Shown one piece after another: positions 1-64,000 of a stretch of DNA of 64,000 nucleotides (the stretch's first letter is position 1; each line of letters begins with the position of its first letter). A program made the translations under genes and the position numbers. The notes beneath the pieces were generated by a model, which did no database searches, was not told where the DNA came from, and saw nothing but the letters and a program-made list of their open reading frames with translations. The DNA is from Candolleomyces eurysporus (lineage: Eukaryota; Basidiomycota; Agaricomycetes; Agaricales; Psathyrellaceae). The stretch spans positions 62,001 through 126,000 of the forward strand of contig JANBPK010001476.1 in assembly GCA_027579435.1 (NCBI GenBank), in the 5' to 3' direction.

Positions 1-426
1 TAGGCGATATTGAGAATAGAGAGAAACTCACAGATAAACTTAAGGGGATCTTTCTTCGCAAAGCTATGTAGGCTGAATGTCAGCGGAAATGAAACTCTTG
101 GCGTAGCCGCATACGGACTTGGAATCGAAGATAGTATCAGGGTCAGTAAAGAACGCTCCGCTCTATGTTGTGGAATCAAGCCGTTAGAGTTTATGGGTCA
201 TTGAATGCCATTAAAGGAGACGTACATAGATAACATTTAGCTCGTCTCCTTTCCTCGCCTTCTTGGCTCCTTTCTTGTGGCATGAAGCAGGCTCGTAGGT
301 TGTCTGGATCTTCAGCTTCTTTGGTTTCTTCGGCCCCGTATCTTCAGCTGCCGCGACAGGGCTGTCCCAGAACAAAGCGAGGAGAGCGAGACAGCAGTAA
401 AGTATCCAGCTAGATCGTGTCACCAT
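1..426 (-). CDS. FKBP-type peptidyl-prolyl isomerase, N-terminal part (cut by window edge)
   Basis: First exon runs from the ATG at 426 down to about 223 and ends at a GTACGT donor. Exon 2 starts near 147 after an ACATAG acceptor, and a third short exon near 27-60 ends in a GTGAGT donor. The protein begins with a hydrophobic signal peptide (about residues 3-25). It continues with a Lys-rich stretch and the opening of an FKBP fold: 'LKIQTTYEPASC', then 'GDELNVIY', 'IFDS' and 'KKDPLKF', which match the ER FKBP2-like pattern of a Cys after the first strand, 'GD', 'FDS' and 'PF.F'. An ER-lumen foldase that speeds cis-trans prolyl isomerisation is the likely role. An upstream in-frame ATG at 456 exists, but 426 has the better context (GCC before ATGG) and gives the cleaner signal peptide. 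The joins of exons 2 and 3 are tentative and the catalytic core lies outside the window. Confidence 0.65.
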
Positions 427-456
427 GGCCGCGAGCAAGACTGACGGTCGAACCAA

Positions 457-1185
457 CGTACATCAATTGATTCCCACAAACGTGGAAGGGGTCAGTGCTT
501 TAGTATTTAGGTGGAAAATCCCCGCAGGAGTCTCGGGGTACCGTAGCGCTTCTGCTACTCGTGGTTTATATATCATTTCGAAGCATTGGTGACGTGGCAT
601 CTCCTGAGAGGTAGCTTTCTCAGCTAAGAATGCGATTGTCGGTAGGAGTGGACACTATTAGCTGTCCTTCCTCGTATTGATACCATCAGCTACACGTCAT
701 ATATAGGGCACTGGGGGCCCACCACTTACGGGCTATATATCCGAGGACAATCAAATTGGCCGTAGTCACTCGACGAGTTGCAAAGGGCCTGTAATTAGAC
801 CTGGACGATCAGAACGACGACCATCACAGAATGGCCGAGACGAAGCTGTGGCTCCACAGTCGATACCATGCTGCGGAATCACAGGGTAAACCTGTTTTTG
901 GCCGCTATATTGAGAACTCCGGCAATGATTCGTCTATAGTCAGCGATTCGTAGACGGTGTGGGCCATAAGTACCACGGATTGAATTTGTTGAAGTTAGGA
1001 ATTGCAGTCAGATGAAGCCGAAAAACCCTCTCTCACACACACCACGTCAAGCCGAGACATAAAGCCGCGAATAGGATTGAATCACACTAATTACGAAAGT
1101 CCTAGTATACACTTGGTCACAAAAGGATGGGATGGAGATAAGAAAAGTCTCCTGTAACAGAATCGTCCAGCGGCTCTGATCTGAC
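457..1185. other. Intergenic region between two minus-strand genes
   Basis: Holds the upstream region of the FKBP gene and the 3' flank of the peroxygenase gene. I see no coding pattern, repeat or RNA gene in it. Confidence 0.5.
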
Positions 1186-2702
1186 TTAAAGTTGACCGTA
1201 GGGGAACAGCTCTTCACAGCCCGCACCTTCAATACCAGTGAAGAAGAAGTGTAGGTTCTTGATCAAGTTCTTCCTCAAAATGCCAGTGGGGTTGGGGTAC
1301 AGTCCACCGACGGTCTGGTTAACGAAGTTGGTGTACAACAGGCAGAAGGAGCCGAAATCGGCTGAAGTGGGATCCGGGACGTAGTTGTTGACCTTTCCGT
1401 CTTTATTCTCCCCAGGAGCGACCGGGTGAGCTTCGAAGATGAGATTGATCCCTTCAGTGGCACTGGGCTTTGAGGCTCGATGGAAATCGTTTGGGAACTT
1501 GCCATCTCTGAAGAATAACGTCGCATCTTCCATGTTGAGCTTCTTCTCGGTGCTTCTTCCGTCAACGAAAAAGTTGACGGGGAAGGTGGACTCGGCGTAA
1601 GCGGTGAAGAACCGAGGAGATATGAACGAGAATTGAGGGTTGGTTGCGATAGACTCTTGGATACGTTGGAAGCGGAGTTCGGCAGCGACAGTATAGTTGT
1701 AGAACCCGCCGCCGAAACGGTTGCTGAAGTCAACAAACTAGCGACAGAGCTCGAAAAGTCAGTGGTGTCGTTCTACGCAGTGGTATGACGATTACCTGGT
1801 CAAACAAGGTTTGGTTGAAGCTGTGGTTATCTCCGAAGGCGAAATCTGCTCTGGTCATGCTAGCATCCCCTACATACTGCTATAAGTCATATGCTTCCTG
1901 TTTTCAATGATAAACCTGCCTTCAAAGACGGCGTGCGTGTTGAGTCCACCGACGGTAGCAGGGGGTGGAGGGTCAGGGCCAGTCTTGCTCGTCTTTCCTC
2001 CGATGCTCAGGAGGTCAGTAACGAGGTTTCCGTCCACCAGATGCGCAGCATAGGTGACGAAAATCGCATTTCGGTTCTCCATATTGAAGCCTAGTGTGCG
2101 CGAATGACAAATCGCGTCAGCTACGAGTCCTAGGCTCTTCAATGTACAACTCACCTTCTTGAACCGCGTTGACAATCTGGGACGGCGTAGCCACCCCATT
2201 GTGAGGGAGGTACTAATTATCCAAGGTTGAAAGAACAAGTCAGTAAGCATCCTTTCGAGCGATGATCTGAGAGTGGCACAGCAATCAAATGCAATGTGTT
2301 TGGCAGGCTTTCGGGATTCACCGCACGCTGCGGATCACTATGCCAATCTCTGCCATAGGTTGACATTCGACACTGCCCACCAAACAGCCCAGGAGAGACG
2401 AATATCGTAGCAATACGCACCCCATGATTGGCTAGAGTGTTGAGCCCAGGGCAAGGTCCTCGAATATCGTTTTTAGCCGGAGGCCTGAACGGATGAGCTC
2501 GATCGTGAACGAGCTTCGTTCCATTGAACTTGAGGGGGCCGGGTGGCGTCGGAGGGCATGATTTGGGAAGTCGAGGGATGAGCTCGTTCCACTCACGTTC
2601 AGTGAGTCCAGCAAGGCTTCCATAGGTGGGGAAAGCAAACGAAGGAGAGAGGTTGACGATAGTCAGAAGGAATAAAATAGAAACAAAAGATTTAGAAAAC
2701 AT
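1186..2702 (-). CDS. Unspecific peroxygenase (heme-thiolate peroxidase), long type, 378 aa
   Basis: Five exons: 2421-2702, 2155-2212, 1920-2090, 1796-1869 and 1186-1737, summing to 379 codons with stop, close to the length of the Agrocybe enzyme. A signal peptide covers the first about 20 residues. The heme-ligand motif 'GPCPGLNTLANHG' ends exon 1, followed across the intron by 'YLPHNG'. Further on come the 'FEGDASMTR' Mg/acid-base region, 'RFFTAYAESTFP' with the catalytic Arg and Glu, and the C-terminal Cys pair ('SFCLLY', 'GAGCEELFPYG') that forms the known disulfide. Family members are secreted and insert peroxide oxygen into C-H bonds of many substrates using H2O2. Two oddities: intron 1 is unusually long (208 nt), and the exon 3 to exon 4 junction needs a GC-AG intron to keep the conserved Asp of EGD. 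A GT donor 4 nt further, with a later AG, would give EGSMTR instead. Confidence 0.93.
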
Positions 2703-4470
2703 TGTAGAAGTCCGTCTTTGAATAGAAAGTATTAGTTGGATTAAGTGGCTGGGGGGTTTGGGTTGTTGAGAATCCCCAGAGAACCGTGCAGCTGCTTTTA
2801 TAGACTTCAAATTCTTCGCGCTTTGCCCAGTCCCTTGAGTATGCAGTGTGAGCGCTAAAAGGAGTTGAATGGCTGAACGGGGTTAGCTCGTCATTGCCTC
2901 AAACGCTCAGCTGCGCAATCACTGGACTCCACGGGCCATCACACTGCGTCGCTAAGACCCTGGATTTGCGACCATATGATTTATTCCGGCACTCTACAAT
3001 GTCGACCCTGAGACAGTTTGGTAGCAACAACAGTGTAAAATCACAACTGGCACTCCCACTCATCCATCAGCCTAGTACATTTCTACGTTGCGAAGCATTG
3101 CCTCGACTGCGATCAGTTGTGCCAATTGGACAGTGTGCGTGTACATTCAATAGGTATTCATGATAAAGCTGAAAGGCAGTTAGGCAAGTGCGGGGACTGT
3201 TTCTTTCCACAGTCAAGGTGAATGATAATCGGCTTTGGACTGGGATTGGCGGTCTAAGAAAACCTCGACAAAGCATTTGACGTGTGCGCTTCATTTCCTG
3301 GCGTTTCGCACACTGGTACCCCACATCCCACCATGAATCTCTTCGGTTAGCTGTCTTGCTTGTGTCTTTCCATGATTGAAGTATATTCGCATCGACGGTG
3401 GACCAGTGTACATTCGAGCAGTCGTGGAGTTGCTTCGTCGGAGTTGAACTCTTAAAATACTGCAACGGTAACAAAATTAGCTCTCCCCAATACGGGTGGA
3501 TTAATTATTGTGATAACACCAGCGATAATGTCAATTTAGTTGTCAGCGGGCTGATTAGCCTTGTACGATCCGCAGTTCTTTGTCGCATCCCAAAAGGTAT
3601 TGGCCACGGCTGTATCGTGTACATTCAATGTGAAATTTCCTAATCCATACACTCAAATGCGGTCAAAAACACAAAAAGTGAGACAAATTTCCCGGAATAG
3701 ATTAACAGAATAGGCCCTTAGCCTTGTAGAACATCAGCTTGTACATACATCATACATGCGCAGCTTGGGTGAGGTAAATGCCTGCTTCTGTGCCTCTTCA
3801 CTCCAGAGCCGACGTCTGAAACTCTACAGCAACATTTGCATCGGACGACGGTTGAGGTACTACCCTGCGGACGGTCAGCTCAAGGGATCGCCGTGCAGCC
3901 CATGTACGATGGAGGCTGGTGATGCTGCGGAGACCTGTATGCCAAAGCTGTGTAGACTGCGAAAACTCATCGCGAACCCGAAACGCACCGAGACTCAAAT
4001 GAGCGACGAGTTCTAAGCACCCTATTGATAGCATATCGACTTGAATCGAAATTTAATATGAAAATAGGGCTATTCATTGTCAACAGCAATCACATTTTCC
4101 CCTGAATTACAATATTTGAATAGCGATTGCAGCGACTCTGACACATGCCTTCTGGGAGCTACTGGTCGATACGAGCCCGGTTTGGTCCCATCGATGGCAG
4201 CTTGTCATAGCACTAGCCATGGCTTGTGTCTCCACCCTCGGTATGTGTACAAGAAGACAGTCCCGTTATTGAGCCTACAGCCTCTATTTAATGCTTAAAT
4301 TCTACCAAATCTTCGTACACTCCGTGGGCAACAGTTCTACGGTCGTTCCCTTTAACGAACATATGTACACCTCAAATTAGTGACCGATGCCGTTCTGAAA
4401 AGCCTCATCTCGTCACGCACATGACGTTGGCTATCCGAACTCTTCCCATCGAAGGATACCATAAATAAGA

Positions 4471-4520
4471 GTGGTGGACATCCTCGTAGAATCGGCGCTT
4501 CCCCGGTATCATCTCACCGT
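4471..4520 (+). pseudogene. Possible scrap of a DUF6533-type 7TM gene
   Basis: The frame here reads 'VVDILVESALP', nearly the same as 'VIAILVESALP' in a conserved helix of the intact 7TM gene at 49.6-50.8 kb. A stop codon lies just upstream in frame and nothing family-like follows, so at most this is a relic. Chance similarity is possible over so short a stretch. Confidence 0.25.
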
Positions 4521-4562
4521 GAACTTCTGTCCCAGGGATTTTCGACATCCAGAGATATCGGA

Positions 4563-4790
4563 CCAGGTAATAAGTCTGGGTTTGCTACGGGAAATTTTCC
4601 CAAAACCTGAAAGTGGAGTTCCCTGTCCTTTCCAGGTAATCGTGCTTGGGGACTACCAGTTGATTTCCACGTTAAAATCACTGGATCTCTCAATGTACTT
4701 CCAGGTTCATATACCTGGCATTACCACCGCATTTCCAGGCGTAATTACTTGGTAAATCCACAAACGATCACAGTATAATCCAGGTGATAT
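4563..4790. repeat. Degenerate tandem repeat, about 34-35 bp unit
   Basis: The motif (T)TTCCAGGT(AAT) recurs at about 4563, 4632, 4701, 4735 and 4780, with weaker TTCC copies near 4599 and 4667. This gives spacings of about 34-35 or 69 nt. Several units also carry CTTGG or CCTGG about 10 nt later, forming a small inverted repeat with CCAGG. Confidence 0.5.
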
Positions 4791-5764
4791 CCAATATAAT
4801 TTCAGGGTGGAAGAGTGGGATAGGATGTTGGTGCAGATTCGAAACGAATGGTGCGTAGTATGTAGATAGATATAGAGATGAGCTTTAGCTAGCGGAAGTC
4901 ATAAACGATGGTCGTCAAAAGCCTAAATGGGCTGGTAGATCGTCGGTAATGCATCGATAATAGGGTAAACAACAGTCCTAGTTCTTCTTGGCTCTCTTCG
5001 CAGGAGCGACAGGTTCGTCATCGAATTCCGAGATTCCTGGAGAAAGGGGTCAGGGCCTGCGAGATATCAAGAAAGGGAAGCGTACATCGTCATGACTGTC
5101 AACTCTAGGCCGCACCGCACTCCTGGTTGCCCCAAATTCAAAATCTCATGAACTAGGTCATCTTGTTGTGCCCTCTCATCCCACATAATCGCGTTCCGCG
5201 TAATGAGTGACTAACAGCTCAGAACAGTTTTTCGTGGAACGCAAGACAGTGAGGGCATATCAATATATCATGACGCTATAAACAACCCTGAACCGCTTTT
5301 TGCCGTCATATTGGAGTTCCATGGTCAACAAACGAACAGGATATTACTACAAGGATAATTGACCTCAACGAGGCGTCCGCAAGGTTCAAGAAAGGCAAAT
5401 GCGAGCTTGAGTTGCAAGCTTGCAATTTTTGGCAGGTTTTGAATCGTCACATCCCGTTGCCCGTCCGACAATTGATCTCTTGTTTGCCTGGAATTCGGAT
5501 GAGATGCGTTCCATTGTGAAGCTTGGATTTACTTAGAATATGATGCTCCACATCAGCTAGGGGTGGGACACCCGGTCCGAAAATACTCGATCTTTGCCCT
5601 TAGACCCTCCTTGCCTTGAACCTAGTAAAGAAAGTCATCATAGTAGTACTCTGCGCGGAATATTCTCGAGTTTGTAGCAGGTATATTCCGAGAAAANGGG
5701 GGGACAACATAGATATACAAGTTAACCGTAATAAGAATCATACTACTCGACAGGTTTGGCTCAT

Positions 5765-7901
5765 TTAAGCCTTAATTGTCTGGCCAGATTTATTTTCATC
5801 GTCAAGTCGCTCAACGAGCTCCTTTGTGCTAAAAGCAACAAGAATGGTTAGAACGCTCGAGAAGGACGGTACTGCGCGAAGTTGCAGAGGTACTAACCCA
5901 TATTGTACGATGCTATAGACAGGAGTTGCCAGATCTTCTGCCCCAAACTGGACCTTCATTGTCACAAGGGCGTACCGTTCATAATCCAGTTTGAACACCC
6001 CTCCGACAAGGTGAAAGGAGCTTGAAGCCTGATAGGCACTCATCTCCTTGTGCAGTGCTGCAACACGTGGCTTAAGGTATTCTGTTGGAGAATACTGTGT
6101 CACAGCGTCATACCAGGAGCTCCGAGGGATGACTATAAACTCCCGTTCATCGCTCTTGGAAGGAAGGATAACAGTGACAACGTCCTGGAGGGATAGTTCG
6201 GGATACTTCTGTGAGTGTCGCTCTTTCACTCGATTCCCGAGTCTCGCGTACTTGGTCAGCGCTCGGGTTATGCAATTCACTCGATACGACTGGCGAAGAC
6301 TAGAATTGGTCCCTCAAGACAAGGCGTCTGTCAGAATCAAGGGAAATGGCTGGGTGCGGAGGGTCACTTACTAGACTGAGCCGCCCGGGCTTGAGGACAC
6401 TCAGTGCGGTGCCTCTCGTTCCAATCCTGCTCTTGGCACCCACGGGAACAGTACAGCATGGAAGAGCAGAGCGAGCATTTCTTTGACCTTGGAGATGATG
6501 ATAGTAGCGAAAAGGATCGAGTACACTGGACATATCAACCTCCAATGAGTCTCCACTCTGTAAATGATAAAAAAAAAAGACTCACGGATGGATTATCGCA
6601 AGCGTTCAAGCACGGTTGAAATATGTGTTCCGACTGTTTCTCAGCACTCTCTATCACCTCCCAGAGGTCCTCCACCTCGGGAAAGGCCATATAACTCTGC
6701 TTCATCTCGTTCTTCTTCGGCAATCCCTCGAGACAAGCGCCCGGTTGAGACAAATGAATTGCTACGCAGTCAATCGAACGCAAAACCACTTCCCGCTGAA
6801 GGTTGTAACGATCACCGTAGGCTGGTATTAAATCCAAAAGACGGAAAATGAGCGCAAGGGAGGTCGCACCGTCCAACTGCTTCAAACCAGCGGGCCCGCT
6901 CTTTGCAGCAATGTTACAAAGCACCTCCATTGCCCCGGTCAGTGGAAACTCGAAATTCGTTTTCATGACTTGGGGGTCCCGTGAGTGTTCTTCGAGTGCC
7001 GACACGCAATCGCGGATGAAACCTGCTTTCAATAGCCGACGCTGAGCACCACTCTTGTTGAATACAAAATATTTGGCAACGTGAAGGAGTTGGCGGATGC
7101 ATTCGAGTAGCTGGTCGCAAGGGTTAGATTCTTCGTTCGCGCGAAGCTGATGACATCTATTGACGACAGAGTCCACGAGCGTTGCAAGCGAAACCCTTGA
7201 ACTCGCAAGCCAATCTTCAAAGGCTCGGGCTCCGTCGTCGTCACTGACCATCATGGCCATCAAGGACAACGGAAAGCAGCAATGATTTAAAGCTGGATCT
7301 GGTGAGAACCAGATACCGAAGTTCCCATTCTCCTCTTTCGACATCCAGGAGGCGGCAGCGAGGGTAACGAAAGCGGGGCAGGACACGACGGCGGCGCGGA
7401 GGGGAAGACTGCCAGCATGGGTGAGAAACCCAAGCAAAGGAAGATGCAACATGGACACCCTCTCGCCTATGGGCCCACGTCGGGGTCTTAGCATTGCAGG
7501 TAAAATGGTGAGATACCGGATCCATGCACATATCCCATCGACGAATGGCATGAATCTATTTGACGGAATCTCCGTCTTCATTGATTGAACGACCAGGATA
7601 AGGATTGAGAGCGACCTAGAGGCCCGGTAGCTGGCACCTCGGGAAACGGAAGGTTCGTGTCGAGTCGGCAAAAGTTCGGTTTGCAGATTGGGGAGAGCGA
7701 TATCAAGTACGTCGACCTTTCGGCTCGTTACGTTCAATTCCGTCATCAACGCCTTGAGCACTTCAGCATCTTCGTTTGTCATCGTCCTGAGGAAGAACTT
7801 GGGCGAAGTTTAGCAATGTATTGGCTTTGCCAGGCAGACATAGATAGTAGTACCTCGAGTGATAGTATGGCTTGCGTTTGCGATACTCCTGGGTCAGACA
7901 T
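5765..7901 (-). CDS. MYND-type zinc-finger protein 1, 630 aa
   Basis: Five exons fit in phase: 7854-7901, 6586-7797, 6372-6525, 5898-6312 and 5765-5828 (631 codons with stop). The long helical N-terminal region (about 420 residues, beginning 'MSDPGVSQ') has no domain I recognise. It ends in 'ACDNPS', a motif kept in all paralogues here. Exon 3 encodes the MYND finger: 'KCSLCSSMLYC', 'CQEQDWNERH' and 'EC'. A C-terminal domain of about 140 residues ('TEYLKPRV', 'YALVTMKVQF', 'YSIVQYG') follows, then a short acidic tail. MYND fingers usually bind proline-rich partners. In mushrooms this architecture is a large family of unknown function. The tiny first exon is placed by analogy with two paralogues and is the least certain part. 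Confidence 0.85.
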
Positions 7902-8325
7902 GGCGATGACTGAGGTGGGGGCTGGAAATCAAGAGGGCGACGCTTTTGTTCGTCGCACAGTCCTATTATATTGCTTGTGTGCTTCTCATGGCACTTTGGC
8001 TCGTTGACAAGATCCGTCTCAATCGGGTTAACTCCTTATAAGTCCAGAGTACAAGTCAGATTATTGGTCTGTACTCAATGTTTTCAAGTATGTAGCACGC
8101 TTCTACTACAAACACGCCGAATCAAGGACAGGTAACGCGAGGTAACGCAGAAGATACATAACGTGATTGTAATAAAATAAGTATCAGAACGAAACTTTGA
8201 AAACATCGTCTTAGGATAACAAAAAATGAGTACCAAAAGAGTCGTGACGCCATACGCAAAAACGTTCATGGTTGATCATCGAGAGCTAAATGTAGAAGAC
8301 GGGAACCAAACCACCGACCAATCGA
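7902..8325. other. Intergenic region
   Basis: Upstream of MYND gene 1 and downstream of the GMC gene. It is A/T-rich with no coding pattern seen. Confidence 0.45.
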
Positions 8326-13753
<5,428 letters not shown>

Positions 13754-13980
13754 AAATCAATCGGTATTTACAAGCTCTTCGCCAAGGTTGCCGAAACATC
13801 GCCAAAGCGTCCCGTCTCATCCAGCACTTGAGTAGCTTAGGTATCAAGAGTCGAGATATTGACGCCTTGGACGTGGCATTACACCACTTGCAATTGGAGC
13901 TTGTTCTGAAGCAGTACAATACCTCAGTAAATTTCGTGATTCTATACGCTTGCGCTGAAGCCTCCCGTACCATAAGATAA
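13754..13980 (+). pseudogene. Fragment of a MYND-family gene (5' part of exon 2)
   Basis: After an acceptor-like TTCTTTCAG the frame reads 'LSEINRYLQAL' and then 'SRDIDALDVALHHLQLEL'. This aligns with 'SRKVDVLDIALPNLQTEL' of MYND gene 1 and with the opening of exon 2 in MYND gene 2, where the acceptor has the same sequence context. The match ends after about 65 residues, and the finger and C-terminal domain are absent, so this is a truncated copy. Confidence 0.5.
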
Positions 13981-14850
13981 TCAAACTTTTGGAGAATTTT
14001 ACACATTTATCTTAGGGAAAAGTCTCTGCGTTCCGCGTTACAGGGCCCAAACTAGGCAAAATCGAAAGCCTGCGCTATGCGTGAGGATTACCCCCTTAAT
14101 CCGCAAATTGATTGCAAGCCCTGCAGTTCTAGAGACAAAAACCATTCACAACGCCTTCAGCCACCATGAATCGCCAGAGCCGAGTTTCCATCGTCCTGCC
14201 TCTTGTCCTAAATGCACTGAAAGAATATAACAGAGGTCTGTACTGCGACGGAATATGAAATATGAACGAGCAACACCCACTGGAACAACCTGGAAAATCA
14301 TTCGCTAAACTCGGACCTCCGAGACAGGTCGACGCTTCTGCTGCCTCGCGAATACATTTATGAATATGAGTCGATTTCACCGCGTCAAGACAAGCCTCAA
14401 TGGATTAAATCCACTCGTGCTCGTTACCTTCATCTATTGCCTAGAGTTTTCGGGGATTCGACTTCAGCGTCTTGCAAATAAGAGGACTACGCATTAGGAT
14501 GCAGGTCGTTGATTGGAGGCGGACCGAGTAAAGCAAACAAAGACATGCATCTTTAGTCAAGCTACGGGAGACTCAGACTACGCCTGTGCAGTATTCGAAC
14601 TGCACTGATGCGCCAGCCGTCTTCCTCAGAGCCAAGACCCAATTGCGAGTGCTTTGAATGGGCTCCAGGCCCCTGCTCGAAGGTGGTAACCTCCCCTGCC
14701 CTTGCCATACAGCACGACGGTCAAAGTCAGTTAAAGGGGCGGGGCCGAGCATTTTCTATTGATGCGAGAGTCAAGATCTCGGATGGGAACAAAGTTAGAT
14801 GTACATTGCGCCCCACCATATTTATTTAGAAACTTACTCAGACTGTTCTG
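13981..14850. other. Intergenic region
   Basis: Short open frames only; nothing recognised. Confidence 0.4.
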
Positions 14851-16380
14851 TGATCCTCAGTGACAGCACCCATGGGATTCTTTGACAATATGTACATCCC
14901 CACTATCTACCTCCCTCAACCCTCTGCATTGTACTATGACATCCCTCCCACTTCTTTCCTATCCCTTTCCTTCAAACACTCACCCTTCTTCTCTCACCTC
15001 AATTCAGGGCCTACATAAATGTGCGCACTTCAGGCTAATTTTACACCGATTGGGACAATTCAGTGGGGTTGAAGGAGGGTGGGGATGCAAAAATTATGTG
15101 TTCAGTTGGGTAAGAGCGGTGTTCAAGCCCTGATACTGTCCAAGTACCCCCACCACCAGCACCACCATGACATCCTTGGTGACAAGATTGTTCAGCACAT
15201 GAACGTAAGCGGAGAATCATCCTGGTGGAGAGGATAGCATGGATGGATGTTTCCGGTCTAAAAGACACATTAGTTTTCCAAACTCAAGAGAGGAATGGCC
15301 TTATCATATGGTAAGTGGTGAGAACTTACTGCACAAGGAGAGTACTCAATGCTTTGTTCTAGAAGACATGACAGTGAATTAGTGGCTGAACAAGTACAAG
15401 AGTCAGGTAGTAAGTGCAAACCTTGACTGTGAGAAGAAAGATGAGGTTTGCACAAGCCAAACCTAGTACAAAGCACACACTCAGGGCTGCTTTTTGGGGA
15501 GAAGATTAGCTGAGGGACTCACCAGACAAACATACAAAATAGACAAGTCCATCCTGATAAAAGGCAGACACCAAAGTTGAGGTCCTGAGATGTCTATGCC
15601 TCCAAAATGTAATGTACAACATGCAAAGCATAACAACTGTAGCAGTGTAATCAGTTGGAATTGTCAGATAGCTTGGAGAACATAGGGCTAAGCACAGACC
15701 AGTGATACTGCACAACAAGAGCAAGAAGCCAAAACCCAGGAGGGTAAGGTTTGCTTCCTCTGGTATACAAATAAGGTTATGAATTGGAAGTTCCATGACT
15801 GTCACCAAGGGAGCTATAGTCAGCTTGCTGTTGCTGGGATCAGCCATCCATGTGTTCAACATACATTTAATGCTTTCTATGGATCGCGGGATAATGTAGA
15901 AGTTGGGAGCATGAAGGCCCTGTGTTATTTGGATGAGAATGGCACTTCCTCTCACAAAACAGATACTGGTTGAGACTGACCACAAATTGCAAAATGAGGA
16001 ATGCAAGCAGTCTTCTGTCTCTTCCAGAGAAGGCATATGCTCGGATAACCAAAATGACTGAGGGCATTAAAAAGGCATGGATTGGTAGCTATTGGGAAAT
16101 ATGACATACCCTCAGATGCAATGATTGTGACACTTGCCAATACTTTTAAAGTTTGGCAAATGGAATGATTTTGTCAAGATGCCAGTGAGTAATTACCTTG
16201 CAAAACTGAAAGACAGACCTACTTCCATTGCGAACAAATGCAGAATGACATTGTCCAGCTGAGAGATTGGTTGGTGTACTGACCGCTGCTGGGTCACCAC
16301 TGAGTGGGGTAGGCCTGAGAATGTAAGAATATACATACCTGTCAAAAAGAACACCCCATGAATGAGGATGTAGTAGCGAA
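14851..16380. repeat. CpG-depleted segment covering a 7TM gene
   Basis: CpG is nearly absent here: none that I can find from 15301 to 15840, and about five from 15301 to 16320. Neighbouring DNA on both sides carries several per 60 bases. TG and CA are frequent. This is the footprint expected of methylated cytosines mutating to thymine over a once-repeated or silenced sequence. The segment coincides with most of the 7TM gene at 15041-16806. Confidence 0.65.
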
Positions 16381-16806
16381 TTCCAAAGAACAGAACTTTT
16401 GGCAGGCTCATCGGCGCTTTCCACATTAATCGAACCTGTTAATAGGCTTAAATTCAATGCTGAAGGCATGGCTATGGGTGTAATGCCATACCTCATCCGG
16501 GAATGTGTGCAAGAAGTCAGCAATCTAGCCAGCATTTCAGTTGGTAATTGTGATTTATACAGATTTCAAAGTTCAACTTACCACAACAGTGAAGCTGCTC
16601 ACTGCCTAGTTCCAAGCAGCATTAGGAGTCAAGGTTGAGGTGGAGATGGAACAATTGATCCCAACACGCACAAGATACTGTTGTAGTGGTTTCATTCCAA
16701 TCATTCACGAAAAATCCGGGTAGAGGAGACTCACGTTCCCATATTGAGTTGAAGTGTACGCTTGAACGATAGCATCGTAGCTGACTCCATCCGGCAGTGT
16801 GGTCAT
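15041..16806 (-). CDS. DUF6533-type 7TM membrane protein (possibly decaying)
   Basis: About ten short exons. The first four are clear: 16735-16806 ('MTTLPDGVSYDAIVQAY'), 16582-16605, 16492-16524 ('ADFLHTFPDEV') and 16339-16435 ('RLMWKAPMSLPKVLFF'). Later exons read 'VILVIRAYAFSGRDRRLL', 'MLYITFWRHRHLRTSTLVS', 'DGLVYFVCL' and, near the C-terminus, 'HAILSTRMILRLRS', in the order normal for this family: F.DE...W, a charged loop after TM3, 'H.R.S.LV....RDG', then 'TR..L.LR'. Function is unknown; these are integral membrane proteins expanded in mushrooms. Middle exons around 15950-16330 are hard to join and may be damaged, since the whole gene lies in CpG-depleted DNA. I am sure of the family and not of intactness. 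Confidence 0.6.
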
Positions 16807-18810
16807 GACGTGATATGGAGCTGCAGAGATACAGTGAAGTTAGCCAGATTAAACGATGCGGAACTTTGCAACAGGTGCATTAAATAACCTCCTTCTGATC
16901 GCCAAGCGGCTGAGCATCATTCTTTGTTACTTCAATGTCCGCGGGTTACATCTGGTGGCCGATCATCACGAATCAAGCACCAACGCTCATTGCAATTTAT
17001 TTTATGATCGAACACGGCAATGGTATCTAGAACAATGATGGCACCTTGTTTTCTATCTGAAATCGAGTTCAGTGTCGTAAAGCTGTCATAAATTACCAGC
17101 ATTTTTTATGGGGCGCTTCTCCAGAGTTGACCGAACACGATCTCACTCTTCATTACTTATGAATCCAACTATTCATGCTCGATTGAAATAGATTAGCATT
17201 ACTTTCCCGTTGTACTAGCCTGCTTACTATCCCAATTAAATGTAGATTTGAAGCTTGCGACATGAATTAATTCCACCAGCACAACCGTGACGGGTCATTT
17301 CAATCATTCGATGAGTTCCTCCTGTCTCGACAGCAGGTACATTCGGACAGACAGATCAAAATAACCATTGTTCACTGATAGATTTAATTCGCATAACGAG
17401 AAAGATTGATCCCGCCAGCAAGTAACACTGGCCAATTTTTTGTAACAAAAATCAAGTGAACCTCCCTCGGTTTCAACCCATTATATATAACCCGTCTATA
17501 TCCAGCCAGACGGGTCGTTTGTCCTAGTTCTTCTGCGAGTTGCAAGCCACTTAGAATGGAATCCGGATCTTCGCTTGGGCCATCGGGTCAGTAGCTATTG
17601 TCCACGAGCCCGGTTTTGGATACGGACATCATTCTCACACCTTCGGGATTTCTATCCTTATACGACTCCCTGGAGTCGGGGACTGAAAGCGACTCTCGGA
17701 GAGGATAAGTGCAAGATGGAACCTTCTGTCTGATCAAGAAAACCACGGCTGGGACGATGCCTCCCTTCATAGGGAGTATGATTGGTTATCGTGTACACGG
17801 AAAACGAGGCCTCGAATTAGATTAGTGCCGACCCCATCCGACCAGGGTGAAACTCATGCTTGAATATCTGCGAGTACGGTAGGTATTAGTTTATCATTTG
17901 GAATTCTCTTAAAAGTTGCAACTGCAGCTTAATGCCCAAGCCAGGAAATTTCCGAATACCTCGTGTTCATGTTTCCCTGCGCCCGAGTCGCAAGCCGTGC
18001 GGGGAGTGGTCAATGGGTTAAAACTCTCCTAGGCTCTGGCTTCTCAACGAGACTGACTAGGCGGCGACCTGACGGCGTGGTGCTACTTGGTTCAGGAATA
18101 TGTCTTCGCACCGGACCCTCGGGAATACAGGAAGATTTCGACGGCGCTAACGTTGACGCTGTTCTGCGTATAGAAGCCAGAGATAAGATCGCAAATAACT
18201 GTTCCAGAACGGAGATATGATCATTGGTGCTAGACCAAGCTTAAGGAGCTGCCTCGGCCTTCCGATACTGGGGTACTTATGTAGACTGACCTTCTGAAGG
18301 TTGTAAGCTGAACGTAGTAACAACCATTGAGAAAGCCCACAGCCTTCATCATCGCCTTCGCAAGGCTGTGGGCGGTGTACGCCTATTGGGAGGCTGTCGA
18401 GGCGTCTTAAAGCCAAACTAAGAATCCGGACTGAACTCTGTTGAGTTGATTTGATCATCTTGAGATAATAATCTGCCAAGGCAATCCGTCTGAGACTGGA
18501 TTGGCAGCCGTCAGGCAACCAACAAGATACAATTTCTCACTTCCACGCCAAAACTGGCCTAACTTTGTCCTGAAATTGAGTGCTGAGAAAGTACAAAGAT
18601 AAACTTACTGATCGCCGCCTCACTTGTCGCTTATTTTTGCCTATTTCAAGGCTGTAGGGAGATTAGCGGTTTGAGATCCACTACGACGCGTTGGTATTTA
18701 ACCATGGCCTCCAATGCATCAATGATCTTCCCCAGAGCTGGACTCCTCCTTTCGAACCACTACCGCAAATTCGAAGCAGGTCTTCGTTTACAACAACTTC
18801 CCTCAAAATC
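16807..18810. other. Intergenic region, 2 kb
   Basis: No gene recognised. A TATA-like TATATATAA at about 17482 followed 60-70 nt later by an ATG in good context (17556) looks promoter-like, but the frame after it closes quickly and matches nothing I know. Confidence 0.4.
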
Positions 18811-20036
18811 ATGAAGTTCTTCATTCCTTTCCTCGTTTCTGTAGTTCCGCTTGTTCTCCATCTGGCAGCCACCACTCAGGCTGCTCCCTTAGCTGTTCAG
18901 GGAGACCTCAGAGCTCGCGACCCAACAGATAGCCTCGTGGACGGTACTTTCTCTTCATGGTTTATTTGCCTGAAATAGCGAGCTGATATGTGAGCAGATC
19001 TCGTTGCACGAGCCCTGAACCTTCGGAAACTCAGCCAAACGATCCAGGCCATTCAAAAAGGTCAGACCGCACGCAAGTCAGCCGACGATAAGAAGAAGGC
19101 CCTGAACTCCAAAACAATTCGCAACCTCAAGAAGCCGAAGACGACCGATCCAGCCAAGATGGCTCCCAAGGACAAGCAGGCTCAGAAGGGGATTGGGCAG
19201 GCAATCACGAAGGCTGTGAAGGACAAGAAAGATAAGAACAGGTCGAAGCTGGAGGCAAAGAAGAAGACTCCAGCCCAAGCGGCGAAGAGCAAAGAGGAGA
19301 AGGCGCAGAGGAGGAAGGATCGTAAAGCGACGGGCGCACCGGCCCCCCCACCGAAGGCTCCAGGGAAGAAGGCTGTGGAGAAGAAGGACAAGAAGGCGAT
19401 CACCAGCGCGGAGCGGAATCAGGTCAAAGATGCGTTTAAGAAAGCGGACAGGAAGAAGAAGGAAATTGGGAACTTGCCAGGGAGGAAGGATACGTTTGAA
19501 GTCGGAAAGAGTGAGTCATCTCTTTGGCCATGACATCTTGAATCCTTGATTTTCCATTACTTTTAGACAAGTTCAGCGGAAAGGACGTTCGTCAAGGGGT
19601 ATTCAACTCATACCTGCACAAGGGTCACCCAGTTGGCGACAGCCCCGCTAACAAGAATGTGAGTGAGAGACCTCTATCTTCAGGTGCACCACCTGCGTTT
19701 TGTCGTGCTGATTTTTGCTTCGATATTTAGCCTAAAACGTTCAATAACTCCCCTTACTCGGCTACGCACCCCGACCCTAATCTCCGAAATAAACCTGCTA
19801 TCCCTGCACCAGGATATCGAAAAGGCAGAGAGTACCCGATCAAGACCAACAGCCACAACGGATACACTGGCTCCGGCCCAGTAGGCGCTGGGAGAGTCGT
19901 GACGTACAAGGACGGGGCGAAGAAAGAGGTGGCCGTTATCGGGCATGATGCAAGCAAGGGAGGAGACCCAACCGATCATTACCTTGCGAAGCACACGAAG
20001 GCCAAGAGGGAGCTTATTGAGGACTGGGATATGTGA
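18811..20036 (+). CDS. Secreted Lys-rich protein with a ribonuclease T1-like C-terminal domain, 347 aa
   Basis: Four exons: 18811-18943, 18998-19510, 19567-19658 and 19731-20036 (348 codons with stop). A signal peptide (about residues 1-25) leads into about 170 residues very rich in Lys, Ala and Asp. The C-terminal about 130 residues resemble the microbial N1/T1 guanyl ribonuclease fold. They run 'FSGKDVRQGVFNSYL', 'KTFNNSPY', 'GREYPIKT' (catalytic Glu position), 'GYTGSGPVGAGRVVTY' (catalytic Arg position) and 'VAVIGHDASKGG' (catalytic His position), paralleling the order E, GG.PGADRV, ITHTGAS in RNase T1. No Cys pair is visible, unlike classical RNase T1. A secreted or self-targeted RNase, with the basic region binding RNA, is an inference. 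The similarity was made by eye. Confidence 0.7.
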
Positions 20037-20345
20037 TTTGCGGATTGTGGAACGCGGGTCGATAGGAACACAATGTAGCACACCTTCATCGCTGAGATCT
20101 CAATGGGATTATATTGATATTGGTGGCAACAAAGAGTAATCCCAAAACGCCTTGTGTTGATCGAAGAAAGTTTGGACGTCACACATGGCTGAATTTACGT
20201 CGGTATTACGTTCAAGGTTGACCCATGCGCTGCGGGATTGGATGGGTTGAATTTGCTCCCTCATCCCCCCACCCTTTCGTAGCATTTTCTCTCTTCCTTG
20301 TTGCTCGAGGCATACCTTCCAACGATCTTTCCTACTTTTGAGTTC
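20037..20345. other. Intergenic region
   Basis: 3' flank of the RNase-like gene and upstream region of MYND gene 2; nothing else seen. Confidence 0.4.
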
Positions 20346-22632
20346 ATGTCGAGGCCGAGAAGGAAAGCTGGGCTGGAGATACCTCCACAAGTAAGAGACG
20401 TCGACTTCCTTGCAGCGAATGTCGGCTGATTCGACTATATCCTTCCCGTTCAGCTTCTTTCAGAAGCGAACGAGGGGTCGATCAATGCATTGGACAAGCT
20501 CAATAAATCTTTAACTCCGCATAACTACACGGCCGAGATCGCCTTCATCGCTTTGAAGCACTTGCAACTGAACGCCGTACCGTCCATGCGTGGGGCTTTG
20601 CTTGGCGAGGAAAGCCCACTGAAATACTGGGATGTTTGCCGGCGAGCGGGTTTGTGCTTTTCCATCATTTATGGCGCAGCGCTTGCCTGCCACCGGTACC
20701 TCGACCTGAAAGCGGCTCTCATCTGTCACTTCGTGTCTTCGGTTGAAGACCTTTGTATGTGGGTGAACTGCCTTATCACGTATCACCTACTACTTCCAAC
20801 CGACGTAACACTGGACGGATCGACAACGGCGTACTCAGTCGTGAAACTCGGCTCGTTCATTTCCATGCTCATAAAACTCGATCCAAGCCTCCGCCGGGCG
20901 GTTTTTTCGTCTCCGGGATTTGCAGATGCCCTATTACGAATGTGGATCGCCACCGACGACAAGGGTCGTCTGTTCACCGAATTGGAAAGTCGCAACTCCC
21001 AGTCGGACTGGAACAGCATTCTACTTCAGCTTGCGGTGGAGTCTTTCCGGGATGATGATGCTGGGGAATTGATAATCGGACGAATATTAGCCCGCAACCC
21101 ATCGTTTGCCTCACACGTAGTCGCGATGACTATGAAGAGAGCTGAATATTGCCGCCGCGTTAACATGTTCCCTTGTGCATCAAACGATTACCTCAGGAGT
21201 AGTATAACCGTCGTTCATTTTCTTACGAAGAGCTCCGTTTCGCTTTGTCGCGAGTTTATCAAGGCCGGTTGCCTAAAATCCTTCACCTTATCGCTGATCT
21301 CCATCGGCGAAACCGTGCTCAAGAAACCATTGACAGGCGACCTCGAGAACACTCTTCAATCCACGGCCAGGTTAACTCAGTTTCTATACGAAAACAATGA
21401 TCGCATGGTCGATAACTGGAAGGATGTCGTTAAGGGCGGGTACGTTACCCATTTGATTCGACTTATTGCGGCCTTTCCCATCAAGGAGGAAGAATCAATT
21501 AGATTCGGCGGAGAACTAATCCGCCTACTGGGAGAGTACCTTGTTTATCCTTCCATCCTTCGTGCGCTTCCCCCTCCCTCCCCCATGCCCACCAACTTGG
21601 AGAAATTTGCGGCAGAGAATCCTAAGTACTGTTACGGTTGGAAAATGTTCGAGAGCCTCCATAAGTTACGCTGCGCTATTCAGAACTATCCACCGCAGGC
21701 AATTTGTGATAATGCGCTGGTACGTCATTATATTCCCTTTCGAAAGATATTCCCTGGATAACATTCGCCGATAGTGTGAAGGAGACATCCATGGCTCCAA
21801 ATCAAAAAGGTGCTCGGGATGCTTCTCCATGACGTACTGCTCGCAAGCATGCCAAAAAGAGGACTGGAGCTCTTTTCATCGCGAGGAATGCTCACGCGCT
21901 CGTGCTCAATTTCTTGGTACGATCAACCTTTCCCAAGTTGATTTGGGACGGTTGGACTGACGGTTGCGAAGGCAGGAAGTCATTTGGATTGGAGTATTCC
22001 TATTCGCAACGCCACTTTCATCTCGCACTGATCGAAGCCCAATACAATTTCTTTCTGAGCAGTGAATGTCAGAATGGAAGCTTACTCGTGAAAGATCCTC
22101 GCCTCGGAACCCCGGAAGTCGCCTACATCATAGACTTCTCAGAGATGAATATGATTGCGTCTCTCAAGGGCTTACACGACGGCTCCGATGTTGTGCGATG
22201 GAGTCCAGCCAATATACCACCTTCCGAAGCATATTTGACGGCTCGATATGCCGCCCTGGTCGATGTATTTCTCTGTGGGGGAGCGCCTCAGAACACCCGC
22301 CTCATGGAGGCAACGTTCCCGTTTGGTGATGGACGAAGTATTATTGTGACTGCTAAACTAGAACAGTGGGACGGTGAAACCCAGTACCGCGCTGTTTACA
22401 GTGTCGTTAGATTTGGGTGCGTCACTCCGACCCCTCTTTTGTTAGTTTTTTCTGACTATGGCTCCATTTAGAGCCTCGTAAGTCATGCTTTATACGTCCA
22501 AGGGGCCACCTCTAACGCGGCGCCAGCACCCCCCGCTATGAAACGCTCAAGCTGAGCGAGACCCTCAAGGCGCAAGCGGCCTCGGAGGAACCTGACGATG
22601 AGAATTGCGATTGTGGGCTTTGTGCTGTATAA
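20346..22632 (+). CDS. MYND-type zinc-finger protein 2, 667 aa
   Basis: Exons 20346-20390, 20454-21719, 21775-21916, 21972-22416 and 22527-22632 join in phase to 668 codons. The start is 'MSRPRRKAGLEIPPQ', a 15-residue basic first exon. Exon 2 is the long N-terminal region, containing 'NYTAEIAFIALKHLQ' and ending 'ICDNAL'. Exon 3 is the MYND finger: 'KRCSGCFSMTYC', 'CQKEDWSSFH' and 'EC'. Exon 4 is the shared C-terminal domain ('ATFPFGDGRSIIVTAKLE', 'YRAVYSVVRF'). Exon 5 gives a short tail with 'EEPDDENCDCGLC'. Layout, exon sizes and phases are the same as in MYND genes 1, 4 and 5, so these arose by gene duplication. No frame defect is seen. Confidence 0.9.
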
Positions 22633-23392
22633 GGTGAGGCCTTTCACTCCCACCAGTCTATGTCACAGCAATGACTCTGTTATTTCAAGCAGTCATTTAA
22701 TTCGAATACCGGTGTCCGGAATCGCCTTTCGAAATCGGCCTCTTTCTTGGAATACCCCGTTTCTTGGGCTAGAATGTATCGTCTACTCTTGCGTAGTATG
22801 TACCATTTAAAATCATAGAGATGTCTCGTCCGTCGTAGAGCTTCATCTAAGTGAGCCCTGAAGATCCATAAGACCGTAAGTGCCGCGCCTAGGTCCTGCG
22901 TGGGTGTGCCTTACGACCGGTCCGTTTGCGGCTCCAGCGATCCGGCAGCGCCACTGCCTACGGGGGTTATTTGGTTGTCCCTTTTTCTCCATTCCATTGT
23001 TCTCTAACGTCGCCAGCGCCGATAGTTTCGTAGCTATGTGGCACTGGCTGTTGGATTCTCCGAGAATTTGGATCCATCAAGATTTCGTCATGAGTCTGGG
23101 TAGGCAAGTGGGCTGATGAAATATGAATCCTCCTCTCTTCTCACCTTGACTCTTGACCTCTAGAACGTTTCCAGATATAATCTGGGAGTCGGATAGAGTC
23201 TCTGTTATCTCGACGCTGTGCTCACACATAGAGATCCTTGGAAATAGAAGGTAAGCCATCCAAGTATCTAGAGCTTGAACGGGGGAATTCACGAGTTCAG
23301 CCATCATAGAAACAGCATTCTTAACTGAATCGTCCTTCGACCCATTCTACCACTCCTACTTCATTACCACCCACTTTCCGTCTAGCTAGAGA
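22633..23392. other. Intergenic region
   Basis: No coding pattern or repeat recognised. Confidence 0.4.
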
Positions 23393-24145
23393 ATGACGGA
23401 GTACGACTACTCTCCTGGTGCCATCAAGGCTCACCTCGCCAAACAAGCCCGCATAGCGAAATGGGCTGACAACACGGACGGGCACAAACACCATCTCACG
23501 AACCCATTCGTCCTCTCTCCCTCCGTTGCTGCCCTCCAGTCCAAGCCAATCACCCCCAGCGAGTACTACGGTCCCGACAGACCACCCACTCCCCCGGCTA
23601 GCGCACCAGCGTATGGATACGGAGGCGGTGGTGGGTACTTTGGGATGCAGCAATACCCAGGGTACACCTCGCCGCCAGTCCAGTCACCTAACCCTAGCGG
23701 AGCGGTATCGCCAACATGGAACGGGTACGCGTGGGTGTACCCATCGCACCAGCCCCATTCCCCTCCTGCCAGCGGACATCGTCACTCGAGCCGACGCCAC
23801 AGCACAAGTCGACGAAATAGTGGACATGGATACAGCAGTCGACGCAATTCGATCTCCATGGGGTACCAGCCGCCGCCACCTCCTCCTCAGCCATATCGCT
23901 CGTTCTCGCTGGGCCACAACCAGTCCCAAGTCCAGGTCTATAGCGTGCCTACAGGGTCGTCATCGCCTGTGCGGCTGTCAAGGCATACGTCGATATCGCA
24001 GTCACCAGCGTATCAAGTGATATATCCGAACACACAGCCCCAGCAACCGCTATCGAGCCCGCCGATCGTGTACGTTGATGGGGCACCAATTGCCAGTGGC
24101 GGTAGGAAGAGTAGCGGGAAGAAGTTGAGGAAGCAGCGGTATTGA
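23393..24145 (+). CDS. Pro/Ser/Gly/Arg-rich hypothetical protein, 250 aa, single exon
   Basis: An open frame of 250 codons begins at an ATG with A-rich context (TAGAGAATG). The first 60 residues are mixed ('MTEYDYSPGAIKAHLAKQAR', 'NPFVLSPSVAALQSKPITPS'). The rest is low-complexity: 'PPTPPASAP', a Gly run, 'SRRHSTSRRNS', a Pro run before 'QPYRSF', and a basic end 'GRKSSGKKLRKQRY'. It has no signal peptide or membrane segment. Disordered proteins of this style are common in Agaricomycetes. I cannot assign a function. The RR.S repeats are typical kinase targets, which is only an inference. Confidence 0.7.
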   Translation: MTEYDYSPGAIKAHLAKQARIAKWADNTDGHKHHLTNPFVLSPSVAALQSKPITPSEYYGPDRPPTPPASAPAYGYGGGGGYFGMQQYPGYTSPPVQSPNPSGAVSPTWNGYAWVYPSHQPHSPPASGHRHSSRRHSTSRRNSGHGYSSRRNSISMGYQPPPPPPQPYRSFSLGHNQSQVQVYSVPTGSSSPVRLSRHTSISQSPAYQVIYPNTQPQQPLSSPPIVYVDGAPIASGGRKSSGKKLRKQRY

Positions 24146-25180
24146 AGTGATTTTGGAGCTCGAAAGACCCCTTTTGGGTTAAAGAGCACGGGGAAAGCTA
24201 GACTGATATGAGCAGTCGTGTTCTTGCGGGTTGATTGATTCTTTTCTCTTCATCGACGCACCACTCACCCTCCTGGGCCGACCATCCTATCTAGACAGCG
24301 ACACGTTACCTCCTCTTCCTCCACTGCGGCCTCATGGTCGCGCTTGACCTATCGGATGGCCGAAACTCCCTTGAATCCATGCCCTATGGTCGTATCGCCT
24401 GGCGCCGAACGTTTTGCGGCCGTCGTCACGGTCATCGCCACTAGAATGGGCGGTCCATCTCGAGCTCGGGGAACGAATGATCCTCAGATTATCAGGGCGA
24501 GATTGACGCGAATGTGGACAAATAGCCTGTTAAGCAGAGACAATGCTACGTAGATTCGGGTATTCTTGTGTATTGGACCTTTGATGGATCCTCAGGCAGT
24601 ATTATCACTTAGACGGACCTGGTAAATTGTGTCTTACATAGAGTAGATCGATTAGTTATTTCAGAAATAAAATCAAAAGACTCTAAGTATAATCTTCGAG
24701 TGGGAGTGGGATTTCAGGCTCGCGTGATAGATTTGGGATATGCCATGACAGAGTCGTGAGCTATGTACAGTACTATGAAACAAGTTATACACAAGCTAGC
24801 TTGCGTGCAGAAGGTAGGGTATACAGTGCGAAATGCAGACGATTCAAAGCAATGGAAGACGAATTGATGGGAGAGGGTACGAAAACTGGGAAGAGGAGAG
24901 ATAAGGGGTGGGTTTCACGTGGATGGGTCATGATATGGAAGGAGAGATATATCACGAAGGAGTGGGAGTGACGAATGAACGAGTTGTATGTAAGCTTGGA
25001 TACGGGATTCCTGGGGAGATTATCGTATAAATCCGAATAATGTCCTCCGAGTTCCTGTCTTCTTCACGACAGTCCCTAGACGTATCCGTATATGTCATTA
25101 TTCCTGCACATTTTCTCGTGCCAGGAAAGAAGAACTCACCTAGAATTGCCCGATCCAAGTCCAAGTCGTGCAAAGGGCGC
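24146..25180. other. Intergenic region, 1 kb
   Basis: Downstream flanks of the Pro-rich gene and of the pheromone gene; only short unrecognised frames. Confidence 0.4.
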
Positions 25181-25309
25181 TTAGGCGATGGTGCACCATA
25201 GAGTGGACCATGATTGGTTTCTCTCGGCGTCGGAGGGGATAGAGACTTCGGGGGTGGCCTCAATGACAGCGGTGGTAGCGGTGAAATCGACAGTGGTGAA
25301 AGCGTCCAT
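25181..25309 (-). CDS. Mating-type-like lipopeptide pheromone precursor (CaaX), 42 aa
   Basis: A 43-codon frame starts 'MDAFTTVDF', runs through a Thr/Ala/Glu-rich pro-region ending 'IPSDAER', and finishes 'NQSWSTLWCTIA' at the stop. This is the standard plan of Agaricomycete B-mating pheromone precursors: MD(A/S)F start, 40-60 residues, a charged dipeptide (here ER) as the maturation site, an aromatic just before the Cys, and a C-terminal CaaX box (CTIA) for farnesylation and carboxymethylation. The predicted mature peptide is about nine residues ending in a prenylated Cys. A TATTTAAG box lies about 105 nt upstream. No STE3-type receptor is visible in the window, so this is either a B-locus edge or a stand-alone pheromone gene. 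Confidence 0.85.
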   Translation of the reverse strand: MDAFTTVDFTATTAVIEATPEVSIPSDAERNQSWSTLWCTIA

Positions 25310-26240
25310 CGTAGGGAATTAACGATTGCGGAGGGAGCTTTAGAATAAGAGAGGGAGGTTCGACCAAAGTCGTTGAAGGACTGAGGAATGGAAACCGCTG
25401 TCAGCCCCTGTTGCTTAAATACCTGTAAGCTTGCAATAATCCATCCAGCTAATTGTGCAGAATACGTATACTCCCCGGAACTTTCAATTGTTCCTGACCT
25501 GTGCGCCTATAAACCGGCGGACAACCCCCGACTGAGCTTCGCTGACCACAAAAGAATGCATCGCTTGGGTGTCATAAGCTCCAGAGCAGTTCCGGTACCC
25601 CATGCCTATCCACGGAATAGAGAATTAGGGCAAGGGCCCGGCAAACCGTCGGACTAGCCATCTACGCGCGCTGAAGGTGACAGTTGAGTGACAATAGGAT
25701 AGGTTAATGGAATGTTGTCACCCTCCTCTTATTCGGGTCGATTGGGGAGGTCGCTGCAGACGCCCACGTTGGACGACGTCAACACGACACCACCATCTGC
25801 GGCTGTGGGCGGAGAACAATGACCAGGAATAGCTCGGCCTTTACTAGCAAGTAAACAAATAATCAGAGGATTGTTGAGTCCAGCGTATGCCGATATCTTT
25901 TTATTGTCTTCGAGGCTCGGACCACGGCAGTTGAATGGAAGGTGCCTGATAATTGGCCATATTGTCTTGCCGACGCGCCTGGTAAAGCAGGGAAAATGTG
26001 GGTGAGGCTGTGTTAAACATCGCTGCTTGAGGAGCCAGAATGAGCTTCATACGAGTAGGCAAAAAAGCTGCAGGCATCCATGGCGATTGAGCGTGTGAGC
26101 CAGTATCAAGTTGCCGGAATGATCGCCGTGTGGCAGTGTTCGGGCTACGCTTCGAAAGACGATGACATCAGACGTCTGCTCAAGTTGACTTTTAGCTTTC
26201 GCTTTTCCTCTTTACGTCCATCATCTTCTCCACAAACCCC
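25310..26240. other. Intergenic region between pheromone gene and F-box gene
   Basis: Divergent upstream region for the minus-strand pheromone gene and the plus-strand F-box gene. I searched for further CaaX mini-genes here and saw none. Confidence 0.4.
25414..25421 (-). promoter_or_regulatory. TATA-like box of the pheromone gene
   Basis: TATTTAAG on the minus strand, about 105 nt upstream of the pheromone ATG, followed by a pyrimidine-rich leader. Confidence 0.45.
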
Positions 26241-27706
26241 ATGGCTGCACGATTTCCCACTGAGATTCTTGAACTCATTGTCGAGGAACTTGCCGTCGCA
26301 GGCCAAGGGCCCTGGAAAGGGCTCTTGGGAGACCTCAAGTCGTGCTGCCTCGTGTCAAGGTCCTTCCTTCCCGTCTGTCAAAAGCATATCTTCCATACAA
26401 TTCTCATGGCACCCTCGCGCACCATCATAAAATCTTCGAACGTCTCTACCCCCAACTGTACAGCTCGATTTGCCAAACTCGTCGTCGGGAGCCCGCACCT
26501 CGCTTCGTACGTCAGGAAGTTGACCTATCGAGCCTTTCAAACGGACCCTCTTGAGCCGTCGATAGCAGCCGCGTTGGAAAAGCTGGGGAATGTTGAGGAG
26601 CTCGAGCCAGAGTTTCTTGATGGGGCAGGTGATGCAGTAAGCCGGTGGAAACGTTTTACGGCAGTGCACGAACGATGGCGTGAAGCGCTCGTTGCAATGA
26701 TTCGGAACCCTCGGTTGAAAAGCTTGACGCTGCGCAAGGCGAACATTTCTGCAGACTACATTAGCCGCCACCCGTCTTTTCAGAATTTGCATCTCCACGA
26801 GTCTGCCATTGTCCCGGGAGACGGGAGGTGAGCATAGTGCTATAAGCCTGCGACAATCCGAGGTCTAACTGGCGTCACATCTGCCGTGTAGCTCTCAAGA
26901 GCATGATCCTCAGCGGAACCATCTCAAGACACTCGCAGTTGGACGCCCATCTTTTGGAATTCTGGACACTTGGCTGAATCCGCAACTGAATGTGACTTTA
27001 CCCTTGCAACTGACTCATCTCGAACGACTCAGCCTTCGCCTCGAGGCTAGCGAAGTCCAACCGGCAGGGCTATTCTTGGAGCATTTGGTACATCTGAGAT
27101 CCCTCCATCTACGCAGTAAGTCTGATTTCATTTCCTTTCGGGATTTTTGTCGACTAACAGTCAAGCGTAGTCGAACCGTATCCTGACACCCAAACCCCAT
27201 CCTTACCACTCGAGAAGCTGAAACCCTCTTCACAGGCCACACTCACGCATCTCAAACTTGAACTCTTTTCCAATTTCGCCACAGAGAACACTTTCGATCC
27301 TTGGATCGGGCTATGTGACGATACCCTCTTCGCACTCCCACGTCTGGAGAGTTTGGACATCCATATTATGTATCGCGGAAGGCGTCTCCACTCCGGTAGC
27401 CAATGGGGCCGTCTCGACTCCGAGTTTTTGACGCCCGGGATAACCCTTGGTATGCTTCCGAGGCTGAAGGATGTCAAAATCCTTGTGACCCTTGTAGTCG
27501 AAAACTCCTACCCCACGCGGTTCCAGCAGTCAGTGGAGGAAGGCTACGAGCTAGAGCGCAACCTGTCGCGCCATGTGTCGAATCAGTTTTCTGGGTTGAC
27601 TGGGCTGCACAAACAGGGAACGGTTAAATTCTCATTCAAGACAGGCGTTATGTTCATCGAGCATAATGGAGTTTTTACGAGGAATATCTGGGGTAATTGG
27701 CCATAA
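26241..27706 (+). CDS. F-box-like protein, copy 1, 448 aa
   Basis: Three exons, 26241-26827, 26892-27115 and 27171-27706, join to 449 codons. The N-terminus 'FPTEILELIVEELA' is an F-box helix pattern, followed by 'LKSCCLVSRSFLPVCQKHIF', also typical. Beyond it come leucine-rich stretches ('LERLSLRLE', 'LVHLRSLHLR', 'LPRLESLDIH'). F-box proteins bind Skp1 and recruit targets for ubiquitination; the target here is unknown. The gene is clearly paralogous to the one at 56.6-58.2 kb: 'GPWKGLLGDLKSCCL' against 'GPWKGLLRDVKSCCL', the same exon number and similar phases. Confidence 0.82.
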
Positions 27707-28346
27707 GGTGCGAGTTTGGCAACTACGACTGCTTCGAATAAGCTAACCTTAAATGCATTTTACGGCTTGCAATTGATGCGATCTAGTCTTCGAAATGTAC
27801 GTAGGGTACCAATACCAGCAACGACCCCGAGCTCCCCCGTCGAGCTGCCTGGTTTACGTGGCACAATGACTTTGCAGCGTATCGGCCGTCAATATTTGGA
27901 AATTCGCCTGCAGCATAGCGATTTACTTGGTAGGGGGTGAAAGATTTTTACTATCTTAACCGCATGTCAGTCCTGAATCGACCGCATTGTCCCCACTACT
28001 CCTGTACGGCACACATCCAAAGCAAGAGTAGTTCCGCGAAGCTTTTTGATGCTGTAATGTGGCCTGTAGCTCGACCTAGTTCAATCAACGGCTGGTCTTG
28101 GCCGACATCAAGATAATCATTGCATCCGTAGCGATATGTTTTGACCAAGTTTTGACGGTGTGTCATGGGCGCCGTGCGCCCTATTTGTATTTTGATGAGC
28201 CCACGGATCCTTTGCCTTCCTTTGCTTCTTTTTTGTGTTCATCCCCCACTTTCCTTCATCGCCGCGAACACCCGGTATGTCGCACCAGCTGCTGTATTAC
28301 AGTCATCTGATGACCGCACAGCTCGTAGAGGGTCCTCGATTCCACG
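27707..28346. other. Intergenic region with a tiny CHAT-gene scrap
   Basis: Apart from the CHAT scrap listed next, only short unrecognised frames and the upstream region of gene A1. Confidence 0.4.
27971..28005 (-). pseudogene. Short scrap of the CHAT gene
   Basis: About 35 bp here nearly match the stretch of the intact CHAT gene around 32993-33027 that encodes 'GTMWSIQD', in the same orientation. It marks the left edge of the duplicated block. It is too short to be sure of. Confidence 0.5.
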
Positions 28347-29327
28347 ATGTCCACCCCGGCGAGTTACCTCCCGCTCGCCGAACAGGATTTCCCTTCAGAA
28401 CATGCAGCACTTGCCCAAGCCTTCCACACGAGGGCGACCTGGCTCTGGACTCACGAGGATGAGCCGTATCAACCTCCTTATGCGCCACCTGGAGCAGAGA
28501 GGGGCTTTCGTTGGACCTATACCAGCACACTACCATCGAGGACGCCTTCAAGTATCACGATTATCATTTCCGTGGACAATTACTTTGCCCTGCACGTAAA
28601 CGGCGCCCTCGTCCATGCTGTCAATTCAAGGGACGAGTTTTGGGATGCGTTTGCATTTACGGTACCCATTGCGGCTGGTTCTACTAAGACGGTAATTGCT
28701 GTCAGAGGCTTTAACGCTGACGACACGACAGCAGTTCTGAACAACCCCGCAGGCTTCACAGCCGCCATCAAATTCTCGTTTCAGGGAACCACGGAGACGG
28801 AAACGTTTGTCACAGGACCTAATATGCAGTGGGTCGGGGAGAGTAGCTTGCCTGCAGGATGGGAGGACCCAGACTTCAACGATTCCAGTTGGCCAAACGT
28901 GGTGGTGTACCCTATCGAGCACGTAGGCTCGTATTGGCTGCCGGAGTACCGACGGGGTCCATCCAAACTTTTTGTTGGGAGCAGTATCACAGGAGGTACG
29001 ACCACGACAACAGCAACTCGGACGTCAACGCTAGTTGTGACTTCGAGCTCATCGAGTCTTACGACTACCTCTACCACTCTTTCACAGCTCTCAACCTCCA
29101 ACACACTGAGTCCTACCTCTACCTCTTCCACTCCCGACATCCCTTTACCTCAAGATCCAACTCTAGGTCAAGGATCGACGAGTGCGACGGGCGTCGGGTC
29201 TTCGAACAACATCTCCAATAGTAGCGGTAGTATGGGGATAGGTCCACCTCCATTCATGACTGGGATTATCGTGGGTTTTATTTTGCTCTTCACTTTGTGG
29301 CCGCGGTCTATCCGACGTATTTTTTAG
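28347..29327 (+). CDS. Galactose-binding-like membrane-anchored protein A1 (short-tail form), 326 aa
   Basis: One open exon. The first about 220 residues look like a beta-sandwich of the galactose-binding type: 'ERGFRWTYTSTLPS', 'SVDNYFALHVNGALVH', 'AFAFTVPI', 'TVIAVRGFN', 'NPAGFTAAIKFSF', then 'WVGESSLPAGWEDPDFNDSSW'. The 'DNYFALHVNG' and 'FNDSSW' motifs are typical of carbohydrate-binding jelly rolls. A Ser/Thr-rich linker of about 80 residues leads to a C-terminal hydrophobic helix ('GIIVGFILLFTLW') and a short basic end. No signal peptide is visible at the chosen ATG, which is odd for a domain usually found outside the cell; a missed 5' exon or tail-anchoring would explain it. It is paralogous to A3 (same form) and to A2/A4. 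Confidence 0.8.
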   Translation: MSTPASYLPLAEQDFPSEHAALAQAFHTRATWLWTHEDEPYQPPYAPPGAERGFRWTYTSTLPSRTPSSITIIISVDNYFALHVNGALVHAVNSRDEFWDAFAFTVPIAAGSTKTVIAVRGFNADDTTAVLNNPAGFTAAIKFSFQGTTETETFVTGPNMQWVGESSLPAGWEDPDFNDSSWPNVVVYPIEHVGSYWLPEYRRGPSKLFVGSSITGGTTTTTATRTSTLVVTSSSSSLTTTSTTLSQLSTSNTLSPTSTSSTPDIPLPQDPTLGQGSTSATGVGSSNNISNSSGSMGIGPPPFMTGIIVGFILLFTLWPRSIRRIF

Positions 29328-29587
29328 TATGTTAGTATAGCTTAATTATTTACCTGCCGGTGTTCTCTCAGCATCGTCCTCTCACTGTTACCCACTGTCT
29401 TTACAATGTCTGTATCGATACTAGAGATTTTGCCAACTATCTACCTTCTTTCCGCCGAGTTGGAGTCTTGTGCCAGGTGGACGTGGTAATTGTCGAGCAT
29501 ACTCGGAGCTACAAGGTGAGGATTCATACAGATACCGTCACTACTATACGTCCTAGATTCTGACCCCCAATCCCGCTTGACAGTAAA

Positions 29588-30235
29588 AACATTTTCCTAG
29601 AGCCCGAAAGGCACATAGGGCGCCCAATCAACAAAGATTACGCCGTATCTCCAAGCTTCCGGCGTATTCCCTGTGTGATGGCGTGGTGACGAGCCTCCAC
29701 CGCTTCTGTTCGTCGAACACTGGAACACCAATTACGGCGGAACATTTGAGAAGGTGATCGTAAATTCTTTCGGCGATCGCAGATGCGTATCTATCCTGAA
29801 TCGACCACATTGTCCCCACCACTTCCCTATACCCAGCGTCTAACATTCCAGGAGCTAGATGCACGTTTTTCCTTGGAGAGCTTCTCCTCGCCTGAGCTCG
29901 TCTGACAGGCCGAAAGTCTGCGAAGATCATATTTGCTTGGAGGATTTTGAAGAGTTCGAGGCGGCCGTAGTGGAGGTGGAATCCGCTTCTCAAGGGCTCT
30001 TTGGCGCCCTGCGTTGCGTGACACGCGAGGTGGACACAGGTGAATTTGCCCATGTTGGATATGCCCGCCTCCATCGTGGCCACGGTGTTCGTTTCGCCTT
30101 CCAATGGAAAGGTTGGGAATTCTCTCTTGGCTAGCTGGGTCTTGATCGCTTGGACTTCGCAAGAGCCTATTCCCACTCTTGCGCAAGATTGACGTGCGAA
30201 ACTACGTCGTCTTGCAAGAAGATTCTCTGTTCCGT
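29588..30235 (-). pseudogene. Broken 3' part of a CHAT-domain gene
   Basis: Aligns with the end of the intact CHAT gene: 'VATMEAGISNMGKFTCVHLACHA', the 'GTMWSIQDRYAS' region and the C-terminal end. It carries at least two frameshifts (one destroys the 'ACQTS' catalytic Cys region) and an internal deletion of about 0.77 kb. Near 30155 the sequence jumps from the equivalent of about 33371 to that of about 34137 in the intact gene. Everything upstream (TPR part) is missing. It is therefore non-functional as a protease. Confidence 0.85.
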
Positions 30236-30860
30236 GCATGGATCGCTTGCTTTCACATGCTAACTCGATAGCAAACCGCCTATGTGACGGTTCTACAGAT
30301 CGTGTACCATCGCCACATACTCACTTCCGGAGTTCTCAATCCCGAACTTTCGCTTACTCTCGTATAGTGAACATTGCGCAGAGCGCGAATCACCCACTCT
30401 CATTTGACTACGCCCTGGTAAAGCTGCACGCGGCCAAATCAACTTCTAGATTTCCTAATTACGACTCTTTGACCTGGCGTCCAGCTAGACTTTGCAACGA
30501 CGACCATAGGCATAGTACTGGGTATATTGGCATACATTATAGCAATTTTTGTAATATATTCTCGCAAGCGGAGTGCACAAGCCTTCATCATTCATTAGTT
30601 TGCGAAATATGGACGGAAATTGGGACGCCCCGTATGGTCGAAGAACACCAGAGGCGAGCTTCCTTGTACTCTGCTTGCTGCTTTTGTTTCTCACGACTGA
30701 GACGGGTATCCTATGTTTTTGTTTCAGACGTAGAACAGCAATTGAACAAGTTTAAGGAGACCATCATTGATATCAGAAGACCCTCTTACGGCAGCTCTAG
30801 CACTACGGCAGCTCTAGCACAGACTGGTCGTGACCTTGATTTGATGGCTTTTCGGTAAAG
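30236..30860 (+). pseudogene. Broken 3' part of surface-protein gene B
   Basis: Matches the intact gene B from about 40200 to 40790: 'HPLSFDYALVKL' against 'RPLSFDYALMKL', the transmembrane-coding stretch (now frameshifted) and the start of the last exon, 'DVEQQLNKFKETIIDIRRPSYGSSS'. The first module and most of the second are absent and several frame changes occur, so it is a relic. It directly abuts the broken CHAT copy. Confidence 0.8.
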
Positions 30861-31046
30861 TTATAAGTCTACCCGTGTTTCTCACATTGTTATCTCCAGA
30901 GACACTTAGTTATTCTTCTCTTCCTCTTCTTCAGTAGCTTTGGAGAGCTGGGGTCATCCTAAAGCTCAATATCAACGTCCAGGCATACTGTGAGTGCGAC
31001 CACAATATATCTTTGCACTCGTTCTCCGTTGATGGTCTGAATAGCG

Positions 31047-32192
31047 ATGAGCGGAAGTCGCGCAACCTATCTGCCTCTCACTGAGCAAACGTTCCCGCCG
31101 GAACATTTATCACTGCTTGAGGCCTACCAGAGCAGATCGTCCTGGATATGGACAGCTGAGGGGGCTCCCTATACGGCTCCAAACTCAACTTCTGGAGAGC
31201 AGCGAGGGTTTCGATTCACTTACCTCCACAATGACCCAACAAGAAGACCGTCCAACGCGACGATTGTCCTTACCGTTGACAATTATTTCGCGCTCTACAT
31301 CAACGGTGCTGTTGTTCACGAAGCCGATCCAAGAAACGATTTCTTCACCGCGCTAGCATTTTCGGTCCCCTTGCAACCCCTCAGAAACAAGACGGTGTTC
31401 GCTGTCAGAGCAATCAATGGCAAGCAAGCGTCCTACACAGAAAACCCGGCGGGACTCATCACCGCTCTCAAGATTAACTTTCAGGATAGTGGAGAGAGCG
31501 AAGTGTTCGTCTCTGGCCCTGGTATGAAGTGGGTCGGAGAATCTCTATTGGCTCCTGGATGGGAGGAGACGGATTTCGATGACGCCAGCTGGCAGGATGC
31601 AGTCGTCTATCCCTCCGCAATTTCCAATACTGTCTGGCCTCCTGAACAACGTCGTTCACCAGTCAAAATTGCGGTCGGGACCACACTCACATCTCCTCAG
31701 CCGACAGTCTCGAACTCGATAGTGGGCCCGGGTTCCGATGGCAACTTGCAACCTGGCGCCTGGGCAGGGATCGTTGTGGGCGCAGCTCTGCTTGCAGCAG
31801 CACTCGCTGCTATTTCAACGTTTTTCTTCATCCGCCGCCGATACCAGCCCAAGCAGAGAGAAAGAATCGCATCGCTAAGTTATGTCGCATACACACCCAT
31901 TCCTCCTACGACCCAAACCACTCCTTACCCCATCAGTCACGTCCATCAAGAGCAAGTACGCAGCTTCACCCCGGGCCCAGGGGTAACAGAGCAAAGCGAC
32001 TGTCCTCCGGTCCACATGGGAAGTGCTTTTGAACCAGGAAGTGGTTTATCTACCAGCGAGCGCAGCTCCGAACACCCCCCCTGGACCACGATCTCAAGTA
32101 CACCATGCGTCGGTTCACAAGTCGAGTATGCTAGACAGTGGTCCGACCAATCGGCAATACTTGGACCTTCCACTGCAGCTCATCAACCTTGA
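31047..32192 (+). CDS. Galactose-binding-like transmembrane protein A2 (long-tail form), 381 aa
   Basis: Same fold as A1: 'RGFRFTYLHNDPT', 'TVDNYFALYINGAVVHEADP', 'ALAFSVPL', 'TVFAVRAING', 'NPAGLITALKINF', 'WVGESLLAPGWEETDFDDASW'. A single transmembrane helix ('AGIVVGAALLAAALAAI') is followed by 'RRRYQPK' and about 115 residues of Pro/Ser-rich tail. The positive charges after the helix suggest a cytoplasmic tail and hence an outside ligand-binding domain, yet no signal peptide is seen at this ATG. Compared with A4, a small net two-base loss in a C run near 32065 shifts the frame of the last about 45 residues. The A4-like tail ('QVHHASVHKSSM') is preserved in another frame, so A2's C-terminus is altered or misassembled. 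Confidence 0.78.
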   Translation: MSGSRATYLPLTEQTFPPEHLSLLEAYQSRSSWIWTAEGAPYTAPNSTSGEQRGFRFTYLHNDPTRRPSNATIVLTVDNYFALYINGAVVHEADPRNDFFTALAFSVPLQPLRNKTVFAVRAINGKQASYTENPAGLITALKINFQDSGESEVFVSGPGMKWVGESLLAPGWEETDFDDASWQDAVVYPSAISNTVWPPEQRRSPVKIAVGTTLTSPQPTVSNSIVGPGSDGNLQPGAWAGIVVGAALLAAALAAISTFFFIRRRYQPKQRERIASLSYVAYTPIPPTTQTTPYPISHVHQEQVRSFTPGPGVTEQSDCPPVHMGSAFEPGSGLSTSERSSEHPPWTTISSTPCVGSQVEYARQWSDQSAILGPSTAAHQP

Positions 32193-32239
32193 CGTAATAT
32201 GCCATGAGCATGAACTTTGTGTACACAAGGGTTTTTCCG

Positions 32240-32833
32240 TAACAACTACCTCTACCACTCTCTCACAACTCTCAACCTCAAACACACTAAGTCCTACCTC
32301 TTCCACTCTCAAAATTCCTCTACCCTCAAAGATCCCACTCTTCTCCCAAGGATCAAAAAATGTGACAGGCATCAGGTCTTCAAGAAACACCTCTGAGAGT
32401 AATGGTACTATTAGGTTGTGTTCACCTCTATTCATGGCTGGGATTATTGTAGGTTTTATTTTGCTCCTTGCTTTGTGGCTGTAGTCTATCTGACATATTT
32501 ATATGTCAATTAGTATAGCTTCATTCTTTACTTGCTGATGTTCTTGCAATGTGCCCTCTTTTCACTCTTTACAACATCTGTCTTTATACTTGAGATTTTG
32601 CCAACTATTTACCTTCTTTTCCCATAGTTGGAGTCTTGTGCAAGGCAGGCATGGTGATTGTCAATCACTGGAATATTTACAAGGCATTTTGAGAGGTCAT
32701 TGGCTGTAAGGTAAGGATTCATGTATATACACTGCCACTATGTCCTTGATTCTAACCCCCAGTATTGCTGGACAGTAAAAATGTTTCTCTAGAGTCCAAA
32801 GTGCACATAAGGCACCCAAACCAACAAAGATTG
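32240..32833 (+). pseudogene. CpG-free relic of the 3' end of a short-form A gene plus its downstream DNA
   Basis: The sequence aligns base for base with 29060-29640 (end of A1, its 3' flank and the end of the broken CHAT copy). It contains no CpG over 594 bp, where the twin has about 28 by my count. Most lost CpGs are now TG or CA: GCGTCGGGTCTTCG became CATCAGGTCTTCA, CCGCGGTCTATCCGACG became CTGTAGTCTATCTGACA. The reading frame 'FMAGIIVGFILLLALWL' of the A tail is still visible but the 5' part of the gene is missing. Confidence 0.88.
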
Positions 32834-35800
32834 CGCCGTATCTCCGAGCTTCCGGCGTATTCCTTGTGTGATGGCGTGGTGAAGAGCCTCCGCTGCGTAC
32901 TGTCCGTCGATATCTGGAACACCAATCACGGCGGAACGTTTCAGAAGGTGGTCGTAAAAGCTTTCTGCAATCTCAGATGCATATCTATCCTGAATCGACC
33001 ACATTGTCCCCACCACTCCCCTATACCCAGCGGCTAACATTCCAGCAGCGAGATGCACGGCCTCCTCCGAGAGCTTCTCATCGCCTGCACTCGTCTGACA
33101 GGCCGAAAGGAACGCCAAATCTGCGAAAGTCAGATTTGCTTGGACAATTTTCGATAGCTCGAGGCGACCGTCGTGGAGGTGGAATCCGCTTTTCAGGGGC
33201 TCTTTGGCATCCTGCATCGCATGACATGCGAGGTGGACGCAGGTGAATTTGCTCATATTAGATATACCTGCATCTACCGTGGCCACGGTGTTCGTTTCGC
33301 CTCCCAATGTAGAGGTTGGGAGTTCTCTCTTGGACAGCTGGGTCTTGATCGCTTCGACTTCTGCCTTTGCTCCCGGGATCGCCGCGAGTCCCGGTGCATT
33401 ATGTTCGCTGATGAGAAGCATACCGCGTGTGCATTTCGTCGGCGCTGCTTCGCTTGCGACTCTTGGTATCGAGAGCGGAGAAGAATCGACTTTGACCTTC
33501 AGGCGTTCCAGAAGGGATGACAGCGTCGGGATGTACGAGGAGATGACATAGTCGCAGATACTGACAGGGTTTGAACCACTGTAGATTCCAGCTGCATGCA
33601 GAGGAAGAAATGAAAGGGAGCCCGTCGGACACCACCACACCCTTTGTTCTGGAACTTGTTCCTTCGAGATCTTTGGAAAGTCAGCCCATCTGCTCCCTTC
33701 ATGATTCGTCGACTGCATTTGGAACTCACTTTGAGAGACAAACTTTCCACAATGGGTTTAACAACTCTAGTCCAGAGCTGCTTCAAGACGTATTCCAGCA
33801 TGCTCGCACTTCTCCCTGTTTGGCGCGTTGGGCGGATACCCCTGTCTCCAGACTCGTCGTTGTCTCCGGTACTTTCATCGTACCCTCGCAAACGAACCCC
33901 TTCCGCAACGAGGCTACGTTGTAAATTGGCTCTCCATTCTTCTACCATGGCCTCTGAAACGTTTGGGAGCTTGACGTGCAAGGGCCACGTCGCACCAGGT
34001 TGCAGAATCAGGGCATCGCATCGAGTTTGATGTACGTTGATGACAATGACGGCTGCGGAAGGTGGAATGAGATTGAACCACTCCTCGACCGGCGGTGGTC
34101 TCAAGAAATCTTCGAATCCATCAATAGCTCGAACTTCCGCAAGAGCTTCCTCCCACTCTTGCGCAAGATTTACGTGTGAAACTACGTCGTCTTGCAAAAG
34201 GATTCTCTGTTCTGCGGAGTCAAGTCCCGGCGCTGATTCGAGGTTGGTTTTCCGCGCTCCCATGCTTTCCAACAATGGTGAAAGTCGGGCTAATCGATCA
34301 GCAAGACTGGGATCTACGCTTCGAATCGAATCCATGGGCGTTCGAAGGCTATTGAGCTGGGTCCAAACGAGGCAGCGTCCTTGTTCAAGCCACTCCATAG
34401 CCAACTGTGGGACCCCAAGTTCGACTGCCGTTGCCGCCGCTTCCAAGGTGATGTTTGATATCGAAGCGAGGGCCGAGTGTCGACTTTCTATCGTTTGTTC
34501 GAGGCCACCAACGACAGCGATGAGTTTGATGCAGACTTTGTAACCGTACAAACACATTCCCTGATCGAATCCTCTTGTCAAATGCGCCAACCTCTTCGCG
34601 ATGAGAATGCGCAATCGTGGAGGTATCCCTTGATGTGTGACGACCTCTTGCATGTTTGACGCTGCTTGCCTTCCATATCTAACATCCCCGGAACGATGGT
34701 AATGCCTTTCCTGGGCATTTGCAAGGTTGCTGAGGATATCAAAGCGTAAATCAGCCTGGGGAGAGTTGGCGGGTAGTATCTTCAGGGCGCGTTGAAGAGT
34801 AGTGATCGATTCTTCCAAGTGTTCGATCTCTCCTGTATGACGATAAAGGTAGTGAAGGGACGTTCCTAAGTTGTTCAATGGTCGGAGGAGCGATGTGGAT
34901 TCGTTGGATAGGAGGGAAATTGCTTCGCGACGGAGCGATATGGCTTCTTGAATCTCGTCAAGGCACTCTGACACCCTGTATTTGGCATGAAAGACGTTCC
35001 CGAGGCTATCGACGATGTCTGACAGCATAGCAGGATCTTTTCCAACGAATTCGAGAGTCCTTGCCGTCTGTAGTATGGCAATAGCTCGATCGAAATCAGA
35101 CAACTGACGTGTCAGTTCCGCACGAGTTCTGAGCGAAAGACTCAAATTCAATAAGCGTTTTGGGCGCTGGGGATGATCAATTGGTGTACCACGGACTGCT
35201 CCTTCATGGTTTCTGATCGCTTCCTCTAAATCCGACCTATCCTTCGTCCTGCCAAAGCGAGAAAGGAACGAGTTGCCTAAGCCTGTGAGGTGACGGGGGT
35301 AGTCTGCATGATCGAGGGGTGTCATTCCAACGACCTTCTGCTGAGCGCTGATAGCTTCCTGGATATCAGAAAGATCCCCATGACGATCGAATCGAAGACG
35401 AAGGGAGACGCCAAGGTTATTGAGTCGAGTGGAAAGGCCGCCGTTCTGACGGAGTACCGCTACACTGAGACCGGATTCGGCGACGGGGGAAAGGAGCTCG
35501 ATTGATTCTTTGAGATATTCAATCGAGAAGAGAATATTGAGGGGATCATCGTTGTATATGAATCGAGCCTGATGGACCACACCGAGAGCGAGGTACTGGG
35601 ATGAACGTTCCAAACGATTGGATTCTGGGGTCAACTTTCTTGCTTTCTCGAGCTGCTTCAAGGCCTCATCGAGATCTTCGATGCTTCTTGTCAGGTCTGC
35701 TCTGCTCTTCAAAGTGTTGGCGAAGTTGGTGAGCCTCTGCCGAAGTTGGGGATCCGTCTGAGAGGTCAACGGCTACCCCTCTCCTGTGGTTTTCAGCAGC

Positions 35801-37882
35801 TTCGTCAATGTCAGATGCTCTACCGGTTCGCTGGAACTTTTGGTGGAGGGCATTGGCAAGGCCCGCAATCCAGCTCGAGAGATCATTGGATTTCTCTTTG
35901 GATTCCTCGATCCGGACCATACGCCTTCGCATTGTGATTACACGTTCGATGACTTCCAGGTCTCCGCTTGTATCGTATTGCCGTTGGAGCGCGACACAAA
36001 GACCATTAAGAATAAAAGGTAGGTTGCGATCGGTCTCCGGTATGAGTGATACTGCCTCCTCGTGGACGGCTATGGCTTCGTGAAGGTCGGAGATTAGACG
36101 TGTGCGTTGATAGCGACGTTGAAGGGCAAACCCAAGGGTGATCATGCGTGACGGGAGAATCAGGCGTCCATCACCGTCCTTTTCGTCCTTGCTGGTGAAG
36201 CTGACAGACGACTGAGATACGGACACGGCCTCTTCTATATCGGCAAGGTCGCCAAACACCTCGTTCTTGCTGTTTAGGCAGAGGGAAATTTCGTGAAGGC
36301 GTTGAGCTCGGGCAGAGATCTCGCTGTCGGGAGTCAATGAGGCTGCCTTCCTTGCTAAGGTGATCGCTTCCTCGATAAGCGGTGCGTTTTGAGAGAGTTC
36401 GAATAGAAGTCGCAGCGATTGGGCTAAGCTCAAGAGATACTGGGGAGATGTAGGGATAAGCTCTACCGCGTTCCGGTGGGATAGAACAGCCTGTTCGAGG
36501 TCGGATATATCTTGTGAGTACTGAAAGCGATGATGGAGCCATCTTCCAAATGTTTCAAAGCGCTCAGGAAGGGAGGCGTCGTCGTTGGAGGACTTTATGT
36601 GGTCGATCACGCCCTGTTGAGCCACAAGGGCTTTAAAGATGTGATCCTTCGCCCTTGTTGTCAAAAAGCGGCGGTCACAATATGAGGAGAAATTTTTGAG
36701 GCGGGGGAGGGTTTTAGGACTGTTCGGAGGGGTAAAATCCAGAGAACGTTGTTGGAATGATATGGCTTCTTCAAGATCTTCAAGTCTCTCGGTAGTCTTG
36801 AATTTGAGGTGGCAACCATATGCAACTGATTGTAGCGCAGTCGAAAGATCGTTCGAGTGCTGTCGCTTTCCTTCTATCTCCTCCACCGTCTTCACGGCCA
36901 GTTTCTTGAACTTGATTGATTCCTCGATGTCCAATAATTCGTGGAGCCGTTCGAATCTTCGCTGGTAAGCCAAGCCCGCCTTCGATAACCAGTAGCGTCG
37001 TTCTGGGTGGTCAGACTTGCTGAGATCTATGGCGCGATGCTGGTTTGCAATGGCCTCGTGAAGATCATCAAGATCATTGAGAGACTCGAATCGGCGGAGA
37101 AGAGCGCTTCCCAGGTTGCTGCAGATTGTTGGTAGGTTTCCGTGGCAAGCTGGGGTCAGCTCCACAGCTGCCTCCAGGTTGGCTACTGCTTCCTCGATAT
37201 CTTCGATCTCCTGAGAGATATCAAACCGGTTTTGAAGGGCGTTTGAAAGGTTGTTCAGTCTCGCCGGTCGGCGGTCAGCGTCTATAATCGGGGTGATGTC
37301 GACCGCCTTCCTCAGCGCCTCTATGACCTCGTCGAGATCCGATGAATCGCCAGTCGCCTCGAAGCATTGAGTAAGAAAATCCCCAAGCTTGCTGAGGCGC
37401 TCAGCCAGATCTGATTTATTGGCATCTGAAATGGGGTTACTGTCCTCCATTACCATGTCAATGCTCGTCTCTATGGAGAATATGGCTTGACGAAGATCAG
37501 AGATATCTTTGGTGTGCGTGAAGCGGCGGGAGAATAGTGTTCCCAGATTGGCATATCTCGCCTGAACATCACCCTCGGAGCAAGAAACTGCTTTCTGTTC
37601 CAGCTCAATAGCTCCATCGATTTCGAGGAGAACCGGAGAGAGCTTTTCGGAGGGAGCATAGACCAAAGATAAACGAAGGGTAATCCACAGAGTTGTCGAT
37701 TCAACAACTGGCGTCGCTGGCGAGATCCGCTGTGTGATGGCTAGTAACTCAATCAGTCCGACAAAGGGCCTACACAAAACGCAGCACAACATACTTTCCA
37801 CCGGACCCATATCCTGATTTTTCAATTCATCTCCAGGAACAGCAACAAAACCAAGTTCTCCGTAAGCCCTACAAGAAGCCAC
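32789..37882 (-). CDS. TPR-CHAT protein, putative caspase-like protease, about 1,680 aa
   Basis: Two main exons, 33730-37882 and 32789-33670, joined in phase across a GTGAGT...AAAG intron. The first about 1,250 residues are tetratricopeptide-like repeats of about 40-45 residues ('LNNLGVSLRLRF', 'SDLEEAIRNHEGAV'). The last about 300 residues are a CHAT domain: 'RVWWCPTGSLSFLPLHAAG', catalytic His in 'TCVHLACHA' (about 33230) and catalytic Cys in 'LSACQTSAGDEK' (about 33100). CHAT is a caspase-fold peptidase domain usually coupled to TPRs, and bacterial relatives act in abortive defence. The frame breaks once near 35765 (one base too many or two too few), with no plausible intron there, so either one gene with an error or a true lesion. 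The N-terminal start is uncertain; the first in-frame ATG reads 'MGPVESMLCC' and an upstream exon is likely. Confidence 0.85.
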
Positions 37883-39301
37883 AATCTCGAGATCACTATT
37901 GTTGAGCGCCCTGTTATTGAGATGGCTCAGTGGCAGAAAACTATACGATTTTGGTTCGCCATGATACGCACATTGAGAGGCTTTGCGGGCTATTCCACTT
38001 GCTACCCGTCTCTCTTTCTAGTGAGACATGTCGCTCGTCCCCTTCTTGACGAACGTATATATTCAGAGCGGCGACGTCTGAAAAGGTATTGGGACCACCG
38101 CCGTCACTGGCTTCCTCATTTGCAATCGCCTCGACGGATATCTCTGATATGATGCGCTTCAGAAGTGCGACAGTTCAAATCTTTACCACTGCTACTCACT
38201 TGTTATCTTCTGGAACATACTGGTTCGCAATGATCGACTCCAGGCTGTTGGAAAGCGACTAATAAGCGGCGGTGTTATCGATCAATCGAATCAGATTGGA
38301 TCAGCCCAGGCTGATACCATCAGAGCCAATTGTCCGGCCTTGAGTACAAGAATTTGGAAATCGTTGCGTTATCCGCACGAGCAAGCCTGAGCCCTGTCGT
38401 GTTTGCGTAAAAATGAGGCTATATGCAGGGGGTTAAATAGCTAAGGTGATAGTTCCGTGGGCCTCCTCAAGAAGGGCCGGTTTCCATTCCGGATTTCACT
38501 TTACTCTAAACCTAGCGAACGAGCAAGGGTCAATCGAATGTGTTGATCATTTCCAATACTGCAGCGGCGGTATCATATACCATTTGGACCCCAAAATCAT
38601 GCAGACACGAAGTACGATTCACGCAATGAATCCACGGAGATCACAGACCCAGCCCATTAGACAAAGACGATGCCTTGGAGAAATCGCTTTCAAAGTTCAC
38701 GAGGAACAAAGAAATTGACGCAGGCCCTACGGAATTCCAACGGGTAGCGAACAAGCAGGTCGAGGCCACAAGTGGCATTGAGCCCACAAAATGTACACAA
38801 GACCAGGTGATTTGGCTTACGACGTTCAGCCCACTCTGCGTACAAAAAGGAGGTTATTCAGCCTATAACAGGGCCCAGGCGTACAGATAGGTCGACACAA
38901 CGAACGGTTGACGTCAAAGCCAAGGCAAGGGAAATAGCATGAACGTGGGAACCTGGCGAGGATGCCGGAACTGGTATTTGCTCGTGCTGTGCTCCGGCCT
39001 AGCTGTGCCTACTGATCGTTTTTTCGGCACCGTAATACTATTACTAATACAAGGCTGCCCAATCATGGGGCTAAGAAAGGTACGCATGGGCCCACAATTA
39101 ACGGCACTTGAGCTTATCCATTGAGTCCTGTAGTGACGCCAGCGAAGCTGACGACCACCATCCAGCCTCATCCTCATCGAACCTTGTTCTTCATTCGGCA
39201 GGAGTGATGCGACGTGTCAAGGAATGTCGGTTTTTAAGTTTTTAAGGATAGGTCCTTGTTCTGCATCTGAGGGTAGCATATCTGGTTGGCTCCAGAAATG
39301 A
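37883..39301. other. Intergenic region, divergent promoters of CHAT and B
   Basis: Lies between the 5' ends of the minus-strand CHAT gene and the plus-strand B gene. It holds only short frames. An upstream exon of CHAT may lie in the first 150 bases. Confidence 0.4.
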
Positions 39302-41287
39302 ATGATCGTACCTACCGTGCCATCCCGGATTCTTTCGTCGTCTTGCACTCTCTCTATCCTTCCCTGGGCGGTCGTTCTCGTTGCTCTATGCACTAACATG
39401 TCAGAGAATCTTCGGCTCTGGATAGACGACACCTCAGCTTCCTTTTACTCGGTTGGAATGTCGATTTGGGTTATGGAGCAGGAGGATGGCTGGATGGGAC
39501 GTTCCCATACGATCCTCACCCTTGCGGACGGCCAGGACCCGGCCAAAAATTTCAGGAGATCAGGTTCTATCTTGCTAACATTCTTTGGTGCGTCGTTGCT
39601 CCTCCACGCATTACGCTGAAATTGACAGACTGCAGGTACTAGAATATCCATGTTCGGTCTGACCCCCCGTCTTAACGATTCCCGCACCTTTTTGGCCTCA
39701 ATAGACGACTCTCCGACCACAAGGCACGACCTCCCTCTTTCCCTGCCACATCCATTCCACGAATGGTATATATCACCAGAGCTCACAAGCGGTTGGCATT
39801 CACTCGAATTGAGTGCCCTTCCCGTAGACATCTCGTTCGACTATGCAGTTAGCCGAGCATCCTCAGACTCCCTCAGTCGTAGCCCCATACCTAACGCACC
39901 TCCAGACGTTGTCGTTTTCGATGACACTGACTTGGACGTTGTTGAGTACCATGGATCATGGTCAGTAAGCCAGGAACTACCCGCGCTGAACCCAGCTCAG
40001 GACCTCGGCAGTGTGGCATTTGGGGGGGGGATACCACCACAGCTGTTCCCCCGGAGCTTCATTCAGTCTATCTTTCAACGGTATTTCCCTGTCGCGCATA
40101 ACTCGAGTACCTCCCGTCTTACTGATATCGTCTCAGGTGACACCATCTCGCTTTTCGGAATCCTCGAGCCTGAGGGATCACTTGTTTTCACCTCCCAAAT
40201 CGATGGCAAACCGCCCATGTCGTGGTCATACAACTCGTCTACCATCGCCACACACTCGCTTCCTCAGTTCTCGGTCCCAAACTTTCGGTTCCTCTCGTAC
40301 AGCGACCTTTCACCTGCAAAACACACTTTGGTGGTGAACATTACGCAGTGCGCGAATCGCCCACTCTCATTTGATTACGCCCTGATGAAGCTGTCAACGG
40401 GGGCGGTCAAATCAACTATATTTCCCAATTACGATTCCTCGACCTCGCACCCAACTGCATTTCCTGCAACGAAGATCGTAGGCGTAGTGCTGGGTGTATT
40501 GGTATGCATCATAGCAATTTTTGTAATTCATTATCGGAAGCGGAGTCCCCAAGCCTTCACCATTCATTGGTTTGCGAAATTTGGACGGAAATTCAGACGC
40601 CAACAACAGTCAAGAAATACCAGAGGAGGTGAGCTTCCTTTTGGTCTGCTTACTGCTTTTGTCTATCACGATTGAGACGGTATCTCTTTTTTTGTCTCAG
40701 ACGTAGAACAGCAGTCAAATAGGTTTCGTGAGACCATCCTTGATATTCGAAGACCTTCGTACAGCAGCTCTAGACCACCAGAACGACAGGCAGAGTACCA
40801 GCCGAGCAGCGGGACATTGCCAAATGATCTCGCACCGTCAATCCGTACTGCCCTTGTTTCACCACATCATCGCAACAAATCGAGTCAGCCCACGAGCAGA
40901 GTCCGTCAAAAACGATGTCGGACAACGAATCGGAGCGCAACACGGCGTTCCCCAGAGATTACACCCTCCAATCATGGGCACAGTTGCCCACCCAGCCCCA
41001 AATCGAGGCAGTTGGCTTCACAGTTTCCAGTGGTAGACGCATTGGTGCCTCCAGAACATGGCGAATCCTCGTCCGTTGAAGGTAAAGAGGCTCGACCGAG
41101 AAGACGCTCTGCACCAGATACAGACCTTCCAATTCAAGTCCTACGGTCTGATAGCAACACTGGCAGGGATGACCCCGACATTCAGGTCGTCGAATTGCAT
41201 GGGATTGTTCATGGGCCCGTAGAGCAGAGTAGTCGTCTCCCAGCAGTTACCAATGGTAATCTTCCTCCCTACCACGACTTGGCGTGA
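39302..41287 (+). CDS. Two-module surface protein B with one transmembrane helix, 602 aa
   Basis: Four exons: 39302-39587, 39636-40080, 40137-40628 and 40701-41287. A hydrophobic N-terminus ('LPWAVVLVALC') acts as signal peptide. Two beta-sandwich modules follow, of the type frequent in mushroom cell-surface proteins: 'LRLWIDDTSASF' to 'GTRISMFGLTPRL' to 'ISFDYAVSRA', then 'VVFDDTDLDVVEYHGSWSV' to 'SLFGILEPEGSLVF' to 'LSFDYALMKL'. A transmembrane helix ('IVGVVLGVLVCIIAIFV') precedes a basic, Pro/Ser-rich tail of about 240 residues. A run of nine G at 40022-40030 breaks the frame. With eight G the protein reads 'AFGGGYHHSCSPGASFSLSFNG' as the family expects and the exons total 603 codons. This is a probable homopolymer error. 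Ligand and role are unknown. Confidence 0.8.
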
Positions 41288-41933
41288 AACCCTAAAGGTC
41301 CGGCAACGGGCAATAGTAAAGCCCTTGCGATCCTCCTATGTTATGTCGCAAGCATCATGAACCTTGTGCTATTATTATGACATAATATGATCCACAGTAA
41401 TGTACTTGAGATAATGCCTAACTAATAGTGGCACTCAATTTTGGGGAATGGCAGTTTTGTGGAATTCGACGGTGAAAAAGAATACTATAAAAGTGATCCT
41501 TTTGGATCTGAGTATTGCTAGAGCCACATAGACGAACAATACCTCTTTTCCAGACTGCTATCTGGCAGGGGAGTATGAATGGAAGGGTGGAGGAACTTCA
41601 GGTGCTTTCAAGCAAGCGGATCTCACGTCCCCGAAAGCTTGGGAACGCTTCACTATTCGCAAAACTGCTCTTCCGCCAAATTGTGCACCACTATTGGACT
41701 GTTGTTGCTCGACATCAAGATCAAGATCATTGAAGGAACATCTCGACAACCGAGTTCATTGATTTGATGGGAAAGCCCCGGGAGTATTGCTTTCTTATGC
41801 TTGACGACCCAGAGATCTTCTTTCCCACCTTTCTTTACCCCCCACTATCCTTCATTCGCTCAGGTATTCCTTGCAAAGCTATTTGTCTATCGCCTACTAA
41901 CTGCGCATAACGTAGTTAATCCTTGGGTGTACG
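41288..41933. other. Intergenic region between B and A3
   Basis: A/T-rich 3' flank of B and leader of A3; nothing else recognised. Confidence 0.4.
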
Positions 41934-42842
41934 ATGGCGACCACTCAAGCGACTTACCTCCCGCTAGTCGAGCAGGACTTTCCTTCAGAGCATGCAGCTC
42001 TCGCCCAAGCCTTCCAGACGAGGGCATCATGGGCTTGGACTCGGGAAGGTCTCGAGTTTGAACCTCCGAACGCCCCATCTGGAGAGCAAAGAGGTTTCCG
42101 TTGGACCTATACCAGCACACTCCCGACGAGAACGCCTTCAAGTCTCACAATCATCCTCTCCGTGGACAACTACTTTGCACTACACGTAAACGGTGCCCTT
42201 GTCCATGCCACCGACCCCGAGAACGAGCTATGGGATGCATTCGCTTTCACAGTGCCTGTTGCGGCTGGATCCAACAAGACAGTAGTTGCTGTTAGAGGCA
42301 TCAACGCCGAGGACACTACAGTCGCCACTCGAAACCCTGCGGGATTCACAGCTGCTATCAAAGTTTCGTATCAGGGAACAACGGACACAGAAACGTTTAT
42401 CACAGGGCCGGATATGAAGTGGGTTGGAGAGAGTCTTTTACCCTTAGGGTGGGAAGCACCGGAATTCAACGATGCCAACTGGCCGAACGTGGTGGTGTTC
42501 CCTTCCCAGCTCGCAAGCTCAATTTGGTTACCGGAGAGGCGGAGGGGTCCGTCCAAACTCCTTGTCGGGAGTAGTATTGCCGGAGGCGCGAATTCATCAA
42601 CCTCAGCACCCCCTTCGACTTCGACCACGGCGAGTCTTACCTCTGTCACCCCTGCGATCGGCACAACTCCGACGCTAACTCAAGCTCGCTCAACGACGAC
42701 TGTGATAGTGGCCCCTTCAGATAACGTCTTCAATAATAGTGGTGGCGTCTCTTTGGCACCAGCGCCAGGTATGACTGGGATTCTTCTGGGTTTTATCCTG
42801 CTATTTACTTTGTGGCCCCGGTCCATCCGACATATCTTTTAA
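41934..42842 (+). CDS. Galactose-binding-like membrane-anchored protein A3 (short-tail form), 302 aa
   Basis: Single exon. Very close to A1 through the domain: 'YLPLVEQDFPSEHAALAQAF', 'RGFRWTYTSTLPTRTPSS', 'SVDNYFALHVNGALVH', 'WVGESLLPLGWEAPEFNDANW'. It also matches at the C-terminal helix ('GILLGFILLFTLWPRSIRHIF'). The Ser/Thr linker between them differs in length and sequence, as expected for a fast-evolving stalk. No signal peptide is evident. Promoter-proximal DNA upstream also resembles that of A1 ('CATCCCCCACTTTCCTTCAT'-like leader). Intact frame throughout. Confidence 0.8.
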   Translation: MATTQATYLPLVEQDFPSEHAALAQAFQTRASWAWTREGLEFEPPNAPSGEQRGFRWTYTSTLPTRTPSSLTIILSVDNYFALHVNGALVHATDPENELWDAFAFTVPVAAGSNKTVVAVRGINAEDTTVATRNPAGFTAAIKVSYQGTTDTETFITGPDMKWVGESLLPLGWEAPEFNDANWPNVVVFPSQLASSIWLPERRRGPSKLLVGSSIAGGANSSTSAPPSTSTTASLTSVTPAIGTTPTLTQARSTTTVIVAPSDNVFNNSGGVSLAPAPGMTGILLGFILLFTLWPRSIRHIF

Positions 42843-43382
42843 TTTATCATAACGTTGGCATGGTCTCCCGAACGGACTTATCGCCTATTCTTTTGAGTTA
42901 AGATGTCGTCCTCTCCTTTGTGTCTACTGTCTTTACAAATGTGTGTATCGATTATCGATCCAGGATACCAGATTATTTAGCTTTTTTTTCGTATGACTAT
43001 GTAGGGATAGGGTTGCTCTCCTCTGAGAGGAATGGCTTGAAGTAATTAACTTGGTAGGGGTCGGCCTCGTGCTTTGGTCGCGACGACTACATTCTGATGT
43101 TTCCCGAGAGATGATTATCATCATATGCCCAGACTCCTTGTGTTGTGACTTCAACTGAGATGATCACCAGGCAATGTTCTGATGGTATCTCGGTGCAATT
43201 ATACGTCAACGTGTGTTCCGCCCTATTCTCCCTAGGTGCTCACTTGTTCTCCTTCTCATCCTCTTCAGTAACTATTGAAACTTCGAGTTGACCTCAGGTT
43301 CTTTACCAACGTCCAGGCATATTGTGAGTGTTATCAGAATTTCTCTTTGCTCGATCGTTCTCCGCTGATGGTCTGGGCAGAC
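42843..43382. other. Intergenic region between A3 and A4
   Basis: The second half resembles the leader of A2 (for example CCAACGTCCAGGCATA), so the promoter was duplicated together with the gene. Confidence 0.5.
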
Positions 43383-44480
43383 ATGAGCTCAAGCCGCGCA
43401 ACCTATCAGCCTCTCACTGAGCAAACGTTCCCGCAGGAGCATCTACCGCTGATTGAGGCCTACCAGAGCAGAGCGTCCTGGATATGGACAACGGAGGTCG
43501 ATCCCTATACGGCTCCAAATGCGCCCTCTGGAGAGCAGCGAGGGTTTCGATTCACTTACCTCCACAATGATCCAACAAAAACACCTTCCAATGCGACCAT
43601 TCTTCTTGCTGTCGACAACTATTTTGCGCTCTATATCAACGGGGCTATCGTTCACGAAGCTGACCCACGAAACGATCTCTTCGCCGCTCTAGCCTTTTCC
43701 GTCCCCTTACCAATCCCCAGCAACAAGACAGTGTTCGCTGTCAGAGCAATCAATGGCAGGAACGCACCCGACACACAAAACCCGGCGGGACTCATCACCG
43801 CTCTCAAGATCAACTTTCAGGGGAATGCAGGGAGCGAGGTGTTCGTCTCTGGCCCAGATATGAAGTGGGTCGGGGAATCTCTATTGGCTCCTGGATGGGC
43901 GGAGACGGATTTCGACGACGGTAGCTGGCAGACCGCAGTCGTTTACCCCTCCACGATTGCAAATGTACCCTGGCCGCCTGGTCAACGTCGTTCACCACTC
44001 ACAGTCGCGGTCGGAGCCAAACTCCCAGTCTCGAGCTCGGCAGTAGGCCCTGGTTCCGACGGCAACTTGCAACCTGGCGCCTGGGCAGGGATCGTCGTGG
44101 GCGTGGCTCTGCTTGCAGCAGCGCTCGCTGCCATCGCAACGTTTTTCCTCACCCGCCGCCGATACCAGCCCAAGAAGAGAAACAGCACCGCATCCTCAAG
44201 TTATGTTGCATATGCATCAGTTCCCCCTCCGATACAAACCACTCCTTATCCCCTCAGTCACGTCCATCAGGAGCAAGTGAACAGCTTCACCCCGGGTCCA
44301 GAGGTAGGAGAGCGAGGCGACTATCCTCCGGCCTATATGGGAAGTGAAAATGCAACAGGAAGCGCTGTATCTACCGCTGGGCGCAGCTCTGAACAGTACC
44401 CCCCTGGACCACGATATCAAGTACACCATGCGTCGGTTCACAAGTCGAGTATATCGGGCAGTGGTCTGACCAATCGGTGA
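43383..44480 (+). CDS. Galactose-binding-like transmembrane protein A4 (long-tail form), 365 aa
   Basis: The start at 'MSSSRATYQPLTEQTFPQEH' is chosen because A2 begins at the same place; the open frame extends 36 codons further upstream. Domain motifs as in A2 ('AVDNYFALYINGAIVHEADP', 'TVFAVRAING', 'WVGESLLAPGWAETDFDDGSW'), then 'AGIVVGVALLAAALAAIAT' as membrane helix, 'RRRYQPKKR' and a tail of about 110 residues. The tail ends 'PGPRYQVHHASVHKSSIS'. It is the intact counterpart of A2 and shows what A2's tail looked like before the frame change. Confidence 0.82.
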   Translation: MSSSRATYQPLTEQTFPQEHLPLIEAYQSRASWIWTTEVDPYTAPNAPSGEQRGFRFTYLHNDPTKTPSNATILLAVDNYFALYINGAIVHEADPRNDLFAALAFSVPLPIPSNKTVFAVRAINGRNAPDTQNPAGLITALKINFQGNAGSEVFVSGPDMKWVGESLLAPGWAETDFDDGSWQTAVVYPSTIANVPWPPGQRRSPLTVAVGAKLPVSSSAVGPGSDGNLQPGAWAGIVVGVALLAAALAAIATFFLTRRRYQPKKRNSTASSSYVAYASVPPPIQTTPYPLSHVHQEQVNSFTPGPEVGERGDYPPAYMGSENATGSAVSTAGRSSEQYPPGPRYQVHHASVHKSSISGSGLTNR

Positions 44481-44625
44481 TACTTGGCCGTTTCGGTATT
44501 TACATAGGTAGCCAAGCTTCGCTACGGACGCTTGATTGTATTCCAAACTTTGTACTCGATCATGGTGCATAGTAACTCACGGACCTAGACTTTCAAATCG
44601 CGTAACAGTTATATATTTCAATATT

Positions 44626-46574
44626 TCAATAGTTCAGTGAAGAGCTACGGATATATGGCGCAGTGGGCTTGTTATTGATTCCCCTCCACCAAGTCACAGC
44701 GAGGCTCCTTGAGTAGCCTCTCCAGCTGGACCATCCCTGAGACGCGAAGTCGTACAAAAATCGAGCCATTCCACAGACCGCCTCATAGCAATTGTCTTCG
44801 CGCCGTCGCAGCTTGATGTTTAGCACAACGTTTTCTCGAAAAATCGCCCCAAGCTGAATCTGGTTGTTGCTTCTCGAATCGTGGCACCTACTCAACAGAG
44901 ATTGGAGGGGCGAGGCGAGATAGGGAGTGGAGTTCAGTCGATCAGTGGCAGAGTGGAATGCTGCCATCAATCTTATAGTAGATCCATCCATGACGAGTAT
45001 CTTCAAACCGTCGATTGGAAGACACCTCGTCCAGTTCATCGGTTTCTGGGAGTGAGCAGCGCAGCATAGTACCATAATAATTTTCAGTGAAGGGGATCTG
45101 GTATGCGCGGTTGAGGAAAGGGTAAGATTCGTCGCGTCGCTCTAAGTGCTGGTGAGTCTGTGTAATGGAAGGCCTTCCGGTCTGTCTTCTGACAATTTAT
45201 GGAGCAGTATGGTATCATGAAGCATCCAGAACTTGAGTCGCTTCTCCGAGCTGCCCCATATTTCCTGATGGAGGTATAACATTTGTACTGGTAAGCACGC
45301 TGATATGCAAAGAGGGTCATTCGACTCACCAAAAGGGTATCGCACAGTTGACGGAAAGATTTCGATGCAAGTCCACGCAGCGTTCGATGTTCTTCAGTTC
45401 CCACCATGTCGTCCTCGCTGGGAGCCCCTAATAATGACCAAAACAAGGTTTCGTTCGGCGAAGTGAGAGATGAGGAAAGGGTAAATAGTGTACCTCCCCA
45501 GTCTTCTGATCACTTCTAAGGCGAACTCCATGATTTCGGTCACGTCGTCGTCATGAAGAGTCCCAACTAAGGTGTTGAAAAGTACCTCAACACTTGTAAA
45601 GCAAAGGGCAGTATTTATCGTATATCAGGTCCCGGGAATTGTTGGCCCAGCGGGAGATGACTGCCATGAAGACGGTGTTGAAGGCCTAATTAAGCTCCTT
45701 GAGGTACTTGTCTCTTTGAGAGGCGCGATAGATATGGCGGTCCTCTGATAGCTTGAGAATCAATTTGAAGAGATACGATGTAGGGGCGATTAGGTAGATT
45801 TACAGTATATATACGCGACTGAGCTCCCCACAACATTATTTGTACCCGTATCATTGCTGTTTTGACTAAACACCTCCCCAGGTGATGCGAGGTGATGATT
45901 TGCACGAGGAACTCGCTCCCTTGTTCGTGACCACATCCTTCCGGATGCTTGAAATCTTTGAGAACCAAGCGATCCGGGTTGAAGGTTTCCTGAGGTTTAA
46001 CAAAGATATCGAGAAAGGCATCATCGCGTAGTACTGATTCGAGGACAATTGTCCAGGGTGATAGAGTCGAGATGTCAGCCCCCTGTAACGAATTAGATTG
46101 CTTTGTATCGTAGCAGGCCTTCTGGGTTGAATGTCGAACATCGAGTAGCTGATTCAAGATACGACCTCTCTCAACAAGAATTCCAGTAAGCATTCGACGG
46201 TGGCCTCGCGTACACCAGGGTTGCCTCTCGAGAGACGGATTACGGCGCATAGTGTAGATATATCCCCTGACAGTCGAGCGGCTCGGGCACCCTCCGAGCC
46301 CACAGCATTCGCTACTAAAGCAGGGACGTGAAGGCTGGACCCGGGGACAAGTAGGAGCAATTTCATTGTCGGGTAGAGGATATCGACAGCAAAGTTCGTG
46401 GAGCTGAAAACCGAAGCGAACTCTGCAAGGCGGTTGAGCAATCCAGATTCTACCAGGGCCAGGAGTTAAAAAGAAGTCTCGTAGACGAAGGACAGTAGAT
46501 TTGGATTTCCAACAAACGTGGAGCGAGAGCGTTCTTGCCAGGGCTGCCAGAGCTCTCCTTGTTCCGTGCATCAC
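44626..46574 (-). pseudogene. Decayed MYND-family gene
   Basis: Several frames on the minus strand keep family features in the right order. An N-terminal region comes first ('FAVDILYPTMKLLLLVPG', 'GDISTLCAVIRLSRGNPGV'). Next is a damaged finger, 'SGCFMIPYCSINCQKTD', whose downstream His/Cys end reads 'RKAFHYTDS' in place of the usual 'SSFHREEC'. Last is the C-terminal domain ('GAIFRENVVLNIKLRRRED', 'YEAVCGMARFLYD'). The pieces lie in different frames with stops between and the finger lacks its last Cys. It resembles a different branch of the family from genes 1, 2, 4 and 5. A functional gene with odd splicing is not excluded. Confidence 0.5.
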
Positions 46575-47674
46575 CAGGTGTTGGCAGGGGGGAAATTAAT
46601 GGGGATGGGATGGTGACGGCGAAGTAAGGCGAAGCTAAGAGTCGAGCTGTCATTATCAGTTCTGCGATTCATCCCATCCCCCACATCGATTAGCGCGGTG
46701 CGCGCACACCTTCGCAATGAACAACGTATCTTATCGTACCCGAAATTACCTCCTGTCAACCCATAGAGAACTCGACCGATAATACGTTTTTCTATGTACC
46801 TAGAGGTTTCATAATGACCTACCGCGGAGTGGCTGAAGTTTACGCTTAATCCGGACATGCTCGACCCTTTTTGTTTCTGTCTGGTGCAAGTTCTCCCGTT
46901 TGTGTCCGACCGGCCATCGATACGACACTCATCTCAAATGCTTTTTTGCCTATCGAGTCCAGAAGCTCATTCGCAACTATAGCCTCCGGCGGGACTTATA
47001 TCATATCTTATCGCATCTTATCTTGTCTCTTCTCGTAAGCCATCTGCCAGCGCCATGGTATTGGTTGCTCGCCCTCGTGCCTTTCTCTTTGACCTGCCCT
47101 CTCCTCCGCTGACGACCGGACGAACTCACTAAGTCATCCTCGGACTAACAGGACTATCACCTACGAGTATGGCTTAAGCAGGTCCCAGCCTGAAGCCTGG
47201 GGCTCAGGCGATGCCACGCGCCTTCTGGGTGGTCGGATCCTCATTGGCTGGCTGGCGAACCAAGCGTTCATATCGATGTATGGATGTCATTTCACGATTC
47301 ATCTCATAGAACCTCCAATCTAACCAAGTCTGCACGATCTACGATAGGGTGCGATGCCGGCATGTCAGGGCATTGTCCAACCCCGGCGCTCCTCGTGGCC
47401 GAGATAGTCGCACCACGTTCCTTGCCAATCAATTCGTATCCCCAACCAAGACCGACAGCAAGAAGGGAAAGCAGACCCTGGTCCCTGAACGTAGCCATAT
47501 GTTTTTTGTTTGCCATGTGCGGTCGGACTGTCGTACGATGTTTCGCAAGCGGATGGGGCACGTCGCGTGATTGCAGCTGTCTTTCGTTCATAACCCTGGT
47601 GAGTCTCGCAATCGGCCATTCTGCGCTTCAAGCTGCTCACCCTACCACGAGTAGACCCCTGAGCCCATTTCTCG
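46575..47674. other. Intergenic region, 1.1 kb
   Basis: Upstream region of the F-box/LRR gene; no further gene recognised. Confidence 0.4.
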
Positions 47675-49463
47675 ATGTCAGTCCCGACGAAGCCGCGAAA
47701 ACTTGTCCAGCTAGCACCACTCGGTTTCGATCGCGTCGTGGACGGCACCCCAGTCACCTCAAGCGCCCTATTGTTCCAATTCCCCGTCGAAATCCTCTCC
47801 CACATCGTTGAAAGCCTTTCGTTCTCCGACCTAGCGGTACTCGCGCAAGTGGATAATGACTGCCGCCAGCTCGCGCGTTCCATTCAATTCGTCCACACCG
47901 TTTTCGACTTCCGTCGGCCTTCGACATGCGAATTTGTGGAAGCTTTGGAGAAGGAGATTGCGGAAGGACCGGTCTCACCTGTTTATCGCCGCCATCGTCG
48001 TATCGCATGCTGCATCCGCCGAATCAAGCTGTATGCCCACCCGCACGTCGTTCAGGGTCTACCCGTGGACTCGTGGGTTAGCAGGGTCGCGTCCCTGTGT
48101 GCCGAAGCGTTCCCAAACCTCTACAGCATCGAGTGGCAGACTCCCAACCCACAGCCGATGGCGCATCACGAATTGCTGGTCAAGCTCCAGGCTTCAACCG
48201 CGAAGCATGTCAAGTTCGACGCGGTTTGGGAGCCTCTCCCCATCCTCCCTCTCACCACCACCATTACTCAGGTCGAGAATACCATTCCATGGAACCTTGA
48301 GACGCTCGATATCATGTACAGCGTATTGAGCGAGATGACGGGCGGGTCGTCCACGGTTTATGATCTGGTCGAGAGGTGCGGGGGGACACTGAGGACGTTT
48401 GTGTGGAGGAACGGAGGGCCCCTTGTTGAAGTTACTCCTGAAATCCTCCTCCTTTTACTCTCTCGTTTNACCCCGTCTTCGGCATCTGCGTTTGGAGAAC
48501 GTTCTGGTTCGCGGGCCGGTCCAGTTCAACCCACCTACTCTAGCCCAGAGGTGCAAGATCACGCATCTTGATCTACGAGGGTGCGACGGTACCATCTACG
48601 AGTGGTTTGAAGGACTTGGGACGTTCGAACGCCTTCGGAGTTTGAGGGTGAACGTAAACCCTGCCTCGGACGCGGCCGCTGCGATCAGGTTTCTAGAGAA
48701 CAACACCCACCTCATCGCATTGGATGTTGGTAGGGTGGGTGCCTCTCTTCGAAATACCTTACTCCCACTCCTCCGATCCGACTTCAAAGACCTCGTGGCT
48801 CTTCGACTGGTTTGGGACTCCGACGAACATGAACCTCCAGCTGGATCCCTCGAGATGATCGCCGGGATAGAGAAGCTGGAGAGGCTCTGGATCAGCGGTC
48901 CGGGCAGACTCTTGGGGCAGGGTTATGGATATAGGACCGATGCTGGGTTTAGCGTTGACCACTCACTCGTCCTTCAGTCTCTCCTCCCATTTGTCCGACT
49001 TCGCCTCCGCACTCTTATATTCACAGGCGACACCTACACCGTCCCTGGACCACACCACCCGTTGCTCGCCCCTCAAGCCCCCCACTCCTACTATGACATG
49101 AAGCGGCTCCCACACGGCGTGGCAGTTGAAGACTACTTGACCCCGGAAGAGTGTAAGAGGGCGTGCGGGAGTTTGACTTGTTTTGATTTTGAAGAGAGTC
49201 GGAGGGAGTGGAGGAAGTTAGAGGTCGTGGCTTGGGAGAGATGGCATCACGCTCGAATGCGGGAACATGCGAAGGCGTATTTCGGGGGCTTGGAGAGATT
49301 GGAAATGGCTCATGTTGGGATGCGACCCGTTCATCGGGACGAGTTGCTGGACTCGTTCGTGGAGAATGGCGGGTTCGGTTGCGAGAAGCACGGGGAGAAT
49401 CAGAGGGACGAGGATGGGGTTTTTGTTGAAGAGTTTTGGGATAAGATCGTATCGAGCGTTTAG
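47675..49463 (+). CDS. F-box/LRR-type protein, 595 aa
   Basis: A single long exon with one N (48469) inside 'CTCTCGTTTN'. Deleting the N joins '...LLLLLSRL' to 'PRLRHLRLENVLVRG' and gives 596 codons. The F-box is at residues about 33-70 ('LFQFPVEILSHIVESLSFSDLAVLAQVDN'-type pattern), followed by leucine-rich segments ('ITHLDLRGCDG', 'FERLRSLRVNV', 'LVALRLVWD', 'LERLEMAHVG'). It belongs to the large mushroom F-box family whose members serve as substrate receptors of SCF ubiquitin ligases. It is not closely related to the two smaller F-box genes in this window. Confidence 0.85.
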
Positions 49464-49580
49464 ACATATAGAACGGCGGGTCGAATGACGACTCATAGAT
49501 TTCCATACAGATTGATCCGTCTCGTATAGTACATAATATAATTAGCAATTCCATCTAGGGCCTTCAAACTACGCTAAAAT

Positions 49581-50844
49581 CTACACCTCTTGAGAGCTAA
49601 GCTCTCCGCATGCCTCAGCGCTCCGTCCGGGCCCAAGGTCACGATTCAGAACCGATTGTATGAAGGATGAGTAAGTATCGGGACCTCGAGCAAATTCGAT
49701 TGGGTTGGTGAGACCACCCTTTCCGTCAGCTTTGGGAAACTGTTGCCCCCAAGAACGTCCAGTGGTGACCCGGAAAATGATCATATGTGGAGATAGGGAC
49801 TACGCAGAGAAGCCGGCTGGCTAGTCAGAAGAGTCCGGTAAGTATAAATGACAGGACTTACTGCGAACGAATAAAACNAAAAAAGAGAAGACGTTCGCAA
49901 GCGAGTAGAACGTCTCTAAGCCCACAGTTGTCTCCTTTGGTGAATAAAGTATGATCACAGCATACACCAGCCCAAACACAGAGGGAGGTAAAGCGGACTC
50001 GACGAGAATGGCTATGACACCAGTGTACAGCGTGAGCTGGTTGGACGGCAGAACTTTGGAGAGAGATCGACGGGCGCGAATAAGGTGGAAGGAAATCATC
50101 CCGGTCACGATGATGTTCGTTGAGACAGTCAGGATGGTTCCTGCGGTCTCGTATGGGGGAAGAAAGAAGCTGGGGTTCGGACGATTGGATTGGACTACAA
50201 TATCCATGGCTGAAGGAAGGTGAAGAGAGGAGGTGAGAAGAAAAGATAGTTATAAACAATGGTATTCTTGCGCACCTAGGGCACCGATGCAAGTAAGAGC
50301 TGGGAGGACGGAAAAATACCACCGATCTTTCCAGATGACGTAGCATCGATAGACCTATGACAAACATTTAGCCGGCGATTGAGAAGTAGCAGAAAATTAG
50401 GGACTCCTACAAGCAATACATCCCCAATAAACACCAACAGGGTCAATGAACAAGTACTCCCCCACCTCTCCCAACTCAAGAAATACTTCTCCATCAAGGT
50501 GATAAAATCACCAGACGAAGTCGACTCGAAAAGTAGCTTAAAAGCCCAGACGGCATCCAACGAGCCGGCGAAGGCGACTNAAAAACGTAATAACAAAGCT
50601 GATAAAAACATATCGATGGCGACCCTTCCTCAAGTCGGGGCGGGTTTCGAGGAACACGGAGAGACCATAGATTGCCATAAAGAGGTGAATACCTGAAAGA
50701 TAAATGCGTTATATGATGTGAATAGTAGGAGACATAGTCTGTGCACACACCTACAACGACGAGGCTCATCGTGATATTAGCATACATTGATTTGGCTTGA
50801 CCTCTAGCTACGTGGTCGTAGTCGATGTTGTCCGAGCCAGACAT
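49581..50844 (-). CDS. 7TM membrane protein of the fungal DUF6533/6534-like group, 339 aa
   Basis: Exons 50751-50844, 50411-50692, 50276-50354, 49862-50209 and 49581-49799 join to 340 codons once the two Ns (50580, 49878) are dropped. Both Ns sit beside A runs. Seven hydrophobic segments are visible. Typical motifs: 'YRCYVIWKDRWYFSVLPAL' after TM3, 'TNIIVTGMISFHLIRARRSL', 'AILVESALPPSVFGLVYA', and after TM7 'SPHMIIFRVTTGRSWG' leading to a cytoplasmic tail. These proteins are widespread in mushrooms with unknown ligand and role. They are not STE3 pheromone receptors. Confidence 0.85.
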
Positions 50845-52034
50845 CTTGAGGAATTTTGAAAGTAAGGTTAAGTGGTTGACTGGAGCTCTGATACTCTGAC
50901 ATTTTCCAGAACGCACTATCGATTTAAATACGCGGCTAACGGCTGAACTGGAATAGCTCCACAACTAGGAATTAGGCTGCGCGTCCTGAGCGCAGTTGAG
51001 CTGGATGGATACACTACGCAAGTCACCAGTAATCCGTCCTCCCATGTGAAGGAACGGCGGGAGAAGCCTACGTAACGTATTCTCCATGGTTATGGGATGA
51101 TATCAAAGCAAAGAATAGTGATAGCTGTATGTATTACGACCGGATCCGGGCGCCCATCATCGAACCATCGAATCCAAGTTGCCTCGCTCGCACAATCCCC
51201 ACTGTATCTATTATTGGGCTTTAATATTGGGAAAAGATAATCATGAGGATTTGGTAACGGTACGCTGAGACGCGTGATGTTTGATGGATAAATGGAAATC
51301 CTTGTATTTCCACATCTTGCTGACGCGCAAAATGTAACGAGTATGCAACGATCTGAGCTGATCGACTTGCTTAGCCCTTTCCGTCCTAGTGAGATATTAA
51401 TATCAATACCTGAGTTCAGGAGGTAGTTCTGAGGACAAAGACCAATTTGATCGACCCAGGCTTCTGCCCCACCGACCCGTCACGAAAACCATTCCCAGTT
51501 GATGGGGCGACACTTTGTTGCTCTCCGAATTTTAGCCTTCTACGGTAATTTATGAGATCCGTACTGCCTCAGAATCTATTATGGTCATCGCACAGAAGGC
51601 GGAAGAAAAAGACTCAACTTGAGGTCCCACGATACACAACAGCCCGGAGCTAGAGTCCCTGCGGATTGACCTCCTTCCCGGCTTCCCAGAATTCCTACTA
51701 GTGTTCCATCGGCCTCGTTCCTGTCCCTACGGTGTTCCTTGAGCGCAAGCTGGCTCACCCTGTGACATAGTATTTTAATGTATTCGAATCGAAACAGCTA
51801 TAAAATCGGACATTAGCCCAGTATTCCAAACGCTAGCGACCCCGGGAATAGGCATCCGTTGAATCCACGATATTCTTCCACTCGTTTCAATCCAGGCCCT
51901 AATCCCTCTGTAGAGCGGCAACAGCACCTGGCACGACCATTTTAGTTCGGCAACCGCTGATTCGGCCTGAATGAGAACGACAATGAAGGTTAATTGAACG
52001 AAGTCTAAGCGATAGACCTATAAATTGGGAGGAC
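50845..52034. other. Intergenic region, 1.2 kb
   Basis: No gene recognised. On the minus strand, 51779-51967 follows a possible acceptor and stays open, so it could be an extra C-terminal exon of MYND gene 4, but nothing in it resembles the tails of the paralogues. Confidence 0.35.
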
Positions 52035-53998
52035 TCACTGATATCTCATAACACTTGACACACCTTTAAACTTACTACCCTCCACCACCCTGAGCTTCAC
52101 GGTTAAAACCACCATCTCCTTGGTACCGAACGGAAACACTGCATTGGCGAGAGGAAATGCTTGCGGGTCTGTTCGATGTTCCTGAACCAGCGAGGAGAAT
52201 CGGCGCTTGAGATGGTGCGGTGTGAGTCCAATGGTTTCCGAGTACCAAATTTCGAGGTCTTCGGTGATAAATTTTCGACCCTTATCTTGCGTAAAATCGA
52301 TAATTGTTACGTTCGGTTTCAAGTCCTGAGGTGGGTTTCCGCGCAGCTTCTCAATCATGAGCTTGTTCTCGTTGAAGATGTGCTCAACGAGCGCAACGTG
52401 GAAGCCTCGAGAACGAAGACGGTAGAGCGATTCATCTAATCGTCGAACTGAAGACCAGATATATTAAATGAAGGAATATTCGTAGGAGAGAGATGAATGG
52501 ACTTACGTGCGTAGTCAATTCGAGAATACTGGCACTCGAGACGATGCCTTTCAGCCCAATCTTCCTTCTGGCATTGTTGGGAGCAATAGGCTACTGAGGA
52601 ACAGCCTGAGCATTCCTTCGGTTTGAACGAGGATGATGAATTCACAGAGTGAGCGCACTAGCCAAGGTGATCATTGAATCAGAACTGTCCGCACCATTTA
52701 TGAAGGCGCACGAACCGTCAGATTGTCACAGAGACTGATGCCATGCTGATATTGATCCTGGTAGATCTCTAGTCCCTTCTCCGTTGCTCGAGATAGGGTC
52801 AACCAGGCCGATGCGAGCGCGGAATTCATTACTAAATTGTTCGGAATCTCTACATAGCCAATCTTTGAGAGAACGGAAGGAAAGACGCAGTACTGTCCAA
52901 ACAGCTTCAACAGCTGGTCGCCAATTTTGATGGATTGGCTATCCTTCGAAGGTATGGCAGCTAGGACGCGAATCGTCGTCACNAAAAAACGACCCATAGA
53001 CTAAATCACGCCAATTTAAAATTGTCCGACTGTCCCTGTCACAATGTCCAGCGAGCGCCAGGAGGAGTTGGAGAAACTTGCGGAGGGAGGTTCGGTCCCA
53101 TGTACGTTTCTCCATTGAGGCAAACATAAGGGCCTCCGCAAAGTTCGTCAAATACTCCTCCTTGTGGAGTCGTCTTCGGAGCCCGGGATCCAGGATTAAT
53201 AGTTCTGTTGCATCTTGCAGCTCGGCGATATAGACAAGCGTCTTGATCGGGTTGGTGGTGGCAAATGAGTCGCTCGCAAGTTGCGATCGTTCCAGCGTTC
53301 CGTCGATAAACCTGGTGTAGAACCACGGCGGAGAAGCCGTGACGTGGTGGAACAAGGAAGTTCGACAGTCGTCGTTACCCAACACCGTGAGCATCAAGTA
53401 CATGATCGGGCACCCGTGCTCCTCGTCCAAAAATAGGAAATGTTCGTTGTTTTGCCCCACCCAAAGACGCGCTACGAATTCGACAAAAGCAGGCGCAGAG
53501 ATGAACGCTTCCTGCAGGCGACCGTCGAGATCAACGAAACCACGAATGACAGCCGAATTCTTCAGATACGCGTCCTTCGCCCTCCTTGTCTGGCGGTTGG
53601 TGAACTTGGTTTCCGGTACGTCGTCCAGATCGACCCGAAGCAGAAAGCCCATCCAAAGGCAAAGTTGCTCGACGGCTGGGATAATCTTGGCGACTACGAG
53701 TTCCCGCCAGCTGGGTCTNTTTTTTTCATCTTGTCTATTGCGTGGAAGAGAGCAGTCGTGTGGCCCATAGCTCGTCGGAGCAGGTCTCCATCTGGCGGGT
53801 GATTTGGATCCATAGCGGGTACAGGCGTCTCATGAAAGAACTTGATGACATTGCCAATCGGGCGGAAGGTTGGGTAATCCCTTTCGACCGTTTCGGTGAT
53901 AACATGGAAAAGGCTTTCCGGGGATTCTACGACGTGAGTGTAGAGTGAGTGCCCGGGTTAGACAACATTATAATGGTTTGCACACCTTCGTCCTCCAT
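52035..53998 (-). CDS. MYND-type zinc-finger protein 4, about 594 aa
   Basis: Exons 53986-53998 (only 'MEDE'), 52716-53926, 52507-52657 and 52035-52447. Two Ns occur. Dropping the one at 52983 restores 'VYGSFFVTTIRVLAAIPS'. The one at 53719 sits in an A run where the length is off by one more base. Exon 2 is the long N-terminal region ending 'LCDNLT'. Exon 3 is the finger: 'CAHSVNSSSSFKPKECSGC', 'VAYCSQQCQKEDWAERH' and 'EC'. Exon 4 is the C-terminal domain ('NAVFPFGTKEMVVLTVKL', 'VSSVMRYQ'). Other family members have a last acidic exon after a donor at this point. Here a GTGAGT donor is present but the last exon is not certain, so the end given is the minimal one. Read head-to-head with MYND gene 5. 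Confidence 0.85.
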
Positions 53999-54201
53999 CT
54001 CTGAAGCACTACCCTACCGCCTTCAAGGTCTCGGAGTCGAAGTGGAAGATGGGACGATCTTTCACATGCGAACCGTGAATCAGCTTTGGTCCGTGCACGA
54101 CATCACAGCCACCATCAACGTCAACCGGTCGGTCTTCGGAGAAATTCCTTGAAAATTCCGTTTCCACCATCAACCACCACGGCCTCACCACAGCGGATTT
54201 C
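53999..54201. promoter_or_regulatory. Shared divergent promoter region of MYND genes 4 and 5
   Basis: Only about 200 bases separate the two start codons, so both genes must be driven from this stretch or from overlapping promoters. No TATA box is obvious. Confidence 0.5.
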
Positions 54202-56421
54202 ATGCCACAAGGAAAGCAGAAGAGAGTTCCAGCTTTGAAGGTGATCTCGTGTCCCCTGAAGATGATATATTTCTATTGACGGAGAAGTCCACAGACTCTC
54301 CCTAATGCACGCCTTTCAACTCCGTCAAAACTACCTCGTCTCGAACAACTAGTGTCGCAAGTGACACCCAGCAATTGCACGATCGAGATATTTACAGAGG
54401 CTTTGGATCATCTGCAACCGGAGCTTCTACCTGAGCCCGACTTGCTAGATAACCTGCTTCCAACTGACGCAGACAACGCTCGTTCTGCGGCTTTGGCATT
54501 GGCGCTTCTCGCGACCGTTACGGAGGCTTGCGACGATGATCCCGACCTGAATCAAATTGTTGTCGACAAGCTCACTGGATTTATCCACCCCCTCTGTCTC
54601 TGGATTGAAGTCCTTTTGGGGTTTGGGCTGTGTTATCCTGCGTCGACACTCTGCGGTGTCTCCACACGCTCTCATGCGTGCTTCACCTATGCAAAGCTTC
54701 TCCTTGATCTTCAGTTTGTTGACAGCAGACTCGAAAAGGCTTTGTTCTCCTCCCGCACGTTCTTCCACGTACTTCTCATCCTATGGATGACGGATGATGG
54801 AGAGGAAGAGCACCGAGTTGACCATGTTTTCGAACCTCAACCCACGTGGGTCCGGTCGCCAGTGGTTACACTTCTTTCGTCGTTTCTCTACGACGACGAT
54901 GGAAGGGAGGAGCTTTTTCACTATGCCGCTATGAGTCCCAGGCAGTTTGCTCATGACTTCGTCTCCGTACTTCGCCAGAGAGCATGCCAAGTGCGCGACA
55001 CGAGTCTTACTGAGGTTGACCCTGTCGATGTGGCTTCCTTTTTTGAGGACCTCATGTATGTCGCCGAGATCCTCGTGGAAAGTAGTGTCTTCCGACGCGA
55101 ACTATCTTCTATGTTATATCTATATGGATTCGCATCGATCCTCAACACGGTTTCCATTGAGATGAAGAATCACGCACCCAAAGACCACCACCTCCTTCTT
55201 GACGCCGTTCACCAACTCGCCATCATCGCTGACGAAACTCGACCTTACCATGCTGCCCGGAACTACCGCGAACTTGTTGGAGGTGGCTTCTGGGGACTCG
55301 TCATACGCCTTCTCAGCAGCGTACCAGAGGGAAATCGACATTACAACCGGTTGGGGCTTCGATGCCTCAAAATGCTGGGGAAATATACCGCGTATCGGTC
55401 TGTCATGTCCAGGATGCTCGTCGTTCTATTGCCAGAGGAGTCGATCGAGGGTATTTACGACCACCACGGCGAAAGCTTCTCCACGTGGATGTATGGCCTG
55501 GATTATCGGAAGGACGCTTGTGATGATGCGGAGAAGAGGCTCATCCTTTGCGACAACCCCGCTGTGAGTGGGATGATGATATATAAAATTTTCCATACTC
55601 ACCGTTTTTGGTTTCCTAGTGTCTCTCATCTTCACCCTCCCGGCTTTCACCCTCTAGGCCAAAGCAATGCTCTCTATGCTGCTCCATGGTCTACTGTTCG
55701 GAAAAATGCCAGAAAGAAGATTGGAACAAGTTGCACCGCCTAGAATGCTCTGAGCTCCGTGAAGAACGCTCTCGTCAGTTCTATCTGTCCTATAATCACC
55801 GATCCGGTACTTATCTTTTTCACTGTAGTCCGCAAAGAATCGAAGATGGCGTATCATCACTCAACTCGGGCCTTCCATGTCGCAATCGTCGAAAACAACT
55901 ATAACTCGGTCATAGGAGAGGCGGAGGCATCGAACGCAGAGTCGCCTAATCGACCGATGCACAAGCTCATCCTCACGCTGAATGGTGTGTCCCCTTCGGG
56001 ACGCTGTGGGTTCGAGGATTTGGACAACTGGGAAGTTTTTCACGAAAGGAGCACCCCCGACTACCTCAAGCCTCGATTGTGGCCCCTCATTCGGTCATAT
56101 CGATCTGGAGGTGAAACAAACGCTGTCAGACTCGCGGGGGCTCTATTCCCGTTCGGTGGTGAGGTTGTGGATCTGGTTGTGATGCTGAGGAAGAAGGATG
56201 AGCGTTGGGAAGCCGTGTATAGCGTTGCACGGTACCAGTACGTCGACTATCTACATCTCTGTTCACTTCTTTCAAGCAGCTGATGTATTCCTAGGGATGA
56301 GGAGGATGCATACCTCTCAGATGATATTGAAACTGATGACACCGACGAAGATGAAGACAACGACGAGTATTCCACCGACGAGAATGATGATGGCGGTGAC
56401 AGTGCTGATGATACGGATTAA
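54202..56421 (+). CDS. MYND-type zinc-finger protein 5, 665 aa
   Basis: Exons 54202-54240, 54295-55563, 55620-55773, 55829-56237 and 56295-56421 join to 666 codons. The 13-residue first exon ('MPQGKQKRVPALK') is basic like that of MYND gene 2. Exon 2 is the N-terminal region ('NCTIEIFTEALDHLQPELLP' to 'LCDNPA'). Exon 3 is the finger: 'KQCSLCCSMVYC', 'CQKEDWNKLH' and 'EC'. Exon 4 is the C-terminal domain ('GALFPFGGEVVDLVVMLRK', 'YSVARYQ'). The last exon codes for a strongly acidic tail with 'DDTDEDEDNDEYSTDENDD'. Exon sizes and phases equal those of genes 1, 2 and 4. Intact. Confidence 0.9.
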
Positions 56422-56647
56422 GCTACATACGGTTCTTCCGAAGATTGAATACCCATCTCATATATCTATGTATTTTCTTGTCGAGTGGGTGCGCATTGAA
56501 CCGTTGCCTCGTACCAGAATTAAGCGAGAAGCCTGATCTGATCCGACGGAGATAGCTTACAGATAAGATATGTCGGGCCACGTCGACCGTCATTCAGCTC
56601 AAACATTCATTTGGTTTTCGTCCTTTCGTCATTACGCTCTTCGTCTC

Positions 56648-58185
56648 ATGTTGCCTCACTTCCCAAGTGAAATCATCGAACTAATTGTTGATGAGCTCGC
56701 CGTCTCGGGTAAAGGACCATGGAAAGGTCTGCTGAGGGACGTCAAATCCTGCTGCCTCGCCGCCACAATTTTCGTCCCCCACTGCCAAAAGCACATCTTC
56801 CGCAGTATAACCCTCCATCCTCCACGCTACATCATCAAATCATCGAAGATTCGGCGACCATACCTCACAAGACGATTTTCGAGGGTGATCAATCAGAATC
56901 CTAGACTTGCGCTTTACGTGCAGGTACTCAACTACCGTGCATCACTATACAGAGACTCTGACGACCCGGACATTCCCTGCGCCCTCCATAGGTTGCGCAA
57001 TGTTGTTGAGCTCAATCTTGCGATTGTGGAAGATGGAGCCTACTCGCATATGAAAAGCTATGGGGACCCGTACTACTTGACCTACAGCTGGCAACAAGCA
57101 ATCGCATTCCTGATCAATCGTCCGCAATTACGCATTTTAAGACTCAAGGATATCACCTCCCCGGCCGACGATTTGTTCTCATGCACCGAATTGGTTACTC
57201 TCGAACTGGAGAACGCCAAGCTTGTCTGGTTTTGCGACTCAGACTCGGATGAGGAAGACGAGGAGGAGCTGTTCGTGTTTGCGAGTTATCTGGGATTCAG
57301 TGTCAACTAACTGTGTTAAATTTAGTCCGGAACCTGAATGCACCTCTCCCGAAATAGAGAAGATCTATCTACGCGAAATGAAAGTGGGTCCCGGGACGAC
57401 AGATGCCCTGCACAAGCTCCTCAACCCGCCAAAGGCCGCTTCGGACCGCGTCTTCGATTTCTCCCAGCTTATTCGCCTCTCGGTCACAATGGAAGAAGCG
57501 ACAGATTATGAGAAGGTCAAGCCGCTGCTCGAGGGTGCAAAGTGTCTTCAGGATTTGAGCATCAACGGTACGCAACTTGGCCAAAGATCCTCGCTTCGGT
57601 TTCAGCTGATTCAAGGCTCTCTGAACAGTTGACACGTGGACGAATAACTTGGTACCCGACCTGTGTTTGAAGAACCTTGAAGGTACCTCACTGTCCACCC
57701 TTTTATCCCTCAAAATCGACTTCACCCTCCTCATGAACATGCCCCAGTGGGTCCTGGCTGATCCATACTTTGGCCTTTGTGATGAAGGGGTACTGCCCAA
57801 CCTCACCGCGTTGCGGGAACTCAAGATGAGGCTGGTGTTGGGCGACTACCTGAATGTGTCTCAATCAAGCTTCTCGAACCAGTGGGGAAGGCTGGACCAG
57901 ATTGTGGTTTCAAACGTAGAGTCCGGCTGGTTCTCTAACTTCCGAACGCTTGAGCTGGGGATCTTGATACGAGTGAAGGAATTCGACCCATTTTTGGTTG
58001 AGGATTCAATGGATGACGCGCAGAGGATTTTGGAGAACGTATCAAAGTATGTTTATCCAAGGCAATTTGCTGGACTGCGGAGGCTGGAGAAGCTCGGCCG
58101 GCTTCAATTCTCATTCGATGCGGAAATGGAGATCCTTGATTGTTATACCTCCAATGAAGCTAGACAGTTTCCAAGCACCATTTAA
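56648..58185 (+). CDS. F-box-like protein, copy 2, 459 aa
   Basis: Start 'MLPHFPSEIIELIVDELAVSG'. Exons 56648-57228, 57326-57567 and 57629-58185 give 460 codons in phase. In this model an acid-rich stretch ('CDSDSDEEDEEELF') falls inside intron 1. A model that keeps it would need a different donor whose phase does not fit exon 2. It is paralogous to the F-box gene at 26.2-27.7 kb: 'GPWKGLLRDVKSCCLAA', 'CQKHIF', 'IIKSSK', and near the end 'GRLQFSFDAEM' against 'GTVKFSFKTGV'. Role as an SCF substrate adaptor is inferred from the F-box only. Confidence 0.8.
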
Positions 58186-58933
58186 GAAGGGGTCTGTCAT
58201 AGATTACTATGCTAGCTCAAATGTACTCTCCTTACAATTTGTGTCACATCACTCTTGAGAAAAAAGTTTTAGTACGTCAGAGACCGTCTCCCTTTCCTCA
58301 ACTTTTCGGATAATCCTCAATATGAATCGCATCACCGTTAGCAATCTGACTTCAATGCAACTAAAAAGATGAGTTATAACACTAGTCCGGGATAAAAGGG
58401 AGAGGCAGACAAGGAGACGGCCACTACAGGAACCATGCTTAATGCCTCGGCACTTGCCGTGCCCAGCATTGGCCACACGGATTTTCGCAACGATAACCCC
58501 AATTCAATCGGTGGTCCAGTTTCGAGCGTCAAACGCAGCATCTAGGGTAGTTGTAGATTATTCTCTGCACCCCTCAGCATTTACTGCCACACTTCTTGGT
58601 GAGGGACCCCATCTCTTCTCTACCTGAACATGGGCGTCTATTCACTTTTCGTTTGCGGGAAAACGTTCCCAGGAGAATATCGTAATGGATCGACCATAAG
58701 GTGGCTCTGAGTGAGCGTGTCCACCTTGTCTCCTTTCCCTCACCATCCCACCACCGTTTATCATCGCAGGCCACATTCCCACCTGGTTTTCAACACCCTG
58801 AGGTAGAGGGGACAAATGAACTTGCTGGAAGCCCCTCCTAGAAAGATAGCTGTACGGTTACTGCCAACATAGCAGGTGAGTGAGCGGTATGCTGCATGCC
58901 TCAATCAGCTGACCATACCAACTAGATTGTCTG
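58186..58933. other. Intergenic region
   Basis: Between the F-box gene and the NLR-like gene. An upstream exon of the NLR gene could end at the GTGAGT near 58876, but no convincing frame leads into it. Confidence 0.4.
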
Positions 58934-61446
58934 ATGAACATTTTGAGGAGCTCGCAAAGTGCGCATGTTGAGCACCTCCACGCATATCAGGTCGATGGAG
59001 GTTATCATATGCACACTAACCAAGTAAAGGCCAAAGACAAGAGTGAGTGTTTCAACTCTCACGGCTTTATTGACTGTACGATCTGAGGCTGATCACATTG
59101 CAGGTCTGTACGAACTGCTTCAACCCATAGAGGATGCTTCCCATACCCGAGATCGCAAACGATCACCTCCAGATTCCGCTTGTACGCGAGGAACAAGGGT
59201 CGAGGTAGTCNAAAAAAGTTACCACCTGGACGGCCGACAATATCTCGGCCTCCGATGAACCTCACATTCTCTGGATGCACGGATATGTTGGGAGTGGCAA
59301 GTCCGCCATATCCCAGGAGGTGTGCGACACGTCCGAGCGGCGGGATAGGCCCGTCGCAAGCTTCTTTTTCTTCAGGAATGCGGGTGATAGAAGCAAGATT
59401 TGGAGGCTCGCTACAACTCTCGCCAGCCAAATGGCGGCAGTCGTACCCGAGACGGAACACTTCGTCCGTGTCGCCGTGAAAGCCAACCCGGCATTGCTAC
59501 GGCAAGACGAGGCAAGCGTTTCTCTACAAAGCCGGATGCGATGCTTAGTTTATGCTCCTTTCAAAGCCGCTGTTCAGCGGGGAACTTGGGTCAGAACGTC
59601 AGCACGCCAGGTCGGACCATCGGAAGAGGCCGTTCAAGGACCAACAGTGATCGCGTCGTTAGCAAGAGGCCCATTCCTCATCGTACTGGATGGACTGGAC
59701 GAATGCGACAATAAAGATGAAGTTCAAGAACTTATCGACGGCATGCTGGGCTTTTTCAATGACAATCCCTTCATTCCTCTTCGGGTTTTTATTACAAGCA
59801 GGGTGGAGCAGCACATCCAATCACGCTTGAATGTTCCTGGGGTTCGTTTGGACAACCTCGTTGATCACTGCTCCGACGACGATATCTCGACTTTCCTTGA
59901 TGTTCTGTTCGAGAATGAAACAAGGTGCAATCCAGTTATTCGAGCTTACATCTCAGAACATGGGGAATGGCCTCTCCCGAACGACAGGCGCAAGTTGGTT
60001 CAGCACATCGGAGGATCATTCATCTTCGCATCAACAGTGTTCAAATTCATCATGGGGTCGACCGTCAAGAGTGGTTCCTCAGCAACGCCCATGGGTCGCC
60101 TTCCGCTAGCCCTCAAAATGAACCCCGGCCTTGATGGACTCTACATGCAGACATTGGCACGCTCCCAACATCTCCCCCATTTCCCAGACATCATCTCGAC
60201 CATCGCGCTCCTCAAGGTACCACTCCCAACGTCAGGCATTGCAGAGCTCCTTGGAATCAGCACCTACGAAGTAGTTAATGTCCTGGTGAACTTGCAAGCA
60301 ATCATTCAGGTTCCCGGGACAGACGATATACCAGTCACCCTCTTCCACACCTCCCTCCGCGACTTTCTTACCAACCAAAGTCGATCTGGCCGTTTCTTTG
60401 CACATCCACGTCAGCATGTTCGGCTCTTCCTTCGTTGCCTCCAATGTGAACTCGTGCACTGCCAACACGAGGTGGAGTCGCTCACGAACCGCAGTCAACG
60501 CAAACCAGCTGCTGTATATGCCCTCCAAAATTCAGTGGCTCATTTGAACCGAGGTTCAGCTCTCTTCGAATCAGCAGAGCTTGATTATGCCATCCAGCTG
60601 TGTCGTGAGACGCTTGGATTGTATCCGGACGCACCGGAGCTAATTCAAGCGCTCGGCCGTGTAATCCTTCATCGTGCCAGGCGTACAGGTTCCCTCGTGG
60701 ACCTTCAGGAGACCATTTCCCTTAATCGTGAAGCACTCGAGCTTCGGCCGTTTCCTCATCCAGATCGCCCATTGTCACTCAACAATCTTGGCAATGCGCT
60801 CTTGGATTATTATGAGCGCGCAGGAGCCGCGGCTGACCTTGAGGAAGCGATCTCCCTGTATCGTGAAGCAATTGAACTTCGACCACCTCTTCATCCCGAG
60901 CGCTCATTGTTACTCAACAATCTTGGCAAAGCACTCCGGGATCGCTATCAGCGCACAAGCGCAGTGGCTGACCTCGAGGAGGCAATCTCCCTGCATCGTG
61001 AAGCGCTCAAACTCCAACCATCTCCTCTTCAAGAGTGCTCGTTTTTACTCAACAATCTTGGCAATGCACTCCGAAATCGTTATTGGCACACAAGAACAGT
61101 GGCTGATCTCGAGGAGGCTATCTCCCTGCACCGTGAATCGCTCACACTTGATCAATCTCCTTATCCACGTCGCGCATCATCTCTCAGAAACCTTGCCATT
61201 TCACTCCATCATATGTGCAAAGTCAGGCAAATACTTCCCGAACTTCAAGAGGCGATTCTTTGCAACGAGGAACTTCTGGCCTCCCATCATCACGTTGGGC
61301 ACCGGTACCGACTTGAAACCTTGAACCGGTTGGCTTCTCTCCTCCAAAAACGGTTCGATGCGACAGGACAAGCAGAAGATCTTGCCTATATCGCAAGGCT
61401 GACGGCGGAAGCGCGTCAATCGTCAACCATCATACCTAGGACTTAA
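58934..61446 (+). CDS. NLR-like STAND protein: NACHT NTPase with TPR repeats, 816 aa
   Basis: Exons 58934-59042 and 59104-61446 give 817 codons after dropping the N at 59211 in an A run, which joins 'RGTRVEVVKK' to 'VTTWTADN'. The NACHT part shows Walker A 'HGYVGSGKSAIS', Walker B 'FLIVLDGLDECDN', sensor 'VFITSRVEQHIQ', then 'SFIFASTVFKFI' and a winged-helix-like region ending 'LFHTSLRDFLTN'. The C-terminal about 270 residues are TPR-like, including three successive about 41-residue units of high mutual similarity ('LNNLGNALLDYYERAG', 'LNNLGKALRDRYQRTS', 'LNNLGNALRNRYWHTR', each followed by 'ADLEEAISL.RE'). Fungal NLRs of this plan act as self/non-self or danger sensors. The N-terminal effector region is short and unrecognised, so an upstream exon may be missing. 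Confidence 0.85.
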
Positions 61447-63766
61447 TCGTACCCTCCGAGGGACTGGTTGTTTGAATCGGGGTACCTTGAAACGAGGAGA
61501 CTATTTGATGCACTGGTGAGTGAGCATATTGTTTCATGCCCATATTCAAGTTATCTGTGAGCTGGAACGAGGGCTGATTGCTTGAAGCTTTTGGAAGAAT
61601 TCCAGGATCCGTCAGAAGTTCAAATCAATTGACCCAGCTCTCATACCGATCTCATTTATCACGTTGTATATTTCTTTGTTGTCGTACTAGTAATGCAAGT
61701 AAAATTTCCCGACCTCCTGTCTTTCGCCATGGAATGGAACCGGACAAGCCCATGAACCTCGGTTCTGAAATCTAAGATAAAGCAAAGAATATTCCTGCTT
61801 TTCCAATGTCTATGAGATATTTGAATAGACATTGTACATTTGGAGAAGCAGGATGTGCTCAGCTGAGCGACCATAAGAGTGAGGGAAACGAGTTAGACGA
61901 CGGTTGGTCAAATCTTGTTGGAACGGCCAACTTGACGGTTTCCGTTTTATTGTTCTGCTCTCCCCTGAAACCTGGTACAGAGAACTAAGCGAGTCAAGTC
62001 CAGTCCTTCTGAAAACTGGTTCAGCGGGATTGGAGGATGGAGAGGAAGCGGCTGGGCGAAATTGGATCTTGGATTTCAGAACACTCTTGTCTTCAACCTC
62101 TGAGTGGATGAGGGCAGAATAGTCTGGCGCTGATGCAGGCCGTCCAGGTCGTGAAGAAATTCTTAACCCCCTCCTGCAAAGCGCATATCCGAGACCTCGT
62201 CTCCACTGCGTGCCTCCCTTGTCTCCTCCCTCCCTCTCCTCCGACCCTTTCCCCTCCATTGTGCCTCGAATGCCCTAACCTCCCCCCCTCACTTCTCGAA
62301 GCGCTTCTTCAGCTTTCCGGCACTTGGATGCACGTAAAAGGTGGTGCCGCAAGTATGAGATGTGCTGAGAGAGAGCGATTAGGAGGATGTATCGGTGTGA
62401 GTTTGGGCAGAAGATGAGGTCGAATGTTTCTTTAGGAGGAAGCGGGGCATGGCGGAAAAGGAGACGCCGGTTTGGAAGGAGAAATTTTGCACGACTCAGA
62501 GGAAGCTACAGCGAATGAAGAGCCATCGACACTAACAAGGTATATCTGCCATCGAAGATATCGCATGCGGAGAACCCCGTAACTCATGCGGCCGCGACGG
62601 AGGGCACACCACAGTAATGTCGAGAACATTTTACTTGCAGAGGATGCTGATGTTGATATGTAACGGGAGAGGTCCAGCTTTGAGTGATTCATTGAGCTCG
62701 AAAGTCCAAGCATCGTCGACACAATCGCTCTAAAAGGGTATGATGCTAATGTATATGCGAATGCGAATGTGGAAAGGGGCAATCTGGGCGTTTATAAAGC
62801 ACAACATTGTAACGATGGATTGTTCTAGTTAGCTAAACATTTAATTGAGGTGGAATGGCTGGATTCACAAAGCAGACTTACTGCGCTTCACTGGATATCA
62901 AAGGTGGATAAGTGTCACTTACCACACAGCGAGTCTGGAAAGCCAGGGGAATTCCTGAGTCCTGGAGCTGTACCGAACGGAATGCAGGCCTTCTGGCTGA
63001 TGGTGAGTGCTCTGAGCTAGCGCCAGATTCCTGTCTATTGGAAAGGCTTTTGAGGAATTTCGCTCTTGTCTAAAAATCCCGGCCACTGCAGTCTCTGTCT
63101 CCTAGTTTTGCTCTGCTTTCAATGAGTTCTCTATATCTTGTTGGCCCTCTGGTTCTTTTTTTTCTTATCTTCTCTCTTTCTCAGTCTCCTGTCAATTGTG
63201 TGTGCTCTCCATAGACCTTGTTCTCAAAAGTAATGTCTGTACCTATACTCCCAGCTCTCCTTCTCTAGTGCTTTTTAGACTCCCTCTGTCTCCAGTCAAG
63301 ATTCATATTCATACACTGTCACTCTCTCTTCTCTCTCTTGCTCACTAATTGTTTCTGAAGAAATTCAATGTGTTCCTCTAAACTTCATACCACTCGAGAT
63401 CTAGATGGACACTGGCGATGCTGTTCCAAAATTGGGGATGGCATTTGCGGTATTGCTGCCTTCCCAAGCCCTTTTCCACAGCTCAGACTATGGGATGGAG
63501 ACTGGCGGTGTCTTCCTATTACAATGGTCCCTTATAAGATATCTGTCAGCATCAGCAAGGTACACACACACACAAGCTTAGACGTACACAAGTGTCTACA
63601 AGCGAGCAGCCGCTTTTGACCCAAAATTTCCAGCTCTGTCTTCCGGACCCGCGCCGTCAGCAACGTGGCTATCTACCGAAGTTTGAAAGGCTGTACTCGC
63701 CTATTAAACGGTCTTCCCATTTGAACACTCATTCTTTCCGTATCTTCTCCCACTTTCCACACCTCT
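61447..63766. other. Gene-poor region, 2.3 kb, partly CpG-poor
   Basis: No gene recognised. From about 63121 to 63390 CpG is absent and the plus strand is CT-rich (TCTCTCTTTCTC runs), so this may be old repeat DNA. A short (CA)n run lies near 63562. Confidence 0.45.
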
Positions 63767-64000
63767 ATGCCACCCACCCTTGTAATTAATAAGAAGAAAG
63801 ACTACCAAGAAAAACTCCAGATAGCGTACGACTTCTTCAAGACTTTCCTCGAAACGCCGCTCACCCCGACAGAGCTCTCATCGATTATAAAAGAGAATGT
63901 CGATGAGGCTATTCCCGGTGCTCTTGCCTACTCCACATGGGTCTTCGCAGACAACCACCCAACCCTCATCGAGCCTCTAATGTCTAAACTCAAAGCCGTT
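63767..64000 (+). CDS. Unrecognised protein, N-terminal part (cut by window edge)
   Basis: An open frame of 78 codons runs from an ATG to the window end without a stop. It begins 'MPPTLVINKKKDYQEKLQ', then 'AYDFFKTFLETPLTPTELSS' and 'PGALAYSTWVFADNHPTLIE'. No signal peptide or membrane segment. Codon use looks coding. I do not recognise the family. Confidence 0.55.
   Translation, partial: MPPTLVINKKKDYQEKLQIAYDFFKTFLETPLTPTELSSIIKENVDEAIPGALAYSTWVFADNHPTLIEPLMSKLKAV

Follow-up and report, generated by a model that had tools for sequence, protein, structure and literature searches.

The 64,000-bp stretch of Candolleomyces eurysporus DNA analysed here (hereafter, the window; bases 62001-126000 of the 131,221-bp contig C464, in an assembly of 65.85 Mb and 1,296 contigs) carries two copies of one sequence, of which one has no CpG dinucleotide and the other has many, raising the question of what stripped the one copy and why the loss stops at the end of a neighbouring gene. 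The CpG-free block spans 594 bp (32240-32833), and the nearest flanking CpGs begin at 32238 and 32834; its twin (29060-29640) contains 28 CpGs, with a CpG observed/expected ratio (o/e) of 0.89. Across the whole window, CpG o/e is 0.93, against which the count of 0 in the block stands out. An initial annotation had asserted that the two blocks align, and they do, over 560 columns with 75.0% identity, 97 transitions, and 43 transversions; its CpG counts for the two, none and about 28, were likewise correct. Below, copy B denotes 32242-32788 and copy A 29061-29640, both on the plus strand. The duplication extends rightward beyond the block (29641-30156 and 32834-33359), for 515 further columns with 87.0% identity, 41 transitions, and 26 transversions.

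Copy A consists of the last part of gene P1 together with the spacer that follows it. P1 (28347-29327, plus strand) is an intact open frame of 326 aa, with a C-terminal segment judged hydrophobic by eye and no Pfam family at E 0.01, and its 3′ end lies inside copy A. Copy B comprises a P1-like 3′ end, without the remainder of the gene, and downstream DNA, and is located between P2 (31047-32192, plus strand), a 381-aa paralogue of P1, and a convergent CHAT open frame (32789-33718, minus strand) that covers CHAT profile positions 17-288 of 289. Homology between the copies starts at 32242, 50 bp beyond the P2 stop, and the reading frame of B ends earlier than that of A, at a former CpG altered on both bases (29304 in A; TA in B at 32482). 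A TPR open frame (33499-35769, minus strand) lies upstream of the CHAT frame, to which it is probably joined through an intron. To the right of copy A lies a CHAT gene fragment (29628-30239, minus strand) with a partial CHAT domain, indels relative to copy B, and retained CpGs. P1, P2, and the paralogues P1′ (41934-42842, plus strand) and P2′ (43275) form a local cluster at 28347-44480. A search with the P1 protein returned six proteins, and the four of these labelled with an organism come from Candolleomyces aberdarensis and C. efflorescens; the C. aberdarensis relatives show 62% identity over all of P1 and 93% identity over 59% of P1.

The CpG loss in copy B is complete and specific. None of the 28 CpGs of A reads CG in B: 12 read CA, 8 read TG, 1 reads TA, 6 read another dinucleotide, and 1 falls in a gap. 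The dinucleotides kept from A to B number 0/27 for CpG and 322/525 for all others (Fisher 2e-11); the corresponding numbers in the right flank are 27/38 and 363/473, and block and right flank differ sharply in the CpGs kept (Fisher 8e-10). These P values are conditional, the block having been chosen for being CpG-free, but correction for some hundreds of windows would leave the verdict the same. Transitions at CpG sites are correspondingly concentrated in the block (24/54, versus 8/76 in the right flank; Fisher 2e-5), and copy A and both CHAT pieces have normal CpG. The losses fall on both strands, as CA and TG, which matches the prediction of symmetric methylation. A scar of 5-methylcytosine deamination would be expected to look like this, with CpG loss far exceeding the loss of other dinucleotides and leading mainly to TpG or CpA on both strands.

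Changes of other classes are also more frequent on the left: non-CpG transitions number 73/506 in the block and 33/439 in the right flank (Fisher 9e-4), and transversions are only mildly higher (43/560 versus 26/515; Fisher 0.08). Divergence is thus somewhat greater in the left half for every class of change, with CpG still standing out; the greater general divergence is perhaps due merely to weaker constraint. The initial annotation had described the differences as largely CG to TG or CA, which overstates the matter: 33 of the 140 differing columns lie at CpG bases of A (24 transitions, 9 transversions) and 107 lie elsewhere. It had also staked its reading on CpG changes being the more frequent per site and on the loss not running evenly into the CHAT coding region, and both expectations hold.

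P1′, with its adjoining downstream DNA, provides a partial outgroup for distinguishing losses in B from gains in A. P1′ aligns here by BLAST in two short stretches only (42771-42841 and 42906-42952), in which four of the seven A CpGs (29304, 29313, 29375, and 29416) are also CG in P1′. In B these four sites read TA, TG, GC, and TT, respectively, none of them CG and two of them (GC and TT) not simple transitions. At the other three (29270, 29302, and 29316) P1′ has no CG, and the last of them reads CA in P1′ as well as in B. In the remaining, less reliable part of the three-way alignment, P1′ shares the A CpGs at 29176, 29179, and 29358, and carries the letters of B at 29185, 29203, and 29225. 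The agreement of P1′ with A at several sites supports several losses in B, and the sites that are not CG in P1′ or bear the letters of B indicate that a few CpGs of A may be gains; site by site, the polarity suggested by these alignments is weak. In the CHAT tail, the CHAT gene on contig C983 matches B, and not A, at the last two CpGs of A (29605 and 29621), so these are probably gains in A at positions where B probably never had a CpG, and the loss in B ends before CHAT. With these two sites set aside, the loss in B relative to A spans 32243 to 32766, and on the left it sets in at the breakpoint of the duplication (homology from 32242, last CpG at 32238).

Copy A is probably not untouched. 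Reciprocal CA and TG swaps, the mark of CpG loss on opposite strands in two copies, number 6 between A and B, versus 1.9 in column shuffles (18/2000 shuffles reach 6). The corresponding numbers are 0 versus 0.43 in the right flank, 3 versus 1.7 between P1 and P1′ (483/2000 reach 3), and 2 versus 0.5 upstream of P2 and P2′ (170/2000). The term "unmutated twin" in the initial annotation is therefore probably too strong.

We consider it likely, from the sequence evidence, that copy B is a silent gene fragment scarred by long-lasting CpG methylation, in which deamination of 5-methylcytosine ran to exhaustion. In this sequence of events, the 3′ end of a P1-like gene would have broken off and been orphaned between P2 and the convergent CHAT gene; the orphan would have become a stable, heritable, CpG-methylated (silenced) patch; and long-term deamination would have converted its CpGs to TpG or CpA, down to none. 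Copy A, which belongs to an intact gene as its end, would have been largely unmethylated, as would the CHAT gene on the far side of B, and both would have retained their CpGs. The agent of loss would thus be 5-methylcytosine, the methylation may have been aimed at B because B is a silent paralogous fragment, and the edge of the loss would correspond to the border of the methylated domain.

The edge beside copy B is real and sharp. Only 23 bp separate the last lost CpG (32766) from the CHAT stop (32789-32791), and beyond it A and B first have a CpG in common at 32834. To separate mutagen from selection, we counted CpGs that straddle two codons (positions 3 and 1), most losses of which are silent: the CHAT frame has 29, versus 29.4 expected, and codons −50 to −15 have 7, versus 5.2 expected, so that these CpGs match expectation to within about 15 codons of the stop. 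Protein-level selection thus appears not to be what preserved the CHAT CpGs, and the mutagen seems not to have acted inside CHAT. The CHAT fragment beside copy A has indels and yet keeps its CpGs (27/38, with 363/473 for other dinucleotides), which indicates that relaxed constraint alone does not strip CpGs.

The sharp edge is nevertheless not a general rule. Among 20 CHAT downstream flanks, taken by hand down the list of 87 CHAT matches and not at random, two have a 300-bp window (step 50) with o/e below 0.4 and 18 have none. On contig C1243, the CpG-poor zone begins about 335 bp past the CHAT stop and ends about 1.5 kb past it (6 CpGs in 1.15 kb); on contig C1137, the CpG-poor zone covers an open CHAT stretch and reaches about 290 bp beyond the stop. 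Three CpG-poor tracts were examined beside CHAT genes, and two of them (those on C1243 and C1137) therefore do not end at the stop; we rejected a CpG-poor spacer as a constant feature of CHAT 3′ ends, given its presence in only 2/20 flanks with the edge at the stop in neither. The open CHAT frame on C1137 (L080, C1137:72932-73738) itself has 3 CpGs in 813 bp; together with the CpG-poor methyltransferase locus described below, it shows that open frames can be stripped, and we rejected the sparing of coding sequence as a rule on the basis of these two loci. Part of the flank of this C1137 CHAT stretch has a 99% copy at C1137:145526-146150. The initial annotation was thus right about the abrupt stop at this gene; a rule for live genes does not follow from it.

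The genome encodes domains of the kind that the methylation reading calls for. Matches to PF00145 over the cut-off, predicting cytosine-5 DNA methyltransferases, are present on contigs C1035, C986, and C1114, and a small one is present on C1096. The C986 locus has an SNF2 piece downstream of the PF00145 match, the C1035 locus has a PF00145 piece at 4450-4977 and a BAH-like piece, below the Pfam cut-off, at 5822-6478 (coordinates in L023), and the scanned piece of the C1096 locus matched SRP68 on the other strand. The DNMT1-like locus on C1035 is CpG-poor over the BAH-like piece (o/e 0.09-0.42 in 250-bp windows, L023 4751-6500), and a DNA search found no second copy of it, which implies that duplication is not a necessary trigger. 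The methyltransferase gene is apparently itself scarred. Coprinopsis cinerea belongs to the Psathyrellaceae, the same family as Candolleomyces. A review tabulates for C. cinerea two DNMT1/Masc2 genes, one DNMT5, and one DNMT2, and locates fungal methylation in transposable elements and repeats rather than in gene bodies (PMC7862722).

Copy B is not unique: the genome holds further scars of this type. Even within the window, the block (596 bp) does not have the longest CpG gap; that one runs from 15254 to 15885, with CpG starts 631 bp apart. This gap lies in a second CpG-stripped paralogue copy (15034-16700, strand unassigned; CpG-poor zone about 14801-16700) with long homologues on C1164, C64, C62, and C1226. 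Relative to three paralogues, this tract keeps 6 of the 30 CpGs common to all three, versus 676/843 for other dinucleotides (Fisher 7e-12); as controls, each of the three paralogues compared with the other two keeps 30/38, 30/44, and 30/45 CpGs. The unit from which the tract was copied is gene-sized and multicopy, and is clustered on C1164 and C64. A 186-aa open piece of the tract matched no Pfam family; it may resemble DUF6533, a likeness that the Pfam scan does not support. A third CpG-poor zone, at about 62901-63600, is 70% similar to C1047:2204-2622, where CpG is moderately low (o/e 0.65-0.69).

Transposon-related loci show the same division. Of 20 reverse-transcriptase (RVT_1) loci, picked by hand down the list of 137 matches and not at random, 7 have o/e of 0.00-0.36 (one having no CpG in 900 bp) and 13 have o/e of 0.59-1.21, so that CpG depletion as predicted for a 5-methylcytosine-deamination scar extends to part of the transposon-related loci of this genome. 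CpG-poor RVT_1 loci do not correspond simply to broken frames: 3/7 poor loci (L038, L039, and L054) have no stop in the match, and 3/13 normal loci (L046, L050, and L051) contain stops. Scanned in 500-bp steps of analysis, the window has o/e below 0.4 in 8/255 such 500-bp windows, and 13 further stretches have it in 5/487; of these stretches, only three (L027-L029) were chosen independently of a gene or of contig C464; the sampled genome thus appears mostly CpG-normal with sharp CpG-poor islands. The transitions at CpG sites in the block, the second, polarised tract, the methyltransferase domains, and the CpG-poor RVT_1 loci together make methylation-linked CpG mutation at block B a well-supported reading of the sequence.

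The initial annotation had left open whether such mutation was RIP-like or simple deamination, and this bears on the first alternative: that duplicated DNA was recognised in the sexual cycle and its CpGs were mutated directly, within a few generations, by RIP or a RIP-like, homology-guided hypermutation. Pairwise RIP is expected to affect the two copies alike, along all of their paired length. The left edge at the duplication breakpoint, the exhaustion of B (0/27), and the excess of CA and TG swaps, by which A may also have been hit, all fit such a process; against it, copy A keeps an o/e of 0.89, and across the right 515 columns CpGs are retained in A and B alike (27/38 of those of A). The Neurospora-type bias of CpA to TpA, with raised TpA, does not appear: TpA has a frequency of 0.069 in B, versus 0.074 in A and 0.042 in the window, and the TpA/ApT ratio is 0.93 in B, 1.19 in A, and 0.68 in the window, so that B is not raised over A. 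TpA at this level and the sparing of one twin both argue against RIP, as does the CpG-poor DNMT locus on C1035, which has no DNA-similar second copy. In favour of the alternative, CpG-biased hypermutation is described for Tricholoma matsutake (PMC6980582) and, in genes as well as repeats, for Rhizoctonia solani (PMC4014442); against it, a further source reports, for the basidiomycetes studied there, that RID and Masc1 homologues are lacking (PMC5073141). We regard this alternative as unlikely. Of the two processes named in the annotation, the CpG-linked loss they share stands, and RIP in the strict form is not supported.

A second alternative is gene conversion, by which the CHAT half would have been recently homogenised, leaving the left half as an older, neutrally CpG-decayed remnant. 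The step in identity from 75.0% to 87.0% and the roughly twofold excess of non-CpG transitions on the left speak for it. However, age alone is not CpG-selective, the right flank keeps CpGs at about the rate of other dinucleotides, and transversions differ little between the halves. Gene conversion might sharpen the edge, yet it supplies no CpG-specific mutation, and as an account of the block we judge it quite improbable. Chance or composition, an AT-rich spacer that is CpG-poor without methylation, agrees with the GC content of 0.40 in B and 0.47 in A, but we rejected it as exceedingly improbable, given that about 22 CpGs are expected in 594 bp at the GC content of B and an o/e of 0.93, that CpGs were lost far in excess of other dinucleotides, and that 18 of the 20 sampled CHAT flanks lack such a tract. 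As a DNA query, the block retrieves itself, copy A, and a 37-bp match to a CHAT tail on C983 (in a search that skips very common words), and, with no further matches, membership of a high-copy repeat was also rejected.

Methylation-driven decay of copy B thus remains the reading that we prefer, and the pair provides a good internal control for it: one locus and one family, with one copy exhausted and the other not, and with a decayed CHAT fragment next to them, which speaks against relaxed constraint as the sole cause. CpG-free paralogues of this kind could flag past methylation in fungi without methylomes, and suggest that it is carried by low-copy gene duplicates and not by transposons alone. 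A bolder proposal can be framed, in which Psathyrellaceae, without RID or Masc1, would direct CpG methylation by paralogy to one member of a low-copy, dispersed family and mutate it to exhaustion, from the duplication breakpoint to within tens of bases of a convergent stop, with some gene ends acting as insulators of the heritable methylated patch; we hold this to be rather doubtful.

The process itself is already known, methylation or CpG hypermutation of this sort having been published for other Agaricomycetes; in a literature search of limited extent, we found no earlier report of the copy B locus. Three known systems invite comparison. RIP in Neurospora crassa and CpG-biased, RIP-like mutation in basidiomycetes resemble the present case in C-to-T changes in a duplicate and in a left edge at the breakpoint; they differ in that the context here is CpG and not CpA, TpA is not raised over the twin, and one copy is spared, and in that RID is reported absent from basidiomycetes in the account cited (PMC5073141). 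MIP methylates both copies along a duplication. The likeness to MIP in Ascobolus immersus, and to the MIP-like methylation in Coprinus cinereus, lies in the methylation of duplicated DNA without a transposon; the scar here is mainly on one copy and on only part of the duplication, and, as read from CpG loss only, its left edge fits confinement to the duplicated stretch and its right edge does not. For the C. cinerea system, de novo, MIP-like methylation of duplicated DNA without known Masc1 is described in the cited account (PMC5073141, which gives Freedman and Pukkila 1993 for the Coprinus work), and 5hmC is reported in transposable elements and in non-expressed multicopy paralogous genes (PMC8889193). 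In C. cinerea and Laccaria bicolor, CpG methylation affects transposons and multicopy paralogues that are silent, with deamination of 5-methylcytosine; this system is similar to the present case in the CpG-specific, both-strand loss in duplicated or transposon DNA and in leaving most of the sampled genome unaffected, and C. cinerea is of the same family. Known here from sequence scars alone, the present tract differs from that system in being a low-copy gene fragment, in being fully exhausted, and in having a CpG-rich twin 3.2 kb away.
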